Shown here: piece after piece, positions 1 through 64,000 of the stretch
How the letters are laid out: the number at the start of each line of letters is the position of its first letter
Position numbering within the stretch: position 1 is the first letter of the stretch
Source: a virus
DNA length: 64,000 bases
Virus record (IMG/VR): IMGVR_UViG_3300017788_000016
Coordinates: 1 to 64,000 of that record
Direction: 5' to 3' (one strand)
The notes under the pieces: model-generated
What the model was told of the DNA's origin: nothing
The model's database searches: none
The model's input: the letters and a program-made list of their open reading frames with translations, nothing else
Made by a program: the position numbers and the translations under genes

Positions 1-7
1 ACCTTAT

Positions 8-286
8 GTGAGTGAGAGAAAGCCAATGCAGAACCGTCCAACCCTTGATTTGTGGTGTGGCCAAGCAAGTGAAAAACCCTTGGTCGGGGACAGTACCGGT
101 TTCTGGGAATGGTTGAAAGAGAAGAACACTCAAAAGGAGAAGGTGTTGGACAACAACCTCTACCTTGAGATTCCTCTGCCGCCAAGACCCATTCGCACTG
201 AGGACTCGTCCTCCGAAACACGGGATAATGCTGGAGACTCCTCCAGGGTCTCTTTCGAGGTGGAGATCAACTATACCAACGACTAG
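8..286 (+). CDS. Hypothetical protein, possibly cut by window edge
   Basis: A 92-residue acidic protein is read from a GTG at position 8. The frame is still open to the left edge, so the true start may lie outside the window; an internal ATG at 26 is another option. It has tryptophan-rich patches near residues 16-40 and a Ser/Glu-rich linker at about 65-80, with no domain I recognise. A strong hairpin terminator lies just after the stop, which supports it as the last gene of a rightward unit. Function unknown. Confidence 0.55.
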   Translation: MSERKPMQNRPTLDLWCGQASEKPLVGDSTGFWEWLKEKNTQKEKVLDNNLYLEIPLPPRPIRTEDSSSETRDNAGDSSRVSFEVEINYTND

Positions 287-298
287 ACGCACACCCAA

Positions 299-323
299 GG
301 GCCAGAGGAAACTCTGGCCTTTT
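299..323 (+). terminator. Rho-independent terminator
   Basis: An 8-bp perfect stem GGCCAGAG / CTCTGGCC closes a GAAA tetraloop and is followed by TTTT. It lies 13 bases after the stop of the first gene and before the next gene at 357. Confidence 0.8.
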
Positions 324-356
324 GCGTTGCATTTACGCATACTTAGGAACCAGGGC

Positions 357-761
357 ATGTCCGCAAACTCAAACAAAATTCTCAAGTCGCTCAAGGATAT
401 CGAGACGCGTCTAAGTGTGGTTGACACGATGCTTTCCGACCGGAAGCAGGCCAAAAAGAAGAAGGTTAAGTCCAAAACTTCTGAAACCCCCTCAGAGGAA
501 GAAGTCCCGGGCAACATCACCTACATTGTCCCTCACATTGCTCGTGCCTTTAAGGACATTGAGGGAAAGTCCATTCCGGTTCCTCAATTGGTCACGATGT
601 TCGATGGCTGGAGCCAAAGCCTCTTTGTGGCTGCCTGCGAGAACAGGAATAGCCTAGGCAACAAGGCCCTAGAGGAACACACCACAAAGGCCTTGCAAAT
701 CTGCCAGAGCCTTCTGTCGGCGCTCCATAATCACGTTTCCTCGTCCAGTTCCCCGGGCTAA
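357..761 (+). CDS. Hypothetical protein with basic linker
   Basis: This 134-residue protein starts at ATG 357, which I prefer because the longer upstream frame crosses the terminator hairpin. Residues 1-30 form a likely amphipathic helix with heptad leucines, followed by a Lys-rich stretch at about 32-46 and a mostly helical C-terminal half. It ends in a Ser-rich tail. It meets the leftward gene 762-1202 tail to tail with no gap. No family is recognised; size and setting suggest a small phage accessory protein. Confidence 0.6.
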   Translation: MSANSNKILKSLKDIETRLSVVDTMLSDRKQAKKKKVKSKTSETPSEEEVPGNITYIVPHIARAFKDIEGKSIPVPQLVTMFDGWSQSLFVAACENRNSLGNKALEEHTTKALQICQSLLSALHNHVSSSSSPG

Positions 762-1202
762 TCAGCCTAGGCCGCTGCCCGAACCTGGAGTAAACGGAAG
801 CCCGTAGCCAAAGACGTTTCCAAGGGTTCCAGTGTTGTATACAGCCGAGCCCGTGAGGATAGGAAAGTCTCTGTGTTGGATGAGAGTGAGACCAGCCATT
901 ATGCAAAGCGTTCCGGTGGCTGCGGTATTGCTTCTGACAAACAGAGTCTTGCAGCGAATGGGCATACTTGGGTGGGTATCACCAGACTGAAGAAGAATAA
1001 AGTTGGAACCATTGACACCGTTTTCCGTGAAACCCATACGGATTGTGCCCGAGTGTGCGTGTGCAATGATGTGATTGGTCACATAGGGAAAGTCAATCCT
1101 CCAAACCTGAGAGGTGACGTTCGAAGAGGTAACCCATGGAAGACCGGAGGCCTGATATTCTGCAACATTGTTTGGTCCTGAGCGTGGTGGCATAAAGGTC
1201 AT
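762..1202 (-). CDS. Putative virion surface or decoration-like protein
   Basis: A 146-residue protein rich in Gly, Thr, Asn and beta-strand-like stretches, including a central pattern of hydrophobic strands (IDFPYVTNHIIAH, then GTIRMGFTENG). This composition is common for small single-domain virion proteins of large myoviruses, but no named family can be assigned from sight. The start at 1202 has an AAGGAAA ribosome site upstream. It is divergent from the Dps-like gene, and a 14-bp palindrome lies between them. The virion role is inferred from composition only. Confidence 0.6.
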   Translation of the reverse strand: MTFMPPRSGPNNVAEYQASGLPWVTSSNVTSQVWRIDFPYVTNHIIAHAHSGTIRMGFTENGVNGSNFILLQSGDTHPSMPIRCKTLFVRSNTAATGTLCIMAGLTLIQHRDFPILTGSAVYNTGTLGNVFGYGLPFTPGSGSGLG

Positions 1203-1246
1203 TGTCTTGGTTTCCTTTTTCTTCTTGGGAGTTGGGTGCCCTTGCG

Positions 1247-1260
1247 ATAGTTATAACTAT
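1247..1260. promoter_or_regulatory. 14-bp perfect palindrome between divergent genes
   Basis: ATAGTTATAACTAT reads the same on both strands. It lies in the 56-bp space between the divergent starts at 1202 and 1259 and overlaps the ATG of the Dps-like gene. It could be an operator or a shared -10 region; function is inferred only from position and symmetry. Confidence 0.35.
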
Positions 1261-1765
1261 GCTAAAGCTCAATGATTTGTTTGTCACCTATGGAGACACG
1301 GCTCACGCTGAACTGGCTGTTTTCCTTGATTTGCTTCGTTCCCTTGGCATGATCCACCACCAACATCACTGGCAGGCCACGGGTTCTCAGGCCTATGGAG
1401 ACCACCTTCTATTTCAGCGTCTCTACGAGGCTATTGACCTCGAGATTGACCAGCTTGGTGAAAAGACCGTGGGTCTTGGCGGCAATCCCCTTGTGGACTC
1501 TCGTCATGCCCTGGTGAACATGCCAAGGTTCATCAATGCCGTGGAAGAGGGTCTTGTGATTTCCCCGGATGAGTCTCCTGCCCTGGCAAAGGTAAGAAGA
1601 AGCCTTCTGGCCGAGCGTTCCTTCATCACAGCGGGCGAAAAGCTGATGAAGATGCTTGAAAGCAAGGGACAACTCACTCGTGGCGTGGAGAATCTCCTTG
1701 GCGGAATCCTTGACACTCACGAGACCCACGTTTACCTTCTAGAACAGAGAAGCAAGACTACCTGA
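1259..1765 (+). CDS. Dps-like ferritin-family protein
   Basis: This 168-residue all-helical protein resembles the Dps/ferritin-like family, which oxidises and stores iron and shields DNA from peroxide. Ferroxidase-type residues are visible in order: a His in HHQHHW near residue 37, a His in GDH, then Asp and Glu in EIDQLGEK followed by LGG. The Asp usually found four residues after the second His is replaced by Gln, so activity may be altered. ATG 1259 is chosen because helix A begins right after it; no clear ribosome site is seen. Its 3' end overlaps the next leftward gene by 8 bp. Confidence 0.7.
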   Translation: MLKLNDLFVTYGDTAHAELAVFLDLLRSLGMIHHQHHWQATGSQAYGDHLLFQRLYEAIDLEIDQLGEKTVGLGGNPLVDSRHALVNMPRFINAVEEGLVISPDESPALAKVRRSLLAERSFITAGEKLMKMLESKGQLTRGVENLLGGILDTHETHVYLLEQRSKTT

Positions 1766-2108
1766 GAGTACCACCGGAGACCACCTTAAGGTGATCCGAG
1801 GGGAACCAGCCAATCTGCTGATAGGCATCCAGAAAAACAGGGAACACGACCACAGTTTCGTTTCCGCCTAGGGATGCTCCCTGGTTTTGAAGGTGGTGCA
1901 TCTGAAGGCGATGAACCTTGAGGCCATCTCCCTGGATAACACCAGTGCTACCGGTCTTCACGCCACCCATGGACTTAACCACACCGAAACCATCATAGGT
2001 TTGCTGGAGGGAACCATCCGGGTTCGTAACTGGAGCATAGACGTGGACTACCTCGTCCTTGTTGATGTGCATCATGTTCGAAACTATCTGTACTCTATCG
2101 CCCTTCAT
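1758..2108 (-). CDS. Hypothetical protein, SH3-like N-terminus
   Basis: This 116-residue protein begins with a KGDRVQIVSN strand and has many short beta-strand and Gly turns, suggestive of a small barrel such as an SH3-like fold. It is the last gene of the leftward groEL operon and overlaps the upstream gene by 14 bp and the Dps-like gene tail to tail. No specific function can be given. Confidence 0.6.
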   Translation of the reverse strand: MKGDRVQIVSNMMHINKDEVVHVYAPVTNPDGSLQQTYDGFGVVKSMGGVKTGSTGVIQGDGLKVHRLQMHHLQNQGASLGGNETVVVFPVFLDAYQQIGWFPSDHLKVVSGGTLR

Positions 2109-2322
2109 GTTCTGCTTCCTTTTCTTTGCGCTCCTCTTCCTCCTCTAGGGAGAGCAGCTCAAGATACGTTTTGTTGATGTCTTCTACCCAATGCTGGCAT
2201 GCCAAACATACCTGCTTATTCCTATGCTTGTCGCAAAAGATTTTGTGAACGTCATAGATGCTATGACATTCCTGAATGCGCTTAATAGTCGCCTCTAGCC
2301 GAGTTTTCTTTTCCTGGTTCAT
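2095..2322 (-). CDS. Small Cys/His protein, possible zinc knuckle
   Basis: A 75-residue, mostly helical protein. Residues 28-45 contain a C-x3-H then C-x2-C-x2-H pattern (FCDKH, VCLACQHW) that could bind one zinc ion. The C-terminus is a run of Glu and Lys. Its start overlaps the groEL stop by 4 bp, so it is translationally coupled to the chaperonin; a role beside GroEL is possible but unproven. It does not resemble GroES. Confidence 0.6.
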   Translation of the reverse strand: MNQEKKTRLEATIKRIQECHSIYDVHKIFCDKHRNKQVCLACQHWVEDINKTYLELLSLEEEEERKEKEAEHEGR

Positions 2323-5120
2323 TCAACTTCGTTTACAACCACTGAGTTACAGGTTAGAACAAGACCAACAACGCTTGAGGCATGCTCCAGGGCGCAGCGG
2401 GTCACCTTCACCGGGTCAATGATGCCCTGAGCCACAAGGTCATCGTACTTGCCTAGGGCAGCATTATAACCATGGCGGAAGCGTCTGTCGTTTTCGTCAA
2501 GGATCGTACCATCCGTGGCGATGGACTGCTTCTTCATCTTGCTCTTGACGCTCTCAATGTAGGAAATGAGGTCCTCTGGGGCTACATTTCCAACGTCGAT
2601 GTAGAAAACCTTGTGATCGCCATGGGATTGTACTAGCTTCTCGATGACGATATCCGGGGATACGCCTGTGTTACCCACAATTGTTCTAAGTGGAGCCTCA
2701 CATACATTGGCAATCATCTCAATTCCTGAAACTTCGTCTTGTCCGAGACCAAACGTCAACACGGCTTCCTTGATTTTGTGTCTAAGATCAAGGGCTGCGT
2801 AGAAGAGGGCCGTGCCACCACCCGGAACGATTCCTTCCTGGGTGGCTGCCATGGTTGCATTCACGGCATCCTCAACTCGGTCTTTTTTCTCTAGGATTTC
2901 GACCTCTGTGGAACCACCTACCTTAATGACAGCAATACCACCACTGAGCTTGGCTAGACGTTTTCTGGTCTTGTCAGTGTGAAGAGCATCCAGAGTTCCC
3001 TGTTCCAGAAGAGTCCTTAGATTGGCCACTCTTTGCTCCACAGCGGCCTTTTTGTCCTCACCACCGGATCCAATGATGGTCGCACCACCCCTGCCAACGA
3101 TTACCTTCTTTGCCGTACCTAGACTGTCTACCCCGGCGTTCTTGATGGACAAATCGGTCGTGGCTCCAAAAACAACGCCTCCAACCAGGGTCTGAATGTC
3201 AGAGAGAATGTCTGCACGGTGCTCACCGTAGCTAGGAGCCTTGATGGCACAGACCTTGAGGATACCCTTCGTCTTGTTGACGATAAGGGTGTGAAGGGCA
3301 TCGCCTTCCACGTCATCTGCAATGATTAGGAGGCTGCGATTGTTCTTTGCGACACCCTCAAGGATCTTGATGATATCCTGGATGGACGAAACCTTGTTTG
3401 GAGTCAAGAGAACGTAGGGATTGTCAAGTTCACAGGTGGCCTTCTCGGAATTGGTAACGAAGAAGGGGCTGACGTAGCCGCCATCCACTTGCATGCCTTC
3501 CACAACCTCCAGGGTCGTCTGAACGCTCTTTGCGGGCTCGATGGTAATGATACCATCCTTGCCAACCTTCTGAATGGCTGTGGCAATTAGCTCACCAATG
3601 GAGCGATCCCCATTGGCCGAGATTGTGCCAACGTTCACAATGTCTTCCACGGAGCTTACAGGAATCTTTCTTTGCTTGAGGAATTCCAGCACCTCAGCGG
3701 TTCCAATGTCCATTCCCTTTTTGAGTCCAATTGAGGAGCGGTTGGTGGAAATCATCTTGATTCCCTCGGACAACATGGCTCTGCCCAACACAGTGGCTGT
3801 TGTGGTGTTGTGTGTTGGTACATAGTCATTAGTGATGTAAAGATGATCACTGTTGCTAACCTTGATGCACATCATTTCTGTCTTTTCACCAAGCTTCTCT
3901 ATGCCTTTGAGCCTCAAACCATACCTGTTCCCTTTCAGTTCACAAATTCTGTGTATGATTCCAGTTCCAAAGGACCCATCATTTTCTTTTCTATGATATG
4001 CTTTATGATATACCGATTTGCCCAGGCTTTTGCACAGCTCGATAAAATCACGGCAAAGCTGATCGCTTGCCGTACTGTATTCAAAAAGACCTTTCTTGTT
4101 GACGTATCCGTCAGTGTCAATTAGTCCCTGAAGTAGACGGTTACGAGTATCGATGGAAGAAAACAGGTATTGCTTCGGAATGAACTTGTTACGACTGTTT
4201 GTCCCAAGCAATCCGAGGTCGGTCAAATGAGTTTTTATCACCGACTTCAAACCTACTGGCTTACGGTTCTTTCGTTCGCTGCCTGTGATTGTCGCTTTAA
4301 TATAGTGCTTGTTGTCACGATAGAATTGTTTTCTGAGCTTTGTTCCGGTTGGTAGAATCAAATTATCGAGCATGTGCTCTTGATGTAGTCCCACAGCGAT
4401 TTCTACATCATGCATGAAAGACAGGCTTCCATCTCCGAGCAGAACGCCCAGCAGATATGGATCAATCGGAATCTCTGTATTCGACGCAAATTCTACAACT
4501 GTAGGTTTGATGAAGTATTTGCCGCCCCCGTGGCCGCTTCTTTCGACTCCATTTTCCAACAATTGCTTCGTTGTTAGCGTTTTTTTGCAGCCACGCAGGG
4601 TTGTGACGCTCCATAGATGCTCTTCGCTACATTCCACAAAACGACTGTCTGTGTTTCCATCTGAGAAAGTGACCTTGTAGATATCTTTTATGCCTTTGTT
4701 GTAAACGCCAAGAACACTTTGCACGGTTCCGTTTGTCCCACAAATAGCATCTCCAACCCTTAGACTTCCTAGGTTGGTCCACCCTTTGGGTGTTAAAACC
4801 TTGGCATAGGTTGGTTGCGGCCCATCGCCAGCAATTTCATTCGTCTTACCAGCAATTTCCTTGAGAAGCTCTGCTCCCATGGACTGGAGTCTGTCTCGGA
4901 GCTTGATGGAACGAGCCACCGTCACACCATCCTTGGTGATTTGAGGAGGCCCGGTTTCCATGTCAATGATAACCGAGTGACCGCTTGGTCCCATGGTGCT
5001 CGCCACTGCGTCCGCAAGGATGTTGGCTCCCTTTAGAAGCTCATCGTGGGCCCTTGGGGCAAACACAACCGTTTGCGTGGGTTCATCAACAAACGTAGAA
5101 GGCTGCTTTGTCTTTGTCAT
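2319..5120 (-). CDS. groEL: Phage GroEL-type chaperonin with intein and portal-like insert
   Basis: A 933-residue group I chaperonin, an ATP-driven protein-folding ring. Family marks are all present: the LGPKG-like segment (TMGPSG, 43-47), [10 protein letters not shown] (61-70), the ATP loop GDG-TTTAT, the catalytic Asp in [12 protein letters not shown] in IVPGGG, and GYNAA with GIIDP near the C-terminus. The ATP loop is interrupted after residue 100 by a 338-residue intein. A second, non-intein insert of 48 residues (836-883) sits just before GYNAA and matches the portal protein. Removing both leaves 547 residues, the usual GroEL length. No GroES-like gene is seen in the window, so it may use a host co-chaperonin or none. 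It is part of a tightly overlapping leftward operon. It probably folds virion proteins such as the capsid protein. Confidence 0.95.
2472..2615 (-). other. Portal-derived segment inside GroEL
   Basis: These codons (residues 836-883) have no counterpart in ordinary GroEL, where the text runs directly from a Gly-Asp turn to GYNAA. They share the exact 11-mer [11 protein letters not shown] with the portal protein of this phage (portal product residues 994-1004), and similarity continues through the next helix (D, Y, E, VK and a later G..I.D). Over the 33 bases that encode the 11-mer, 28 are identical and all five differences are synonymous. Confidence 0.85.
3807..4820 (-). mobile_element. Intein in GroEL, LAGLIDADG type, class 3-like
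   Basis: Residues 101-438 of the GroEL gene product are an intein inserted between Gly and Thr of the GDG-TTTAT nucleotide-binding motif. It starts with Pro instead of Cys or Ser and ends VPTHN. The set Trp170 (HLW in block B), Cys418 (MMCIKV in block F) and Thr436 (PTHN) matches the WCT triplet that defines class 3 inteins, which splice without an N-terminal nucleophile. Two LAGLIDADG endonuclease motifs are visible, LLGVLLGDG at about 223-231 and [10 protein letters not shown] at about 329-338. Without splicing the chaperonin would lack an ATP site. Confidence 0.9.
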
Positions 5121-5124
5121 TCTA

Positions 5125-5736
5125 TCACTGTCCTCTAAGGTTCAAGCGGACTTTCTTGCCATCCGGCAATACGACTTCCTCGCTATCAATTAATGTACCA
5201 TCAGCAGAGGTTTCGTCATCTGGCTGCAATTTCTGTCTTAGCTCATTTCTAAGCTGTTCCCTGCTCTGGTCCCTGCCCCTCTGCTGAGGAACTGTAATGT
5301 TCTGATCTGTTGGTCTCAGTGCATGAGTCTCAAAGTCGTTGATGAGATTTTCAGGCGCAATCTTGCTTGTGGTATCCTCTGCCAGTCCGGTGCCATCATA
5401 GGACTCACTCCTTGAGGAAGACACCTGTCTGCCATACCAAGTTTCAACCTTCTTCTCGGCCTCGGTTACAAGATCGTCAAGAAAGGAAGAAAGCCGCTTG
5501 TAGAGAATGTCCCGAATCTCATCGAGGGAGCTATAGATTTCTCCGTCAAGCCTATTGGAGTCAATGACTCTCTCCTTGCCTGGCGGACCAAAGGAAACCT
5601 TCCAGGAAACGTGGTTTCCGTCAAGTTTCTTTACGACAATCTCCTCAACGACCACGGCAGGAACAATCTTCTGCTTGACATTGGAAAGGACGTAGATAAC
5701 CTGCCCAATGGACAGGGATTTATTGGAATTGCTCAT
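5125..5736 (-). CDS. Hypothetical protein in groEL operon
   Basis: A 203-residue protein. Residues 1-60 look like a small beta domain (IGQVIYVLSN, then IVPAVVVEEIVVKK), 65-100 a helix, and the rest is hydrophilic, rich in Gln, Arg and Glu, and probably disordered. It lies 4 bp upstream of the groEL start in the same direction, so the two are co-transcribed. No family with a known role is recognised. Confidence 0.65.
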   Translation of the reverse strand: MSNSNKSLSIGQVIYVLSNVKQKIVPAVVVEEIVVKKLDGNHVSWKVSFGPPGKERVIDSNRLDGEIYSSLDEIRDILYKRLSSFLDDLVTEAEKKVETWYGRQVSSSRSESYDGTGLAEDTTSKIAPENLINDFETHALRPTDQNITVPQQRGRDQSREQLRNELRQKLQPDDETSADGTLIDSEEVVLPDGKKVRLNLRGQ

Positions 5737-5785
5737 TGTTCCCTTTCGAGTAGGAGACGACTATGGCCCAAAGGAAAGACTCAGG

Positions 5786-5977
5786 TCACTTCTTGCCAAG
5801 CTGCTTCATCATGTCCTCTGTGAGAACAAGAATGACCTCCTGACCCCCGGTCTTCTTTTCGTAGGGGGTAAGGTCAATGGCGACCAGCTTCTCACGCAAC
5901 TTCTGGTTGTTGACGTGTCCGCCGTAGTTCTCAAAGAGATACACTAGCTTATCGATAACAGATGGGTGCAACTTCAT
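5786..5977 (-). CDS. Small hypothetical protein
   Basis: A 63-residue protein with alternating helix and strand, containing KLVYLFENYGG and EVILVLTEDMMKQL. It follows the 146-residue gene by 2 bp in the same direction. It is kept as real because of its tight operon packing and coding-like composition; function unknown. Confidence 0.55.
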   Translation of the reverse strand: MKLHPSVIDKLVYLFENYGGHVNNQKLREKLVAIDLTPYEKKTGGQEVILVLTEDMMKQLGKK

Positions 5978-5979
5978 TG

Positions 5980-6420
5980 TCAGTTCCTTTTCTTCGAGGA
6001 CTTCTTCGCCTCGTGTTCCTCAATCTTGCTCTCTTTTTGCTTTTGTGCAGCGGCCTGCAAGGCAGGTGCCTTGGAGAACACCTTGTCCAGGATCTTCTTG
6101 CCTTCTGTCTGGGCTAGCTTGAGAGGCTGCATACCAACGGCCACTCTAACCATGTCGTTGATTTCTGGTGGGAGTTTCTCCTTGAGAAACTCCATGTCAA
6201 TGTATTTGTGGGGGATCTGATCCACGACCTCGGCTTCTCTTCCCTGATCGTCCGGTTCTGTTTCTCCGGTGTGATGGTACTCGAAGATGAAAAGGACCGG
6301 TGGCATCTTCTTGTCCTTCTGTACCTCGATATAGGGGAATGGAATTGCCTTGGCGTCTGCGGAGGATGGTTCCTCGTAAAGGATTACAGGGATTTCGTAC
6401 TTCTCTTGTTCGTTGCTCAT
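5980..6420 (-). CDS. Hypothetical protein in groEL operon
   Basis: This 146-residue protein has an N-terminal beta-rich half (PVILYEEP, PPVLFIFEYHH) and a helical Lys/Glu/Ala-rich C-terminus ending in KKSSKKRN. Its start overlaps the previous stop by 4 bp, the usual sign of coupled translation. No recognised domain. The conserved cluster of small proteins beside a chaperonin may point to a shared virion-assembly role, which is inference. Confidence 0.6.
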   Translation of the reverse strand: MSNEQEKYEIPVILYEEPSSADAKAIPFPYIEVQKDKKMPPVLFIFEYHHTGETEPDDQGREAEVVDQIPHKYIDMEFLKEKLPPEINDMVRVAVGMQPLKLAQTEGKKILDKVFSKAPALQAAAQKQKESKIEEHEAKKSSKKRN

Positions 6421-6767
6421 TTTTTCATTCCGTGTTTGATCATTGCTAGAATCTCGCCCGCCGCAGTGCTCATAGTGTGTCTGGCGTAGGACTCGTTGAT
6501 AACAATATTGTACAACTCCATCTGTTTGTTTGAGTCTGGATGAATTTCGTAGATATTGATCCCGGTGTCTCCTGAGGTGACAGGGCAGAAGAGAACCATG
6601 CAGGGAGCATTCAGGTGGTCCTCAAAAATCTCCTGTTTGAACGTCCCCCTGATGTGCTCAATTTGTTCTGCAAAATGCGTGGGACTTAGATTGCCCATTG
6701 GGACGTTGAAGACGATGACATAGGCCTTGAGATGGCCCATGGCCTCGCCTTCCTCGGTCTCAGTCAC
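6417..6767 (-). CDS. Hypothetical alpha/beta protein
   Basis: A 116-residue protein with a hydrophobic strand (AYVIVFNVP), a helix, and a second strand pair (APCMVLFCPV, GINIYEI). The GTG start at 6767 overlaps the upstream TGA as GTGA; an ATG at residue 10 (MGHLKAYV) is a possible shorter start. Unknown function. Confidence 0.6.
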   Translation of the reverse strand: MTETEEGEAMGHLKAYVIVFNVPMGNLSPTHFAEQIEHIRGTFKQEIFEDHLNAPCMVLFCPVTSGDTGINIYEIHPDSNKQMELYNIVINESYARHTMSTAAGEILAMIKHGMKK

Positions 6768-7027
6768 AGGTTCTCTTTCCGCTCAAGAATCTCTACGAAG
6801 GTATCGAAAGTGTCCTTATAGCCGACCTTCTTCTTGATCTTCACGGTTCTCATGGCCGCCTGAAGGGTCTTAATGTCGAGCTTGTCCGAAAACTCCTCAA
6901 TGAGTTCCTTCTGGTCCTCCTTGAGGGTCTCGATCTCGTGCTCGATGACCTTGAAACGCTCTATAAACTGATCCACCAACTCGGTAAGCTCACCAATTTC
7001 GTCTGGCTGACGCTCTGCTGCATCCAT
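6764..7027 (-). CDS. GapR-like (DUF2312-like) DNA-binding protein
   Basis: An 87-residue protein whose main body is one long helix (LVDQFIERFKVIEHEIETL) followed by EEFSDKLDIKTLQAAMRTVK and a final helix. This order and spacing resemble the DUF2312 family typified by the nucleoid protein GapR, which clamps overtwisted DNA. ATG 7027 is chosen over the upstream in-frame start because CAAAGGACGA lies at the right distance. The match is by eye and moderate; a plain coiled-coil protein is the alternative. Confidence 0.55.
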   Translation of the reverse strand: MDAAERQPDEIGELTELVDQFIERFKVIEHEIETLKEDQKELIEEFSDKLDIKTLQAAMRTVKIKKKVGYKDTFDTFVEILERKENL

Positions 7028-7101
7028 TTTACTCGTCCTTTGTGGCAGGAAAGTGCCTGCCATCGAGACTAGAATAGGAATCCGCAAATGGATGTATGGA
7101 G

Positions 7102-8202
7102 CTACTGAATGGCGTTAATCTTCTGAATTGCCTGAGTAACCATGGGCTTTGCAGCTGGGTTAACCGTAAGGAGTGTTTCAAGCTGACGAACATAGGCTGG
7201 CTTCAACATGTCCTTAACGGTTGCCACGATCTTTTTCTGAAGTTCCTGGTCCTTCTCAATGTCAGCCAGGATTTTGTCATCGGTCTCGCCCTTACCAAGG
7301 GAGGAAATGGCCTTTTGATAGTTCGCACCAAGCTTTGCCTTCATCTGAGGGAAATTAAAAGACAGGTCCTTAACGGCAGCCCTCACAATGTAGTTCACGG
7401 CCTCTCCCTGCATGGCCCTGGCAACCTTGGAGCCTGCAATCTGCTTCTTAATGTCGGGCCTTCTAAGGAGACCGGCCAACTGAGAACGCAACCAGGCCTC
7501 AGGGTTTTGTTTGGTCTGAGGAGCCTGTGGAGCCTGTTTAGGGGTAGGAGTCTGAACAGGCGCTCTCTGCTCCCAGATACCACCATAATCCCCACCGAGG
7601 TCGCCCATATCGGCATAACCCCCAGAGTCATACCCATATTCCGAGGAGTGCTGCCTGGTAGTTACCCTGCCTCCACCCGTTTTCATGTCTCTGTAGGATT
7701 TTAGGATTGAGGCAACAGCCTCCGAACCACCGGTCAGGACACCCAGAAGCTCCAGAGCAACCTCCGGGGCCTTGGATACCATTTTTTGGGCAATGGCTGC
7801 CTGAGGGTGAAGCAGGAAAAGAGTTCCCCAAACGTCCGGGTTATTAAAGGCTTGCCAGTTTCTATCGAGAACGTCCTTGAATTGGCCGTCAATCTCACCG
7901 AGGCGAGCAGCCATTTTCTGGCGATCCTGAGCTGCCATGGCCCTGAGAGAACCAGCCTCGGGCTTGATGAAAGGGATGAAAAGGAAGGCCAACTGTTTCA
8001 CCAGAAGCTTTGCCTCCCCTTGGGCGGTGGCCGAAATCTTCTCCACACCATGGGCTGCCGTGGCAATGATATCCGTAAAGGGTTCAACAAAGGCCTTGTA
8101 GAGAACATCATTGCTAAAGTCAGTCTGTTCTGCTAGCAGTGCCTCCTCAATGGTCTTTCTGACAAGCTCCTCAAGAAGTCTTTTTTGGCTTGGCTTGTTC
8201 AT
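7102..8202 (-). CDS. Hypothetical virion-associated protein
   Basis: A 366-residue protein with helical N-terminal (1-160) and C-terminal (245-366) parts joined by a Gly/Tyr/Pro/Gln-rich linker at about 185-235 (YGYDSGGYADMGDLGGDYGG, then a proline repeat). The first 25 residues are an amphipathic helix ending in an I-x-E site (KTIEEALL), like several other proteins here that may enter the capsid. Its start overlaps the 119-residue gene by 32 bp. A structural or internal virion role is inferred; no named family. Confidence 0.6.
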   Translation of the reverse strand: MNKPSQKRLLEELVRKTIEEALLAEQTDFSNDVLYKAFVEPFTDIIATAAHGVEKISATAQGEAKLLVKQLAFLFIPFIKPEAGSLRAMAAQDRQKMAARLGEIDGQFKDVLDRNWQAFNNPDVWGTLFLLHPQAAIAQKMVSKAPEVALELLGVLTGGSEAVASILKSYRDMKTGGGRVTTRQHSSEYGYDSGGYADMGDLGGDYGGIWEQRAPVQTPTPKQAPQAPQTKQNPEAWLRSQLAGLLRRPDIKKQIAGSKVARAMQGEAVNYIVRAAVKDLSFNFPQMKAKLGANYQKAISSLGKGETDDKILADIEKDQELQKKIVATVKDMLKPAYVRQLETLLTVNPAAKPMVTQAIQKINAIQ

Positions 8203-8530
8203 CTTTCTTCCTTTTCTCGGCTGCTAGCGTGCGAATCTGGTTGTACTTCCTGAGGCCCCATCCTGGGCGTCTACGAATCCAGGTTGGATCGTGCCTCATG
8301 TTTTCTGGGATGGAAAGCAGGATGCCTGTGTTCCTCTTCCAGTAGTTGATGATTTCCAGTTCGAAGTTGTTCAGTGTGTGCTTCTTGCTGGAGTAATGTC
8401 TCCTGGAAAAGAGCTTCCTTCTCTCCTTCGAGAGTCTCCACAGAATTTCCTTCTTGACGGAAAGCCAATTGTCGGTGCCCACAGCGAATGCCATGACGTA
8501 ATCCACTGTATCCCTGATGATTGGTTCCAT
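8171..8530 (-). CDS. Hypothetical basic protein, first gene of groEL operon
   Basis: This 119-residue protein is rich in Arg, Lys and Trp (TWIRRRPGWGLRKYNQIR) and ends in a Lys-rich tail, so nucleic-acid contact is possible. It is the most upstream gene of the leftward operon. A CTATTTA box lies 21 bp before its ATG on the minus strand. No known family. Confidence 0.6.
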   Translation of the reverse strand: MEPIIRDTVDYVMAFAVGTDNWLSVKKEILWRLSKERRKLFSRRHYSSKKHTLNNFELEIINYWKRNTGILLSIPENMRHDPTWIRRRPGWGLRKYNQIRTLAAEKRKKDEQAKPKKTS

Positions 8531-8550
8531 AGTGACTCTGAGATTATCTG

Positions 8551-8558
8551 TAAATAGC
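8551..8558 (-). promoter_or_regulatory. Candidate late-promoter box for groEL operon
   Basis: On the minus strand this reads GCTATTTA, 21 bp upstream of the first gene of the leftward operon. It resembles the TATNTTTA boxes seen before rightward structural genes. The rightward gene at 8603 has its own TATATATTT at 8585-8593. Low confidence without transcript data. Confidence 0.25.
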
Positions 8559-8602
8559 GTGGAAGGCTACCAATTAGGAGACCATATATATTTCTAGGAA
8601 TC

Positions 8603-9178
8603 ATGAGACAGACCATCGGACTAATCGCAGGCGGCTTCAAGCCTCTCACTCGTGGACACTGGGCGCTTATTGAGAAGGCCTCAAATGAATGTGACTTGGT
8701 TCACTTAGTCATTTCAAGCAAGGATAGAGAGCGTCCAGGCGAGCTGCCAATTCGATGGGAACAGATGGGTAAGGTTTGGAATGAGTTCATCGTTCCTCGA
8801 CTCCCTAAGAACGTCAAGGCCACTTTTTCAAGTGCTCCAATCCGAAACATAATGGACATTCTCATTTCTGCCAATGCAGACGAGAACAATCTCAACACCT
8901 ATTTCATCTACTCGGATCCGGCCGACATTGCTGCAAACTACCCAGACCGTGCTCGTGAGAAGTACATGAAGAGACTTCTGGGTAATGATCAGATCGTGTT
9001 CAAGGAAATTGAACGCACAGGCGGAAACAACATTTCCGGTACGATCATGAGGAAGCACATTGCCGATGGCGACCTAAAGTCCTTCATCGCAGGCCTACCT
9101 GGCCCGGTTCAGATGTTTGGACCTGAGATTTTCCGAATCCTTGGCGGAACGATTCCCTCTAAGGCAAAGCCTAGCTAG
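8603..9178 (+). CDS. Cytidylyltransferase-like nucleotidyltransferase
   Basis: A 191-residue enzyme of the nucleotidylyltransferase superfamily, which joins a nucleoside monophosphate to a small phosphorylated substrate. The first strand and signature appear as GLIAGGFKPLTRGHW (6-20), where TRGH stands for the usual HxGH, and the second motif is NNISGTIMRKH near 143-153, like ISST-x-x-R. Length is close to phage NMN adenylyltransferase (NadR/NadM-like) proteins; which substrate it uses cannot be told. It ends 5 bp from the convergent next gene. Confidence 0.8.
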   Translation: MRQTIGLIAGGFKPLTRGHWALIEKASNECDLVHLVISSKDRERPGELPIRWEQMGKVWNEFIVPRLPKNVKATFSSAPIRNIMDILISANADENNLNTYFIYSDPADIAANYPDRAREKYMKRLLGNDQIVFKEIERTGGNNISGTIMRKHIADGDLKSFIAGLPGPVQMFGPEIFRILGGTIPSKAKPS

Positions 9179-9183
9179 ACCCG

Positions 9184-10563
9184 TTAGGACTTAACCTTGG
9201 TGGCTCCACGGAGCTTCACCTTGATTTCGTTTGGCTCCACACTGGACTGTGTGTTGCGTACCTCCACAAGGTAGTTTCCTGTGGTGGTTGTAATCTTCAC
9301 GCTAAGCTGCTTCGTGGCTCTTTCCTTGGACCAGAACGGATAGGTCGCAACCACAGAGGTTACGGCACCAAGCTTCTCTAGAGTCTTTTTGGCTGTGGTA
9401 AGGTCAAGCACGTCAACCTTGTCTCCACCACGCTTGCGGACATACCAATATCCGTAACCATAGGCGGCTGCAAGGAATTGCTGAATTTTGACTGCATTGA
9501 AGCTCACAGGCACATTGATGAGGGGCTTCTTTGTTGGGACTCTGTTTGCGTAGTCCGTAATGCCCTTGGCCACAAGGTTCTTGTCGATACCCAGGGCTTC
9601 CACAATGAATTCATCTAGCTTGTGTGGCTGAGGCCTGATTACAGCCTTTGTGCCGACCATCTGACTGATAAAGGCTCCCTTGTAACCGGAATTGGCAAAG
9701 GTAAGACCATCCTCATTCTTAAGGGATACATACATTCGATTTCCGTTCTTGAGCAAAATGTCCATGTCAGAAATCATAGGACCAACGTTCTCGAGAGTGG
9801 TACTAAGAGGTCTCTTGACTCTCTTTGCGCTCGCAATGTTGACGCCAGCTACCATGGCAGGGCTTAGTCCTAGACCCTGGAAAACCTGCTTGGAGAAGTT
9901 GTCGAATTTGCCTTTAACAGCATTGGACATGGACTTGAGAGCCACCTCTTCAAACTTCTGACCCTCATTTCGACCCTGACCATAGACGAACTTGATCTTC
10001 TGAGCAATGCTGGGCTTGGAAATGACATAGGTGTTGAACTTGGTGGAGCTTGCACCAGCCTGACCTGGCTTTATGATTTTCACCACCGAGAGCTTTGCAG
10101 TCTTGAGCATTCGGAGCACGGCGTCTGGACTAGGAGGATCATTGCTGTCCACTGGCTGAATTCTCCAGGCACCCTTCTTTTGACCAGAGGCTCTTAGGGT
10201 GTTGCTAGACTTCTTGATGAGCATGTCCATGGCCGACTTGATGGTCTCAGGCCTTGCTGAGGATGGCATACGATCCTCAACAACCTCTTCCTCAAGCTCC
10301 GTTACAGGAGTCGCAGAAGCAGTGGTGTCATCACCGAAGGTCTCCTCATCGGTCTCACCACGTTCCATTTTCTGAGTGTCATCCCTGAGTGCCGCCAGAA
10401 TTATTGCATCGGGTAGTGCAGCCTCAGATTCTTGCTCAATGTTGGCGGTGGTTTCAACACCAGATTGAGCCATGGTCAGATTGGAAGGTCCAGTTTCCCT
10501 GGGTTCATTTTCGACCTCAGCGAACATTTCCTTCATGCTTTCTCTTAGCGTAATTCGTTTCAT
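9184..10563 (-). CDS. Hypothetical protein, possible PD-(D/E)XK-like fold
   Basis: A 459-residue protein. Residues 1-125 are acidic and probably disordered, starting with a short helix (TLRESMKEMFAE). The central part has an EGQKFEEVALKSM helix, then SDMDILL and YVSLKNEDG, a spacing that recalls the E..D..xK core of PD-(D/E)XK nucleases. The C-terminal third is beta-rich. It stands divergent to the portal gene, close to the head module. The nuclease-like reading is tentative; it could equally be a structural protein. Confidence 0.6.
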   Translation of the reverse strand: MKRITLRESMKEMFAEVENEPRETGPSNLTMAQSGVETTANIEQESEAALPDAIILAALRDDTQKMERGETDEETFGDDTTASATPVTELEEEVVEDRMPSSARPETIKSAMDMLIKKSSNTLRASGQKKGAWRIQPVDSNDPPSPDAVLRMLKTAKLSVVKIIKPGQAGASSTKFNTYVISKPSIAQKIKFVYGQGRNEGQKFEEVALKSMSNAVKGKFDNFSKQVFQGLGLSPAMVAGVNIASAKRVKRPLSTTLENVGPMISDMDILLKNGNRMYVSLKNEDGLTFANSGYKGAFISQMVGTKAVIRPQPHKLDEFIVEALGIDKNLVAKGITDYANRVPTKKPLINVPVSFNAVKIQQFLAAAYGYGYWYVRKRGGDKVDVLDLTTAKKTLEKLGAVTSVVATYPFWSKERATKQLSVKITTTTGNYLVEVRNTQSSVEPNEIKVKLRGATKVKS

Positions 10564-10615
10564 TTATACACTCTGGGTCAGTTGCCAATAATTACTCACA
10601 ATCAGAGGTTTTCTT

Positions 10616-13600
10616 TTGGCCAACAACGATTCTTTCTTCAACAGGCTCACGAGACTCTTTAGGTCTGGGCCTTCCATTCAGAGGCGTGTCAAGGGCTACG
10701 ACTATCGGACCTACTATGACAACGACATAATCAGGGGTAACTATGGATACAGGGCACCCTTTCCCTTTGGACGAGAGAGTTCTCCATTCTCGGTGCTTGG
10801 AGCCTATGGTATCCTTGACCGAATGGCCCGTTACAGCGAGTTTGCTGAGATGGAGTGGTGTCTTCATGAAGATACAAAAATTGCTGTTCCCGGTGGCTAT
10901 AAGACCATAAAAGAATTGGCAGAAGAATATGGGACAGACAAGGAGTTCACTGTCTACTCATATGACCACGCAAAGAAGAAGATTGTTCCTGCGGTTGGTA
11001 AGCAGGCAAGACTAACGAGGCACGATCATGCCTGGCGTGTTGTTTTTGACAGCGGCAAGGAAATAATTGGAACGGCCGACCACAGATTGCTTAGGCGAGA
11101 TGGAACCTACAGTACCATCGCAGACCTAAGGCCTGGTGATGCTATGATGCCTTTCTATCGACGTTCGGTGGGTACAGACAGAACAGAGAATCGGACCAAC
11201 CAATATCAGACAATATATTCCATTTCAAGGGAAGACAGCAGATATGGATGGATCGCAGAACATCGCCTTCTAGCCGAACATGTTCTGGGTCGCAAGCTCA
11301 AGGCAAATGAAGTTGTTCACCACAAGAACTTTCTTGCCAATGATAACCGTCTAGAAAATCTTGAGGTCATGACAGAAACCGAGCATCGGCATCTACATGC
11401 CGCTGTTCTTAATGGCAAAAAATGGAGTGCCACCAGCAATGGAGAATGGATTGCCAAATTTAGGAAAAATCACTCTGAGTGGATGAAAAAGAACAATCCG
11501 GCAGAGAGAAAAGACGTTACTTTTGCAAAAGTGCTGCAGTGGTGTGATGCCAACGGCTTCAATTTGTATCGAGTTGCAAAGGCCTTCGATGTATGCCATG
11601 AAACTGTTATCAGCAGAGTTAAGGCAAATGGATTCTCAAGTTTCGAAGATTTCGCAAAGGCCTATAGACCAACTTGGAAAAGTGAAAGCTGGGACAATGA
11701 GGGTTCCAAAAATCCTAGGTACCGAAAGGATATCTCGTACCAAGGCATTTGCAATGCCTACTCAAAAGGAATTAGCAAAAGGCAGCTAGCCAAAAGTCTT
11801 GGCTGTTCTTCTGTTCCAATCGAAAAAAGGCTTAAGGCAGAAGGGTATGCCTCCTGGACAGAATTCGTCAACTCTTACGAGAATCACAAAGTAGTAAAGG
11901 TTGAGTATTACGGGCACATTCCGCTATATGACCTTACTGTGGATGGCTACAAAAACTTTGCCACCGACAGCGTCATTTCCCACAATACTCCCGAGATTGC
12001 GGCTGCCCTAAACATTTTCGCTGATGAGACAGTTTCTGGTGACGAAAAGGGGAAGGCCCTCCACCTCTACTCCAAAAACCCCGAGGTCAAGAAGGCCCTC
12101 GAGGAACTGTACTATGACATTCTGAACATCGACTTCAACCTGAGGCCCTGGGTAAGAAACCTCGTGAAGTACGGTGACTTCTTTCTCTACAACGAGATCA
12201 TCCCAGACATTGGTTTCGTTAACGTCCAACCAATCCCTGTGAATGAGCTTGAGAGAGAAGAAGGCTTCGACAGGGATGACCCATACTCCATTAGATACAA
12301 GTGGCTAACCAGGGGTAACCGCTATCTTGAAAACTGGCAGGTCACCCACATGAGAATGCTAGGAAACGACCTGTTCCTTCCCTATGGCACCTGTCACGAG
12401 AAGACCACCAAGGTTCTAACCTCCTCAGGTATTAAGGAGATACAGCACATAGTGCCTGGCGACGTGGTTCTCTCTTTTGATCTCAAGTCGCAGAAAAAAG
12501 TCAAGTCACCAGTGTTGGGCGTCAAAAATTCAGGCTTCAAGAACTGTTTTGAATTTAGAACCAGACACAATTTCCTTAGAACTTCCAAGGAACATCAAAT
12601 ACTTGTATGGGATTCTTCTAGAGAGAAATTTGACTACAAAAGTGCTGGTGAGCTTCGGCTGGGTGACAAGCTTGTGATCAGCAAAGAGCACAAAATAGAA
12701 AATTCCAAGATCAAGATAGACAAAACCGCCCCTTCGGGCATTAACAAGAATGGCTATTGGAACAGTGTTTCTAATATTCCAGATGAGGTCACACCAGATT
12801 TCGCTCGCTTGTTTGGTTTTTTGATGGGCGATGGATGGATTACTGGCAATCAGGTCTTTTTTGCTAATGGCATTGACCTCAAACAAAACGAACGCTATTC
12901 TCTGTTGCTTGAAAAATTCTCTGGAAAGAAGGCAAACTCTGAGTGCCGCCAAGGCACGCAGACTGTGCTCTCCTCAAAAATGTTTGGTGAGATCCTGAAA
13001 CGAATGGGATTTGCTGGCAAGGCAACCACCAAAAGAGTTCCTTCTTGGGTTTTTGGAGCTTCTGAGGATCTCCGTCTTGCTTTCCTGGAGGGATTTCATG
13101 ATGCAGATGGTAGCTCTTTTGTTGATAAGTGGAATTGCGAACGCCGCACCTTTGAGCTATCCAATTATGACTTGATTAAGGACCTCAAGGCCCTTGCCCA
13201 GACGCTTGGCTTCAAAACAGGCAAGATAACAGAAAGAAAGTCTAGAACATTTGCAACTGGAATTGAGGAAAACGGTTCTTTCCGCTCGTTCAAAACCGTT
13301 AGCCCTTCCTATGTGTTTTATTGGTTTGCAGCACAAAACAAGCAAGTTAAAAAGCATGATGTGACCAATAGAGTTTCTGACGATTTCCTAATTGAGCCAA
13401 TTGTGGCGATACAAAACGTTGGGGAACACGAAACCTACGACATTTACGTCCAGGACAACAACCACAATTTCTTTGCCAACGGCATTGTCACCCACAATTC
13501 CCTTTTGGAACCTGCCAGAAGAATCTGTATGCAGCTAAGAATGGCTGAGGATCACATGTTGCTCTATCGCGTGGTAAGATCCCCAGAGAGACGTGTGTTC

Positions 13601-14998
13601 TATATCGACGTTGGTAACGTTGCCCCAAATGACGTTCCTGCCTACATGGAAGCTGTTAAGCAGACTCTCCGTGCAAAGGACTTGGTTGACAAGTCCACCG
13701 GACGCATCGACCAGAGAAACAACTCGGTTTCCATCATCGATGACTACTTCCTGCCTGTGAGAGGTAATCAGACCGGCACAAAGATCGATACCCTGGCTGG
13801 TGGTCAGAATGCCACAGCCGTTGAGGACGTAAAGTATCTCCAGCAGAAGCTCTTTGCGGCTCTACAGGTTCCAAAGCCCTACCTTAACTTCGATGAAAAC
13901 CTTTCGGCAAAGGCCAGCTTGGCCCAGCAGGACATTAGGTTCTCCAGAACCGTGTCTATTCTCCAGAGGGTCATCATTGCAGAGCTTAACAAGATGGGCA
14001 TGATCCACCTCTATGCCAGAGGCTTTGACGGCGAGGACCTCATCAACTTTGAGTTGCGCCTGAGCAACCCTTCTACTGTGGCAATGCAACAGAAACTTGA
14101 GGCCATTGCAACCAAGTTCGAAATTGCTGGTGCTGCAAAGGAAACCAAGCTGGTAGACGAGGACTGGATTCAGAGAAAGGTTCTTGAGCTAACCGAGGAT
14201 GAAATCATCAAAATTGAGGCGGGCCGCAGGAGAGACAAGATCCGTGAGGTAGAAATCGAGGCGGTGTCGGTTGCTGAGAATCTTCCAAAGCCAGATGCCA
14301 CCATCGATCCTTTCCATCCTTCCAATTATCAGATAGGTGGTGGAGACGTGGCAAAGAATCCCCCGGTGGAGCAGCCTGCGCAAACCGTCATGGGAATTGG
14401 AACCCCATCCCCTGCTGGTGGCGGAGCCCCACTTGGACAGCCCCAAGCCCCTCAGGGTCCAGCTCTGGGTGCCCCAATTTCGGCTACTCCTTTCGCCTCT
14501 AGACAAAAGGAAAAGAAATCCCGAAGGGTTGGTCTTGGCGGGCGCAACAACCTTTCCATGCCTGACTTCTCCTCAATGCTCTCATCCAAGAACCGCTCCC
14601 TTACTGACGTATACGATAGCGAGACCATAAATCTCAGACAGTCCATTACCGAGGACATTGAGCTTGACATTAGGTCTGCTCCTTTCCTACCAAATGAAAT
14701 GCGGTCCATCTTCAAGACCCTGGATACGCACTTCGAGAAGAACTACGCCAATGTGTCAGGACAGAGAAAGCTTCTCAGGGAGCTAAAGGAGCAGGTTCCA
14801 ACAATCGACTTCGAGTTGACCGACGACGCCGACGAGGATGAGAAGTCCTCTGACGACTCCGAGCGTGAGGATTCCGAGGATTCCTTGCTGACGGAAACCC
14901 TTGAGGGCGTGATCAAGAAGGATGAGGAGGCCTCTGAGGACCCACCTGAGAACACCCCTAGGAAGCTGACCGATATCGATCTTTCGACTTTGGACTGA
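10616..14998 (+). CDS. 20: Portal protein (T4 gp20-like) with two inteins
   Basis: A 1460-residue precursor. After removing two inteins about 715 residues remain, matching the T4 gp20 family, the 12-fold ring through which DNA is packaged. Portal marks include MARYSEFAEMEW-TPEIAAALNIFADE, LRPWVRNLVKYGDFFLYNEI, LPYGT-SLLEPARRI, and [11 protein letters not shown]. The tail beyond about residue 1240 is longer than in T4, with Pro/Gly linkers and a very acidic end that may be disordered. The TTG start at 10616 is preferred because AGAGG lies just upstream. It opens the head operon. Both inteins must splice out to give a working portal. Confidence 0.93.
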   Translation: MANNDSFFNRLTRLFRSGPSIQRRVKGYDYRTYYDNDIIRGNYGYRAPFPFGRESSPFSVLGAYGILDRMARYSEFAEMEWCLHEDTKIAVPGGYKTIKELAEEYGTDKEFTVYSYDHAKKKIVPAVGKQARLTRHDHAWRVVFDSGKEIIGTADHRLLRRDGTYSTIADLRPGDAMMPFYRRSVGTDRTENRTNQYQTIYSISREDSRYGWIAEHRLLAEHVLGRKLKANEVVHHKNFLANDNRLENLEVMTETEHRHLHAAVLNGKKWSATSNGEWIAKFRKNHSEWMKKNNPAERKDVTFAKVLQWCDANGFNLYRVAKAFDVCHETVISRVKANGFSSFEDFAKAYRPTWKSESWDNEGSKNPRYRKDISYQGICNAYSKGISKRQLAKSLGCSSVPIEKRLKAEGYASWTEFVNSYENHKVVKVEYYGHIPLYDLTVDGYKNFATDSVISHNTPEIAAALNIFADETVSGDEKGKALHLYSKNPEVKKALEELYYDILNIDFNLRPWVRNLVKYGDFFLYNEIIPDIGFVNVQPIPVNELEREEGFDRDDPYSIRYKWLTRGNRYLENWQVTHMRMLGNDLFLPYGTCHEKTTKVLTSSGIKEIQHIVPGDVVLSFDLKSQKKVKSPVLGVKNSGFKNCFEFRTRHNFLRTSKEHQILVWDSSREKFDYKSAGELRLGDKLVISKEHKIENSKIKIDKTAPSGINKNGYWNSVSNIPDEVTPDFARLFGFLMGDGWITGNQVFFANGIDLKQNERYSLLLEKFSGKKANSECRQGTQTVLSSKMFGEILKRMGFAGKATTKRVPSWVFGASEDLRLAFLEGFHDADGSSFVDKWNCERRTFELSNYDLIKDLKALAQTLGFKTGKITERKSRTFATGIEENGSFRSFKTVSPSYVFYWFAAQNKQVKKHDVTNRVSDDFLIEPIVAIQNVGEHETYDIYVQDNNHNFFANGIVTHNSLLEPARRICMQLRMAEDHMLLYRVVRSPERRVFYIDVGNVAPNDVPAYMEAVKQTLRAKDLVDKSTGRIDQRNNSVSIIDDYFLPVRGNQTGTKIDTLAGGQNATAVEDVKYLQQKLFAALQVPKPYLNFDENLSAKASLAQQDIRFSRTVSILQRVIIAELNKMGMIHLYARGFDGEDLINFELRLSNPSTVAMQQKLEAIATKFEIAGAAKETKLVDEDWIQRKVLELTEDEIIKIEAGRRRDKIREVEIEAVSVAENLPKPDATIDPFHPSNYQIGGGDVAKNPPVEQPAQTVMGIGTPSPAGGGAPLGQPQAPQGPALGAPISATPFASRQKEKKSRRVGLGGRNNLSMPDFSSMLSSKNRSLTDVYDSETINLRQSITEDIELDIRSAPFLPNEMRSIFKTLDTHFEKNYANVSGQRKLLRELKEQVPTIDFELTDDADEDEKSSDDSEREDSEDSLLTETLEGVIKKDEEASEDPPENTPRKLTDIDLSTLD
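10859..11986 (+). mobile_element. Portal intein 1 with HNH endonuclease
   Basis: Residues 82-457 (376 aa) form an intein that starts with Cys (CLHEDTKIAVPGG), has block B GTADH, and ends VISHN before Thr. The inner domain carries an HNH motif (VVHHKNFLANDNRLENLEVM), followed by helix-turn-helix-like repeats at about 305-345 and 378-420. The joined exteins read FAEMEW-TPEIAAAL, as expected for a gp20-type portal. Confidence 0.92.
12392..13498 (+). mobile_element. Portal intein 2 with LAGLIDADG endonuclease
   Basis: Residues 593-961 (369 aa) form a second intein starting with Cys (CHEKTTKVLTSSG), with block B TSKEH and ending GIVTHN before Ser. Two LAGLIDADG motifs are seen, LFGFLMGDGW near 732 and LEGFHDADGS near 824. 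The exteins rejoin as LFLPYGT-SLLEPARRI, the conserved gp20 text. Confidence 0.93.
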
Positions 14999-15025
14999 CC
15001 TAGGTCGCAAATGCAAAATCGTGTG

Positions 15026-15033
15026 TCTATTTA
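15026..15033 (+). promoter_or_regulatory. Candidate late-promoter box
   Basis: TCTATTTA lies 38 bp before the ATG at 15071, in the 72-bp gap after the portal gene. It is similar to boxes before other structural genes. No transcript evidence. Confidence 0.25.
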
Positions 15034-15070
15034 ACATTTGAATTGACCTGTAAAGAATGGGTAATTGCGA

Positions 15071-15943
15071 ATGTACAAGCACAACAAAAAGAGAAACATC
15101 GGCCTGATTAGTGAGTTTTTTTCTCGTTATATGGCCGCAGCCTTTGTGGATGGCAGACACGCCGACATAGAAAAGGCCAATGCTGTTTGGCGCAAGTACA
15201 TCAACCCTAAGACAGAGGCCTATCGGGAGTATGTGCTATTCAATGCTCTCCATGAGACCAGTCTCAAGGACCGCAATGTGGCTCACTCTCTTTTGGAGAA
15301 GGTCAAGTCCGAGGTAAAGAAGCAGTCCCAGGATCGTCTTGACAAGGAGAAGAATTCTCTTATCAACGAGATCAACTCTGCCCTCAAGGACCCTGAGTTT
15401 TTTGGTCGTTCCGTGGAAGACTACCGGGACATGGCTTCTATCCAGCTTTTGATGAATGCCTGGAGAGGTATTGGCTTCAAGGGCTCTTTGTCGGAGTTGG
15501 CAACGCTTGAGGAAAGCGTCTTGGACTCCATGCTCAAGACCAAGGTCCAGGTGACCGATGCCGCAGCCGATTTTTCGTCGGAGGACGTGGACGGACTTGT
15601 GGTTCGTTTTATGACCGAGAAGTTTAATCGCAAGTATGGCTCGAGCCTCAACAAGGAGCAGTCTGACATTGTTCGTCTCTTTGCTTTCTCTAGCAAGGAC
15701 AATGACGCCAAGGAATCCCTGGTTCGGCTGTTGGAAACCATCAGGAAAACAACCCTCGAAGTCCTGGATAGCAGAACCCTAAAGGAGAGCATTGGTGTTC
15801 CCCTGAGCAAGAAGCTCCTTGAGATAAAGGAAATGCTGTCCACTGGTGGCAAGTATGGGAATGTTCAGGACCTGTCCGAAGATACGATTTCCTTCTACAT
15901 GACAGTCTCGAAACTGAAAGAGGAAATGGAGAGTTCTGAATGA
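15071..15943 (+). CDS. Hypothetical head-module protein between portal and protease
   Basis: A 290-residue, mostly helical protein. ATG 15071 is preferred to the TTG two codons upstream. In T4 the genes between portal and protease encode prohead core proteins (gp67, gp68). This one holds that position and overlaps the protease gene by 4 bp, but it is much longer and shows no clear similarity by eye. A role in prohead assembly is inferred from context only. Confidence 0.65.
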   Translation: MYKHNKKRNIGLISEFFSRYMAAAFVDGRHADIEKANAVWRKYINPKTEAYREYVLFNALHETSLKDRNVAHSLLEKVKSEVKKQSQDRLDKEKNSLINEINSALKDPEFFGRSVEDYRDMASIQLLMNAWRGIGFKGSLSELATLEESVLDSMLKTKVQVTDAAADFSSEDVDGLVVRFMTEKFNRKYGSSLNKEQSDIVRLFAFSSKDNDAKESLVRLLETIRKTTLEVLDSRTLKESIGVPLSKKLLEIKEMLSTGGKYGNVQDLSEDTISFYMTVSKLKEEMESSE

Positions 15944-16554
15944 AACTACTACGAGAATTCAAGGAATTTGATTACGAGGTAATCTCTGAGGCTGCTGTGG
16001 CTGGCGACGGCCGTCCTGGTCGTCTCTTTGTTAAGGGCGTGGTGCAAATGGCCGACACCATCAACCAGAACGGCAGAATTTACCCAAAGCCAATTCTGTT
16101 CCGTGAGGTTGAGAACTATAAGAAGGTCATCGAGGAGCGCCGGGCAACCGGAGAGCTGGACCATGCCGATGAGCCTGTGGTTAACCTCAAGAACGTGAGC
16201 CACCGCTTTACCGAAATCTGGACCGAGGGAAATGTGGTCTTTGGAAAGATTGAGATCCTTCCAACCCCTATGGGCAACATTGCTCGTGCCCTCATCGAGT
16301 CCGGCGTCAAGATTGGCATTTCCTCTAGAGCCCTTGGTTCGGTGAGGAATCGAGGCGATGCAGACATTGTTGAGGACGATCTCCATCTGGTTTGCTGGGA
16401 CCTTGTTAGCGAGCCCTCTACTCCTGGTGCCTTTATGATGAAGGAAGCCAGAGATATCGATCCAAAGATCCTAAATTCCATATTCTCTAAGTCCGATCGC
16501 ATTGACCGTGTGGCTAATGAGATTCTGGGCATCAAGAAGGTAGGAAAGCTATGA
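15940..16554 (+). CDS. 21: Prohead protease (T4 gp21-like)
   Basis: A 204-residue serine protease that cleaves scaffold and capsid precursors inside the prohead. The catalytic His is in GELDHADEP (His75) and the Ser in KIGISSRALGS (Ser128/129), with RIYPKPILFREV and the FGKIEILPTPMGN strand typical of the family. Its own N-terminus contains VISE-AAVAG at 14-21, an I-x-E site where self-cleavage could occur. It overlaps both neighbours by 4 bp. Confidence 0.93.
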   Translation: MKLLREFKEFDYEVISEAAVAGDGRPGRLFVKGVVQMADTINQNGRIYPKPILFREVENYKKVIEERRATGELDHADEPVVNLKNVSHRFTEIWTEGNVVFGKIEILPTPMGNIARALIESGVKIGISSRALGSVRNRGDADIVEDDLHLVCWDLVSEPSTPGAFMMKEARDIDPKILNSIFSKSDRIDRVANEILGIKKVGKL

Positions 16555-17156
16555 AGCTAACGAAGAGCGAATTCAAGACGATGATCAAGGAGTGCATCAA
16601 GGAGCTCATTGGAGAAGGAGCTTTCGACCAGGCACTTCAAGAGGCTGGCATCAATTCGTCTACTCCCGTTCTATCGAACAGACCAAACAGACCCTTGACT
16701 CAAGGAAAAAAGCCAGCGGCTCCCCAAAATCAGAGGGGTCAGCAGCTTGACGAGAACCTCCGGGAGCGTGTTCGCCAGACTGCAAGTGCCATCGTGGGCA
16801 AAGACGACTTCCGTTACGGACCAAGCTTCGGCAGTGAGGAGTTTGAGGACCAGTACCAGAGCATGGTTCCCCTAGGTCTTCAGAAGCTTGTGGAATCGGC
16901 TGCACAGTCCGTGAGTCACAACGATCCAAACATCGCCAACCAGTACGCTGAGATTTTCGCAGACACCGCAATGCACACACTGCCAAAGCAAATGTCCTCG
17001 GATCCCCAGAGGGGTGGCTATGCAGGCATGGCAGCAGTTAATGCCCACGTTCAGGTAGAGAAGGTCCGTGAGGACCAACTCCAGAGTCTTGCCCCTCAGG
17101 GGGATATGAGCCATTGGGCGATGCTGGCCTTCGGTGGTGCTGGCGGAAAGAAGTGA
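16551..17156 (+). CDS. Hypothetical prohead-associated protein
   Basis: A 201-residue protein starting with an amphipathic helix (LTKSEFKTMIKECIKELIGE), a form shared by several proteins in this window and ending in an I-x-E site as favoured by gp21 proteases. The middle (27-65) is Pro/Gln-rich and the C-terminal part is helical. Its start overlaps the protease stop by 4 bp and a terminator follows. An internal head protein processed by the protease is the likeliest reading, by context. Confidence 0.7.
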   Translation: MKLTKSEFKTMIKECIKELIGEGAFDQALQEAGINSSTPVLSNRPNRPLTQGKKPAAPQNQRGQQLDENLRERVRQTASAIVGKDDFRYGPSFGSEEFEDQYQSMVPLGLQKLVESAAQSVSHNDPNIANQYAEIFADTAMHTLPKQMSSDPQRGGYAGMAAVNAHVQVEKVREDQLQSLAPQGDMSHWAMLAFGGAGGKK

Positions 17157-17225
17157 TTTCGGCTGCCACTCATAGTGACCAGCTTGGCGATTGAGAATGG
17201 GAAGTACAACTTAGTCGTCCTCTGG

Positions 17226-17266
17226 AATGCTGCCCTTGGTTAAAATTGGGGGCAGCATTTTCTTTT
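17226..17266 (+). terminator. Rho-independent terminator after head-assembly genes
   Basis: Inverted repeat AATGCTGCCC / GGGCAGCATT (10 bp) with a 14-base loop, then TTTTCTTTT. It ends the portal to protease operon. Confidence 0.8.
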
Positions 17267-17310
17267 CGAGCCCCTATGGGAGATGAAAGCAGAACATTTG
17301 TGGGACTTGG

Positions 17311-17318
17311 TATATTTA
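17311..17318 (+). promoter_or_regulatory. Candidate late-promoter box
   Basis: TATATTTA lies 27 bp before the ATG at 17345 and right after a terminator, so a new transcript must start about here. It is the best example of the TATNTTTA-type box, close to the T4 late-promoter element TATAAATA. Confidence 0.4.
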
Positions 17319-17344
17319 TGAACGATTAGGAGACGACCTGACCC

Positions 17345-17824
17345 ATGGCAAGAAAACAAATAATGGTAGAGCCACCAGTGAGAACTAGGGGCAATGGCAG
17401 CAGCGACACTGCCAATCTTAGAGTCCTTTATCCCGGTTCCCCTGTGTATCGTGGGGAATTGACGGACGAAATCGCAACCGATCAGTACATGGACGAGATT
17501 CTCTCTGGCGAAATTAACGATGGCGGCCACACCTTCGGGACCGTGGACATTGACTATCGTGGGGCTCCAAATCTTGCAGACGTAGTGGTCGGTGGCGGTG
17601 GTCTTCCTGGCTCCCCCTATGGACCAAACATTGCAACTCCACCCGAGGGACAGAACCCAGCAGATATTCCTGCGGCAGGTGTTGAGGCAACTGAGCGTGC
17701 CAGAGGTAGTGGTGGTGCCTTCACAGGCGATGGTCTTAGGTCTCCTTCGGATACCTCGGCCGTCATTTCTCGTCAGACCATTGGCAGTTTGCAAAAGGGT
17801 AAGTCTACTCCTCTAGGCGAGTGA
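17345..17824 (+). CDS. Hypothetical Gly/Pro-rich protein of the head module
   Basis: A 159-residue protein with few predicted helices. Much of it is Gly, Pro, Ala, Thr and Ser, with VVVGGGGLPGSPYGPN near 80-95. It lies between a terminator and the scaffold gene, in the rightward head transcript. It might be a flexible head or core protein; no family recognised. Confidence 0.6.
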   Translation: MARKQIMVEPPVRTRGNGSSDTANLRVLYPGSPVYRGELTDEIATDQYMDEILSGEINDGGHTFGTVDIDYRGAPNLADVVVGGGGLPGSPYGPNIATPPEGQNPADIPAAGVEATERARGSGGAFTGDGLRSPSDTSAVISRQTIGSLQKGKSTPLGE

Positions 17825-17845
17825 TAGACAAAAGAAGAGGCTTAA

Positions 17846-20113
17846 ATGAGTGACCTATACAAAGAAGCAATTGCAGACGCAAAGAAGCTCCGTGAGATTG
17901 CAGAGGAAGATGCCCGCAAGTCGATCATGGAGAAGGTGTCTCCATACATCAAGAAAATGATCGCAAAGGAAACTGCCCATGCCACGTCTTTCTTTTTTGA
18001 AGAAGAGGAGGATGCAGCACTGCAATCGGCAGAGCTTACACCTCCTCCTGTTGAGACACCGCCTGTTGATGCAGCTCCTACTGGTTCTGTTGATGCAAGT
18101 ATGTCTGACATTCCTGCTACACCAGATGCCCCAGTAGAGGCTCCAATTGCCGCTGTGGGTTCTGAGGTTGCCAATATCCCGCTACCTGATGCAGATGGCA
18201 AGATTACAATCGACTTCGAGCAACTGTTTACCACGCCTGGCGCTGGTGACACCGTGGCTCCTGTGGACGTTGATGCCATTGCACCCGGGGCTCCACTAGA
18301 GACTACTCCACCGGCTGAGGAAGCTCCAATTGATGCTGCTGCCATGGAACCACCAGCAGAGGCAGTTCCTCCGGTTGAGGGTGACATTGCTGCACCAGCT
18401 TCTCCTGATCTCGTGGAGCCTGCTGCTGCTGCTGAGGCTGTTCCTCCTGTGGCACCACCAGAGGAAGAGGAATTGCCAACTCCACCAGTGGTTGAGTCTC
18501 TGGACAAGTTTAAGAGCCGTCTTGCAGATGTTGCATTCGGCGTTGAGGGTGTCTATCACGGCACCATGGTTACTGAAAACACACACGACCGTCTCAAGGA
18601 CAGCTTGATGGGGCTACTAGAATCCCTTGATAAGATGCTGGAAAGCGGCGTAATCACTGAGAACCAGGCAAGTCAAAACGAAAAAAGACTTGAATTCTTG
18701 TTCCTGAAATTGAAAGAAGGAACCCTGGCCAATAGTTATAAAACAGAAAAGGGCAAAGAGGAAGATCCAATGGGCAAAAGTCTTAAAGAGTACGCAGCAA
18801 AACTATTCGAGAGCGATGACCAAGAGCGTTTGGCCCAGGATGCCGCAAGCACTGGTGACACAGGCGTAGTTACCCACAAGGCAGCCACGGCTCACGCCAA
18901 GGATGCATCTGGTCTTTCGCCCGAGCTAAGCGACCTTTTCAAGGAAGAACTAGAGGGTGGTAGCAAGACCGTTGACACAGCCTCCGAGGCTGGTACCGTT
19001 GACGAGCCTGCTCTACCTGGCACTGGCAAGTCCGTTAAGAAGCCACTTGAGCAGGGTAAGACCGGCTCGGTCTCTGAGGAAGTTGAAGCCAAGGGCCATG
19101 CAGGCTTTGGTGACAGCTCCGAGAAGCCAGTCGCATCTCCTGACATGTTCTTCGAGATTGATGAGAAGGAACTTATGGAGGCTGTTGCAGCAATCCGTAA
19201 GGAGAATGCTGAGAAGAAGAACGCAGGTAAGGTTGACAAGGGTGGTTGGGAGACTGCAAAGCCAGCCGCTAAGTCCACTGCCCCAAAGAGCGTTCTAAAG
19301 AAGGATACCGTCAAGGAGCAGGCTCCTATGGGCGGCGGAATGGAAGAGGACCTTGTTCTCAATGTTTCGCTTCCTGATGAGATTGAGTCTGAGCTTGACA
19401 TGGACGATGTTGACGTTGACCTTATGCTTAGCGACGACGAGATGGATCTCGAGGGCGGCGAAGAGGAGACCATGGACCTTGAGGTCGGTGGTGACGAAGA
19501 GGGTGACGAGGAGATGGAAGTCTCTGCTGACCTTGACGTTGGCGGCGGCGACATGGGTTCCGAAGAAGATGAGATGCTTCTTACCGATGAGGAAGATGAC
19601 CTCGATGAGGTTTCCGACAGTCCAATGACTGGTCCGGCAACTGACCGTCGTCCTGGCGTTCCTCTCGCTGAGGCCCGCATTCTCAAGACGGCTCGTGCAA
19701 GAGAGCAGAAGGCGCTCAGGCTCCTTGAGGCTACCCGCACCGAGACCAAGCAACTTAAGACAGAAATGGCTGAAACTAACCTGTTCTTGTCAAAGCTACT
19801 TTACCTCAACAAGTTCCTCCAGAGAGAGGGCCTGTCTCGTAAGGTTAAGCAACAGATCGTTGAGCATCTTGACAGAGCCGGTAACCTAGCTGAAGCTAAG
19901 GAAATCTACCTCAAGATCAAGAGAAAGCTTGACGAGTCCACCAGTGGTGGTTCCTCGAGTATTGCTCTGGCTGGTTCGGCAGCAAAGCCAACGGCTGGTG
20001 GCAGTGCAAAGCTTAAGGAGAGCTCGAATGCTGCTTCCGCAGGCGACGAAGCGATCGTCGGTACCTGGGAGAGATGGCAGAAGCTAGCAAATATCGGCAA
20101 AGGCGAAAGCTGA
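17846..20113 (+). CDS. 22: Prohead core scaffold (T4 gp22-like)
   Basis: A 755-residue acidic protein directly before the capsid gene. The helical N-terminus (LYKEAIADAKKLREIAEED) and the C-terminal helices (NLFLSKLLYLNKFLQREG, then VEHLDRAGNLAEAKEIYLK) match the pattern of gp22 scaffolds, which form the prohead core and are degraded by the gp21 protease. Between them lie a Pro/Ala-rich stretch at about 55-210 and runs of Asp/Glu at about 500-590. It is much longer than T4 gp22 (269 aa). It also holds an inner MGKSLKEYAAKLFESDDQ segment near residue 309, like the short helices at other head protein starts. Confidence 0.8.
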   Translation: MSDLYKEAIADAKKLREIAEEDARKSIMEKVSPYIKKMIAKETAHATSFFFEEEEDAALQSAELTPPPVETPPVDAAPTGSVDASMSDIPATPDAPVEAPIAAVGSEVANIPLPDADGKITIDFEQLFTTPGAGDTVAPVDVDAIAPGAPLETTPPAEEAPIDAAAMEPPAEAVPPVEGDIAAPASPDLVEPAAAAEAVPPVAPPEEEELPTPPVVESLDKFKSRLADVAFGVEGVYHGTMVTENTHDRLKDSLMGLLESLDKMLESGVITENQASQNEKRLEFLFLKLKEGTLANSYKTEKGKEEDPMGKSLKEYAAKLFESDDQERLAQDAASTGDTGVVTHKAATAHAKDASGLSPELSDLFKEELEGGSKTVDTASEAGTVDEPALPGTGKSVKKPLEQGKTGSVSEEVEAKGHAGFGDSSEKPVASPDMFFEIDEKELMEAVAAIRKENAEKKNAGKVDKGGWETAKPAAKSTAPKSVLKKDTVKEQAPMGGGMEEDLVLNVSLPDEIESELDMDDVDVDLMLSDDEMDLEGGEEETMDLEVGGDEEGDEEMEVSADLDVGGGDMGSEEDEMLLTDEEDDLDEVSDSPMTGPATDRRPGVPLAEARILKTARAREQKALRLLEATRTETKQLKTEMAETNLFLSKLLYLNKFLQREGLSRKVKQQIVEHLDRAGNLAEAKEIYLKIKRKLDESTSGGSSSIALAGSAAKPTAGGSAKLKESSNAASAGDEAIVGTWERWQKLANIGKGES

Positions 20114-20169
20114 TTTTTGTAAATACGGAATTTAGCCTATAGTTACAAACAAGGTTTAGGAGTTTAGAT

Positions 20170-22074
20170 ATGAAATCATTCACATTGTCGCAGTTGGCAG
20201 AGGGCGTGCACCGCAGAAGTCTTGGTGCAGAGACTCCTCGTTTGCTTAAGAAGTGGGGTGCAACTGGCCTCCTTGAGGGTATGAAGGGCGTCTCTAGGGA
20301 CAACATGGCCATTCTCCTTGAGAACCAGGCAGCCCAGATGCTCAAGGAGCAGAACAGCCTTTCCACTGGCGGTGGTAACCTCGTCAGCTCGGGTCAGGTT
20401 GTCGGCTTTACGAACGTCGCATTCCCTATCGTAAGAAGGGTTTTCGCCGGTCTTATCGCCAACTCCCTTGTGTCGGTTCAGCCAATGAGCCTTCCAACCG
20501 GTCTTCTGTTCTACCTCGACTACACCTACGGCTCGAACGTTGGTGGCGCAGCAGGTGTGACCCTTGACTCCGCTGCTGCATCCTCGGTTTACACCGATGG
20601 TCAGTCGGTGTTCAACAACCCAAGAGGCGCAGGAGTTCGCTCCGGTTCTCTTGCGGCTGGTGGCTACCATGACCTCGTGGGCACGGGCTTCTCGAAGGTC
20701 CACAAGTTCAGCCAGCTCCTGTCGTCCTCGCTAGCCGATATCGGTTACTGGGCCTCGGGTTCTATCTGGACGGCAGCCTCCACTGCAACCGTTGCAGGTG
20801 CGGCTGACTTCACCGGGTTCAATGCTCGCTATGCAGGCTATGACTCGAAGATCGAGACCGACCTCACGGACGGCGTGCTTGACTTCTCGTTCATGATGCT
20901 CCCAACCTCGACCATCACCTCGACCATCACAGGCGCAGACCTTTCCAACCTTGACCAGATTGCCATCACTGGCTTCGGTACCCTAGGTGGTAGCGTTCAG
21001 GCCTGGGGCGAGCAGTACCAACAGGGTACGAACGTTCTCAACCTCCGTAAGCTGAACCGCAGAGGTAACTGGTCGTCCTCGACCGGTCTCTTCACGCCGG
21101 ACCCACTTAACGGCTCGCACGTTCTCTTTGTGCTTCGTATCGCCAATGCAGGTACGAACCCACAGCCAGTTGCAGCAGCAACCTCGGGCTCCGCAGCAAT
21201 CTCTGATTCGCTTAGCGTGAACTCCGATGGCGCAGCACTTACCATCCCAAGCTTCGAGTCTAACTTCGCAGTTGATGCGTCGCCAAAGATCCCAGAGGTC
21301 GATATCCGTATCGAGTCCACCTCGGTAACTGCAACGACCCGCAAGCTGCGTGCTCGTTGGTCGCCAGAAATGGCTCAGGACCTTACGGCCTTCTACTCGA
21401 TTGACATCGAGGTCGAGCTTACGAACATGCTCTCTGAGATGATCACTCTCGACATCGACCGTGAAATCCTTAACGACCTGCTTAGCCAGGCTGGCGCAGC
21501 AAACCTGTTCTGGTCCAGAGCCCCAGGCAAGATCGTTAACAAGGTCACCGGTGCAGAGGCTCTCCAGTCCACCACCCTGGCCCCAGGCCCAATGGCATTC
21601 ACCAACATCCAAGAGTGGTACCAGACCCTCATCGAGACCATCTCGGATGCAGGTAACACCATCTACAAGAAGACCCTCAGAGGTTCTGCAAACTTCCTGG
21701 TAACCAGCCCAGACGTGTGCACCATCCTTGAGCACCTTGTCTCGTACAAGGCCTCCTACCGTCTCGACAGCGACGGCCAGGTGAGAGACAGCATGTCGGT
21801 CGGCGCTGAGAGCGTTGGTACCCTTAACAACAGATACACTGTGTACAAGGATCCATACTTCCCAAGCAACAAGATCCTCGTTGGTCTTAAGGGCAACACC
21901 TTCCTCGAGAGCGGCTACATCTACGCCCCATACGTTCCGCTCATCATGTCGCCTGTGATCTATGCACAGGAAGACTTCACCCCACGCAAGGGCGTGATGA
22001 CTCGCTACGGCAAGCGCATGGTCAGAAATGACTTCTACGCAACCGTGACGGTGCTCGATATGGCACTTATATAG
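20170..22074 (+). CDS. 23: Major capsid protein (T4 gp23-like)
   Basis: A 634-residue HK97-fold capsid precursor. Family marks are VVGFTNVAFPIVRRVFAGLIAN, LVSVQPMSLPTGLLFYLDY and the C-terminal GVMTRYGKRMVRNDFYATVTV. The N-terminal about 60 residues form a pro-region with candidate cleavage sites LLE-N (51-53) and MLKE-Q (58-61). It is well biased in codon use, ends with a terminator 40 bp downstream, and is preceded by an AGGAG ribosome site. Confidence 0.95.
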   Translation: MKSFTLSQLAEGVHRRSLGAETPRLLKKWGATGLLEGMKGVSRDNMAILLENQAAQMLKEQNSLSTGGGNLVSSGQVVGFTNVAFPIVRRVFAGLIANSLVSVQPMSLPTGLLFYLDYTYGSNVGGAAGVTLDSAAASSVYTDGQSVFNNPRGAGVRSGSLAAGGYHDLVGTGFSKVHKFSQLLSSSLADIGYWASGSIWTAASTATVAGAADFTGFNARYAGYDSKIETDLTDGVLDFSFMMLPTSTITSTITGADLSNLDQIAITGFGTLGGSVQAWGEQYQQGTNVLNLRKLNRRGNWSSSTGLFTPDPLNGSHVLFVLRIANAGTNPQPVAAATSGSAAISDSLSVNSDGAALTIPSFESNFAVDASPKIPEVDIRIESTSVTATTRKLRARWSPEMAQDLTAFYSIDIEVELTNMLSEMITLDIDREILNDLLSQAGAANLFWSRAPGKIVNKVTGAEALQSTTLAPGPMAFTNIQEWYQTLIETISDAGNTIYKKTLRGSANFLVTSPDVCTILEHLVSYKASYRLDSDGQVRDSMSVGAESVGTLNNRYTVYKDPYFPSNKILVGLKGNTFLESGYIYAPYVPLIMSPVIYAQEDFTPRKGVMTRYGKRMVRNDFYATVTVLDMALI

Positions 22075-22113
22075 GGCCTTTGACCTGAATACAGGTCAGC
22101 CATTCTGAACGAA

Positions 22114-22139
22114 GGCGGTATGAAAGTACCGCCTTTTTT
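22114..22139 (+). terminator. Rho-independent terminator after capsid gene
   Basis: Stem GGCGGTA / TACCGCC around a 6-base loop, followed by TTTTTT. It closes the head operon. Confidence 0.88.
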
Positions 22140-22209
22140 CTTTTCTTATTCGTTTGACATGAACTATACATTGGGACCTTCTGACATATGCTTTGTCTAG
22201 GAGGCTTCC

Positions 22210-22872
22210 ATGAAAGCAGTTTACCACGAAAAGGCAAATGAGGGCGGGGTGTATCGTATTTTGAACATTGTCAATGGCAAGGTTTACTACGGCTCCACCT
22301 ATAGATTCAAAAAGCGATTTGACGGACACTTTGCTCAACTAGAGGCAGGAACACACGGCAACACTTACTTGCTAAATGAGTACAGAAAGTATGGTGCAAG
22401 CAACTTCATTTTTGAGGTGGTTGAAGCTGTGGAAAATGATGCGAAAAAGCGTCTTGCTGTTGAGCAAACCTATCTAGACAAGTTCTATGACAACCAGAAG
22501 CAGTGCATGAATTTGCGAAAACAAGCTTGTGACTCTAGAATTGGTAAGAAACAGCGAGGTCCAAGCAATCGAGCAACAGATGGTCGCTGTAAGTCCCCCT
22601 CTCTGGAGGTTCTGCAAAAGAGGTCCAAGGGCCTCCGTGAGGCCATGTCCACCCCGGAGGCAAGGCAGAGGGCTAGGGATAACTGTAAGAATGGTCTATG
22701 GAAGAATCATAGCTCTGGTGTGACCCTAAGGAACATCCTCACCCAGGAGGAAGTGGTGGTTAAGGGTTCCCTAAGGGAGTTCGCCCTAACCAGAGGCTTG
22801 AGCTACAAGGCTCTTCACCTTATGGTAAATGGAAAAACCAAGAGTAGTGGAGGATGGGCCAGAACAATTTGA
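22210..22872 (+). CDS. GIY-YIG homing endonuclease
   Basis: A 220-residue free-standing endonuclease. The GIY-YIG core is seen as GGVYRILN and VYYGSTYRFKKRFDGH (10-40), then NEYRKYGASNFIFEVVE, and a Glu in the AVEQTYLDKFYD helix. The C-terminal part (about 165-220) is a NUMOD-like DNA-binding repeat with FALTRGLSYKALHLMVNG. It starts after AGGAGG at 22199-22204 and sits just behind the capsid gene, a usual homing site. It likely cuts a capsid-gene neighbourhood lacking it. Confidence 0.88.
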   Translation: MKAVYHEKANEGGVYRILNIVNGKVYYGSTYRFKKRFDGHFAQLEAGTHGNTYLLNEYRKYGASNFIFEVVEAVENDAKKRLAVEQTYLDKFYDNQKQCMNLRKQACDSRIGKKQRGPSNRATDGRCKSPSLEVLQKRSKGLREAMSTPEARQRARDNCKNGLWKNHSSGVTLRNILTQEEVVVKGSLREFALTRGLSYKALHLMVNGKTKSSGGWARTI

Positions 22873-22902
22873 CTCGGCAACCAAAACACCTCACAGAAAT
22901 GT

Positions 22903-22932
22903 CTAAAACAACCTTTTCGGCTGTGCAATACT
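22903..22932 (+). promoter_or_regulatory. Recurrent cargo promoter, copy 1
   Basis: CTAAAA (22903-22908), an 18-bp spacer ending GTGC, then AATACT (22927-22932). It is one of four related sites in front of accessory genes. The lipoprotein ATG lies 7 bases after the -10 box, so the mRNA may be leaderless. Confidence 0.55.
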
Positions 22933-22938
22933 TGCACT

Positions 22939-24273
22939 ATGGCCCCACCCATCAGAATGCCTCCTCCAATTGAAATTCAACGCCTAACGGCGTGGCTGCA
23001 ACTTCTGATTTCCTTTGGTATTCTGTGCTATTTCGTCTCCTGTCTAGGTGGTTGCGTGCGGAGACCTGACATTCCAGAGGACGCCTCGGTTGTGGTGGAT
23101 GTTCATTTCTCACCTGATGCCGTCCCTTGCGATCCAATGGATCCAGAGAGTCTAGCCATAGACTTCTATAACTGTGGTCGGTGTGGAAGAACCTGCGACC
23201 CAATTGTGGCCGACAACTGTGAGAGTGGAGTTTGTAGATGCGGAAATGATCCACCCTGCAATCCTCTTACTCAGGGTTGTCGGTTTGGTCTTTGCAGAGA
23301 CGTTGATTCCTCGGGTAGAATTTGTGAGTTTGATGGAAACTGCCCAGGCGGTCTTGGAGGTGGCTTCGGGTGCATTGCAGGACACTGCACCAGAATTGCA
23401 TGCACACCAGAACAGTGTGACGGACTCGACAATGACTGCGATGGAACGGTTGATGGAACTGTCTCTGGGCCCCTTGCAAGGTTCTGCTATAGCAGAAACG
23501 AAGGTGTTGAAACCATTTTGCCACCTCCATGTGAGAGAGGGGTTCAGTTGTGCGTTATGGGTGAGTGGACCGAGTGTGAGGGTGCGATTCCTCCTAGATC
23601 CGAGGCAGGTACCTTTGCCTGCGATGGTATCGACAACAATTGTGACGGATGCATTGACTCCAATATGGTGGGAGACATGTGCAGTCTTCCGGTAACCCCG
23701 CCCTTCGACATTGTATATGCCATCGATTCCTCAGGTAGTATGGCGGACGTTACAAACACCGTAATCAATGCCACCAGAGCTTTCTCTGATCGTTTCGCAA
23801 TGAACCCGAACTTTCGATTTGCCATTGTCTTGGTTCCGGGTGGAGCCGAGGAGGTTGGTGTTGGGGTTGCACAGAGCTACATTCTCAGTCCCCTTGTTTC
23901 TTATGACGTTTTCATCCGGCTTCTCATTCCAGAGAACATTCCCTTGACTGCTGGTCTTGAGCCCACATGGGATGTTGTCTATGAGCTTGGAACTGGAGAA
24001 TTGGATGTTGGATGGAGACCCGGTGCTGCCAGAATCATCGTTCTCTTTACAGATGAGCACGGGCAGTCCTATAGGTCGGTTGGTGTGGATGAGGTAGACA
24101 TGTGCCGTGCTCTCACAAACGGAGAATCCCTCTACTACTTCTCAGAGCTTGAGGATCGTGAGGATTGGGATGATTGTGGTACTTGGTCTCCTCTTACCAA
24201 CGTGTATGAGCAAGTGCTTATGGATCTCAATCGAGTCATTGCCGATCCTTGCAACCATCGCTCGACCCCCTAA
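22939..24273 (+). CDS. Secreted lipoprotein with MopE-like motifs and VWA domain
   Basis: A 444-residue protein of cellular type. A hydrophobic segment (WLQLLISFGILCYFV, 19-33) ends in a lipobox-like LGGC with Cys39. Residues 79-150 are Cys-rich (YNCGRCGRTC). Two acidic Cys motifs follow, CDGLDNDCDGTVDG near 160 and CDGIDNNCDGCID near 228, like putative metal-binding MopE repeats. A von Willebrand A domain starts at about 256 with the MIDAS motif DSSGS (263-267) and a later FTDE Asp. Such proteins are typical of Myxococcota. No upstream ribosome site is visible at ATG 22939. It may coat the infected host surface; the function is unknown. Confidence 0.85.
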   Translation: MAPPIRMPPPIEIQRLTAWLQLLISFGILCYFVSCLGGCVRRPDIPEDASVVVDVHFSPDAVPCDPMDPESLAIDFYNCGRCGRTCDPIVADNCESGVCRCGNDPPCNPLTQGCRFGLCRDVDSSGRICEFDGNCPGGLGGGFGCIAGHCTRIACTPEQCDGLDNDCDGTVDGTVSGPLARFCYSRNEGVETILPPPCERGVQLCVMGEWTECEGAIPPRSEAGTFACDGIDNNCDGCIDSNMVGDMCSLPVTPPFDIVYAIDSSGSMADVTNTVINATRAFSDRFAMNPNFRFAIVLVPGGAEEVGVGVAQSYILSPLVSYDVFIRLLIPENIPLTAGLEPTWDVVYELGTGELDVGWRPGAARIIVLFTDEHGQSYRSVGVDEVDMCRALTNGESLYYFSELEDREDWDDCGTWSPLTNVYEQVLMDLNRVIADPCNHRSTP

Positions 24274-24283
24274 AATCCTGGGC

Positions 24284-24321
24284 AAAAAACGCTTTAATCT
24301 CTTGATGAGGTGTGCTACACT
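24284..24321 (+). promoter_or_regulatory. Recurrent cargo promoter, copy 2
   Basis: TTTAAT (24293-24298), a 17-bp spacer ending TGTGC, then TACACT (24316-24321), preceded by a run of A. It drives the three-paralog operon starting at GTG 24357, which has GGAG 6 bases upstream. Confidence 0.6.
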
Positions 24322-24356
24322 AATGGTGTAACCCTATACCCTTTAGTGGAGCATCC

Positions 24357-25184
24357 GTGACCGCCCGCCGACAGCGTACCCGAACCCAAAAAGCCGAGGC
24401 GCTTCTTAAGAAGCACAATGGAGAGGTCAGAATTGACAACGTTCTTTTTGTTCCCGTCAATTCTCCTAGGCGAAACTCGGATGGAACATTCGAGGGTGTC
24501 CTTATGCAGGCCCCGTGGGGTCACTGCCTAACGAGCACCACGACGGATTGGGACCAGGGCCCTTACCATCGTGGGCATCCTTTTGGGTACGAAATCATTG
24601 TTCCCTATCGGCGCATGACCGATAACCCACCTAAGCTCTGGGGCCAGCCTGTTCATTATAGGGAAATTTGCTCTCCTGAGGATCCTGAGGTTCGCTGGTT
24701 CTGCATGCAGCGGCTTTTTAGCATAGAACGGGACATGCCGGATTCCTTTGACGCAAAGCAGAAGAGACGTGTTTTCGACGCTTGCGACGAATTCGTCCAA
24801 ATGTATTTGAGTCTCGACAAGGAGCGAGAAGAGCGCCAATTGGAACAACGTGCCAAGCGGGCTGGTTTCGATAGCGTTGAGGACTATGCCAAGAACCTTG
24901 AGGAGCAGATCGAGGCTCGGAAGTATCTGAAGCAGGCCTCAAAGCAGGTAAAGCTCTATTTCAAACTCAAAAAGGAACTTTCTGCCTTTGAGAGTCATCA
25001 GGCAAGAATCATGTCTGGCGATACCTCTCATGTTCTGAACAGGGAAATGCTCAGGACGCTTTCCAATGCCATTAGCAAATTGACTCAAGTCAATAGAGTG
25101 CTTGGTCGATTTCGCAATGATGTACCTGATCCTGAAGTCTATAGACTTCAAAAAACTCTAGGATCTCTGGTGAGGAGCAAGTAA
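24357..25184 (+). CDS. Hypothetical protein, paralog family member A
   Basis: A 275-residue protein with a globular N-terminal half (about 1-125, Trp/Pro/Tyr-rich) and a helical, charged C-terminal half. The joint contains GFDSVEDYAKNLEEQIEAR, and a final helix has LSNAISKLTQVNRVLGRF. The next two genes share this plan. GTG start with a GGAG site. It overlaps the next gene as TAATG. No known family; the N-terminal halves differ more than the C-terminal halves, as if one scaffold bears different heads. Confidence 0.7.
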   Translation: MTARRQRTRTQKAEALLKKHNGEVRIDNVLFVPVNSPRRNSDGTFEGVLMQAPWGHCLTSTTTDWDQGPYHRGHPFGYEIIVPYRRMTDNPPKLWGQPVHYREICSPEDPEVRWFCMQRLFSIERDMPDSFDAKQKRRVFDACDEFVQMYLSLDKEREERQLEQRAKRAGFDSVEDYAKNLEEQIEARKYLKQASKQVKLYFKLKKELSAFESHQARIMSGDTSHVLNREMLRTLSNAISKLTQVNRVLGRFRNDVPDPEVYRLQKTLGSLVRSK

Positions 25185-25897
25185 TGGGATATCGTAGCAC
25201 GATTCAAACCGACGAGTGTCGTGGTGGTTGGGAATTTGCACCTCACAACGACACATGTCTTACGCAGTGGTCAAGTGTCTTTAGTAGGGCCTATGGGCGT
25301 TTTACAGTTCGCTATAGTGTTGGGTGGCAGGAGAATGATTGCTGTGCCGTTTTTTGGAATGAGGACGGTGTACAAATCGCCAACTATCTCATTTGCGATG
25401 ATCCCAAAATGGAGCTGGCCCGACTCCGCCTGGCAGGCGCATATCGCGCCCGGATGCCGCCCAGCTTCATGGCACGGCTTCCTAGACCGAATGTTGTTAG
25501 GTCCTTCACCGCAGAGGAAGGTAAGGAATTTGTTGAGGCCGTTCTAGCTGACAAGGCGGCTTTCCTTAAGGCCAAGAGGCTAGAAGCTAAAAAGGCTCAG
25601 GAAGAAGAAGCCAAGAACCTAGGCTTGAGCCTAGTGGACTACAAGAAGAAACGGGGTCAGGAACGAAAGGAGAGGATCCTTGAGGCCCGTGCCGCTCGAG
25701 CCGAGGAAACTGTGGATGCCCTCCTCAGGATCACGCCTCACATTACCCGGCTTAAGGATGCCATGGCCCGCTTTGAAAAGGCATGCCTTGAGTGTGGCGA
25801 ACTTAACATGAAGAACATTGATCCCACCATTGAACGGCTGACATATGTCACCAAGCGAGTCAATGGATGGGCAAAGTACAAAAAGAACGGAGAATGA
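25184..25897 (+). CDS. Hypothetical protein, paralog family member B
   Basis: A 237-residue protein. The N-terminal part has several Trp and Cys residues (GGWEFAPHNDTCLTQW, VGWQENDCCAVFW). The C-terminal part repeats the family plan with NLGLSLVDYKKKRGQERKER followed by helices and a closing IERLTYVTKRVNGW. It is coupled to member A by a TAATG overlap and lies 3 bp before member C. Function unknown. Confidence 0.7.
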   Translation: MGYRSTIQTDECRGGWEFAPHNDTCLTQWSSVFSRAYGRFTVRYSVGWQENDCCAVFWNEDGVQIANYLICDDPKMELARLRLAGAYRARMPPSFMARLPRPNVVRSFTAEEGKEFVEAVLADKAAFLKAKRLEAKKAQEEEAKNLGLSLVDYKKKRGQERKERILEARAARAEETVDALLRITPHITRLKDAMARFEKACLECGELNMKNIDPTIERLTYVTKRVNGWAKYKKNGE

Positions 25898-25900
25898 AAT

Positions 25901-26716
25901 ATGCCTGTGCTGCTTGAAGACGAACAGCTTTCTTACAAATATTCCTCGATCAATTCCTCGATCAGGTTTTCGTGCGACACCTCATACTGGTCTGTGCTCC
26001 CCGGAGCCTTGAATCAAACCATCGACTATGGGGATTGGACAATTTCTGCTGAGGACATGTCTAAACGGCTTGTAAGTATCTATTCGTACTCTTCTCGCAA
26101 GGCCTACAAGCTGACGATCCTGAATCGTTTCAGTCAGGCCCGCTATGATGTGTGGTTTGATTCTTGTCGTCTGTGTAGGGAGCGTCTTCCGGCCCTTTGT
26201 GTTCCTAACAATTCAAATGAATATACGGTCCAAAGTGCCTGGCGTGTGAAGCTTCTTGCGACGCATGTACCTCCGCATCCCGTGATCTCAAAGGAAGTCT
26301 GGTTTAACCTTCTGGACACCATCGAGGAGGTCAAGAAGAAGGAGTGTGCCCAGCGCCGAAAGGAAATGGATAAGGCCCGTAAGCAGAAGCTCGACAAAGA
26401 GCTAGCCGCAAATGGGCAAAGCCTTGAGGAATACCGCAAGGAGAAGCTGGAGGCCCGTGAGGAAAAGAGGCAGACCGTAAGTAACACCAAGGAAGCGAAG
26501 TATGTAGAAAAGCTGGCCGAGGTGGTTCAGGTTATGCGTAAGCTGGACAGTCACGTCATGCGTTTCAAGCAGATTGTGGAAGCCAGCAACGAAAATGAGA
26601 AGATTGTCCTTCCTCCTAGCCTTATTGGCTTCAAGAACAAGATTTGCCTTGCTGAGTTGGCAATTTCCAGGATCCTTCCGGTAGATCCCGACAAGGCCAA
26701 GAAAAAGAGGAAATGA
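25901..26716 (+). CDS. Hypothetical protein, paralog family member C
   Basis: A 271-residue protein. The N-terminal half is beta-rich with Ser/Tyr repeats (KYSSINSSIRFSCDTSYW). The C-terminal half has GQSLEEYRKEKLEAREEKRQ and a helix ending KICLAELAISRILP. It shares order and spacing with members A and B. It closes on KAKKKRK. Function unknown. Confidence 0.7.
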   Translation: MPVLLEDEQLSYKYSSINSSIRFSCDTSYWSVLPGALNQTIDYGDWTISAEDMSKRLVSIYSYSSRKAYKLTILNRFSQARYDVWFDSCRLCRERLPALCVPNNSNEYTVQSAWRVKLLATHVPPHPVISKEVWFNLLDTIEEVKKKECAQRRKEMDKARKQKLDKELAANGQSLEEYRKEKLEAREEKRQTVSNTKEAKYVEKLAEVVQVMRKLDSHVMRFKQIVEASNENEKIVLPPSLIGFKNKICLAELAISRILPVDPDKAKKKRK

Positions 26717-26731
26717 CTTAAGCTTAAGGAA

Positions 26732-26953
26732 ATGTGCCAGGCCAAGGGCCGGGTTTGGGACAGTGAGCCCATTTCCTTCCAGAGAGGGCGTTGCGTCTAT
26801 CGTGAATCCTACCTGCACCCCGTGATGCAGGTTGCTCGCAGTCGTTGGGCAGTTGACAACGACATTCCCATCTTCTCCAAGGATCCTTCTTTTGTGAAGA
26901 AGTACCTGGCAACTCTGAACGTTTCTGAGGGGGAAGATAGCGAAAACCCTTAG
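26732..26953 (+). CDS. Small hypothetical protein
   Basis: A 73-residue protein with several Trp and Arg residues and no clear domain. ATG 26732 follows an AAGGAA site and lies 15 bp after member C, so it is the fourth gene of that operon. A promoter for the next genes starts right after its stop. Confidence 0.55.
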   Translation: MCQAKGRVWDSEPISFQRGRCVYRESYLHPVMQVARSRWAVDNDIPIFSKDPSFVKKYLATLNVSEGEDSENP

Positions 26954-26961
26954 GAAAAAAA

Positions 26962-26993
26962 GCTCTAAAGTCTAAGACCGGGCGTGCTATACT
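26962..26993 (+). promoter_or_regulatory. Recurrent cargo promoter, copy 3
   Basis: CTAAAG (26965-26970), a 17-bp spacer ending GGGCGTGC, then TATACT (26988-26993). GGGCGTGCTATACT is identical to copy 4 at 46532-46545. An ATG lies 7 bases after the -10 box. Confidence 0.7.
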
Positions 26994-26999
26994 GGTAAT

Positions 27000-27195
27000 A
27001 TGACCAACCAGGCCAGCACGCCCGATTTTTTTGATCGGTTTCTTCCCATGGTTCGCAATCTCCGAAACTACATGTCCGACACGGATGTGGCTCGGAGGCT
27101 TGTCGAGGAGCACAAACTTTGAGGTGCGCCTCAGTAATGGTCAAAGCTACGCTGCCTACTATGTGGACATTCGATACAAGACCACTCCTATTTGA
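27000..27195 (+). CDS. Small ORF with prfB-like CTT-TGA +1 frameshift site
   Basis: From ATG 27000 a 40-codon frame ends at CTT TGA (27117-27122). In the +1 frame coding continues at once as EVRLSNGQSYAAYYVDIRY and stops at TGA 27193-27195, giving a 64-residue product if the ribosome shifts. CTT TGA is the shift site used in prfB (release factor 2), where a Shine-Dalgarno-like element lies just upstream; here GAGGAG lies 6 bases upstream. The start lies where transcription from promoter copy 3 should begin, so the mRNA may be leaderless. A plain frameshift mutation is the alternative. Confidence 0.5.
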
Positions 27196-27221
27196 AGGCA
27201 AGCCAACAAAGGCAAACTAAC

Positions 27222-27893
27222 ATGGAAAACGAAAATTCCCCGGTGGAGGGTGGCCGGTACAAGTATCCTAGCACCCCTCACCTTCCCTGGTCGCCTGGAC
27301 TGAGCCAGGACGACACCAAGCTCTCCAATACAAAGAAGTTTGAGAACCAGATTGTGGTTGTGACCGAGAAGATGGACGGTGAGAACACCTCCATGTACAC
27401 GGATCATATCCATGCTCGTTCCCTTGACAGCGGCTATCACCCGAGCCGTACTTGGGTGAAGCAGCTTTGGGCACAGATCCGCCATGACATTCCTAAGGGA
27501 TGGCGGATCTGCGGAGAGAACCTCTATGCCCGTCACTCCATTGCCTATGAAAACCTGCCTTCCTTCTTTGAGGTTTTCTCGGTATGGAATGAAAAAAACG
27601 AGTGCCTTTCCTGGGAGAATACCCTGGAGTGGTGCCAGCTTTTGGGCCTTAATCACGTCCCGGTGCTCTACCACGGACCCTGGGATGAAAACGTCGTGCG
27701 GGCTTCCTATAACCCCGAGCAGGAATCCAATAATAAGGAAGGCTATGTGGTCCGGGTGGCCCAGGGCTTTCCCTATAAGGATTTTGCGAAAAACATGGCG
27801 AAGTACGTCCGAGCCAACCATGTGCAGACCTCGAATCACTGGATGTTTGAGCAGGTTGTTCCCAATGGTCTCAATCCCCTCAACCTCAAATGA
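27222..27893 (+). CDS. RNA ligase (Rnl2/DraRnl-like)
   Basis: A 223-residue ATP-dependent ligase that seals RNA nicks or breaks. The nucleotidyl-lysine motif I is VVVTEKMDGEN with Lys50. Later motifs are seen as WRICGENLYARHS, FFEVFSVWN (motif III-like) and KEGYVVRV (motif IV). ATG 27222 is used; a TTG at 27192 would add 10 residues. Length suggests a minimal ligase without a large extra domain. It lies in the cargo block, two genes from a HAD phosphatase, so RNA repair of host anticodon-nuclease damage is a fair guess. Confidence 0.85.
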   Translation: MENENSPVEGGRYKYPSTPHLPWSPGLSQDDTKLSNTKKFENQIVVVTEKMDGENTSMYTDHIHARSLDSGYHPSRTWVKQLWAQIRHDIPKGWRICGENLYARHSIAYENLPSFFEVFSVWNEKNECLSWENTLEWCQLLGLNHVPVLYHGPWDENVVRASYNPEQESNNKEGYVVRVAQGFPYKDFAKNMAKYVRANHVQTSNHWMFEQVVPNGLNPLNLK

Positions 27894-27908
27894 GGAGGAG
27901 TCCTCAAA

Positions 27909-28514
27909 GTGAAAATCTGGAGAGGAATCGATCTTAAACCCGGTCTGGAAGTGGTGATGGCGCTTCCAGATCCCAACTTTCTTGATCTGAGGTGCGAGAA
28001 GCTCTCGCATTTCAGAATGGTGGTTTCATATCCTTCAAGTTCGATTCTTTTCAAGAATCGAATCGCAAACAACGAATATGACAAGAGTGTCGTGTACTTC
28101 GGCTGTGATGTTTCGGTTTACCGTGGCGTTACAATGACCATGAATGCCGCTAGTTCAAGCGCCGTGCCTTCCCTGCGCTGCAATTTTGAGCCAACAGAGC
28201 TTCGACCAGGGATTTTCGGTATCTCTTTAGTTTACCTGGGAATCCAGGAAATTTGTATGATGGGCATGGAATCCTTCAAACTGATGAAGATGAACCATGA
28301 TAGGTACGGAGCAAAGTTTGATCACAAAGGATTCTATGAGCGATCTTGGGACTGCCGCAAGACAGAACGATTGGTGTTCTTGACAGGCCATACCGTTGGA
28401 GTCCCACAATTGATTTCTGTTGAAAGTGAAAGTGCAGAGGACTTGATGCGTTCATTGACCGTTCCAATGGAACGTTTGGATGAGTTCTGTCGGGCACGGG
28501 GTTGGCTGAAGTAG
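27909..28514 (+). CDS. Hypothetical protein
   Basis: A 201-residue protein from a GTG start with a strong GAGGAGG site upstream. It mixes strands and helices (VSYPSSSILFKN, SVVYFGCDVSVYRG, FGISLVYLGIQEICM). No family recognised. It follows the RNA ligase gene by 15 bp. Confidence 0.65.
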   Translation: MKIWRGIDLKPGLEVVMALPDPNFLDLRCEKLSHFRMVVSYPSSSILFKNRIANNEYDKSVVYFGCDVSVYRGVTMTMNAASSSAVPSLRCNFEPTELRPGIFGISLVYLGIQEICMMGMESFKLMKMNHDRYGAKFDHKGFYERSWDCRKTERLVFLTGHTVGVPQLISVESESAEDLMRSLTVPMERLDEFCRARGWLK

Positions 28515-28535
28515 TCCCGATTGGGAGTAGGTACT

Positions 28536-29228
28536 ATGAGCCCCTATAGAGAATCCGCAGAAAAGCCCACTCCTCAGGAGTTCCCTAAGAGCTCCAGGGG
28601 TAGGGCCTTTTTAGATCATCTAAGGCGGGTTGTCATTTCAACCATGGCCAAAGGGATGAAGGACTATACTGGAAATTGGAAGTGTGCTATCTGTGGCAAT
28701 CCTGTTCGGCAAGGTGCCAAGACTCGCGAAGAGTTTCATCGCCAGTACATTCCAACTGGTCGCTCGCCGTTCGAGTGGCGTTGGATTTGCCACAAGAAGG
28801 AGTGCGCACCCACGTTGAACGTAATAGCACCCCACTCATCTTTGCCTCTACTTAGAAAGACGATGAGTTCCTATCATAAGACAATCAGTGCTACCCTTGG
28901 TGGAGCACCAGTCGTTCTAGAAGTTCTCCGAAGCTCAAAGGACCATGAGACCGGGTTCATGCACAGGCCTAGGCCCTCTGCTTCCAATCATGGCCTTTTG
29001 TTCGTCTATGGAGCCCCGAGGATGCTTGGCTTCTGGATGAAGAACGTTTCCTTTGACATTGACCTCATCGCTCTTGACTCTGCCAGCCGGGTATTTCAGA
29101 TTGAAACCCTTAAGGCCGGAGACGAGAGGATCGTCAACATTCGATTCCCATGCGCCAAGGCAATTGAGTTGCCTGCTGGGTTTTGTGCCGCCAATGGGAT
29201 TGGCAAGGGTTCTCAGTTCACGGTTTAG
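28536..29228 (+). CDS. Zinc-ribbon plus DUF192 protein
   Basis: A 230-residue protein with two parts. Residues about 50-95 hold CAICG and later CHKKEC, a likely zinc ribbon. The C-terminal about 110 residues match DUF192: ETGFMHRP, GLLFVYG, RMLGFWMKNVSFDIDLIALD and the final FPCAKAIELPAGFCAANGI. DUF192 has no settled function. ATG 28536 is preferred for its GGGAG site. Its stop overlaps the convergent HAD gene by 4 bp. Confidence 0.8.
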   Translation: MSPYRESAEKPTPQEFPKSSRGRAFLDHLRRVVISTMAKGMKDYTGNWKCAICGNPVRQGAKTREEFHRQYIPTGRSPFEWRWICHKKECAPTLNVIAPHSSLPLLRKTMSSYHKTISATLGGAPVVLEVLRSSKDHETGFMHRPRPSASNHGLLFVYGAPRMLGFWMKNVSFDIDLIALDSASRVFQIETLKAGDERIVNIRFPCAKAIELPAGFCAANGIGKGSQFTV

Positions 29229-29863
29229 GTGCCCTGGTGGGGCTTCCGGTGCTTGATGAGCTTGGTGATGATCTTGGTCCCTGGAACCAGTGGTTCTAGG
29301 GCCTTTACTTCTTTGATGTTCTTCTCGGAGTCATCGAAAAACTCGATCACGTCATAGTGGAATTTCTTGATGACGTAAAGGATCCACTGCGCCTTGGCAT
29401 GTGGGTCACTGTCGCCCAGGGCCACGATAGGGATGCGTGGAATTTCGAGGAGATCGAAGAATTTCTCCACGGGCTTCTTGCTGGCCCTGGCAGTCAGAAT
29501 TACGGCCGCATTCACACCATGCTTGTTGATAACCCTTTTGAGGATCTTGGTCATCCACTGAATCTCAGAGGGCTTAACCAAGTCCTGGAAGTGGCTGTAG
29601 TCAAAAACGTCCCCGGGCTCTTTGTTGTAGACCGCATATTGGCCCGGCGTAAGCTCTATCTCTGAGCCATCGGCCTTGGTTATCTTGATTCTGCTTTGGG
29701 TTTGAACAAGCGTGTCATCAAAGTCAAACACCCTGAGCTTCCTCTTTGCCTTGGCAGCCTGGCTAAGGGTGGATGGAACCTCCTCCTCCTCCTCCCTCGT
29801 GTCCTTTCTGAGACTTTCATGGATAATGTTGGATATCAGGGTCCTGAGCAGATTCTTGTCCAT
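29225..29863 (-). CDS. HAD-superfamily phosphatase
   Basis: A 212-residue enzyme. The HAD motifs are VFDFDDTLV (nucleophile Asp47, acid Asp49), ILTAR (motif II) and IEFFDDSEKNI (motif IV). The N-terminal 20 residues are an amphipathic helix ending in IIHE, followed by a Glu run, which may be a virion-targeting tag rather than part of the fold. HAD enzymes of phages often remove phosphates from nucleic-acid ends; with an RNA ligase nearby, end repair is plausible. Confidence 0.8.
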   Translation of the reverse strand: MDKNLLRTLISNIIHESLRKDTREEEEEVPSTLSQAAKAKRKLRVFDFDDTLVQTQSRIKITKADGSEIELTPGQYAVYNKEPGDVFDYSHFQDLVKPSEIQWMTKILKRVINKHGVNAAVILTARASKKPVEKFFDLLEIPRIPIVALGDSDPHAKAQWILYVIKKFHYDVIEFFDDSEKNIKEVKALEPLVPGTKIITKLIKHRKPHQGT

Positions 29864-29904
29864 ATAGATGTAATGCTTGCGGCCATGGATAATTAGAAAG
29901 CAAG

Positions 29905-31173
29905 ATGGCTATATTTGCAACAACGATTCGTCCAACGCCCTTCGGGTTCTTCGATTCAGATACCGCTTTTCAAAGCGATGCTGACAAGGTTGTGACTTTC
30001 GTTCTTCGAAAGCTTGGCGAGGACGTTCTGAGCGTGGAGCTGACCAAGAAGATGATTTGGAGTTGTTTCGAGGAAGCTACTCTGATGTTCAATGCTACCA
30101 TGATTGAGTATCAGGCTAAATCAAATTTGGCAAGTCTTTTGGGAAATCCAACCGGGTCCATTGACCCTGCCACCGGCAAATACTCCCTCAACCTGGTCAA
30201 CACCTACATTCAGCCCAACTTTGAGTTCCTGGTCCGTCAGGCAGAGCCCTATGCCTCCGAGGTTGGCTACGGACAATCCATGGATTCCTATTCGGGCTCC
30301 ATCCAATTGGTTGAGGGGCGTCAGGACTATGACCTCTACACTGACCTCAAGGATTCTAACGGCCTAACGTTGTCATCCTACATGGGAACCGGTTCCTTTG
30401 GCATCCAGGGACGAATGAAGATTTTTGAGGTATACCACTATGCCCCAATTCAGTACGTCTTTAACAGCAACCTGGCATCCAACTTCACGGCAACCGGTTT
30501 GCCTGTGGAATCCTACGTTCCTGACACCAGATTCTACGTTCTTCCTCTCTTTGAGGACGTTCTAAGAGCCTCCCTGCTCTCCACAGCCCAGAAGATTAGG
30601 CGTTCCCAATATTCCTACCGTATCACCGGCAGGAACATCAGGATTCTTCCTACTCCATCCACCCTTATCCCCTTCTACAACGACAAGCTCTGGATTCGAG
30701 TAGGGTTTCCTCCGAGTGCTGCACCTGGCCTTGTTACGGGCTCTCAGGCTGCTGTGGGCGTAAGCGGTTCCTTCGGTACCCCAACTATTGGTACCGGGGT
30801 TCTCTTTGGCATTTCGAACCCGGCCAACATTCCTGCTGGTTTCATTCAGTACAGTACCCTTAACCCATGGGCTCGTAACTGGATTATTCAGTGCACCCTG
30901 GCCCTGTGCAAAGAGCTATTGGGTCTTGTCAGAAGCAAGATCAAAAATTTCCCAATCCCTGGTGCTGAGTTGACCCTTAATGGCGATGACCTCATCACTC
31001 AGGGCAGAGAAGACCGTAAGGAGCTAACCTATGGGGACGGTGGCCTGGTTAAGACCCTGGAAAGCCTCACCTATGACAAACTGGCTGAGCTAGAGGCCAA
31101 CAGGGCAGAGCAGAACATGAAGCTCCTTCAGCATCTTCCCTTCCCGCCTAAGTACAACATCTTTATTGGCTAA
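29905..31173 (+). CDS. Neck protein (T4 gp13-like)
   Basis: A 422-residue structural protein. It starts FGFFDSDTAFQSDADKVVTFV and includes a helix EATLMFNATMIEYQ, as in neck proteins of T4-type marine phages. Its place before the gp14-like, gp15-like and sheath genes follows the T4 order 13-14-15-18. It probably joins the connector to the tail. Assignment rests on order and general likeness, so it is moderate. Confidence 0.65.
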   Translation: MAIFATTIRPTPFGFFDSDTAFQSDADKVVTFVLRKLGEDVLSVELTKKMIWSCFEEATLMFNATMIEYQAKSNLASLLGNPTGSIDPATGKYSLNLVNTYIQPNFEFLVRQAEPYASEVGYGQSMDSYSGSIQLVEGRQDYDLYTDLKDSNGLTLSSYMGTGSFGIQGRMKIFEVYHYAPIQYVFNSNLASNFTATGLPVESYVPDTRFYVLPLFEDVLRASLLSTAQKIRRSQYSYRITGRNIRILPTPSTLIPFYNDKLWIRVGFPPSAAPGLVTGSQAAVGVSGSFGTPTIGTGVLFGISNPANIPAGFIQYSTLNPWARNWIIQCTLALCKELLGLVRSKIKNFPIPGAELTLNGDDLITQGREDRKELTYGDGGLVKTLESLTYDKLAELEANRAEQNMKLLQHLPFPPKYNIFIG

Positions 31174-31239
31174 TTTGTACAAAGGTCCCCTCTGCACTAT
31201 TCTTGTTAGGCAGCCATTGAGGCTGCAGACAGGAATAAG

Positions 31240-32148
31240 ATGGAATTCACATATGATGGGCATTCGCTGAAAAGCGGCATTTACAAAATTACAAACAAAC
31301 AAAATGGCAGAAGGTATTTTGGTTCTGCAAAGGAGTTTAAAAGACGCTGGAATCAACATGCCAATTCCCTGAGGAGGGGTAAACATCAAAACAAATTCCT
31401 GCAGGCAGACTTCAACAAGTGCGGAGAAGAAGCCTTCTTATTTGAGGTCTTGGAGGTTATGAACGGGACCAAGGAAGAACGTCTCCTAAGGGAAGAGGTG
31501 TATCTCAAGGAGCACTTCGACAATGGGAGTGAGTGTTATAACCTAATGTCCAAGGCAGTTTCTAGGGAAGGCCTTAAGGCCAAGAATCCTGAGGAAACTC
31601 GAAGGAAAATATCTGAGGCCTCCAAGAGGAACTGGAGCGATCCAGAATATAAGAGTAGGGTTTCCAGGTCCATTCAAAGGGCCCTGAGCGACCCTGAGGT
31701 TCAGGAAAAGAAACGAGAAAGCCACCTGCGTTCCTGGGATGGCAATGAGAACCGTCGAAAGAAAAGGTCTGAGCATTCCAAGAAAATGATGGCCGACCCC
31801 AAACACAAGGAGAAGGTGGTTTCAAGCCTTAGGGAGCATCAACCCCGCAGCCGGGAAACCTACAAAAAAAGAATAAGCGAGGACCAGGACCTGAAACAGA
31901 AGATGCAAGAAATTGGAAGAAAGAATATCGCCAAGAGAAATGCCACACAACCCGTTAAGACCTATGGTTCCCTTAAGGCCCCGGACGGAACCATTTATGC
32001 GAACGTGTCTCATGTTCCAACTTTTGCAAAAGAACATGGACTAACAAAGACGGCCCTGTACCAGTTGTTGCTTGGTAGAACCAAGTCTCACAAGGGCTGG
32101 AAACTGCTACGATTTCCCCTGGGGCAGAACTACGCCTTAACTACTTAG
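31240..32148 (+). CDS. GIY-YIG homing endonuclease
   Basis: A 302-residue endonuclease set between the two neck genes. The core reads SGIYKITNKQNGRRYFGSAKEFKRRW, with a Glu in LLREEVYLKEHF. Residues about 105-225 are NUMOD3-like repeats (EETRRKISEASKRNW, EHSKKMMADPKHKEKV), and the end has an HTH-like FAKEHGLTKTALYQLLLG and KSHKGW. It is clearly related to the endonuclease at 45463, sharing RRYxGSA and NKFLQADF. AGGA lies upstream of the start. Confidence 0.9.
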   Translation: MEFTYDGHSLKSGIYKITNKQNGRRYFGSAKEFKRRWNQHANSLRRGKHQNKFLQADFNKCGEEAFLFEVLEVMNGTKEERLLREEVYLKEHFDNGSECYNLMSKAVSREGLKAKNPEETRRKISEASKRNWSDPEYKSRVSRSIQRALSDPEVQEKKRESHLRSWDGNENRRKKRSEHSKKMMADPKHKEKVVSSLREHQPRSRETYKKRISEDQDLKQKMQEIGRKNIAKRNATQPVKTYGSLKAPDGTIYANVSHVPTFAKEHGLTKTALYQLLLGRTKSHKGWKLLRFPLGQNYALTT

Positions 32149-32152
32149 GGTA

Positions 32153-32893
32153 ATGGCCAGGCTATTCGTTACTCCCCGCGAAATTCAGTTCATCAACGAC
32201 ATTACAAAAGAATTCATGAAGGATATCAACGGGCAGTTCATCTACTACTACCCGGTGAGCATTATGAAGACCCAGGTGCACCCTGTGTATGATGAGGCCG
32301 TTCAGAAGGTCTTTCTGGCACCCATTAAGCTAGACGTGCTCGTGGGTCAGCCTGATTGGGAGACTAGGTTCAACGTCTGGGGAAATGAGCAGATTAACAA
32401 GCTTGAGCTTCATGCCCATGTTCGTGACCTCCTGGACAAGGGCTACACAGTCGAGGAAGGTGACTTCTTTCTCTATGGCGCGGGCGTCTTTGAGGTTCTC
32501 AAGGCTACCACCATCAACAACATTTTCGGACAGGTAGAGTATGACGTTGGCATTAAGCTTACTGCCAAGCTCGTAAGGAAAGGTCAGTTCGATGTTAACA
32601 TCTTCAAAAAGATGCTGGCCGACTCAGGCGTTAAGTTTGGGGACAACGCCGTTAGCAAGGTTTGGCAGCAACAGAGAGGTCTTCCTGACACCATGGACGG
32701 TACCAGCGGTGATCGTCGTGAGATGAGGGAGCGTCTAGGAGAGGACATGGAAGCCCCTGCCTTGGGTGAAGGACCCAGAATCGTCAACATCGACTCCGAG
32801 GCCGAGGAACCGCTCCATGAGCCAGAACATGCATCCTCTTTTGATAACGAGTCTCCCAATTACCCGGACATTCCTGACATTTATAACGATTGA
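32153..32893 (+). CDS. Neck protein (T4 gp14-like)
   Basis: A 246-residue protein with a beta-rich body (QFIYYYPVS, VHPVYDEAVQKVF, AHVRDLLDKGYTVEEGDFFLYG) like gp14 neck proteins (256 aa in T4). The C-terminal about 60 residues are acidic and probably disordered. It lies 4 bp behind the endonuclease gene and upstream of a kinase-like gene. Context supports a role in closing the head for tail attachment. Confidence 0.65.
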   Translation: MARLFVTPREIQFINDITKEFMKDINGQFIYYYPVSIMKTQVHPVYDEAVQKVFLAPIKLDVLVGQPDWETRFNVWGNEQINKLELHAHVRDLLDKGYTVEEGDFFLYGAGVFEVLKATTINNIFGQVEYDVGIKLTAKLVRKGQFDVNIFKKMLADSGVKFGDNAVSKVWQQQRGLPDTMDGTSGDRREMRERLGEDMEAPALGEGPRIVNIDSEAEEPLHEPEHASSFDNESPNYPDIPDIYND

Positions 32894-32945
32894 GTTTTTC
32901 TGGGCTTTGTTTGAGCCCATACGGCAAACAACCGGGTTGAAGAGC

Positions 32946-32953
32946 CATATTTA
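32946..32953 (+). promoter_or_regulatory. Candidate late-promoter box
   Basis: CATATTTA lies 32 bp upstream of the ATG at 32985, in the 91-bp gap after the gp14-like gene. Similar boxes precede other structural genes. Confidence 0.25.
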
Positions 32954-32984
32954 AAGCCGTACAGGCGGGGGCTGAAATGGCGAA

Positions 32985-33782
32985 ATGACAACTGCCAGCA
33001 AGAAGCGTAAGAAGTTCAGTATGCGTCACTTCCGCACCCTAGAGTCGGAAGCTGAGATACTGGAGTACGCCAAGAGCTGTCTACCTCTGCTTGGCCAAGG
33101 CTCAAGTAGAGTTGTCTATGCCTGCTCCAGGAGCAAGGTCCTCAAAATCGCCATTAACGACAAGGGTTTCGCTCAGAATGCCGCTGAATTGGACGTTTCC
33201 CATAACACGGAAACCTCAGGTGCGGTTTCTGCCATTCTGGACCACAAGACCGACCAGGATGGACACGTCGTCTGGTTGATTTCTCAGCTTGTTAGAACCG
33301 TTAACGAGACAGAGGAGTTCAAGACCCTGGCAGGGTTCTCCTGGGAAGTGTACAGCGACACCATCAGGGCCTTTGCCAAAAGCAACGCTCAGAATGACCT
33401 GGAGAACATAACCTCCAACATTTCGGACCAGTACTCCAAGCGACTGGTCCGCCTAAAGAACCAAGGCGACGAACGGAATGCTAAATACTACGAGACGCTC
33501 CTGGGTGACCTCGAGATTATGAAGCATTCCCGGTTCTTTCGAGGCATCATTTCCGCAATGAGCATCAACAGGCTTATGCCAGGGGACATTCTGGAAATTG
33601 ACCACTATGGCAAGACCTCGGATGGTGAAATCATTCTGTATGACTATGGTTTCACCGAGGAGATAGCCAAGAAGTTCTATCCCAAGAAAAAGGAGCAGAG
33701 CAACGTCTATCAGCTACCCCTAGAAGGTATAGCAGATGAGGCCGCTCCAAAAACATTCTCCTTGCGAAAAAAGGCATGTTGA
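32985..33782 (+). CDS. Kinase-like fold protein
   Basis: A 265-residue protein. LLGQGSSRVVYACSRSKVLKIA (35-56) looks like a kinase glycine loop, with Lys54 as the ATP lysine. Near the end, PGDILEIDHYGKTSDGEIILYDYGF (199-223) has a DYG that could replace the metal-binding DFG. A clear HRD motif is missing, so it may be a pseudokinase or another ATP-grasp of this fold. It stands between neck and sheath-stabiliser genes, which suggests a virion or assembly protein. Confidence 0.5.
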   Translation: MTTASKKRKKFSMRHFRTLESEAEILEYAKSCLPLLGQGSSRVVYACSRSKVLKIAINDKGFAQNAAELDVSHNTETSGAVSAILDHKTDQDGHVVWLISQLVRTVNETEEFKTLAGFSWEVYSDTIRAFAKSNAQNDLENITSNISDQYSKRLVRLKNQGDERNAKYYETLLGDLEIMKHSRFFRGIISAMSINRLMPGDILEIDHYGKTSDGEIILYDYGFTEEIAKKFYPKKKEQSNVYQLPLEGIADEAAPKTFSLRKKAC

Positions 33783-33787
33783 ACCTG

Positions 33788-33798
33788 AGGCCTAATTA
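33788..33798 (+). repeat. AGGCCTAATTA motif, copy 1
   Basis: AGGCCTAATTA lies just before the gp15-like gene. An identical copy is at 35073-35083 before sheath 1, and GGGCCTAACTA is at 48790-48800 before the tape measure gene. It may be part of a promoter or an operator. Low confidence. Confidence 0.3.
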
Positions 33799-33806
33799 CT
33801 AGAGCC

Positions 33807-35048
33807 GTGGCAACAGACGACAACAGCAATAAGACTAGGCAAAACATCCAACAGGATCCGCTTAACCCTAAGCCGCATCTCAATTCTGGCTATGAGGGAG
33901 CCCCGAGTCTGGACTTCACGATTCCTCCGTGTGGAATTCGTGACATAGATGAGGCCATGGTAAGACTTTTTCGGGACGACATTGGATTCCGGGTTAACAA
34001 CATCGTCACCCAGATTGGCCCAAAGAACATCAGCAAACCTCAGGTCATCTTTGCCACCGGTGAGAGATTTGCCCTGATTAAGAAGCTCAGTCCTCCCAGG
34101 GACAAAGGAAAGACCCTTATCCTTCCTGCCATCTCCATTAGGAGAATGTCCATCTCTCAAACTTCCGATGACGTTGCAGGTCGAGGAATGAACCAATTCA
34201 CGGGCAACCTTGTAATCAAGAGGCTTCTCTCCCCAGAGGACCGTGATTACCAGAATTTGGTTAACAAGCAAGGCCTACAGAACATGCAGGGAATCCTTAA
34301 TGGGCTTCCAACGACCACCAGAGAAACGGGCTCAGACAAGTCCGAGGTGGAAGTGGTCCAGGGCGGGCTTCTGGAGCCAACTCTAGACAATAACAACATT
34401 TACGAGATCATCTCCATTCCACAACCTCAGTTCTTCACTGCGAAGTATGAAGTTGTTTTCTGGACAGGCTGGACTCAACACATGGTCTACATGATGGAGA
34501 CCTTCATGAGCTCCTTTCTGCCTCAGGGTAGAATGCACAAGCTCAAGACTGACAAGGGCTACTGGTTCATCGCCAGAACAGAGGACACCTTTGAGAATGG
34601 CGAAAACGTGGATGACTTCACTGAGGATGAACGTGTGCTCCGTTACACCCTCAACATTTCGGTAAGAGGCTATCTCCTGGCTCCTCAACACCCCACCAAC
34701 ATGGTGCCTGTGAGAAGGTGGCTTAGCTCCCCTAACATCGTTTTTGACATGCACTCGGCTCCCTCGGAGGTTCAGCCTGAGGACCACCTGGCCAAGCCTC
34801 CAATAGGTCATTCTGGTGAATCTCGATTCGTTCTAACGGACCTTGAAAAAGACCCCAAAAAGACCCAAACGAAGACGAGTCTCCAGAAGTTCCTCGTCAA
34901 GAAAACAGTATTTAACCCCATCACTGGAAAAAGGAAGGTAAAATACGTATCTATCCTAGGTGGCGAACAAGCTAAAGGAGAGACGGTCTATAGAGCCTCA
35001 GACATTGAGACTCTTGAACAGTTCATCCTGTCGCCAAATAAAAAGTAG
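33807..35048 (+). CDS. Tail sheath stabiliser/terminator (T4 gp15-like)
   Basis: A 413-residue protein, starting from GTG 33807. Features in order resemble gp15: a binding region ending in ILPAISIRRMSI, the strand YEVVFWTGWTQHMVYMMETFMS followed by SSFLPQG, and a late DERVLRYTLNISVRGYLLAP strand pair. gp15 caps the tail tube and sheath and meets the neck. It is longer than T4 gp15 (272 aa), with an added C-terminal basic part. It lies right before the sheath genes. Confidence 0.65.
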   Translation: MATDDNSNKTRQNIQQDPLNPKPHLNSGYEGAPSLDFTIPPCGIRDIDEAMVRLFRDDIGFRVNNIVTQIGPKNISKPQVIFATGERFALIKKLSPPRDKGKTLILPAISIRRMSISQTSDDVAGRGMNQFTGNLVIKRLLSPEDRDYQNLVNKQGLQNMQGILNGLPTTTRETGSDKSEVEVVQGGLLEPTLDNNNIYEIISIPQPQFFTAKYEVVFWTGWTQHMVYMMETFMSSFLPQGRMHKLKTDKGYWFIARTEDTFENGENVDDFTEDERVLRYTLNISVRGYLLAPQHPTNMVPVRRWLSSPNIVFDMHSAPSEVQPEDHLAKPPIGHSGESRFVLTDLEKDPKKTQTKTSLQKFLVKKTVFNPITGKRKVKYVSILGGEQAKGETVYRASDIETLEQFILSPNKK

Positions 35049-35132
35049 CCCAAACGGAGAAGCGGGTCAACAAGGCCTAATTAGAATATGAAAAGAAGGG
35101 CGTTGCCAATTCTGCAATAAGAGGAAAGACAA

Positions 35133-38100
35133 ATGGCAGATCAGATATTCAATTTTCCAGGATTTTACGACAGAGAAATCGATCTCACAGCCCGTGTTGC
35201 GTCGCCAGTTGGCGTACCAGGAGGTGTGGTCGGTGCTTCTCTGCGTGGCCCGGCTTTCGTACCAGTTACCATTGGTTCTTTCAGCGATTTCGAGACGAAA
35301 TTTGGCGGTCTATCTTCCAAATTGGCGGCTCCCTATGCTGTTGAAAAGTTCCTCCAGAACAGAAACGCCCTGACCTTCGTCAGGGTACTGGGCGCTGGTG
35401 TTAACGAAACCTCGGCCCAGTTCGAGGCAACCAGAACCCAGGGCATCGTTCGCAATGCCGGTTTCAAGGTGAGCGGCACGGTAGCTACCGGAGATACCCG
35501 TCACCAGGGAAGCGTACAGTTCCTCGTTGCAAAGCACCTTCTGACTGGCTCCGAAGTGTTCGGTATGCCAATGTTCACCGACAACCGCTCCTTCCTTCAG
35601 AGTGGTTCCTCCGATGAGGTCTATCTCGTAAGAGGCGAAATCTTCACGGCACACGACACCCGCATCATGGCCCTAAGCCACAATGAAAGCTGGGCAGCCG
35701 GTGTGGACGATGCTGCAACCCTAAGCCCAACGGCCAAGTTCTTCAAGCTCGTCATCTCCTCCTCGCAGGGTGCAACCTTCGGTACCTCTGATGGTTTCAA
35801 TGGCCTCAGAATCTACTCGGCATCCTTCGATCCAGACTCAGATCTCTACTTCGGCAAGCTTCTTAACACGGACCCAAGCAAGTTCGAGACCGAGAGACAT
35901 TTCCTTCACGCAGACTTTGCAGTGGATGCCCAGATTGCCTCGGCTCACACCGGCACCAATGCCGTAGTTGTGGCCTCGGGTTCGGCAAACACCTCCTCGA
36001 CTTCTGGAAACACCTCCCTATTGTTCAGAGAGGCCTTCGGTCGCTTTGACACCAGGTACAAGACCCCAAAGACCCCATGGTTCATCTCGCAGCCTTACGG
36101 TTCCACCGAGCATAACCTATTCCAGATTGAGGCTCTTGACGACGGTGAGTATGCAAACACGCAGTTCAAGATTTCCATTGTCAACATCGTGGCCTCGGTT
36201 AACCCACGCTACGAGTACGGCACCTTCACGGTGGTCGTAAGAAAGTTTGACGACTCCGACCTTAACCCAGCAGTTCTTGAGCAGTTCACGAACGTCACCC
36301 TTGATTTCTCGGCAGACAACTACATTGCCAAGGTGATTGGTGATGCAAAGGTCGAATTCAAGTTCGACGTAGAGGACCAGGGTGACCGCAAGCTGGTTCG
36401 TTCTGGCAAGTTCCCAAATCTCTCGAAGCATATTCGTGTGGTTGTGAATGAGGGCGTCGAAAAGAAGAGTATTCCTGCCTCCTGCCTTCCATTCGGTTTC
36501 AGAGGAGCCCCGGTTCTCAACACCAACTCCCTTTTGGGTGATATCACTGGTTCGGGTGGTTTCAGCTCCCTGACTCGTCTTGGTGCAAGCGGCTCGGCTC
36601 TTGACCCACGCCTCCTGGCAGCAGTCGTTCCACCAATTCCTTTCCGCTTCAAGGTGACCAGAGGTCAGGTTGCCACGGGTTCCGGTCTTACCGGCGCTCC
36701 TGGTCCCTCGGAAATCACCGACAACCGCTTCTATTGGGGCGTGAAGTTCGAGCGTAACAACGGGGACGTTCTAAACACCAACATCAACAACAAGCTGAAT
36801 GCCATCGTGTCCTCCTTCACGAAGATGCCTGGCATTGACAAGCTCGATGTGGCTGTGACCGGAGCCTTCTCGGACACCTTCAACAACAACAAGTTCACCC
36901 TGGCTCGTGTGGCCCTTGGCAATGCCTCCATGGCACAAATCACTGCCTCGGCAAACACGCACATGAGAGAGGCCTGCTATATCCGCAATGGTATCCCAGA
37001 TGCCACGGAATACAAGATCACAGACGGTTCCACCAGCAGAATCACTCTGGCAAGCCTTATCCACAGCGGCACCATGCCAACCCTCTTCAATAAGTTCAGC
37101 GACTTTGCGAAGTTCACGGTATTCCTGAATGGTGGTTTCGATGGTGTCAACTCCCTTGATGCCAACGCAATCAACTTCAATGACCGCTCGACCTCCACTG
37201 AGGCAAGAGGTGCAACTTACGGTAACTCCAACGCAAACTTCACCTCGCCTGGTTTTGCATTCAACCAGAACGGCGTGGGCATTGTGAACAATCAGGTTGC
37301 CTCCATCAAAGTTGCGGCAGATATCATCACCAATCCAATCACCTCGAACATCAACCTCCTAACCGTGCCTGGTCAGAGAGAGCCTCTGGTTGTGGACTAC
37401 GTTTCTGACGTGGCTTCCAGCTTCGGTCTGGCAATGTTCCTAATGGACATTCCAAACTATAACAGCAGCGGCGACCGTATCTTCGACGGTGAGACAGCAA
37501 ACAGCTCGACCTATGTGGATGTTGAGCAGACTGCAAATGCTTTCGAGACCAGAGCCCTGGATAACACCCTTGTCACGACCTACTTCCCAGACATTGTTAT
37601 GGATGATAGCTCCACCGGCAAGAAAGTGACTGTTCCGGCTTCCATTGCAGGTCTTGCAGCCATTGCCTACAACGACAGGGTTGCTCACCCATGGTTTGCT
37701 CCTGCTGGTTTCAACCGTGCAGCACTCAACTTTGTGAGCCTCACAAAGACACGCCTCAAGCAGAGCGAGAGAGACCGTGTTTTCCAGGCCCGCATTAACC
37801 CAATCGTCAAGTTCCCAAATGAGGGCTTCGTGATTTTTTCGCAGAAGACCCTTGATGGAAACCAGACCGCCCTCGACAGCATCAACGTTCAGAGAATGGT
37901 GCTTGATGTTGAAAGACAGGTTATCGACGTTGGTAACCGCATGATCTTCGAAAACATCACGCCAGACCTCTACACGGAGTTTGTATCTAAGGTTTCGCCA
38001 ATCCTTGCAAACGTGCAGAGCCGTCAGGGTCTCAAGCAGTTCAAGGCTGTGTGCGACGACACAAACAACACTGAGCTGGACAGAGAGAACAACAGAATGA

Positions 38101-38195
38101 ACGCCAAGATTTTCTTGCTGCCAGTCAAGGCAGTTGAATTCATCCAGCTTGATTTCATCATCACGCGTAATGGAGTGGCATTCGCAACCTCCTAA
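35133..38195 (+). CDS. 18: Tail sheath protein 1 (T4 gp18-like)
   Basis: A 1020-residue contractile sheath subunit. The N-terminus GVPGGVVGASLRGPAFVPVTIGS and TFVRVLGAG, and the C-terminal domain VPASIAGLAAIAYNDRVAHPWFAPAGF with VNPIV-like ARINPIVKFP and SQKTL, are typical of gp18-type sheaths. It is longer than T4 gp18 (659 aa) because of extra middle domains. A close paralog follows 50 bp downstream. AGGAAAGAC precedes the start. Confidence 0.93.
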   Translation: MADQIFNFPGFYDREIDLTARVASPVGVPGGVVGASLRGPAFVPVTIGSFSDFETKFGGLSSKLAAPYAVEKFLQNRNALTFVRVLGAGVNETSAQFEATRTQGIVRNAGFKVSGTVATGDTRHQGSVQFLVAKHLLTGSEVFGMPMFTDNRSFLQSGSSDEVYLVRGEIFTAHDTRIMALSHNESWAAGVDDAATLSPTAKFFKLVISSSQGATFGTSDGFNGLRIYSASFDPDSDLYFGKLLNTDPSKFETERHFLHADFAVDAQIASAHTGTNAVVVASGSANTSSTSGNTSLLFREAFGRFDTRYKTPKTPWFISQPYGSTEHNLFQIEALDDGEYANTQFKISIVNIVASVNPRYEYGTFTVVVRKFDDSDLNPAVLEQFTNVTLDFSADNYIAKVIGDAKVEFKFDVEDQGDRKLVRSGKFPNLSKHIRVVVNEGVEKKSIPASCLPFGFRGAPVLNTNSLLGDITGSGGFSSLTRLGASGSALDPRLLAAVVPPIPFRFKVTRGQVATGSGLTGAPGPSEITDNRFYWGVKFERNNGDVLNTNINNKLNAIVSSFTKMPGIDKLDVAVTGAFSDTFNNNKFTLARVALGNASMAQITASANTHMREACYIRNGIPDATEYKITDGSTSRITLASLIHSGTMPTLFNKFSDFAKFTVFLNGGFDGVNSLDANAINFNDRSTSTEARGATYGNSNANFTSPGFAFNQNGVGIVNNQVASIKVAADIITNPITSNINLLTVPGQREPLVVDYVSDVASSFGLAMFLMDIPNYNSSGDRIFDGETANSSTYVDVEQTANAFETRALDNTLVTTYFPDIVMDDSSTGKKVTVPASIAGLAAIAYNDRVAHPWFAPAGFNRAALNFVSLTKTRLKQSERDRVFQARINPIVKFPNEGFVIFSQKTLDGNQTALDSINVQRMVLDVERQVIDVGNRMIFENITPDLYTEFVSKVSPILANVQSRQGLKQFKAVCDDTNNTELDRENNRMNAKIFLLPVKAVEFIQLDFIITRNGVAFATS

Positions 38196-38245
38196 AAGGT
38201 ACATGGAAACTAGTTAAGGAAAGCGAGTAAGTGGGAGAGTCCTAG

Positions 38246-41230
38246 ATGACACAAATTAACTTCAAATCGGCTGGTGTTTCAGCTAGAACAATAAACCTTT
38301 CGGGACCAACGGGAATCCAGCCCTCGGGCATTCCTGCGGGTGTTATTGGCACCTCTCAAAAGGGACCAGCCTTTGTTCCTACGACCGTGGCAACCATGGC
38401 CGACTTCGTTGTTAAGTTCGGCGCTCCCTCGGATGCTGCCCAGAATGGTCCAATGGCCATGGCAGAATGGCTCAGGAATCAACAGGCAGGTACCTTCGTA
38501 AGGGTTCTTGGTGCCGGTCAGGGTCTTAGAAGGACTCAGGATGGCAACAACATCGGTAAGGTAGCTGGTGCAGGCTTCGTAGTCGGCAGTCAGCTTCCTC
38601 AGGGTACTCTGGCTGGCAACGTGGGTAACAACCCATACGCCACGACCGGTGGTGTCCTTGGAAGAACCTTCTTCCTTGGCTCCTTTATGAGTCAGAGCAC
38701 CGACTCCAATATCTTCTCTGATGCAGGTTTGCCAAACGGAGGCGTCCCTGTGGTCAGAGGTGTCATCATGGCAGCCTCGGGCGTTCTCCTGACACTTTCT
38801 AGCTCCACCGTAACCTCCAATGCAAGCACCACCTCGGCAGCCACCTGGGCGACCGTGGGAGGCGCAGTAACGGGTTCCGTAAACCTTAATTCTGGCCGCC
38901 AGGAGTTCGTGCTCCTAGTTAACGGCCTTAAGGGAACCGACTCTACGTTCCCTACAGTTATTACCGCATCCTTCGATGTGGACGCTCCAAACTACTTCGG
39001 TTCCTTGTTCAACAGAGACCCTGAGAAGATTGAGCAGGCTGGTTACTTCCTCTACAACGATTGGGTGATTCATCCAACCTTGGCAGTTGTGACCGGTGCC
39101 GCAGTTCTTACGACCACTGGCATTGTGGCCGGGTTCGAAAAGGCTGCTTTCCTCATCACCGGTTCTCAGTTGAGAGACGTTGGTACCTCCACGGCTCCAA
39201 ACTTCGAGAACTTTGAGGACAGATTCCGTACCGCCAAGTCCACCTGGATCACCACCCAGAAGTTCGGTGGCGCTCCTCAGAATCTTTTCCGCATTCACTC
39301 CCTGGATGACGGAGCCTGGTCGAACACCAACATCAAGATTTCCATCGAGAACCTCACTCCTTCCATTTCGGACGCAAGCCCCTATGGAACCTTTGACCTT
39401 CTCGTTAGAAGCTTTGATGACAACGACAAGGTGAGAGAGGTGCTTGAGGCCTTCAGAGGCCTTAGCCTTAACCCAAACAGTGAAAACTTCATTGCCAGGG
39501 TCATCGGCGACTACAACACCTTCTACAACTTCGATACCACTCAGGGTAATGCAAAGCTGGTAACCGAGGGCGACTATCCAAATAACTCGAAGTACATTCG
39601 TGTTGAAATGGATGCCCGTGTGACGAACGAGGAAGTAGATACCTCGGCGCTTCCTTTCGGTTTCAGAGGCGCTCCTCACCTTATGACCTCCGGGTCGGCT
39701 CCATTCGCAGCCTTCGATGGTGGTAGCAGCTTCGTTTCTACCAACCCATTCTACAACACCGTTCAGATGCCTGTCCCAATGAGACAGAACCTCAACAGAG
39801 GCCTGTATCCAAACAAGACTGTGGACAAGGGTCTTTACTGGGGTGTTCAGTTTGAGAGAAGGACCTCGGCCCTGGAAGCAAACAAGAGCACAATCCCAGA
39901 GAGCACCATTGGTTCCTTTGCGGCCTACTTCCCAGACTTCCACACAAGCTGGCAGAATGTGGTCGTGAGCAACAACCAAGGTGCCCTTGATACCACCGCA
40001 AACGGTATCATTGATGCTGACCGTTTCAACAAGAATGCATTTTCCCTCGAGAACATTCAGGTGAAGTACAACAGCTCCACTCTGCTTCCTGACACGACTC
40101 AGATCACCAGTTGGTCCTATGTTCGTGGCGGTGGCATTGCAACGGACAACGTGAACCTCACCAGGGCTCTTGCAAGCACCGACCTTAGCGATCCATCCAC
40201 CAGACAGCTTGCTAAGTTCTCGTTCTTCCTTCAGGGCGGATTCGATGGCACCAGAGTCTTCAACCGTGATGAGGCGCGTCTTTCCAACGAGGCAATCGTA
40301 GAGGAAATCAACAACTCCTCCAGAGGCGGTACCCTCGGTCCAACCGTGACCTCCTACAATGCGGCCCTGGATATCATGTCGGATGCAACCGAGGTTGACA
40401 TTCAGCTCCTTACCATCCCAGGCATCAAGGCCAATGTCATAACCGACAGAGCAATCCTTGTGGCTGAGGGTCGTTTCGATGCCCTGTGCCTTATCGATGT
40501 TCAGTCCTATGACACCAGCAACCTCTTGGTAACCGGTTCGGGTCAGACGACCTCTGTCCGTTACACCGCAACCAACTTCCGTAACCGTGGTCTGAACACC
40601 TCCTTCGGCGCAGCCTACTTCCCAGACGTTGTGATGAATGACTTGGTGAACGACTCCATAAGGACCGTTCCGGCCTCCGTGGCGGCTCTTGGTGCCTTTG
40701 GATTCAATGACAGAGTAGCTTACCCATGGTTCGCACCGGCAGGCTTCGCAAGAGGCGCTCTGGCAACCACCGTGGAAACCACCCTTGAGTTGAATCGTCA
40801 GAACATGGATGACCTCTATGAGGTAAACATCAACCCAATCGTTTCCTTTGCAGGTTCGGATGGTCCATTGGTGTGGGGTCAAAAGACCCTCTATGCTGAG
40901 GACTCGGCCCTGGACAGAGTGAATGTTCGTCGTCTCCTTCTGTCCATCAGAAGGCAGGTCAAGAAAATCTCCAACCGAATCGTGTTCGAGCAAGGTCTAC
41001 CAGAGACTCTTGCAAGATTCTCTCAGTTGGTGAACCCTGTCCTTAAGAGGATCCAGGATCAGAAGGGTGTGGATCGCTTCTTTGTGAAGATTGACACCTC
41101 CACCACGACCCAGGCAGACTTCGAGAATAAGACCATCAGAGGTAAGATTTTCGTGTCTCCAACCAGAACCCTCGAGTCCCTAAGCATCGACTTCGTGATC
41201 AACAACTCCAGCAACTTCGGCCAGGGTTGA
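38246..41230 (+). CDS. Tail sheath protein 2 (T4 gp18-like paralog)
   Basis: A 994-residue second sheath subunit with the same frame: GIPAGVIGTSQKGPAFVPTTV, TFVRVLGAG, ALPFGFRGAPHL, VPASVAALGAFGFNDRVAYP and NINPIVSF. It aligns along most of its length with sheath 1 (for example YGTFxxxVRxFDDxD and PFGFRGAPxL in both), but outer-domain regions differ. Both copies keep the core and arm regions needed for the sheath mesh, so both could build in. A mixed or layered sheath is possible. Confidence 0.92.
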   Translation: MTQINFKSAGVSARTINLSGPTGIQPSGIPAGVIGTSQKGPAFVPTTVATMADFVVKFGAPSDAAQNGPMAMAEWLRNQQAGTFVRVLGAGQGLRRTQDGNNIGKVAGAGFVVGSQLPQGTLAGNVGNNPYATTGGVLGRTFFLGSFMSQSTDSNIFSDAGLPNGGVPVVRGVIMAASGVLLTLSSSTVTSNASTTSAATWATVGGAVTGSVNLNSGRQEFVLLVNGLKGTDSTFPTVITASFDVDAPNYFGSLFNRDPEKIEQAGYFLYNDWVIHPTLAVVTGAAVLTTTGIVAGFEKAAFLITGSQLRDVGTSTAPNFENFEDRFRTAKSTWITTQKFGGAPQNLFRIHSLDDGAWSNTNIKISIENLTPSISDASPYGTFDLLVRSFDDNDKVREVLEAFRGLSLNPNSENFIARVIGDYNTFYNFDTTQGNAKLVTEGDYPNNSKYIRVEMDARVTNEEVDTSALPFGFRGAPHLMTSGSAPFAAFDGGSSFVSTNPFYNTVQMPVPMRQNLNRGLYPNKTVDKGLYWGVQFERRTSALEANKSTIPESTIGSFAAYFPDFHTSWQNVVVSNNQGALDTTANGIIDADRFNKNAFSLENIQVKYNSSTLLPDTTQITSWSYVRGGGIATDNVNLTRALASTDLSDPSTRQLAKFSFFLQGGFDGTRVFNRDEARLSNEAIVEEINNSSRGGTLGPTVTSYNAALDIMSDATEVDIQLLTIPGIKANVITDRAILVAEGRFDALCLIDVQSYDTSNLLVTGSGQTTSVRYTATNFRNRGLNTSFGAAYFPDVVMNDLVNDSIRTVPASVAALGAFGFNDRVAYPWFAPAGFARGALATTVETTLELNRQNMDDLYEVNINPIVSFAGSDGPLVWGQKTLYAEDSALDRVNVRRLLLSIRRQVKKISNRIVFEQGLPETLARFSQLVNPVLKRIQDQKGVDRFFVKIDTSTTTQADFENKTIRGKIFVSPTRTLESLSIDFVINNSSNFGQG

Positions 41231-41252
41231 TAATTTCTAGAATGGAGATAAA

Positions 41253-41996
41253 ATGACGTTTACACTTCGACAGCTAAAGGTTATGGCCAAGGAAATCGAA
41301 AGCGTTGCCTCGGAGCTGGTTTCCAATCGAATGGAAGAGTTTGGCTCCTTTGATCCTAAATCGAGGCTTGGCAAAGAACTTATCAAAAGTGCCCAAATGG
41401 ATGCTGAGGACCTGGCTAGGATTGCTAATTTTCTAAAGATTGGGGATATTAAATCGGCCCGGCGAGCAATCGGGGCATTGGACACAGTGGCTCGAGACTA
41501 TCTTCCAGAAGAGGTTTTTCATGCACTCTTTCCTGGTAATCGTCTAGAGGAAGACTTCAAGAAAACCATTTCGTCTACCGTGAAAGAAAGCAACACCATG
41601 AAAGTATCCCTAACAGAACTAAAGGCAATGATTAGAGAGGCGCTGAAAGAGCAAAGCGCCAAGGGCGCAGGAGTCAACACTGCCATTGCACCTCCCACGG
41701 AGAAGGTAACAGCCGAGCAAATTTCTAAGCCGGGCCGCAAACGTGTCTTTGAGATTACGGGGCCTATGGGTCATGTAGAGGCCTATGCCGCTGGTACAGA
41801 TGAAGAGGACGCCAAGGTGCGATGGCTCGTGAGCATTGGTCAAACCGAGGCTTCAGCCAGAAACAATATGCACCACTATGGAGCCAGTGCCATGAGCACA
41901 ATGGCCATTCAGAAAATGCTCATCAGGCTCGAAGATCAGATTGAGAAACTTGAGGCACGCAAGGAGCAGCTAGAAGCGGCTGCCTCTGACTTTTGA
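41253..41996 (+). CDS. Hypothetical two-part protein between sheath and tube
   Basis: A 247-residue protein. Residues 1-112 are helical (TLRQLKVMAKEIESVASELV). A second unit starts at Met116 (ATG 41598) with MKVSLTELKAMIREALKEQ, the amphipathic helix also seen at the start of other proteins here, followed by a small domain and a coiled coil at 220-245. It looks like a fusion of two small genes, or one gene with an inner start at 41598. GGAG precedes the first ATG. Function unknown. Confidence 0.65.
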   Translation: MTFTLRQLKVMAKEIESVASELVSNRMEEFGSFDPKSRLGKELIKSAQMDAEDLARIANFLKIGDIKSARRAIGALDTVARDYLPEEVFHALFPGNRLEEDFKKTISSTVKESNTMKVSLTELKAMIREALKEQSAKGAGVNTAIAPPTEKVTAEQISKPGRKRVFEITGPMGHVEAYAAGTDEEDAKVRWLVSIGQTEASARNNMHHYGASAMSTMAIQKMLIRLEDQIEKLEARKEQLEAAASDF

Positions 41997-42014
41997 CTCA
42001 CCAAGGAATCCATT

Positions 42015-42830
42015 ATGAAGCTACTATACACAAATCACGGTATCCTCACAGAGGCGAAGGTTCGTTTTCTTCTGAGAAATGGCGTTGATGTTCAGATTGC
42101 TGGACAAAGCGGCTTGGTTGAGGGAGTTATTGAGGGCGGGCCATCCACCAGAAGGGCTGCCAGGGATGCTGCCATTGATGCCTCCATTTCTGACTTTGAG
42201 GACGAACCCGAGCCCATTTCTCACTTTGAGGACGACAGAGAGCTATCGCCAACCTCCTATCCTGGTCCAATGGATGACCTGGATCCGGTTCATGACTTCA
42301 ATTCACTTAGCGATGAGATTCCACCAGGCAGTACGCCAATGGACACAGAAGAGGGTTGGGATTTCGATTTCTCCGGGCCTTGGTATGAGGAACCTCTTAT
42401 TGATGAGGGCCGTGACCTGGACGATCCAGACTTCTTTGGTGATGAGCCCTCGGAACCAGAGGTCGGGCCAACAGGAGAGGCTGAGGACATTCCTCTGCTC
42501 GACATTGAGAAGGCAGGGTTCGGCATTCCTAGCGCAGGCATCCCAGACGAGGAAGACGATTTCACGGGCTACACCTTCTCGGATGAGGAGTGGTTCACGA
42601 AGGGCAAGCCTGAGCAGGCAAGCGAGGAAGATGAGGATGACCTAGGTTCCAACGAGGACTCCTGGTTTGTGGAAGGTCGCAGTCTCAAGGAGAACCTTAA
42701 GACCCTGGTTAGAGAATGCATGGATGAGTTCCAAAACGAGGAGCTTCAGCACTCCCAGACCGGTTTTGCCGATATGCAGCCAGCAGTGGTAGCCGAAAGC
42801 AGTGTCAGGAAGCGCAGACGGAAGGCCTGA
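42015..42830 (+). CDS. Very acidic hypothetical protein
   Basis: A 271-residue protein, strongly acidic from about residue 55 to 225, with Pro, Gly, Phe and Trp spaced through it, so it is probably disordered. The C-terminal part has an amphipathic helix (SLKENLKTLVRECMDEF) and a final basic RKRRRKA. GGAAT lies upstream of ATG 42015. It sits between sheath and tube genes. An assembly helper is possible; no family known. Confidence 0.6.
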   Translation: MKLLYTNHGILTEAKVRFLLRNGVDVQIAGQSGLVEGVIEGGPSTRRAARDAAIDASISDFEDEPEPISHFEDDRELSPTSYPGPMDDLDPVHDFNSLSDEIPPGSTPMDTEEGWDFDFSGPWYEEPLIDEGRDLDDPDFFGDEPSEPEVGPTGEAEDIPLLDIEKAGFGIPSAGIPDEEDDFTGYTFSDEEWFTKGKPEQASEEDEDDLGSNEDSWFVEGRSLKENLKTLVRECMDEFQNEELQHSQTGFADMQPAVVAESSVRKRRRKA

Positions 42831-42871
42831 AAGGCTTTTGCGATATCTTGAGACCAAGTTTCCAGGTGCGT

Positions 42872-42879
42872 AATATTTA
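42872..42879 (+). promoter_or_regulatory. Candidate late-promoter box
   Basis: AATATTTA lies 46 bp upstream of the tail tube ATG, in a 94-bp gap. It fits the TATNTTTA-type pattern. Confidence 0.3.
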
Positions 42880-42924
42880 GACTGTGAATCCGCTGAGAGA
42901 TCAAGGAAATAGAAGGTAAGGAAT

Positions 42925-43416
42925 ATGGTAGAGACACTATCAGTAACGGACATGCTCCCACAGAAGTTTGAGCCATTGGCAAAGAGGCAATTCGTATTTG
43001 CCATCGAGGGTATTGACCACTTCTTGATCAAGACAGCGGCTCGTCCCCAGATTACCACTGAGGAAGTAGCTATTCCATGGATCAACTCTACCAGATACAT
43101 CGCTGGTAAGACAAAGTTTGGTACCATGCAGGTTACCCTCCATGATGCTATCGCTCCTTCGGCGGCTCAGCAGGTTGAGGAGTGGCGTCGTCTTTGCTTC
43201 GAGAGCGTCTCGGGCAGAGGCGGTTATGCAGACTTCTACAAGAGAGACATTCAGATCAAGATGCTTGACCCCGTGGGTACCGTTGTCCAGCTTTGGGACA
43301 TTAAGGGTGCCTTCATCACCGAGTCCAACTACGGTGAGTTGTCCTACGAGGAAGAGACTGGTCTTGCAGAAATCACCCTGACCATTCGCTTCGACAATAT
43401 GGTCCTCCAGTTCTGA
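42925..43416 (+). CDS. 19: Tail tube protein (T4 gp19-like)
   Basis: A 163-residue protein, the same length as T4 gp19. It has the tube beta-sandwich pattern: RQFVFAIEGIDHFLIKTA, the loop PQITTEEVAIPWINSTRYIAGKTKFGTMQVTLHD, and the final GLAEITLTIRFDNM. It forms the rigid inner tube of the tail. A strong terminator follows 26 bp after the stop. GGTAAGGAAT precedes ATG 42925. Confidence 0.92.
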   Translation: MVETLSVTDMLPQKFEPLAKRQFVFAIEGIDHFLIKTAARPQITTEEVAIPWINSTRYIAGKTKFGTMQVTLHDAIAPSAAQQVEEWRRLCFESVSGRGGYADFYKRDIQIKMLDPVGTVVQLWDIKGAFITESNYGELSYEEETGLAEITLTIRFDNMVLQF

Positions 43417-43442
43417 TCTTTCCTTATTTCGAATCCCAAAAG

Positions 43443-43473
43443 AGAGCCGTCCACAAGAGGATGGCTCTTTTTT
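43443..43473 (+). terminator. Rho-independent terminator after tail tube gene
   Basis: Stem AGAGCCGTCC / GGATGGCTCT (10 bp with one G-U pair), 6-base loop and six T. It ends the sheath-tube transcript. Confidence 0.9.
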
Positions 43474-43507
43474 GTCTACTTATCCATAACCAATGGAGAG
43501 TCAAAAC

Positions 43508-43828
43508 GTGAAAGAACATGCAAACTTAGAAGAAGTACTTGACTTCTTACTTGAAGAAACAGTTTCTGATGCTGAATTGTCCGAGGACATTGAAGAAGAA
43601 TATTCTGGTCCTAAAAAGTATGTGAAGAAAACGTCTGATGGTAAGACGGTTAGATATGGTGCCAAGGGTTACAGTATAGCACCAGGTACTTCAAAGGGAG
43701 ACTCATACTGTGCAAGGTCAAATGGGCAAATGAAAAAACACCCAGCCGCAGCAAAAGACCCAAACAGTCCACTTAGACTTTCGAGGAAGAAGTGGAAATG
43801 CTCTGGTGAAAAGTCCCGTAGAGATTGA
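43508..43828 (+). CDS. Hypothetical protein with conserved basic C-terminus
   Basis: About 106 residues. GTG 43508 is preferred since GGAG lies 8 bases upstream; an ATG at 43493 would add five residues but has no ribosome site. Residues 1-40 are acidic and helical. The rest (KYVKKTSDGKTVRYGAKGY, GTSKGDSYCARSNGQ) is basic with Gly and Cys and looks like a compact conserved domain found in phages. No function known. Confidence 0.65.
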   Translation: MKEHANLEEVLDFLLEETVSDAELSEDIEEEYSGPKKYVKKTSDGKTVRYGAKGYSIAPGTSKGDSYCARSNGQMKKHPAAAKDPNSPLRLSRKKWKCSGEKSRRD

Positions 43829-43845
43829 ATTTTCATGGTATAGCA

Positions 43846-44193
43846 ATGGAAACAAGGACTTCATCAGATTTGGAAAGATATCGAAGGCTAAGGCTTTCGA
43901 GCCCTGTTCTTTGGAAGGCAGCCCAGAGAAGGGCACGTCTTGTTATGAACGCCTCCAAGAAAAGAAGGATGGCGGCCACCCTTTTACTTCCCTTTATGCG
44001 GGTGATCAAACTGGAGTTAGCTGAGGGCTCTTTTGCAGAGCCCAGCAAGCAAAACGTAGAGGATGCCCTTAGGGCCATGATTCTGGACACAGGAGAACGC
44101 CAAAGGGCCTTCCGTCTTTATGAGCAGCTCCTGAGGATTCACTCCATGTTCCGTCTATCCCAGCATCTTACCAAAAAGAAGCCTGCGAAATAG
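43846..44193 (+). CDS. Hypothetical basic helical protein
   Basis: About 115 residues, rich in Arg and Leu, all helical (RQRAFRLYEQLLRIHSMFRLSQHL). The start is unsure: ATG 43846, or TTG 43825 that overlaps the previous stop. A competing frame at 43806-44024 looks less like protein. It precedes the gp26-like gene by about 80 bp. Confidence 0.5.
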   Translation: METRTSSDLERYRRLRLSSPVLWKAAQRRARLVMNASKKRRMAATLLLPFMRVIKLELAEGSFAEPSKQNVEDALRAMILDTGERQRAFRLYEQLLRIHSMFRLSQHLTKKKPAK

Positions 44194-44274
44194 CAAAAAG
44201 CTGCCATCTTATCGGAATTTGCGTTCAGACATATCTATAAGGGGGTTCATAATCCCTTCATAGCCGGAGAACAC

Positions 44275-45144
44275 ATGTCAGAAGATAACAAGGAAGCACG
44301 CGAGGCTAAGAACTCGATTTTTGGTGGTAACATTGAGGGCGTTCAGTCCGTGAGAATGGCTGATGCGGCCAAAAAGGACTTCGACATGGAGATTCCTGTC
44401 GATGCGGTTCCGCTACCTTCCAAGGGTAAGGTCTATGACGCTAGCCATGCTCTGTCTGGTAAGACTGAGGTTGAGTACAGAGCCATGACGGCCCGAGAAG
44501 AGGATCTTCTTATGAGCCCGGCTCTCATCAAGAGAGGCACGGTCATTACCGAGCTTATCAAGGCCTGCCTCATCAACAGAAGCATTGATGTGAGCACCCT
44601 TCTGAGCGGTGACCGCAATGCCCTGATGATTGCAATCCGTTCCAGTGGCTATGGAAGCCTCTATGAACCAACCTTTGTGTGTCCTTCCTGCGGCTTCAAG
44701 AATGACCTTACGGTCAACCTCTCGGAGCTCCCAATCAAGCCATTGGAAATCGAGCCAACCTCCCCAGGTCTCAACCACTTCAAGTTCAAGCTTCCAAAGA
44801 CCGGCAAGACCATTGGATTCAAGTTCCTAACCGGCAAGGAAGAAGAGGAGATTCTTGCAGAGGTTGACTTCCGCAAGAAGAAGGGTATGCTCAACTCCAA
44901 CATCGTCACTGCCCGTCTCCAAAGGAGCATTGTGGACATTGAGGGAACCGCCGATAGGAACACCATTAACAAATTCGTGTCCTTCCTCCCAGCGGCTGAC
45001 TCCCTGGCCCTTAGAGAGTACATTGACCAGCATGAGCCGGGCGTTGAAATGACCGTCCCGTTCACCTGCAAGTCCTGTGATCACTTCGAGGAGGTAACGA
45101 TGCCCATGGGGGCGACCTTCTTTTGGCCTAACTCACGAAGATAA
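44275..45144 (+). CDS. T4 gp26-like baseplate protein (PF12322 type)
   Basis: A 289-residue protein. The segment VPLPSKGKVY, then VEYRAMTAREEDLLMSPALIKRG and CLINRSIDVSTLLSGDRNALMIAIR, is the mark of T4-type baseplate assembly proteins. It has two Cys pairs, FVCPSCGF and FTCKSCDHF, that likely make a zinc ribbon. It ends FFWPNSRR. The next gene overlaps its end in the +1 frame, which suggests a frameshifted longer product. A TATCTATA box lies 43 bp upstream of the start. Confidence 0.8.
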   Translation: MSEDNKEAREAKNSIFGGNIEGVQSVRMADAAKKDFDMEIPVDAVPLPSKGKVYDASHALSGKTEVEYRAMTAREEDLLMSPALIKRGTVITELIKACLINRSIDVSTLLSGDRNALMIAIRSSGYGSLYEPTFVCPSCGFKNDLTVNLSELPIKPLEIEPTSPGLNHFKFKLPKTGKTIGFKFLTGKEEEEILAEVDFRKKKGMLNSNIVTARLQRSIVDIEGTADRNTINKFVSFLPAADSLALREYIDQHEPGVEMTVPFTCKSCDHFEEVTMPMGATFFWPNSRR

Positions 45145-45172
45145 AGAGGCGGTTCTCCTTGAGCCCTTCTTT

Positions 45173-45394
45173 TTGTTGGGCTACTATTTCGGTATGGACT
45201 GGAACACCTACATGGGGTTTCCGGTTGCCTATAAGCGTTGGTTAATAAAACGTATAGAAACCGAGATAAACAAGGCCCATGATGCCCAGAAGGACATACC
45301 TTCCAAGGGCGTACATCACAACACGCCCGATGCCAGAGCCATGACCGGCAAGACACGTCACCAGGTTCCCCACAAATTGCAGCGTTTTACCTAG
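45173..45394 (+). CDS. Downstream partner of gp26-like gene, possible +1 frameshift product
   Basis: About 73 residues from TTG 45173, containing YYFGMDWNTYMGFPVAYKRWLIKRI. The frame is open back to 45098 and the text LTHEDKEAVLLEPFFLL before the TTG looks coding, yet no ATG, GTG or TTG lies there. This fits synthesis by a +1 shift from the end of the gp26-like gene (near ACC TTC TTT TGG, or at its stop), as in tail-assembly chaperone pairs. It could instead start at TTG 45173 or 45176. The zinc-ribbon gene before it and a tape measure after it support an assembly-chaperone role. Confidence 0.6.
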   Translation: MLGYYFGMDWNTYMGFPVAYKRWLIKRIETEINKAHDAQKDIPSKGVHHNTPDARAMTGKTRHQVPHKLQRFT

Positions 45395-45462
45395 ACACGG
45401 GGCACTTACAGCAGGACAAAAAAAAAACTGTCCTCGTACTTAAGGACAAGAACGAACAACTC

Positions 45463-46506
45463 TTGGCAAACCAGCCTTTGGAAATTTCAGCAGACAAGCC
45501 CCCAAGAACCTCTTGGAACAAAATCACCCCGAAAGCCACCCTCCTCTATGAGGGTAAGTCCAAAGAGGGCGGCATATATCAAATTCGTCATAACGCCAAC
45601 GGAAGAAGATATGTGGGCTCTGCTATGCGTTTCCAGGAACGCTGGAGTACTCATCTAAGGGATCTTCGTAAGGGAAGACACCATAACAAGTTCCTACAAG
45701 CTGACTTCACAAAGTCAGGAGAGTCCTCTTTCACCTTCTCTATCCTTGAACTGGTCTCTGGCGGGAAAAGGGAAAGAGAAGAAAGGGAACAGGTTTGGTT
45801 GGACCGACTTTGGAAAGAGACCGGCTCCTCTAATCAAAGGTACAACCATAGCCCCAAGGCGGTTATTTCAGAAACAAAGAAACCAAAGGAGAAGAACTAT
45901 AGGAGTGAAAACTATTGGTTTCTCGGCCCTGACAAGACTGTTGAGTATGTGGTCGAAAACCTTTCGTTTTTTTGTGAACAGCTCGGCCTCCCGCGGAATC
46001 GAATGGCTGAATTGGCATCCGGCAAAATCAAATTCTATAAAGGCTGGACTTTGCAGAATGCGCGGGGTCGATTTACAAAACTCACAAACAATGCCACAAA
46101 AGAAGAAATCGAAACGAAAGACTTGGACAGTCTCAACAGTCTTGCCAAGAGGCTGGGCATACAGCAATCTCATCTTTCCAAGCTTTTGGCAGGCACCAGA
46201 AAGTCCTGTGGCCACTGGAAGATTAAAGGTCGAGAGGTGATATCTCGACCTCACAAGGGAAAAGTTTACTGGCTAACATCACCGGCTGGCAAAGACGTGA
46301 AAGTAAATAACCTTAGGCTGTTTGCCTCGAGGCATGCCTTGGAAATTTCTTGCTTGCGCTCCGTTTTAGCAGGAACACAAAAGTCACACAAAGGATGGAT
46401 GCCGAGAGGACGTTCTCAGGAGCAACTCAAACAATATCACCGTCAGTCCTATAGACAAAAAGCCATGGCAAGAAAAAGAGACCCAAAAACTGGCCAATTT
46501 AGCTAG
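45463..46506 (+). CDS. GIY-YIG homing endonuclease with three C-terminal repeats
   Basis: A 347-residue endonuclease: GGIYQIRHNANGRRYVGSAMRFQERW at 36-61, NKFLQADFTKSG, and Glu in the REEREQVWLDRL helix. Three DNA-binding repeats follow, each with a helix-turn-helix and a closing K-S/FxxGW or GHW (CEQLGLPRNRMAELASG, AKRLGIQQSHLSKLLAG, ASRHALEISCLRSVLAG). The start is unsure: TTG 45463 is used, but the frame is open for about 70 bases upstream over a run of ten A. It is related to the endonuclease at 31240. Confidence 0.85.
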   Translation: MANQPLEISADKPPRTSWNKITPKATLLYEGKSKEGGIYQIRHNANGRRYVGSAMRFQERWSTHLRDLRKGRHHNKFLQADFTKSGESSFTFSILELVSGGKREREEREQVWLDRLWKETGSSNQRYNHSPKAVISETKKPKEKNYRSENYWFLGPDKTVEYVVENLSFFCEQLGLPRNRMAELASGKIKFYKGWTLQNARGRFTKLTNNATKEEIETKDLDSLNSLAKRLGIQQSHLSKLLAGTRKSCGHWKIKGREVISRPHKGKVYWLTSPAGKDVKVNNLRLFASRHALEISCLRSVLAGTQKSHKGWMPRGRSQEQLKQYHRQSYRQKAMARKRDPKTGQFS

Positions 46507-46513
46507 AAATAAA

Positions 46514-46545
46514 GCCTAAAATCTGAGTTCTGGGCGTGCTATACT
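46514..46545 (+). promoter_or_regulatory. Recurrent cargo promoter, copy 4
   Basis: CTAAAA (46516-46521), an 18-bp spacer ending GGGCGTGC, then TATACT (46540-46545). It precedes the C5 methyltransferase gene, whose GTG has GGAGGAG 6-7 bases upstream. Confidence 0.7.
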
Positions 46546-46575
46546 AATAACAGAAGCTTTTCGGAGGAGATCACT

Positions 46576-47493
46576 GTGGGAATCAATGTTCTGAGCCTGT
46601 TCGATGGTATGTCATGCGGGCAGATTGCTCTAAATCGAGCCGGGGTGCCCTATGCCACCTACTATGCCTCAGAGATCGACAAGCATTCGATTGCTGTGAC
46701 TCAGAAGCAGTACCCTTCCACGGTTCAGCTAGGGGACGTGACAAAGGTCAAGGCCAAGAATCTCCCTCAGATCGACCTTCTGCTGGGCGGAAGCCCGTGT
46801 CAGGGCTTCTCCTTCGCCGGGAGCAAGCTCAACTTCAATGACCCCCGGAGTCAGTTGTTTTTCGAGTTTGTCCGTCTCCTCAAGGAGTGCAAGCCCAAGT
46901 ATTTTCTCTTTGAAAACGTCAAGATGGAGAAGATGCACGTCGATGTGATCACCAACTATCTTGGGTGTGAGCCCGTGCTGATCGACAGCAATCGTTTCTC
47001 GGCACAGAGCAGGGCTCGACTTTATTGGACGAATATTCCTCTGGGCGAGCTTCCTGCTGACAAGGGCATCCTCCTTGGGGATATCGTTGAGAGCGGTGGT
47101 GTTCTCAGAGACAAGTCTCAGACCGTTCTGACGACCCTGTTTAAGGAGAATGCCAAGAGCATGCTCAAGCGTAACAAGCAGGGTCTCCTGGTCGCAGAGG
47201 GCCTTCCTAGGGGCGTATACACTCTAGGACTCACGAAGCCGGGCGTGAAGGCACGGAAGTCCAAGAATGTCTCCACGAGCCTTGGAGAGATTAAGGCTGT
47301 GGCTCCTGAGACCTACTCCCTCAATGGCAGCCCTGTGGTCTTTCGGAAGTTCACTCCCTTGGAGTGCGAGCGACTTCAGACTGTACCAGAAAGTTACACT
47401 GCCAGTGCTAGCATGACGCAGAGGTACCGCATGCTTGGCAACGGTTGGACGGTAGACGTTATCGCCTATCTTCTTAGCGGGCTAACCAAGTAG
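46576..47493 (+). CDS. C5-cytosine DNA methyltransferase
   Basis: A 305-residue methyltransferase that puts a methyl group on cytosine C5. Motif I is VLSLFDGMSCGQIAL, motif IV has the catalytic Cys75 in GGSPCQGFSF, motif VI is FLFENV, motif VIII is QSRARLYW, and motif IX/X are CERLQTVPESYT and MLGNGWTVDVI. No restriction enzyme gene is near, so it is probably a stand-alone phage enzyme against host restriction. GTG start. It has its own promoter and terminator. Confidence 0.92.
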   Translation: MGINVLSLFDGMSCGQIALNRAGVPYATYYASEIDKHSIAVTQKQYPSTVQLGDVTKVKAKNLPQIDLLLGGSPCQGFSFAGSKLNFNDPRSQLFFEFVRLLKECKPKYFLFENVKMEKMHVDVITNYLGCEPVLIDSNRFSAQSRARLYWTNIPLGELPADKGILLGDIVESGGVLRDKSQTVLTTLFKENAKSMLKRNKQGLLVAEGLPRGVYTLGLTKPGVKARKSKNVSTSLGEIKAVAPETYSLNGSPVVFRKFTPLECERLQTVPESYTASASMTQRYRMLGNGWTVDVIAYLLSGLTK

Positions 47494-47502
47494 TCCACTA
47501 TA

Positions 47503-48033
47503 TTAGAGCAAATCAAGGCTGTCGAGGGCCATGTAGGAGAGATCAGTTCCTCTTACATGGCCTTTTCTCATTAGCTCTCGGAAGCTCTCCAGGGAAATGA
47601 TCTCCACCGTAAGAAATTCATTGGGGTCCAAGTCCAACTTGGCAACCTTTTGGCAATTCACGGCCACAAACATGTGACGAATCCCTGTGGAGTATGGGGA
47701 ATAGGGAAGGGAACCTAAGTAGGTCAAAGTCCCCTTGTGGCCGGTTTCCTCCAAAAGCTCCCTCTCGGCTGCTTTTCCTGGATCCTCGCCCTCTCCAAGC
47801 CCTCCACCAGGCAGCTCCAATTCCTTCTTCTCGGAGCCCGGCCTAAACTGACGAACGCACACAACGGAGTTGTCATCCCTAAGAGCGAAAATCTGAACCG
47901 AGTTCTTGGCACCCTCAAGAATGAACGCTTCCTGAGCCCCATTGGGAAGTTCAAATTGCTTCACCACGAGACGCTTGTCATATCCGCTATCCTTGTGCTG
48001 GACAACGTAGTTCTTTTGGGAGAGCTTTTTCAT
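47503..48033 (-). CDS. Nudix hydrolase, ADP-ribose pyrophosphatase-like
   Basis: A 176-residue enzyme that splits nucleoside diphosphates linked to another group. The Nudix box reads GGGLGEGE then KAAERELLEETG, with all conserved Glu residues. A RQFRP strand before the box and a Pro-rich SLPYSPYSTG after it are like ADP-ribose pyrophosphatases. It is the third gene of a leftward operon; its start overlaps the previous stop by 4 bp. Its 3' end hosts a terminator for the opposite transcript. Confidence 0.88.
   Translation of the reverse strand: MKKLSQKNYVVQHKDSGYDKRLVVKQFELPNGAQEAFILEGAKNSVQIFALRDDNSVVCVRQFRPGSEKKELELPGGGLGEGEDPGKAAERELLEETGHKGTLTYLGSLPYSPYSTGIRHMFVAVNCQKVAKLDLDPNEFLTVEIISLESFRELMRKGHVRGTDLSYMALDSLDLL
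47527..47566 (+). terminator. Terminator for methyltransferase gene, inside Nudix 3' end
   Basis: Long stem GGCCATGTAGGAG paired with CTCTTACATGGCC-like sequence (about 13 bp with one G-U pair), then TTTT. It ends the rightward methyltransferase transcript while lying within the C-terminal codons of the opposite Nudix gene. Confidence 0.75.
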
Positions 48034-48368
48034 ATCCTATTGGATCGTTGAGGCACAAGCTTGTCCATCAGGAGCCTCAGAACATTTTCCTTGACTTTCT
48101 TGTAGAAAGGCGTATCCCAGACAATGTCGTCTCTACTATAGACCATGTCCCTCATTGGGGCATCCAAGGCCTTCATAATGCCATCCATGTTCATCCTGGT
48201 CATGGCAAGTTGAATTTCCCTGATATGGACTGGCACCATAATCTCGATAACCTCTCGGGCAACCTCTGAGGCCTTGGGCCTCGCCAAGCTTGATTGCATT
48301 ACTTCCTTGAGTGTTGAGAGGTTTGTTTTCATGGAGTTTTTCTGGGGCCTTTGTTTCACAGAGGCCAT
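48030..48368 (-). CDS. Hypothetical helical protein
   Basis: A 112-residue protein, all helical, with MKTNLSTLKEVMQSSLARP at residues 13-31 that is like short head-targeting helices here. ATG 48332 (residue 13) is a possible start; no ribosome site helps decide. It overlaps both neighbours in the leftward operon. Function unknown. Confidence 0.6.
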   Translation of the reverse strand: MASVKQRPQKNSMKTNLSTLKEVMQSSLARPKASEVAREVIEIMVPVHIREIQLAMTRMNMDGIMKALDAPMRDMVYSRDDIVWDTPFYKKVKENVLRLLMDKLVPQRSNRI

Positions 48369-48742
48369 GGGCGACCAGTTAGCTGCTTGAACCTCTCCTT
48401 GGTCATGTTCTTGAGGTTCAGCTTTTCAATGACGGATTCCACGGTGGCACCTGGCTTCTTAAGTTCCTGTTGAAAGGACTTGCTAGCCATGAGAGCCTCG
48501 ATCACCGCATTGATCTGTTCTGGTGTGCCTCTGATCTTAAAGGGGAGCTTGGGTGGCTTTGCTGGCAGTCTTCCACCTCTCTCAAGACCTAGACCAACCA
48601 AATAGGCTGCCACGCCAGCGAAGAAAATCTTGCCTGCCCAGCTAAGACTTACTTCCTGAAGCTGCTCAGGTTCTTTTTTTGCAGGCTCTTCCTCGGTGGA
48701 GATGACGGAACTAGGATCTTTGATTGGGGATTCGTTGGACAT
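48356..48742 (-). CDS. Hypothetical protein with one membrane segment
   Basis: A 128-residue protein. An acidic N-terminus is followed by a hydrophobic stretch WAGKIFFAGVAAYLVGLGL (35-53), likely one membrane span, then a Pro/Lys-rich linker and a helical C-terminal part. First gene of a leftward operon with the Nudix gene. Function unknown. Confidence 0.6.
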   Translation of the reverse strand: MSNESPIKDPSSVISTEEEPAKKEPEQLQEVSLSWAGKIFFAGVAAYLVGLGLERGGRLPAKPPKLPFKIRGTPEQINAVIEALMASKSFQQELKKPGATVESVIEKLNLKNMTKERFKQLTGRPWPL

Positions 48743-48798
48743 GTTTGGCTAGCCTTTGGAAAATCGGAGACCTACGTAATTATCGTCTGGGGCCTAAC

Positions 48799-48806
48799 TA
48801 TACATA
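48799..48806 (+). promoter_or_regulatory. Candidate late-promoter box before tape measure gene
   Basis: TATACATA lies 43 bp upstream of the tape measure ATG. It overlaps GGGCCTAACTA (48790-48800), close to the AGGCCTAATTA found before the gp15-like and sheath 1 genes. Confidence 0.35.
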
Positions 48807-48848
48807 GAAACCTGCCCTGCGTTTGGACTTTCCTAGCACTCTTTTTCT

Positions 48849-51800
48849 ATGGCCTCAAACATCGACACAACCCTTGAGCTTAACAAGCTCCTAGCCCAGC
48901 AAAATCAGCTATATGCTGATCAGGCGAAGCTAATGAAGGGCCAGATGGTAATGCTTCGCCAGATGGCTGAGATGCTCAAGAATCTCGACCCAAGAATCCT
49001 CGCCGAGGGCTGGGGAGAAATGACCGAGGCCATGCAGGGGGCTGAGGCTGGTCTTGCTGGCATGGGAGGAGCCGGTCAGCAGAGTCTTGGGGACATGAAT
49101 GAGACCCTGGATTCAGGCGTGGAGAGTATGCTTGAGATGGGCCAGTCCCTTAAGGGGCTTGGTAAGGGGCTCATGGCAATTGCTGGCCCGGCTGCTATTA
49201 TCGAAACCCTAGGGGATGCCCTCAGCATAGCCGGCTCTGTGGGTTTGGGCCTGGTAAACACAATGATGAGCGTGGCAAGTGCCATAGGCAATGTAGCCAT
49301 ATCCATCATAACGGCTCCCTTTAAGATGCTGAGTACCCTGATGAACAATGCCCAGGGTGGAGGCTCAGGACTTAGAGAGGCGCTGGAGGCAATCAGAAAA
49401 TCCTTCGGTGACCTCAACACAGGTGCCTCAAAGGCTATCATTGATATTTCCAGGGGAATGACAGGTGAATTGGCTCAGACCGGTTTGAGTACCTATAGGA
49501 TTTTCGGAAACCTCGCCGAACGTCTTAGGACAATCACTGAGTACGCCACCCAATTGGGTTCGATGTTCAACAACCTTAGGGATTCCCTTGTTGCGAACGG
49601 GGAAGCCTTTGGTGCCTATGTAAAGGGCCTGGGTCTAACGGAAAACGGTCTTAAGGGTGTAGGCAGATTGGCCCTGTCAACTGGTAGTACCTTTACAGAG
49701 GTAAGCCGTGAAATTACCACCATGGCCTATGGCATGGGTGAGGCCTTTGGCATTAACGGCAGAGAGATATCGGGTGCCGTTGGCGAAATGCTCAATGACG
49801 TAAGGAATTTCGGTTCTCTGAGTGTCAAGCAACTCAGTCAGGTAGCCGTCTATGCCAACAGACTTGGTTTGGAGTTCCAGGATCTCCAGGGAACCATTGA
49901 CCAGTTTGATAACTTTGAGCAGGCCGCCGATGCAGCAGCTCAATTGAGCCAGGCCTTTGGTTTGAACGTTGATGCCTTGTCCCTGATTCAGGAACAAGAC
50001 CCAGCAGCTAGATTTGAGCAATTGCGTAAGGCCTTCTTCCAGACCGGGCGCTCCGTGGAGCAGATGACTCGTCAGGAAATGAGACTTTTGGCTGCTCAGA
50101 CTGGTCTTAGCGAGGAATCCGTTAAGCTTGGCTTCTCCCTGGAGAACCAAGGCGTCAACTATGCTGACATTCAAAAACAGGGCGACCTAACACAGAAGAA
50201 ACAGCTAACCCAGGCCGAGGCCATGCAGAAACTTTCCAACTCCATTGAGAGATTGGTGAAATCTGGTGGTGCTCTCCAGGGCGGGTTCTTTGAGATATTC
50301 TTCAAGGGGTTCTTGCGAGGCATATCCATATCCAGAGAATTTAGGGGTATGATGCGAGCCTTGCATCAATCCATGCGAGCTACATTCCAGGCAGGACGAC
50401 AGCTAGGACAAATCTTCGTTAAGGAATTCCCTGGCGTGAGCGATGTTTTTGAGGGTCTCAGGGACATATTCAACCCTAGCCGCTGGAGAGCCATGATGAA
50501 ACAGGTCGTCGGGGCCTTCTCTCAGTTCTTCCGTGACATTACCACCAATCCCCAGGCAGGTCTTCAGAGTCTGTATAAGAGACTTCAGGAAGTGTTCTTC
50601 AACAACTTCTCTGCAAAAACAGCCGCAGGACGAAGGGTAATTGAGGGCTTTGCCACCTTCTACAAAACCATTTTCCGAGTAGGTGTGGCAGCCATTCAGT
50701 TGGGCCTACAGTTCATTTCCAGAACCATATCCAACGCCTTTACCGAGGGCACCACTGAGAACAATTTCGTTAAGAGCGGCATGAAACTCATGGAACGCTT
50801 TGCCTCGGCAATTGTGGAATTCCCATGGCGTGAAAACTTCTCCAAGCTAAAGAACGCCCTTCTGGATTGGTTCATTGAGTCAACCAATGGCATTGACTGG
50901 AACGTTGTGGCAAACTCGGTGAGCGAGATGCTCCTCGACAGCCTTGCCTTTGCTCTCAGAGCACTCAGGGCGGTTGGCAACATAATCCTCAAGGCCATCA
51001 GTGACATAGACTTTGGAACAGCTATGCAACTAGTGGGTGCCGGTCTTCTGGCAGCCCTTGCAAGCGTACTCTGGACTGTGCTTCCTGGAATGCTGCTTGA
51101 GGCTGGAACCGTTCTTGTAATGGACTTCCTGTTGCCTGGCATTCTCACTGGTATTGAGATGGCAGGAAGTGCTATCTTCACGGCCATTGGCGGTTGGCCG
51201 ACCCTGATTGTAGCAGCCCTGGCTGCTGCGGGCATTGCATTCCTTGAGTGGGGTGATGATCTAATGAACTACGCCTCCCAGGCCTTGGATGACTTCGGAC
51301 CAATGCTTGCCGGTGCCATCGAGGAGTACCTTCCGGTGGTTCTTGAGGAACTTTACGGATTCCTATCCAATCTCCCTGAGCTTTTCGTGGAAGCCATTGA
51401 GTGGATCGGCAGTGCCATTAAGTCGAGTGTGGAGTGGCTAATCACCAGCGTCTCTAACCTGTTCTCTGCAAGCGGCAATCTTGACAGTGCCCTAGGTCGC
51501 TTCTTTACGAGAATCGGAGCTGCCATCGGTCATGTGTTTGCAGATTTCCTCAAGAATCATTTCCCAAATCTCTATGATGGAATGGTTACCTTCATGAATT
51601 TCTTCCGTGGTCTCAGAATCCTTGTTAGCAAGGCCATTGAGCCAATGCTAGCCTGGAAGCGTCAGCACATTGACCCAATCATAACCGCTTTCAGAAATGC
51701 AGGAACGGCTATCCAGGCTACATTCACAAGCGTATTCAACTACATTTCGCAAGGGTTCCGAAACCTGGTCGATGGAATAACCAGTATGTGGTCGGGCATC

Positions 51801-52592
51801 TCTGAGAGAATTGAACCAATCATAACCACCATTCGTGAGTTGCTCAATATCTCCAGCACCCCAGAGGTGCCTGGTGCTGGTCTTTTTGGAAGCTTGAGAA
51901 AAAGCTTCCAGGATATCGTTTCTTTGGGCGAACAGAGCCAGACTGCGGCTGCTGCCACGACTCAACAAACCACGGCAGCCATTGCAGCAAGTGCAGAGGC
52001 TGCATCCACAGCCGTAAGAACAACCTCAGAACAAACCAATGCGGCCCTTAAGGCCACGTCTCAACAGGCAGTTGCCACGGGTGCAGCCGCAGCAGAGGCT
52101 AGCCGTCAGGGTGGAGTTGGTGCCTCTGCCACTGCACCAGCAGGCGGTGGTGGTCTGTTTGATGGTCTCTTTGGTGGGGCTGGCGCACCTCCTGGTGGCG
52201 AGGCTATTCAAAGAAAACAGGCCCTTGAGGAACTGACCAGTCTCAGGGTTCCATCTCCAGCACGCGTGGCTCGTATGGAGAGAGACATTATCAGCATCAC
52301 CGACAGATACTCCAAGGGTATCGTTAACAATGTCAGAGACCTTGTGGCGGCCGTTAACACCGTTACCACCGACCTAAACAGCATTGGAGACTCTCCTCAG
52401 AGAATCAACGTCCAGCTTAAGCAGCTAGCCAACCATCTAGGAGTTGGAGCCTCTCAGAGGTTGGAGATACGAAACCGTAACTTCACAATTCAGATGAACG
52501 TCAACGTAACACTTGATGCTGACGAGTTTGAGACCGCACTTTCCAGCAGACCTGGCGGCTCCACATTCGTTGTTAGACCGGAGAACGAGTAG
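48849..52592 (+). CDS. Tail tape measure protein
   Basis: A 1247-residue protein that sets tail length and fills the tube. It starts with coiled-coil helices (LNKLLAQQNQLYADQAKLM), has hydrophobic segments at about 95-160 and 725-800 (for example LLAALASVLWTVLPGMLL), long helical repeats between, and Ala/Thr/Gln-rich and Gly-rich linkers near 1030-1110. Such hydrophobic stretches are usual in tape measure proteins and may enter the host membrane. At about 1.5 angstrom per residue the tail would be about 190 nm. Confidence 0.85.
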   Translation: MASNIDTTLELNKLLAQQNQLYADQAKLMKGQMVMLRQMAEMLKNLDPRILAEGWGEMTEAMQGAEAGLAGMGGAGQQSLGDMNETLDSGVESMLEMGQSLKGLGKGLMAIAGPAAIIETLGDALSIAGSVGLGLVNTMMSVASAIGNVAISIITAPFKMLSTLMNNAQGGGSGLREALEAIRKSFGDLNTGASKAIIDISRGMTGELAQTGLSTYRIFGNLAERLRTITEYATQLGSMFNNLRDSLVANGEAFGAYVKGLGLTENGLKGVGRLALSTGSTFTEVSREITTMAYGMGEAFGINGREISGAVGEMLNDVRNFGSLSVKQLSQVAVYANRLGLEFQDLQGTIDQFDNFEQAADAAAQLSQAFGLNVDALSLIQEQDPAARFEQLRKAFFQTGRSVEQMTRQEMRLLAAQTGLSEESVKLGFSLENQGVNYADIQKQGDLTQKKQLTQAEAMQKLSNSIERLVKSGGALQGGFFEIFFKGFLRGISISREFRGMMRALHQSMRATFQAGRQLGQIFVKEFPGVSDVFEGLRDIFNPSRWRAMMKQVVGAFSQFFRDITTNPQAGLQSLYKRLQEVFFNNFSAKTAAGRRVIEGFATFYKTIFRVGVAAIQLGLQFISRTISNAFTEGTTENNFVKSGMKLMERFASAIVEFPWRENFSKLKNALLDWFIESTNGIDWNVVANSVSEMLLDSLAFALRALRAVGNIILKAISDIDFGTAMQLVGAGLLAALASVLWTVLPGMLLEAGTVLVMDFLLPGILTGIEMAGSAIFTAIGGWPTLIVAALAAAGIAFLEWGDDLMNYASQALDDFGPMLAGAIEEYLPVVLEELYGFLSNLPELFVEAIEWIGSAIKSSVEWLITSVSNLFSASGNLDSALGRFFTRIGAAIGHVFADFLKNHFPNLYDGMVTFMNFFRGLRILVSKAIEPMLAWKRQHIDPIITAFRNAGTAIQATFTSVFNYISQGFRNLVDGITSMWSGISERIEPIITTIRELLNISSTPEVPGAGLFGSLRKSFQDIVSLGEQSQTAAAATTQQTTAAIAASAEAASTAVRTTSEQTNAALKATSQQAVATGAAAAEASRQGGVGASATAPAGGGGLFDGLFGGAGAPPGGEAIQRKQALEELTSLRVPSPARVARMERDIISITDRYSKGIVNNVRDLVAAVNTVTTDLNSIGDSPQRINVQLKQLANHLGVGASQRLEIRNRNFTIQMNVNVTLDADEFETALSSRPGGSTFVVRPENE

Positions 52593-52598
52593 TAGAAT

Positions 52599-52790
52599 AT
52601 GACCAAAGCCCCCACGGAGCCAAAACCTTCCTTGTTTGATGAGATGCTTAAGGATGAGGAATACAGAAAGCTTTTCGATGCTCTACCAGATGACGAGAAG
52701 CCCCTACTAATGAACAGTGTAAGACGGTTCGTCGATGACTTTGAAAAATCCCTCGAGGCGATAACAGAAAACATTGACAGACGTACTTAA
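52599..52790 (+). CDS. Small acidic protein after tape measure
   Basis: A 63-residue, acidic, helical protein (LFDEMLKDEEYRKLFDALP, then VRRFVDDFEKSLEAI). It lies 6 bp after the tape measure stop and 5 bp before the next gene, so it belongs to the baseplate operon. Function unknown. Confidence 0.65.
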   Translation: MTKAPTEPKPSLFDEMLKDEEYRKLFDALPDDEKPLLMNSVRRFVDDFEKSLEAITENIDRRT

Positions 52791-52795
52791 AATGT

Positions 52796-55700
52796 ATGTC
52801 GCAAGACCTTCCGGCACGCACAAGGCTCACTTTGGCCGCACAAAATCGCAGTGTGGTGAGCATTGCCATTACGTCCTCAGATGCGGACGATCACTTTGCT
52901 ATTGGCCGAGAGGACTACACCAAGGAAACCATGGCGGTGGCTCAGGCTCAGGCCCTAGGGGTAACTGAGGAGGGCAAGTCTCGCTATGGTCTTACCATTG
53001 GCGGAAGCATTAAGAGTCTCCAGGTTAACGGATATCCTGCATCCATCGAGGATGGTGGTCCTGGTGGGCGCAACACTTTCTCTGATGAATTCAACGATCC
53101 ATCGGCGGCCCCAGCCCTTTCGGCCTTCGAGAATGCATCCAATTCGCAGACCCTAGGCTTCAATATCATCAAGGGTAAGGCACTTCCAGCCTCGGAGTTG
53201 GATGTTGACTACCAGGAATTCCTTAGGGAGGTCGCCTCCAATCCCTCAGACAACCGTCTGGCCGTGAGTCTTACGAAGCTCGCCGAGGAAAACAATGGTG
53301 GATTCACCAGCAAGACTCCCTATCTCACAATTGGTCAGAAAGAGAAGGACACCACAATCGGTAAGGTGGTTCTGCAAAACGAGCCCGGTGTGCATGCTCC
53401 TAAGACCTTCCCGGAGACTCGAACCACCGTTGAAATGAAGATGCAGACCCTAAAAAATCTAGGGCTGCAACTTATGCTCAAGGCCAGCGGTGAATACGTC
53501 AACATGACGGACCAAGAGGACTTCGCTCAGACCTTGGCAGTCAAGGCCGGTTCCCTTGCTCCTGGTCTTGCAAGAATAGGAGTTAAGATTCCCCTTGTGG
53601 AGCTTCAGCCGAAGAATCTCATTCTCCAATCCAATCCCGATTTCACAAAGACAGATTCCTCTCTCCTTCGTCAGGATGACACCCTAACCAACGGATCCTA
53701 CAACAGCCCATTGGTTCCTTTCGATGGCATTGATACCCGTTCTACCATAGCTGCCTCGGTCATTCTGATTAGCACCCTGGGTCTTCTCTTTGAGACCTTA
53801 AGTCGTGTCTTTAGTCCAAGAAACGGTCTCCAAAGCCAATTGGCCAACAGCATCACCAGTCAGGTTAACAACCTTACCATTCAAACAACCAATGACTACA
53901 CAGAGTGCGTGAGGGTTGGTATGCTTGTGTTCTTTGGCAATGGTAGCTCCAACAGCATTGCCGATCTCATTCAGAGCGGTTTTTCCAAACTCCAAGACTC
54001 TCCCGGCTATTACAACACTATTCTCAGAAACCTCGTCAAGTCCCTGACCTATGAAGTAGGCCAATCCCTATTTGCAGCGGCCGTTCCTCCAGGTGTGATT
54101 GATGGCCTAGCCGGTCCCTTGGACTCCAACTCTGGTGCAACCATTCGTCCTGCTGGTCTGTCCCAGGACATTGGTGGAAACCTCTTCAAGGCCTTTTCCA
54201 GAATCAGTCAGTCTCGCATCGTGGCCTTTATGAACGTTCTGGCCAACCTTGGAGACCTCCAAATCAGTCTCAGGGATCAGGCCGGTATGCTAGAGGCCGG
54301 TGGAAGGGTGACTTCCCTGGATGCTCAGATTTCTGACGTTTCAGGAGAGGGAGCTAAGGAAATCGTCAATCCCTCTGCTCTAATAAGACGCAACAGACTT
54401 TCCTCGGCTGCTCAGCAAAAGCTTGGTTTTGCAAATCTTGGTCCATTGGCCTGGGGCTCCTCCACAACTCCATCGGTTTTCATACTTCCTAGGTCCATCA
54501 TTCAGGCTGCCAATGATCTTGATGGTTCTGGCACAACCCTTGAAACCAGATTTTCCTCAGATCCTAGCATTCGTATTCAAACGGATGAGCGTTCAAGAAT
54601 TGCACCTGAGGTTGTACAGGAAATCGAGGACAATCTCGAGGCGAGCTATGTTCCCTTCTACTTCCACGACCTCAGAACCAACGAAATCATCTCTTTCCAT
54701 GCCTTTCTGACCGAAATGTCCGATGGGTTCACGGCCGAGTACAGCGAAACCTCCGGCTATGGCCGTGTTGGCAAAATCTTCACCTACAAGAACACCGATC
54801 GCTCCATTTCCATGGGTTTTATGGTCGTGGCTACCTCGGATGCGGACTTCCAGAGAATGTGGTGGAAAATCAACAAACTCGTTACCACCGTGTATCCTCA
54901 GTACACGGCCGGAAGGACCATAGAATATCAGGGTGAGAAATTCATCCAGCCTTTCTCTCAACTTCCTAGTGCCAGCCCCTTGGTACGCATCCGTCTTGGC
55001 GATGTTTGGAAAAGCAACTACTCCAAGTTTGCCTTGGCAAGACTATTCGGCCTAGGTCAGGGTCAGGATAAGTTCTCTCTGAATCAGAGCAACATAGACA
55101 CCGAGAGAACCAACAATGAGCAACTTCGTGAGAAGATTTCTCTTGTCAGGGCTCGTATGGCCAGAAACGACTTCAGCGTCAACGAGAGATTCTATTTTCA
55201 GTACACTGCCCCATCAGCCGCAGGCAGACGTGCACGGAGAGGAGTGGATGCGATGCCCCTAGGTGCTCCTGAAAGCTCCTACGTGCTTCATATGGTTGCA
55301 ACAGAGGGCGTGACAGGTACCCCAACTCCAAGCCCCGCAGGGAGCCGTACAGGAGGTCGTGCGGCTAGTGCAACCCAGCCTAGCCCAACCCTGACCTCGG
55401 GTCGTTACCTGATGCGTGTTGTTTCCAAGGAGCCTGGAACTGGAAGCTCTCAGGACACTGGTCAGGCCCAGACAACCTCAGATACAATCCTCTACAAGCT
55501 TCGAATTGACGATGCCTCCTCTGGGGATCGCTCTAGGGAATACTATCTTAGACTTCCAACAACTCCCTCGGCTACTGAGGTGCAACCCCATGAGGTAGCA
55601 CATGTTACCATCTATGAGGACGACGTTCAGGCGGCTGCAACTCAACTTCAGGGACAAACTTCCACGACCGAAATCCAGGACGAGGAAAATACCACGAGTC

Positions 55701-56119
55701 TGGTGCAAAACTTCTTTATCTCCAAGGGTGACAACCAAAATCCAATCTTCAAAGCCTTTGAAACCACCGCTGGACGAGGACTGGCCGGTTTTATTCGAAG
55801 CATCAAGTTCGATTGGGCGGAGTCAACTTGGTCAGTGGACGGATTTAATGGTAGAGCACCTCAGATGCTCAAGATTGCAATTGAGTTTGCACCTATCCAT
55901 GACATTGCCCCAGGCATTGACAACAATGGATTCAACACTGCACCTGTGTACAGAGTCGGTGAGTTGTCGGATGCTCTCAACACCACCACTCACAGAGACA
56001 AAACCGAGAATGATGCTCGAAGAACACGTTGGAACACTCTAAATGGTGAGTCGGCTCTTAGGAGAAATCCAAGCTCATTCAGAAGATCGGTTGGCGGTGG
56101 ACCAGAGGGTAATGGCTGA
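52796..56119 (+). CDS. Large baseplate structural protein
   Basis: A 1107-residue protein. The best defined domain lies at about 615-760, with VPFYFHDLRTNEIISFHAF, GRVGKIFTYKNTDRSISMGF and a WWKINKL helix, then VRIRLGDVWKSNYSKFALARLFGLG, as in baseplate proteins of T4-type marine phages. There is a Ser/Thr/Pro-rich linker near 850-880. Its place after the tape measure suggests a hub or tube-initiation role (gp48/gp54 region in T4), but no clear match was made. Confidence 0.65.
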   Translation: MSQDLPARTRLTLAAQNRSVVSIAITSSDADDHFAIGREDYTKETMAVAQAQALGVTEEGKSRYGLTIGGSIKSLQVNGYPASIEDGGPGGRNTFSDEFNDPSAAPALSAFENASNSQTLGFNIIKGKALPASELDVDYQEFLREVASNPSDNRLAVSLTKLAEENNGGFTSKTPYLTIGQKEKDTTIGKVVLQNEPGVHAPKTFPETRTTVEMKMQTLKNLGLQLMLKASGEYVNMTDQEDFAQTLAVKAGSLAPGLARIGVKIPLVELQPKNLILQSNPDFTKTDSSLLRQDDTLTNGSYNSPLVPFDGIDTRSTIAASVILISTLGLLFETLSRVFSPRNGLQSQLANSITSQVNNLTIQTTNDYTECVRVGMLVFFGNGSSNSIADLIQSGFSKLQDSPGYYNTILRNLVKSLTYEVGQSLFAAAVPPGVIDGLAGPLDSNSGATIRPAGLSQDIGGNLFKAFSRISQSRIVAFMNVLANLGDLQISLRDQAGMLEAGGRVTSLDAQISDVSGEGAKEIVNPSALIRRNRLSSAAQQKLGFANLGPLAWGSSTTPSVFILPRSIIQAANDLDGSGTTLETRFSSDPSIRIQTDERSRIAPEVVQEIEDNLEASYVPFYFHDLRTNEIISFHAFLTEMSDGFTAEYSETSGYGRVGKIFTYKNTDRSISMGFMVVATSDADFQRMWWKINKLVTTVYPQYTAGRTIEYQGEKFIQPFSQLPSASPLVRIRLGDVWKSNYSKFALARLFGLGQGQDKFSLNQSNIDTERTNNEQLREKISLVRARMARNDFSVNERFYFQYTAPSAAGRRARRGVDAMPLGAPESSYVLHMVATEGVTGTPTPSPAGSRTGGRAASATQPSPTLTSGRYLMRVVSKEPGTGSSQDTGQAQTTSDTILYKLRIDDASSGDRSREYYLRLPTTPSATEVQPHEVAHVTIYEDDVQAAATQLQGQTSTTEIQDEENTTSLVQNFFISKGDNQNPIFKAFETTAGRGLAGFIRSIKFDWAESTWSVDGFNGRAPQMLKIAIEFAPIHDIAPGIDNNGFNTAPVYRVGELSDALNTTTHRDKTENDARRTRWNTLNGESALRRNPSSFRRSVGGGPEGNG

Positions 56120-56135
56120 AAAGGAACGGAACTAA

Positions 56136-56432
56136 ATGGCTGACATTAGACGATATGCAAGAGCACCGATACTTCTGTTTGGAAAGAAGTACGGTACTAG
56201 CACTGCCATCCTTGCCATAAGGACAAATGTACAAAATGGCAACATTCGTTTTACGGACCTTGTGTCGCAGGAGAACGAAAGGCTTGATATTCTGGCAGGT
56301 CAATTCTATGGCGAGGCCAGGCTATGGTGGGTCATTGCCGCAAGCTCTGAAATTGGTTGGGGACTCCAGGTCCCACCTGGTACTGTCCTGAGAATCCCGA
56401 ACATCGAGGACTGCGCCAAATACGTTGGTTGA
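56136..56432 (+). CDS. gp53-like / LysM-like baseplate wedge protein
   Basis: A 98-residue protein. The C-terminal part ERLDILAGQFYGEARLWWVI, then PGTVLRIP, has the LysM-like plan used in T4 gp53 and in tail protein X: a helix, a YG turn, WW, and a final strand. Such domains bind peptidoglycan-like glycans or serve as baseplate connectors. It overlaps no gene and is 6 bp from the next. Confidence 0.7.
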   Translation: MADIRRYARAPILLFGKKYGTSTAILAIRTNVQNGNIRFTDLVSQENERLDILAGQFYGEARLWWVIAASSEIGWGLQVPPGTVLRIPNIEDCAKYVG

Positions 56433-56437
56433 GACTT

Positions 56438-59400
56438 ATGCCGAGCAGGGAACAGAAACTACAAAGGGCCGTCAACACCCTTACCAAATACTTCGGGCTT
56501 CACAATGCTGTAAGCCTGGCTGCTGCCATTGTCAATGAGCAGCAAAGAGGTACCGGCACTGTGGGAGTTGGCGGAACTGGGCTTACCACAGCCCAACAAT
56601 CCCAGTTGGCCTCTGTTGAGGGTACCTCCGGGGCCTCTGAGTCGTCTGCTGAGATTTCTCCCGATACTGTAATGAGTGAGATCATCACCCTGATGATTGA
56701 CACCTCGGAGGGCTCCTTCACAGCCCTTGAGCTTGCAAGAAGAATTGCACGCCAGATGGAAAACGCCTCAGAGGAAACCAAAAGTAGGGTTAGACAGCTA
56801 ATCCAGTTCTATGGCACCACGGATGACTCCTTCCGTACCATTCAGAATCCAACCAATCCAGACGACTTGGTGACCGTCAATGACATGCTGAGCTATGCAG
56901 AAGGCCAGGGTGCAACCATTAACGGAAACCAGACAAGTCCACCCTCCAAGGAAAAGCCAGGTCTGAGTATCCTATTTTCCAACTCCAAGAGAGTATCTCA
57001 GGTTTCCAGACACTCCAATGCCGTTACGATTTTCATGAATGGCATTCCAACCATTGAGATTGCAAAGGCCGTCCCATATCTCAATATCGATTTTCTGTTT
57101 GCAAGGCCGCCAGTCAGCGAGGACAATCGTCTCCAGACTCCAAGCCTATTGAAGTTTTTGAACGGTGCCGACCAGATTCCATCCAGCAACACCCCTGGCG
57201 AGGTAAAGCCCTACCGTTCTTTAGCTCTTGGAAATCAGATCACCCAGGAAGTCACCGTGGATAGGCAGACAACCCAGGAGCCCTTTGCCCTGGCTGGTAT
57301 GGAAATGTTCACCTCTCCTCAAACCCTGGTCAATGCCAATGAGGTTGACAGGGAAGAGAACAGAAGCAACCCCGTGTTGGACAAGTTCCGTCCATTCATG
57401 ACCATCAAGGACTTTGAGGTGAACATTGTGGGCACCACGGGTCTGGCAAACTATAAAACAGGCAAGCTCACTGTCATTCTCCATGATCGCTCTAGGTTGG
57501 CCGACGTGGCCGATTTCGTAAGACCAGACCTTTATGGTAGAACGGAACTGCTTATAGAGTACGGTTGGAGCCACCCAGATGGTGAGAACAGCAGTATCGA
57601 AAATCCCTACGGGGATCTGATCAATGGAATGCGTTGCAGTGAGAAATATGGCGTTCGTAACTCCTCCTATACCTTCGATGAGGCAGGTCAGGTCATCATT
57701 ACTCTTGACCTCTACATGCGTGGAGGAGTGGACACTTCTACCGAGCTGATTTCCTCGGATGATGAAAGCATTGGCGATGCCCTGAGGGCAGTTGAGGAAC
57801 TCCAGCAGACAATCTCTGAAATCCGTCAGCGTTCTTTCCAACAGGGAACGAGAACGAGGGAAGTGCGAGGCATTCAGATATTGGATGCAGCCCAGGATGC
57901 CCTGGCTCACTCCATTCTTAGCTCCGATCTAAGGACCGAACTTAGAACCTTCAGGAGAACCCTTACAACAAGTGCCACCACACCAGACGTTAGTCGTCTA
58001 AGGCAAAGCCTGGAAGACCTCTTTGGAACAGAACAGGAATTGGGTGCTAGCAGAAGAAGCGGAACCACTGCCCAGGGAGCAGTGGGTCAAGTTAGGGCAA
58101 CCGTGCTTGGTTCAGTTACCAGAAAGGTTCAGAGAATTTCGCAGTATCAACCCGACCCTTTCCTGATTGAGAATTATCCACCAGGTGCTCCCACGCCGGG
58201 CTCCTCAAGACAGGTAGTCGGCCTCAGGGGAGTTGCCGCAAGGCAACAAACACGCTATCGGGAGAACTTCGGAACCGAGGTAGCCCCAGGAGCCAAGGCC
58301 AGCCTTGCGACTCTTCTGCTTCACTTCATTGGAGAGCCGCTGGCCAACACACGCAAATTCGATGATGTTCAGCTCATTTTCTACCCTTTCAACACCAGGG
58401 CAGGATATGCGGCCAATCTGAACATCGGTAACTTCGAAGTGGACCTTTCCTACTTCTCCCAGGAGTTTGCAAGACTCCGACTCGCAAACATTTCTCGTTC
58501 CTCCAATATGAACCTTCGAGAGTTCATGAATTTCGTTGGTCAGGCTCTTTTGGATGATCCCGCAGCACGGTCCTATGGTTTGTTTTCAACTGAGGGTGCT
58601 TTCTATAGAGAAGTCTATGAAGAAGGAAACGTCAGAAGCACCGAGGCTGTAGACGAGGTTCCTCGCCTACAACAAAGAACCCAAGAGAGACTTAGGGGAG
58701 TTACTCCCGATGGAACATTTGACATGCCTCAAATCGAGTTCTATCTTGAGTGTTTGCCAGAAAAGATTGCAACTGAGGACGGGCAAGATTCTCATGTCGG
58801 GCAAGCCAAGAGCATTCTGAGGCTTCACATTTACGACAGAAAGTCAACCTCCTATGAGTCCCTAGGGTCTCTCCTGGCCTCGGCACGAGAAGGCGAAATG
58901 GCAGCCGTGGGAAGAATCCCAGGCGGTCAGCAGGGCAATCCAAACGTAACAGCGGCCTCTGCACAGGATCAGACTGCTTTCATCGAAACAGCCGAAAGGT
59001 ACAACCTGATCGAGGCCATTGAGGGTACGGATCCCCCGATGTATCGAATTAATGGCGGTCCTAGGAAGCTCAAGAAATTCCTCTACAGGACAATGCCCTA
59101 CATGATCTATGGGGCAGCAGGTTCTCTTATCAAGGCAGCCAATGTAAGCTCTCAGCAAAATCCAGAGCTAGCAACCATCAACATGCTCCGCTCCTTTAGG
59201 AGATCCGAGCTTCAACCCAATGGTGAGCTTCCTGGCGGGCTACCCATGCGTATCATTCCAACAGAGCTTACCATGCAGACAATGGGTTGCCCTCTGTTTG
59301 TGTACACCCAACAGTTCTTTGTGGATTTCCAGACTGGTACCAGCGCAGACAACATTTATGGAATCACCGGGCTAACCCACAAAATCACTGAGGGCGAGTT

Positions 59401-59587
59401 TTCTACAGACGTAAGATTTGCTCCATTTGATGCCTATGGTCGTTATGATTCCTTTGTAAACAGGGTGTTCAATGCTCGGCAGATTCTTGCAAGCATAGAA
59501 ACCGAACAAAGAGAGGCTCAGGCAGATGGCGGGGCCTCTGCACCTGGCGGGCTTCCAACCACCATCACAAGAGACTCTGGTCGCTAA
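56438..59587 (+). CDS. Large baseplate hub-like protein
   Basis: A 1049-residue protein; ATG 56438 is chosen because the longer frame overlaps the gp53-like gene in another frame. Residues about 310-420 are the clearest domain: FRPFMTIKDFEVNIVGTTG, KLTVILHDRSRLADVADFV, YGRTELLIEYGWSHP and later a YTFDEAGQVIITLDLYMRGG strand set, which looks like a hub-type beta domain. Other parts are helical with Gln/Arg linkers. A hub or wedge role is inferred from gene order. Confidence 0.65.
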   Translation: MPSREQKLQRAVNTLTKYFGLHNAVSLAAAIVNEQQRGTGTVGVGGTGLTTAQQSQLASVEGTSGASESSAEISPDTVMSEIITLMIDTSEGSFTALELARRIARQMENASEETKSRVRQLIQFYGTTDDSFRTIQNPTNPDDLVTVNDMLSYAEGQGATINGNQTSPPSKEKPGLSILFSNSKRVSQVSRHSNAVTIFMNGIPTIEIAKAVPYLNIDFLFARPPVSEDNRLQTPSLLKFLNGADQIPSSNTPGEVKPYRSLALGNQITQEVTVDRQTTQEPFALAGMEMFTSPQTLVNANEVDREENRSNPVLDKFRPFMTIKDFEVNIVGTTGLANYKTGKLTVILHDRSRLADVADFVRPDLYGRTELLIEYGWSHPDGENSSIENPYGDLINGMRCSEKYGVRNSSYTFDEAGQVIITLDLYMRGGVDTSTELISSDDESIGDALRAVEELQQTISEIRQRSFQQGTRTREVRGIQILDAAQDALAHSILSSDLRTELRTFRRTLTTSATTPDVSRLRQSLEDLFGTEQELGASRRSGTTAQGAVGQVRATVLGSVTRKVQRISQYQPDPFLIENYPPGAPTPGSSRQVVGLRGVAARQQTRYRENFGTEVAPGAKASLATLLLHFIGEPLANTRKFDDVQLIFYPFNTRAGYAANLNIGNFEVDLSYFSQEFARLRLANISRSSNMNLREFMNFVGQALLDDPAARSYGLFSTEGAFYREVYEEGNVRSTEAVDEVPRLQQRTQERLRGVTPDGTFDMPQIEFYLECLPEKIATEDGQDSHVGQAKSILRLHIYDRKSTSYESLGSLLASAREGEMAAVGRIPGGQQGNPNVTAASAQDQTAFIETAERYNLIEAIEGTDPPMYRINGGPRKLKKFLYRTMPYMIYGAAGSLIKAANVSSQQNPELATINMLRSFRRSELQPNGELPGGLPMRIIPTELTMQTMGCPLFVYTQQFFVDFQTGTSADNIYGITGLTHKITEGEFSTDVRFAPFDAYGRYDSFVNRVFNARQILASIETEQREAQADGGASAPGGLPTTITRDSGR

Positions 59588-59661
59588 GGGCTGAATTCGA
59601 CCCATGGCCACGGTGTATTTCCTTTAATTCGCAAGCCAGTGTAGCATATGCTTAAGTGAGC

Positions 59662-61137
59662 ATGGCAAAATTCGTCATCACTACCCGCCTCTTTGAGGCG
59701 TATACTGACAAAAATTCGGACGAAAACCTTAAGGGTCGTTCTGAACTATTGGCATGGGATGGTCGTTCACTTCGAACCATTAACGGCGACAAGTGGTACT
59801 GGGCCTCAGAGTGCAAGGACCCTTCCTACTGGAAATTTGTACATGAGGGCGAACTTGAGACCCTTGGAGACCTAGGTAAGGTTGCTCGCACATTCCATTT
59901 TACGGTACCAGACCTAGTACCTGAGAAGTATATGAAGGCACGGGCGAAGTTGGCCGAAAATGTCATAAACGCCAAGTGGAGGCTACTTTTAGACTCGAAA
60001 CAGCTTGCTCGCTTCATGCCTCCGAAGATATACTGGAAGTCCTATATGGACTTCTGTAAGAAGTTGAGTGATGAGTTGGATAGGTGCTCCCTCGAATATT
60101 ATAACAGTCTGGAAATGCCGTCTTTCACGTTCTCCAAGATTGATCTCAAGGCCTATCGTGAATTGATGGCTGATCCAAACACTGTTAACAAAGCAGTCTT
60201 GAAATCGTTCAATCTTTGGGCCAATGCCTCGGAGGAAGCTCTTGAGGCTCACCTCGATCCCGTGACCTACACAAGAGAAAAGACCAGAACAGGGAGATTG
60301 GTGGTCGATAGCGGACCAAACATCCTTACTCTTAAGAAGGAGTATCGAAAACTCTTCAAGTCCTTTCATGGAAAGGAAGGTAAAATCTGGTCTTTCGATT
60401 ACACCTCTCTGGAGCCTAGAGTTCTGCTTCTCTTGGGTAGAGCAATTAAGAAGCATCCTGATTCTACTCCCCTAATTGGTAGCCTTCCACGCGACACAAT
60501 GGCACAGGACCTTCCTCAGGACATTTACCTCAAGGTTTTGGAGGACTTAGGGTTATCTGGTAAGATTCCGAGGAATATCGCCAAAACCGCCATCCTGGCA
60601 ACCCTTTATGGACAAAGCGAGTACAATGCCTCCAAGGCTCTGAAAAACCACATTTCCAAACCTGAGGACTTCCTTGCGGCCATCTCCGACTACTTCGGGG
60701 TGGAGGCCCTACAGAAAAGTCTGGCTAGGGATTTGGTGTATTCAAACAGGAATCAGATCAAGAGCTACTACGGGAGAATCATCCCCTGCGAGGACACGAG
60801 GCCCACATCGCTTTTAAACTATTACGTTCAGGCCACAGCGGTTGACGTGGCCCTCAAGGGGTTTTGTAAAATCCTAAACCGTTTAAACAATGAAGGTCTC
60901 TATGCTAGTGTTAGTCCAAAGTTCTGTCTGCATGATGCTCTGGTCATGGACATTAACAACGAATACGACTACCTGATCCCCCAAATAGAGAACGTGGGCT
61001 CCAAGAGAATCCCCGGCTTCGATGGTGCCAACTTCTTCCTGAGGGTACAGGAATTCGTGCCCTCCACTTCCACTCCCTCTCAGGAGGAGGAAGAAAAGGA
61101 AGTCTCTGAGTCTATCACTGAGGATGCACATGTTTGA
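59662..61137 (+). CDS. Family A DNA polymerase, polymerase domain only
   Basis: A 491-residue polymerase without an exonuclease domain. Using residue numbers from the GTG at 59656, motif A is WSFDYTSLEPRV (Asp248), motif B IPRNIAKTAILATLYGQS has R306, K310 and Y318, and motif C is CLHDALVMDI with Asp427. In motif C the Glu normally after Asp is Ala. A TGR-x-V element precedes motif A. ATG 59662 or GTG 59656 may be the start. It begins the replication-like block after the baseplate genes. It ends with an acidic tail and overlaps the next gene. Confidence 0.88.
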   Translation: MAKFVITTRLFEAYTDKNSDENLKGRSELLAWDGRSLRTINGDKWYWASECKDPSYWKFVHEGELETLGDLGKVARTFHFTVPDLVPEKYMKARAKLAENVINAKWRLLLDSKQLARFMPPKIYWKSYMDFCKKLSDELDRCSLEYYNSLEMPSFTFSKIDLKAYRELMADPNTVNKAVLKSFNLWANASEEALEAHLDPVTYTREKTRTGRLVVDSGPNILTLKKEYRKLFKSFHGKEGKIWSFDYTSLEPRVLLLLGRAIKKHPDSTPLIGSLPRDTMAQDLPQDIYLKVLEDLGLSGKIPRNIAKTAILATLYGQSEYNASKALKNHISKPEDFLAAISDYFGVEALQKSLARDLVYSNRNQIKSYYGRIIPCEDTRPTSLLNYYVQATAVDVALKGFCKILNRLNNEGLYASVSPKFCLHDALVMDINNEYDYLIPQIENVGSKRIPGFDGANFFLRVQEFVPSTSTPSQEEEEKEVSESITEDAHV

Positions 61138-61474
61138 AAAAGGCGACTTTACAAAGAAGAAGCTCGAGAATAGACGCAAGCAGCAATGCTATGACTTGTT
61201 CAAGAAGCTCAGGGCAGCCCGAGATTCAGGGGAAACTGTCTATTTCAACGCCGCTCATCCAGACACCACCAAGGTAATTCGCTGGAAAACCGTACACTCA
61301 GATGAGGCTTCACGTTTTTCTGTTTGCCTATATCGAAGGCAAGTGGTCGTTTTGGATGAATGGGCTGAAAAGGATGGTAAGTTTCACACTAGGGCAAACG
61401 GCCCAATTTGCGCCTCACATCTAGAAGATTTCGGGTTCTGTATACCAGCTAGTAGCCAAAAGAAAGAAGAGTAA
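61130..61474 (+). CDS. Hypothetical protein after DNA polymerase
   Basis: A 114-residue basic protein. ATG 61130 has GAGG 7 bases upstream; ATG 61124 is also in frame. It overlaps the polymerase stop by 8 bp, so the two are coupled. It has a helical N-terminus with many Lys/Arg and a beta-rich middle. Not recognised. Confidence 0.65.
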   Translation: MFEKGDFTKKKLENRRKQQCYDLFKKLRAARDSGETVYFNAAHPDTTKVIRWKTVHSDEASRFSVCLYRRQVVVLDEWAEKDGKFHTRANGPICASHLEDFGFCIPASSQKKEE

Positions 61475-61476
61475 AC

Positions 61477-62133
61477 ATGTCAAACTGGAAAAACAACAAC
61501 GCTTCCCAACAGAAGGAAGACAGCGCCGCCCTTATCACCAAGATCAATGAGAATTGGGGTAAGTTCTCCTCAATTGTTGGTCGCATCGAGAACACTGAGG
61601 TAAGAGAAGGAGCACTCAAACTCTGTGACGACCTCCATGATCGTATGGCCGTGTGCCCGGCCTCCACGAGGACTGAGTATGTGGGATGCTTCACTGGTGG
61701 TTTGATTTGGCACTCTCTCAACGTTCTCAAGATTCTTAAGGGGATGCGTGAGTCCCTGGAGCTTCAGGATGATGTTCACGCCGACTCCCTTATCATCATG
61801 GGCCTCTTCCATGACATTGGTAAGATCGGAAACACCAAGGAGGACTACTACCTTCCTCAGACCTCCGACTGGCACCGCAACAAGGGAATGCTATTTGAGC
61901 TTAACACCGAGTTGAGTGCAATGCCCGTTTCCACCCGCTCCTTGTGGTGGCTCAATCAGTACAACATTCCCCTGAGCGAGAATGAGGTCCACGCCATGGT
62001 TTCTCTTGCAAAGACACCGGGCGAGAACATCTCCTTCAACCCCTCTCTCAAGGATCCATGGGAAGCTTTCATGCTTCAAACGGCCGTGCGAGGAGCATGC
62101 CTTAAGGGACACGGAGTTACCTCGGTTTACTGA
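61477..62133 (+). CDS. HD-domain phosphohydrolase
   Basis: A 218-residue metal-dependent hydrolase. His79 (GGLIWHSLNV), then FHDIGKIG with His112 and Asp113, form the HD signature, and a later His and Asp complete the site. It could act on nucleotides or cyclic nucleotides; the substrate cannot be told from sequence. It starts 2 bp after the previous gene, in the polymerase operon. Confidence 0.82.
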   Translation: MSNWKNNNASQQKEDSAALITKINENWGKFSSIVGRIENTEVREGALKLCDDLHDRMAVCPASTRTEYVGCFTGGLIWHSLNVLKILKGMRESLELQDDVHADSLIIMGLFHDIGKIGNTKEDYYLPQTSDWHRNKGMLFELNTELSAMPVSTRSLWWLNQYNIPLSENEVHAMVSLAKTPGENISFNPSLKDPWEAFMLQTAVRGACLKGHGVTSVY

Positions 62134-62142
62134 CCTTTCAGG

Positions 62143-62162
62143 CCTAGGGTGGCCGTTTTTTC
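62143..62162 (+). terminator. Weak hairpin with T-run
   Basis: GGCC / GGCC short stem followed by TTTTTT just after the HD gene. It could be a weak terminator; the stem is only 4-5 bp. Confidence 0.35.
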
Positions 62163-62202
62163 TGGTTCTGGAACCTACTTACTTGCTAGAGGAACGAAAC
62201 CT

Positions 62203-62862
62203 ATGAAGATCACGGCCACTAAGCTTAGTGAAATCATCAAAGAGCAAGTGAAAAAGATTGTCTCGGAGGCTCCCGTAAAGAAGCCAGATCCCCTGGAGGC
62301 CGCAAAGGCTCTCCTGGCCGACATGCAGAAGGCACTTGTGTCTGGTGACCTTAAGGCCGTGAGCGATGAAAAGCTCGACAGCCTTCGCTCGGCAATGAGA
62401 AGTGCTCGTGCAAAGAGTGCTGCCGCAAGTCGTTCCCCTGAGAAGAAAGCAGCAGCTTCAAAGAAGGGCGCCGAAACAAGAGCCACTCGTAAGGGCGAGC
62501 GTGATGAATTCATGCAGAACTACAAGATCGAGCAGGAACGCAGAGAGGCAGCCCTGGCTGACCGCCGGAACAAGGGTCTTCTTCCCTTGGTTGTCATTGC
62601 TCACAATGGTGAGCCAAATAAGAAGTTCTATGATATGATGACGAATCACGTTATGGGACCAGATGGCTTTTCACTTCCCAAGTTCGCTCTAAAAGATGAA
62701 TTTGTAAATCGAAAGTTCAACCCAGCCACGAGGGATATGATTGTCAATGGTGCAGAATCAATCTTTGATCCTGAACTGATGGACCACACGGGAAGGGGCG
62801 TTCGACGCAGCCCAGCCCTGCGTGGATCGACCTCTGGTCTCTCCGGTGGATGGAATTCATAA
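62203..62862 (+). CDS. Hypothetical protein with capsid-targeting-like N-terminus
   Basis: A 219-residue protein; ATG 62203 has GAGGAA upstream, unlike the longer frame. The first 26 residues (KITATKLSEIIKEQVKKIVS) are the recurrent amphipathic helix with an I-x-E site. Residues 55-115 are Lys/Ala/Arg-rich and helical, as in DNA-binding internal head proteins. The C-terminal half has LLPLVVIAHNGEPNKKFYDMM. An internal or DNA-packing protein is possible. Confidence 0.6.
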   Translation: MKITATKLSEIIKEQVKKIVSEAPVKKPDPLEAAKALLADMQKALVSGDLKAVSDEKLDSLRSAMRSARAKSAAASRSPEKKAAASKKGAETRATRKGERDEFMQNYKIEQERREAALADRRNKGLLPLVVIAHNGEPNKKFYDMMTNHVMGPDGFSLPKFALKDEFVNRKFNPATRDMIVNGAESIFDPELMDHTGRGVRRSPALRGSTSGLSGGWNS

Positions 62863-62876
62863 CCTATCATAGGCCT

Positions 62877-64000
62877 ATGACGACTACTAGCAAAACAGAC
62901 AAACAGCCCAAACCGAAGAAGAAAAAGTCCATGCCGACTCCAACGCCTGAACAAACACAGGCAGCGGAGTCAATGGTGTTGACTGGTGATTGTCTTACGG
63001 TTGTGGCCTCAATGCCCTCGGATTCCTTTGACTCCATTGTCACGGATCCGCCCTATGGGCTTTCCTTCATGGGCAAGGCCTGGGATCATCAAGTCCCGGA
63101 TTCCTCCTATTGGAAAGAGTTTCTAAGAGTGGCAAAGCCAGGAGCACACCTTGTGGCCTTTGGCGGGACGCGAACGTGGCACCGGCTTGCCTGCGCCATC
63201 GAGGATGCAGGATGGGAGTTGAGGGACACGCTGTCTTGGATGTACGGGCAAGGGTTCCCGAAGTCTCTCGACGTGAGCAAGGCGATTGACAAGGCGGCGG
63301 GGGCAGAGCGAACAGAAGTTATCGGCAAGCGACACCGCAACGTAAAGCCGTTTGATGACGACAACGGTTGGAACGCTAACGGAACTACTGGCGACCACGC
63401 CTACACCGCCCCCGCCACCGACGCCGCCCGCCAGTGGTCCGGCTGGGGCACCGCGCTCAAGCCCGCGTGGGAGCCGATCATCGTCGCCCGCAAGCCGCTC
63501 TGCGGCACCGTCGCGGAGAACGTGCTGCGCTACGGCACGGGCGGGATCAACGTGGATGGGTGCAGGGTGGGGACGGAGGCGGTGACAATCAACACATGGA
63601 ATGATGGCGCAAAGCCATTTGGCGGGGGTGCGGGGCATGAATACACGGGCCGCACCGTGCAAGGCCGCTGGCCCGCGAACGTCGTGCTTGACGCGGAGGC
63701 AGCCCAGGCGCTGGATGAACAAACTGGCACACTTACTTCTGGAAAGGTGACCAAGACCTACACCAGAATAACGCGGAATAGCGTTGCCCTGGGTACAAAG
63801 GAAAGAAACCTGTCTCCAAACAATGTGTATTCTGACTCCGGTGGAGCCTCTCGTTTCTTCTATGTCGCCAAGGCCTCTACCGCAGAGAGAACCCATGGTG
63901 GCAATGTTCAAAACACTCACCCTACTGTGAAGCCCGTTGCCCTAATGCGCTGGCTTTCTAAACTCATAACCCCACCAGGTGGCAAGGTACTTGAACCCTT
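62877..64000 (+). CDS. Beta-class DNA N-methyltransferase (partial, runs off end)
   Basis: At least 374 residues, cut by the window end. Motif IV is SIVTDPPYGLSF, and at the end HPTVKPVALMRWL and PPGGKVLEP lead into motif I, the order of beta-class N4-cytosine or N6-adenine methyltransferases. RWPANVVLD and TGGINVDGCRV are also typical. The tract at about 63400-63715 is much richer in G+C than both flanks while the frame stays open, which suggests a recombined middle. The N-terminus (1-30) is Lys/Thr-rich. Confidence 0.88.
   Translation, partial: MTTTSKTDKQPKPKKKKSMPTPTPEQTQAAESMVLTGDCLTVVASMPSDSFDSIVTDPPYGLSFMGKAWDHQVPDSSYWKEFLRVAKPGAHLVAFGGTRTWHRLACAIEDAGWELRDTLSWMYGQGFPKSLDVSKAIDKAAGAERTEVIGKRHRNVKPFDDDNGWNANGTTGDHAYTAPATDAARQWSGWGTALKPAWEPIIVARKPLCGTVAENVLRYGTGGINVDGCRVGTEAVTINTWNDGAKPFGGGAGHEYTGRTVQGRWPANVVLDAEAAQALDEQTGTLTSGKVTKTYTRITRNSVALGTKERNLSPNNVYSDSGGASRFFYVAKASTAERTHGGNVQNTHPTVKPVALMRWLSKLITPPGGKVLEP
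63400..63715 (+). other. High-GC mosaic tract in methyltransferase gene
   Basis: Codons here are mostly GCC, GCG, CGC, CTC, GTC and ACC, while neighbouring sequence uses the mixed codons of the rest of the window. The reading frame is unbroken. This is most simply a segment taken from a high-GC relative. Confidence 0.7.

Follow-up and report, generated by a model that had tools for sequence, protein, structure and literature searches.

The window, that is, the whole stretch of DNA that was analysed, represents the first 64,000 bases of the 65,371-base record IMGVR_UViG_3300017788_000016, an incomplete virus record. A group I chaperonin (GroEL) and a portal protein of the T4 gp20 type are encoded in it, together with the following neighbours and an intein (strand given where noted):

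1758 to 2108, minus strand: 116-aa SH3-like protein, neighbour of GroEL (AF2 and Foldseek)
2319 to 5120, minus strand: GroEL ORF, 933 aa including an intein and an insert (Pfam Cpn60_TCP1)
3807 to 4820, minus strand: GroEL intein, residues 101-438 (338 residues), between GDG and TTT of the motif GDGTTT (sequence; LAGLIDADG_3 and Hom_end matches)
10616 to 14998, plus strand: portal protein of the T4 gp20 type, 1460 aa including two inteins (Pfam Portal_T4, E=1.5e-65)
15940 to 16554: T4-type gp21 protease, downstream of the portal gene
20170 to 22074: gp23 capsid protein, after the gp21 protease

The GroEL ORF was assigned to the Cpn60 family by Pfam (PF00118, E=1.2e-52, 179.7 bits against a cut-off of 34.3). 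Once the intein was removed, both ATP-site motifs, GDGTTT and DRVEDA, were found, and the former was confirmed by alignment. A GroEL that is 77% identical to it is encoded by L003 (IMGVR_UViG_3300009169_000100), an independent contig from another metagenome; its AF2 model (pLDDT 88) shows the three-domain GroEL fold and matches 1mnf with a Foldseek TM of 0.89. The intein-free GroEL of the window has 595 residues, and 547 residues are left when its 48-residue insert is taken out as well, the size that had been given in a sequence-only reading of this DNA.

By eye, the GroEL intein shows class 3 features (a non-nucleophile first residue, W, C, and T at +1), and no report of an intein in GroEL was found by literature search. 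The GroEL of one relative (L169, 8683-11472) contains an intein at the same GDG/TTT site, and those of L003 and another relative, L168, contain none. In a further relative, L333, whose GroEL lies on the complement strand from offset 17022 onward, the ATP-site motif reads GDGTSSS where GDGTTT is usual, and this is precisely the site at which its relatives have the intein; the portal ORF of L333 (1515 aa) probably contains inteins. Matches to Intein_splicing, HNH_3 and LAGLIDADG_3 (Pfam) were also obtained with the portal ORF of the window, one of its inteins having an HNH and the other a LAGLIDADG endonuclease domain. The second of these stops about 30 residues ahead of the portal segment that recurs in GroEL.

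The window's record, which is incomplete, yielded no TerL gene. No match to Cpn10 was found in that record, a fragment, or in 10 of the 11 related records; a weak Cpn10 (GroES) match in the L167 record (G006; 48019-48183, minus strand) is the sole one among the 12 clade records. Host GroES or a divergent lid may possibly serve the phage GroEL. The 116-aa SH3-like protein adjoins GroEL in all members of the clade that were examined, and among the loci searched it was seen nowhere else. It was considered as a hidden GroES and rejected, since its AF2 model (pLDDT 84.5) gave only weak SH3-like matches in Foldseek and none to the GroES fold. Elsewhere in the window, two adjacent paralogous large proteins (35133-38195 and 38246-41230, plus strand), the first of which matches tail sheath, share many 48-aa windows that match one another.

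The features that connect GroEL with the portal are these:

2472 to 2615, minus strand: 48-residue GroEL insert, residues 836-883, just before GYNAA, without counterpart in the bacterial and other viral GroELs examined
2517 to 2615, minus strand: 33 residues of the insert that very probably derive from a portal (Portal_T4; HMM of non-clade portals)
2526 to 2597, minus strand: equivalent of the 24-residue T4 gp20 peptide 288-311 (alignment of the L003 portal to gp20)
2580 to 2615, minus strand: first 12 codons of the insert, a stretch under purifying selection (window against L003 codons)
13595 to 13678, plus strand: portal clip-tip segment homologous to the GroEL insert (alignment)

That this insert is foreign to normal GroEL had been claimed from the sequence alone, and it is borne out by the spacing between GGG and DP, which measures 110-128 residues in this clade, against 78-90 in 66 bacterial GroELs and, for the most part, 73-94 in the GroELs of other viruses. 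The insert was without a match in the 66 bacterial GroELs, judged by spacing, and in the other viral GroELs examined, so that the outcome by which the earlier reading would have been refuted, the insert in many non-phage GroELs, did not arise. Among the matches listed, GroELs from phage records were matched over at most about 1,580 bases with a query of about 570 residues, and they lack the insert, judging from this span. Motif scans for more insert-bearing GroELs returned L003 only or nothing, and the later members came from further scans.

Within the insert, GroEL residues 838-848 (2577-2609, minus strand) form an 11-residue peptide, including VFYIDVGN, that is identical to one beginning at portal residue 994 (13595-13627, plus strand). 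At the DNA level 28 of the 33 bases are identical and all five differences are synonymous, exactly as had been reported before. The likeness to the portal is ungapped across 33 residues, and the remainder of the protein is GroEL, with no portal stem, wing or crown. Against the ORFs of its own phage, the insert reached a Smith-Waterman score of 98 with the portal and 48 with the next best ORF, while shuffled inserts scored at most 60 against all ORFs. Portal_T4 was the only Pfam family matched by the inserts of the window (E=5e-4) and L003 (E=4e-5), and the portal family PHROG 213 was the top PHROG match. Single-query Pfam scores were not accepted as proof by themselves, since other inserts had matched unrelated families near 1e-3; scores were calibrated by 1000 shuffles of each insert instead. 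Such stray matches include HP0268 (E=8e-4) for the portal-derived insert of L164 and DUF4777 (E=0.003) for the insert of L169, which has no portal signal.

For this calibration, an HMM was built from the clip segments of 65 portals, the phage's own clade being left out. The insert of the window scored 43.9 bits and that of L003 43.6 bits, and the maxima of the shuffles were 8.5 and 10.1 bits, respectively (0 of 1000 reaching the real score in each case). Alignment of the eight inserts then known to the portal HMM by hhalign gave E=1.1e-11. Chance is excluded as the source of the match, and the profile match no better than chance that the earlier reading had named as a refuting outcome did not occur. 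A nonportal origin, in which the insert evolved an imitation of the clip or met it by chance, could appeal to the shortness of the segment and to the weakness of single E-values near 1e-3; nevertheless, the calibrated scores and the ungapped likeness make it very improbable, and convergence driven by selection over 33 residues is unlikely. Positions common to the inserts of the window and L003 match the portal consensus in 14 of 18 cases, which speaks for descent and not for function, because common descent alone predicts as much. On this comparison of sequences, the first 33 residues of the insert very probably descend from a T4-type portal (PF07230).

The sequence-only reading ascribed the insert to an old recombination with the portal gene of the phage. 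Its portal origin and its age stand, but the present portal of the phage was rejected as donor: several portals from outside the clade outscore its own portal against the insert (107 versus 98). The inserts show no greater likeness to their own portals than to other portals, and both have E (of PED) and a later-helix M, like the wider portal family, where their own portals have N and L. Since other portals match better and E and M are retained, the donor was a T4-type portal either older than the present one or different from it. The weight laid on the DNA match did not survive either. Randomisation of the codons of the shared 11-mer gave a mean of 26.2 identical bases of 33 (SD 1.6; P(>=28)=0.21), and the 28 observed are no sign of recent transfer because they lie within this expectation. 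These 28 shared bases might suggest that GroEL and portal of this phage recombined or underwent gene conversion recently, or that the assembly is at fault; such readings are refuted by the codon expectation, by the lack of any special closeness to the own portals, and by the same insert in L003, a contig from a different metagenome with no intein in GroEL or portal and with VFYIDVGN in its own portal.

The insert is common to nine related viruses (the window, L003, L164, L165, L166, L327, L328, L333, and L344), and its reading frame is intact in all nine. The strand VFY[IV]D is kept in six of them, each scoring above every one of its own shuffles, and eroded in three. On the non-clade portal HMM, L344 (11.2 bits), L333 (10.8), L327 (9.9) and L164 (9.0) exceeded all of 1000 shuffles, and L165, L166 and L328, which read LFVDIEN, scored about 2 bits, a portal likeness that is not significant. 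In the GroEL tree, the window and L003 form the sister, with 100% support, to the other seven members, among which L344 is basal. The GNVxP tip is gone in this seven-member group, which reads TENADV, TQNVDV or IENADV. Synonymous sites are saturated between the window and L003 (pS 0.76 over GroEL). Because VFYID occurs on both sides of the deepest split, the simplest view is that the piece was captured once, long ago, and eroded later, and the GroEL tree together with the observed sequences supports a capture that predates the split of the nine viruses.

An extension of some kind is present at the same site in all members of the clade, and in L004-L006, L167, L168 and L169 it has no portal signal. 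The extensions of these six viruses (roughly 25-40 residues, in the same loop of the C-terminal region) are mutually unrelated apart from close pairs (L004-L006; L168/L169). They were tried as the same segment and rejected on the absent portal HMM signal.

Selection on the insert was assessed from the codons of the window and L003. Its first 12 codons contain eight synonymous and no nonsynonymous differences (P=2e-6 if neutral), which shows purifying selection on this stretch, and the following 16 codons contain about 14.2 nonsynonymous differences. The strand and tip were thus kept while the helix and tail changed. A chance insertion that a surface loop tolerates and that drift is removing would account for the insignificant portal likeness of L165, L166 and L328 and for a tail that varies in length and sequence. 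But it would hardly leave 12 codons free of amino-acid change where synonymous sites are saturated, or an open frame in nine of nine members, and we regard such a relic as improbable.

When the portal of L003 was aligned to T4 gp20, VFYIDVGN fell on V284-N291, and the insert corresponds to about gp20 284-316. In T4, residues 279-358 form the clip domain, which lies outside the capsid and is the place where gp17 attaches; N291, M292, R295 and K296 probably touch gp17, and the peptide 288-311 binds this packaging ATPase by itself and inhibits packaging (PMC4493910). D279-A316 has been described as a terminase interaction region (PMC10893049). The clip also contains a beta-sheet that spans neighbouring portal subunits (PMC4493910). 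By alignment, the insert covers the apparent equivalents of both the gp17-binding peptide and the strand of the intersubunit sheet, and G-N-V, at gp20 positions 290-292, is retained in the inserts of the window and L003.

Based on this correspondence, we propose that the insert could serve for docking by imitating the portal clip, each chaperonin ring showing seven clip tips. A role in binding a partner from the phage head or packaging machinery seems to us somewhat short of an even chance. The earlier reading had suggested that the chaperonin might attach to the portal or prohead, or might interfere with portal assembly by competition; the place of the copied piece in the portal points first to the packaging ATPase. 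The large terminase of the phage would be the likeliest partner, because the copied segment equals the gp20 288-311 peptide that alone binds gp17. Next would come a free portal protomer; here the pairing would run through VFYID, a strand of the sheet by which the clips of portal subunits are joined, and since this sheet contributes to the contacts between subunits, portal binding stays possible. Between the two, we infer a modest preference for terminase. With either partner, the chaperonin might hold or fold its client, or stop it from acting prematurely. The fuller picture of a ring-shaped mimic of the portal vertex, with seven or fourteen clip tips binding the packaging ATPase or portal protomers, we put forward as tentative. 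Most of the gp17-binding peptide is a helix, which is much changed, and the strand and tip are best kept; this counts against docking, as does the lack of a TerL gene in the incomplete record. Since the sister group is without the GNVxP tip, any contact with terminase would be confined to the window and L003.

The position of the insert bears on its main rival. It follows the helix equivalent to GroEL alphaQ (462-471), and the alphaQ-equivalent region of the phage EL chaperonin is altered at the ring-ring interface (PMC7185714). A strand and helix captured by chance might simply pack on the equatorial domain or on the ring-ring interface and tune single- against double-ring behaviour, the portal origin being functionally meaningless. 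Besides the position, this reading draws on the VFY[IV]D strand, more widely kept than the GNV tip, and on the extensions of unrelated sequence at this site across the clade, which suggest a general structural tolerance or need there. However, in the AF2 model of the L003 GroEL the insert is the least confident part, and VFYID is a coil without packing (pLDDT under 50 for residues 495-502), and after it comes a helix (507-523); in addition, the tip G-N-V kept by the window and L003 is not needed by a generic strand. A flexible VFYID with a helix behind it, as modelled, would suit a docking peptide, although the low confidence may be a mere effect of the few aligned insert sequences. Such purely structural reuse is somewhat less credible to us than docking.

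Chaperonins choose their clients mostly by non-specific hydrophobic contacts. If docking were true, this GroEL would be a dedicated, addressable chaperonin whose docking surface was copied from the phage's portal, and self-mimicry would wire two assembly machines together, one for folding and one for motor or head assembly. With segment and likely partner so closely defined, a single peptide and a single binding assay would be enough for a test. Were its role merely structural, the insert would still represent a datable domestication of a fragment of a structural virus protein in an unrelated machine of cellular type. The literature searched, which did not include subscription papers and preprints, contained nothing on chaperonins that bear a piece of a portal or mimic one; in the sense that no precedent was found, a group I chaperonin of a phage with a portal fragment captured into it is new here.

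Compared with known systems, the insert is homologous to about residues 284-316 of the T4 gp20 clip, the peptide 288-311 included (PMC4493910); unlike in gp20, the clip piece sits on a loop of the chaperonin equatorial domain, without stem, wing and crown. Pseudomonas phage EL gp146, which has been described as distantly homologous to GroEL and as having remodelled domains, and the chaperonin of Bacillus phage AR9 are likewise carried by phages and depart from bacterial GroEL, among other places close to the ring-ring interface (PMC7185714, PMC9598537). The GroEL of the window differs from gp146 in that it stands closer to its bacterial counterparts (up to 46% identity among the loci compared) and in that the origin of its additional piece, the portal clip, is identified. 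In the head assembly of T4, which uses host GroEL with the phage protein gp31, the phage likewise modifies chaperonin function for head proteins (PMC3012670). T4 alters the co-chaperonin lid, whereas here the phage's own GroEL bears the piece of a head protein.

Follow-up and report, generated by a model that had tools for sequence, protein, structure and literature searches.

A phage-encoded predicted lipoprotein family combining MopE-like repeats with an integrin-beta-like VWA domain

An uncultivated T4-like phage encodes a predicted exported lipoprotein in which MopE-like repeats are joined to a C-terminal VWA domain, and the same architecture (lipobox, MopE repeats, VWA) is found on about 85 further IMG/VR contigs, representing approximately 53 lineages at 70% identity. 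The gene lies in the first 64,000 nucleotides (hereafter, the window) of the IMG/VR record IMGVR_UViG_3300017788_000016, which comprises 65,371 bases. An earlier note, made from the letters of the window, had described a phage-encoded VWA lipoprotein with MopE-like motifs, likely located at the host cell surface; this observation proved correct, and it applies more widely than its author could know. From its sequence features, the protein looks built for lipid-anchored display on the host surface. Our preferred reading, to which we assign a probability of roughly 0.45, is that it works as a lipoprotein at the surface, where it binds an acidic ligand in the course of infection and remodels the envelope or excludes further phages.

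Architecture of the VWA-MopE protein

The 444-amino acid (aa) ORF was confirmed at exactly 22939–24273, on the plus strand, in the ORF list of the window. From the N-terminus, the protein consists of a signal segment with LGGC, a Cys-rich region with two CDGxDNxCDG motifs, and a VWA domain. The N-terminal sequence, MAPPIRMPPPIEIQRLTAWLQLLISFGILCYFVSCLGGC, contains a hydrophobic core followed by LGGC; the predicted signal peptide (residues 1–38; 22939–23052) ends in LGG, and the next residue, the presumed lipidated Cys39 (23053–23055), is conserved almost without exception across the aligned family. Under a strict rule of our own, which calls for both a hydrophobic core and a lipobox, the protein has the signal peptide with a lipobox Cys that is characteristic of bacterial lipoproteins, and so do 79 of the 86 relatives with complete starts, the remaining 7 missing only narrowly. 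The signal segment noticed previously is thus a feature of essentially all complete relatives. These nearest relatives are all in phages, yet they are predicted lipoproteins themselves, and tail genes are not consistently adjacent to them.

The Cys-rich putative stalk (residues 40–253; 23056–23697) contains many invariant Cys residues and is modelled with low confidence. The two motifs reported in it are indeed present, CDGLDNDCDG at residues 160–169 (23416–23445) and CDGIDNNCDG at residues 228–237 (23620–23649), the latter 34 aa ahead of the MIDAS. The Pfam family PF11617 matches the window protein with E = 6e-7 (30.0 bits, against a curated cut-off of 27) and matches 30 of the 31 family members; a degenerate DNA pattern for the motif has only two matches in the window, at 23416 and 23620, and none in shuffled sequences. 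The gap between the last motif and the MIDAS is 23–28 aa in most members and 34 aa in the clade of the window, with larger values in a few members under the motif rule used. This near-constant distance suggests that the geometry of the stalk and the head is fixed.

The predicted VWA domain spans residues 254–438 (23698–24252). The window protein alone matches the Pfam VWA family PF00092 only below the threshold (E = 0.015), but 19 of the 31 family members match it, the family profile retrieves integrin alpha-X (E = 1.5e-9) and integrin beta-8 (E = 2.7e-6), and the AlphaFold2 model reaches pLDDT >90 across most of the domain, so that the VWA assignment is secure. The model is confident only in this domain, with pLDDT mostly <60 in the stalk up to about residue 190 and 64–84 for residues 190 to 260.

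The MIDAS had been described as intact, which calls for a correction at loop 2, where an invariant Glu is found instead of the canonical Thr. The motifs D-x-S-x-S, E-x-x-x-D and D-E-x-x-Q show essentially no variation among 91 phage members, even at 20–45% identity between members. In the window protein, loop 1 is D263-S-S265-G-S267 (23725–23739), with the Asp and both Ser kept in 90–91 of the 91 members; loop 2 is E341-P-T-W-D345 (23959–23973), with the Glu and Asp in all 91; and loop 3 is T371-D-E-H-G-Q-S (24049–24069), with the Asp and Glu in 90 and the Gln in 88. All three of these features, namely, a VWA (Rossmann-like) fold, D-x-S-x-S in loop 1 and Glu instead of Thr in loop 2, are found together.

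The best PDB matches of the model are integrin beta headpieces (fold search, E = 2.4e-9), the integrin beta I-like domain (PF00362) being the best-matching fold, and the full-length profile ranks integrin beta-8 first; PF00362 itself is matched below E = 1e-3 by 1 of the 31 members. Both the phage head and the integrin domain have D-x-S-x-S, a Glu in loop 2 with a conserved Asp after it, and W-R-x-x-A...T-D; the loop-2 Glu aligns with the Glu of EGGFDA in integrin beta-8, after which the shared W-R-x-x-A...T-D stretch follows. They are only 13–16% identical, and the phage protein has no hybrid, PSI or EGF domains and no alpha subunit. We read the head as carrying an integrin-beta-I-type MIDAS, rather than one of the textbook alpha-I type, with predicted metal binding.

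A conserved family in phages

The relatives were collected in two scans of IMG/VR (contigs L002–L043 and L046–L093) with MopE and MIDAS peptides as the bait. A VWA profile finds 93 proteins, which correspond, once duplicate fetches are removed, to the approximately 85 contigs besides that of the window; altogether, there are 56 lineages at 70% identity, two or three of them not clearly viral. Because both peptides served as bait, the search itself accounts in part for the constant pairing of MopE repeats with the MIDAS; it does not account for the invariant residues of loops 2 and 3, the lipobox or the spacing. The members range from 369 to 814 aa. In 8 of the 9 pairs for which it was computable, dN/dS is 0.03–0.09 (0.23 in the ninth, L046–L054; two further pairs were saturated), and purifying selection thus acts on the gene in phages. 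The tree places the window protein with those of L046, L054 and L004 (support 97/90); its deep branches are weak.

The VWA protein has no match among the PHROGs, NCBIfam or PADLOC families, and tblastn with three family members as queries found no relatives among the INPHARED cultured phages. A role as a defence-system protein was considered and rejected because the VWA protein matches nothing in PADLOC. The best viral fold match, the 266-aa BFVD entry A0A516KYY5 (29% identical, E = 3.3e-18), carries no name or recorded function and is probably a member of the family. No paper on phage VWA or MopE lipoproteins was found in the open-licence papers searched, and the family is, apparently, large, strongly conserved and undescribed.

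Some of the carrier contigs have further features. The 267-kb phage contig L037 encodes, near the VWA-MopE lipoprotein, a second MopE-repeat protein without a VWA match (7455–9899 and 14811–16502), and L127, the 90-kb phage contig behind L008, contains an ORF (12108–13139) with a glycine-rich motif that by eye resembles FtsZ/tubulin.

Genomic context

The window encodes a gp23-type major capsid protein (20170–22074, plus strand; PF07068, E = 7.6e-79), a head maturation protease and two sheath-like proteins, which identify the carrier as a T4-like myovirus. Among the 29 carrier records tested, 12 have gp23 on the same contig; the L008 record lacks gp23, and T4-like replication genes are still evident by inspection of its ORFs. 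On the plus strand of the window, a strong terminator-like hairpin of 11 pairs with a T tail (22111–22136) lies just 3' of the capsid gene, and a GIY-YIG homing endonuclease gene (22210–22872) lies between the capsid and VWA genes. L016 and L046, the nearest phages, have the same order from the capsid gene to the VWA gene, L046 with an unrelated 482-aa ORF at the junction, and L054 retains the downstream block; the ORFs inserted between the two genes in this clade are of homing type and differ from one another, and the GIY-YIG gene is such an insertion and no part of the VWA module. Outside the clade of the window, the gene changes place and is often found among replication genes.

The suggestion that the VWA gene has its own promoter did not hold: there is no promoter-like site in the 66 bases upstream of the gene, sigma-70-like sites in the region are no more numerous than in shuffled sequences, and the T4 late-promoter motif occurs at the chance level.

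Elsewhere in the window, sequence similar to the GIY-YIG endonuclease is also found within 31240–32148 and 45463–46506. A 933-aa chaperonin (2319–5120, minus strand; Cpn60, E = 1.2e-52) with a LAGLIDADG/Hom_end region at about residues 314–384 probably represents a phage GroEL with an intein inserted in it. The sheath-like genes (35133–38195 and 38246–41230) are in tandem and encode proteins of about 1000 aa each, approximately twice the usual size. Three tandem ORFs at 24357–26716, possibly paralogues, have similar charged helical C-terminal parts and belong to no clear family, and a C-5 cytosine DNA methylase is encoded at 46576–47493 (E = 3.9e-46).

Proposed role at the host surface

Under our preferred reading, infected cells would produce the VWA-MopE protein and export it; after lipidation at Cys39, it would stay anchored in the envelope, most probably at the cell surface. 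The stalk built from the MopE-like repeats, braced by disulphides and probably binding Ca2+, would raise the C-terminal VWA head above the membrane. Glu341 would complete the MIDAS of this head, in which a divalent metal would sit, and the head would bind an acidic group of a partner, as the integrin beta-I domain does. Some surface molecule would then be hidden, occupied, held or helped to be cut, and the surface of the infected cell would be remodelled; in many phages, the head may work beside a co-encoded exported protease. The likeliest benefit would be that superinfection is stopped, or that progeny are not lost onto infected cells or debris.

Such a benefit is suggested by analogy. The known superinfection-exclusion lipoproteins, such as T5 Llp, are small, phage-encoded, exported proteins with a lipobox and without VWA or MopE parts. 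The protein described here resembles them in its lipobox, export signal and phage origin, whereas no homology between the two was found, nor was any other exclusion lipoprotein found to be homologous. The variable site of the gene, in the capsid region of some phages and among the replication genes of others, speaks against this reading.

A connection with proteolysis comes from other carriers. An exported trypsin-like protein (PF13365) is a neighbour of the gene in 14 lineages, and 43 of the 48 such proteins have the His and GxSG motifs; an HExxH family with an export signal is found near the gene in 9 lineages. Of the 23 lineages with one of these proteases nearby, 15 have it within 1 kb of the gene, where 5.9 would be expected (none of 20,000 random draws was as high). 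Neither family was found in the flanking sequence available for 33 of the 56 lineages, and no gene for a trypsin-like or HExxH exported protease was found in the window. Protease order and strand vary among lineages, with about five arrangements, and the lineages with an upstream, opposite-strand trypsin gene share ancestry, so that the number of independent cases is closer to five than to fifteen. The trypsin-like neighbours match the protease parts of PADLOC defence models weakly. Conceivably, a whole group of large T4-like phages has a dedicated surface system in which a lipoprotein receptor, integrin-beta-like and dependent on metal, is borne on a MopE stalk and acts jointly with exported serine or zinc proteases to cut or hold host surface proteins during infection, an elaboration that we consider rather doubtful. 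To our knowledge, this would be the first viral integrin-like receptor–protease pair aimed at bacteria.

Alternative interpretations

The same neighbourhoods could be taken as an envelope-breaking module, in which the lipoprotein, a membrane-anchored partner and exported proteases weaken the outer envelope late in infection and aid lysis. In 26 loci from 6 lineages (the L005–L030 type), the start of the gene overlaps an upstream gene for a small protein with one TM segment and a beta-rich outer domain, an arrangement reminiscent of an i-spanin/o-spanin pair, and the gene is flanked by proteases; in the window, the gene is downstream of the late gene gp23. Against this, a protein of 369–814 aa with a conserved predicted metal-binding head is unlike o-spanins, the gene is located among replication genes in many phages, and the TM partner, for which the fold search gave no significant match, is not seen adjoining the window gene; nor does the window contain the arrangement of a short lipoprotein overlapping an i-spanin gene. 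All told, we regard this explanation as unlikely. In L005–L030 type loci, for example, L015 (4826–5615), a small exported ORF and the single-TM protein precede the VWA gene, and trypsin-like lipoproteins are encoded in the opposite orientation on one side or on both, making up a four-part envelope module.

Slightly less likely again is an adhesin that makes infected cells stick to cells or particles, or maintains a host trait such as gliding or predation, and so spreads the phage. MIDAS lipoproteins do act in this manner in Bdellovibrio, where Bd0875 of B. bacteriovorus, a lipobox MIDAS protein at the cell surface, requires the MIDAS Asp and a nearby Glu for its activity (PMC11003981). By analogy, Bd0875 is the closest experimental precedent for our preferred reading as well. 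Compared by description rather than by sequence, Bd0875 and Bd1483 share with the phage protein the lipobox and a VWA domain with the MIDAS Asp and Glu; in these proteins, the VWA domain is inserted in a small beta domain formed by both termini, and Bd0875 has a cap (PMC11003981), whereas the phage protein is the product of a viral gene with a C-terminal VWA domain on a MopE-repeat stalk. No adhesion ligand is in view, and the fusion is not widespread as a host protein in the genomes searched.

This last point bears on the earlier assertion that proteins of this type are common in Myxococcota, which stands for the 30-aa motif but not for the fused protein. MopE motifs are frequent in one Myxococcota genome (PF11617 matches 13 times in Paraliomyxa and not at all in 14 control genomes). 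The MopE–VWA fusion, however, was found in at least 1 of 379 Myxococcota genomes, and there on a phage-like contig whose genes match the phage loci, so that a common Myxococcota host protein was rejected as an explanation; such counts from genome searches are lower bounds because 7–8 candidates were scored per genome. The other Myxococcota VWA matches among the candidates scored lack the MopE motif and mostly fall outside the phage group of the window in the tree, in which deep branches are weak. The protein is thus a weak pointer to its host: the motif is common in Myxococcota, the fusion is not typical of the group, and Myxococcota are a possible host group. The phrog_2 family was uninformative as a phage marker because it also matches bacterial controls. 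Among the 545 candidates listed in a scan of genome contigs, at least 2 were confirmed. One MAG, labelled Parcubacteria, encodes a protein with the full architecture that is 50% identical to phage members; the contig has 62% GC and ordinary bacterial genes and is cell-like, and the bin may be mixed.

That the gene product is a virion protein, decorating the tail or head and binding a receptor through the VWA head, appears improbable. In the window clade, the gene comes after gp23, and the weaker VWA fold matches include a virion structural protein of a phage; elsewhere, the neighbours are not consistently structural, there is no PHROG match to indicate a virion family, and the export signal and lipobox are present throughout the family, so that the protein would cross the inner membrane, away from assembly.

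The name of PF11617, Cu-binding_MopE, invites the idea of a copper-binding protein that aids metal uptake, which is very improbable, given that the copper site of MopE* consists of His132, His203 and kynurenine 130 (PMC3423442) rather than the CDGxDNxCDG motif, that searches of the PDB matched only VWA domains and not the MopE* structure, and that, by inspection, the motif spacing resembles that of a calcium loop. The MopE of Methylococcus capsulatus and other PF11617 proteins share with the phage protein the 30-aa Cys/Asp motif, repeated 2–9 times; no further similarity was found, and the His-His-kynurenine site lies outside the motif. The spacing D-x-D-x-D-G-x-x-D with flanking Cys residues looks more like a calcium loop with a stabilising disulphide, and the protein likely binds metal, though not specifically copper.

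Implications

It appears that large, uncultivated phages devote coding capacity to a host-surface protein that is complex, strongly conserved and unnamed in the annotation libraries used. Thanks to the invariant residues, the exclusion or remodelling and adhesin ideas are directly testable by point mutation. If the protein is an adhesin, these phages change how infected cells stick to each other; if it indeed excludes phages or remodels the envelope, it would represent a large class of counter-competition genes.
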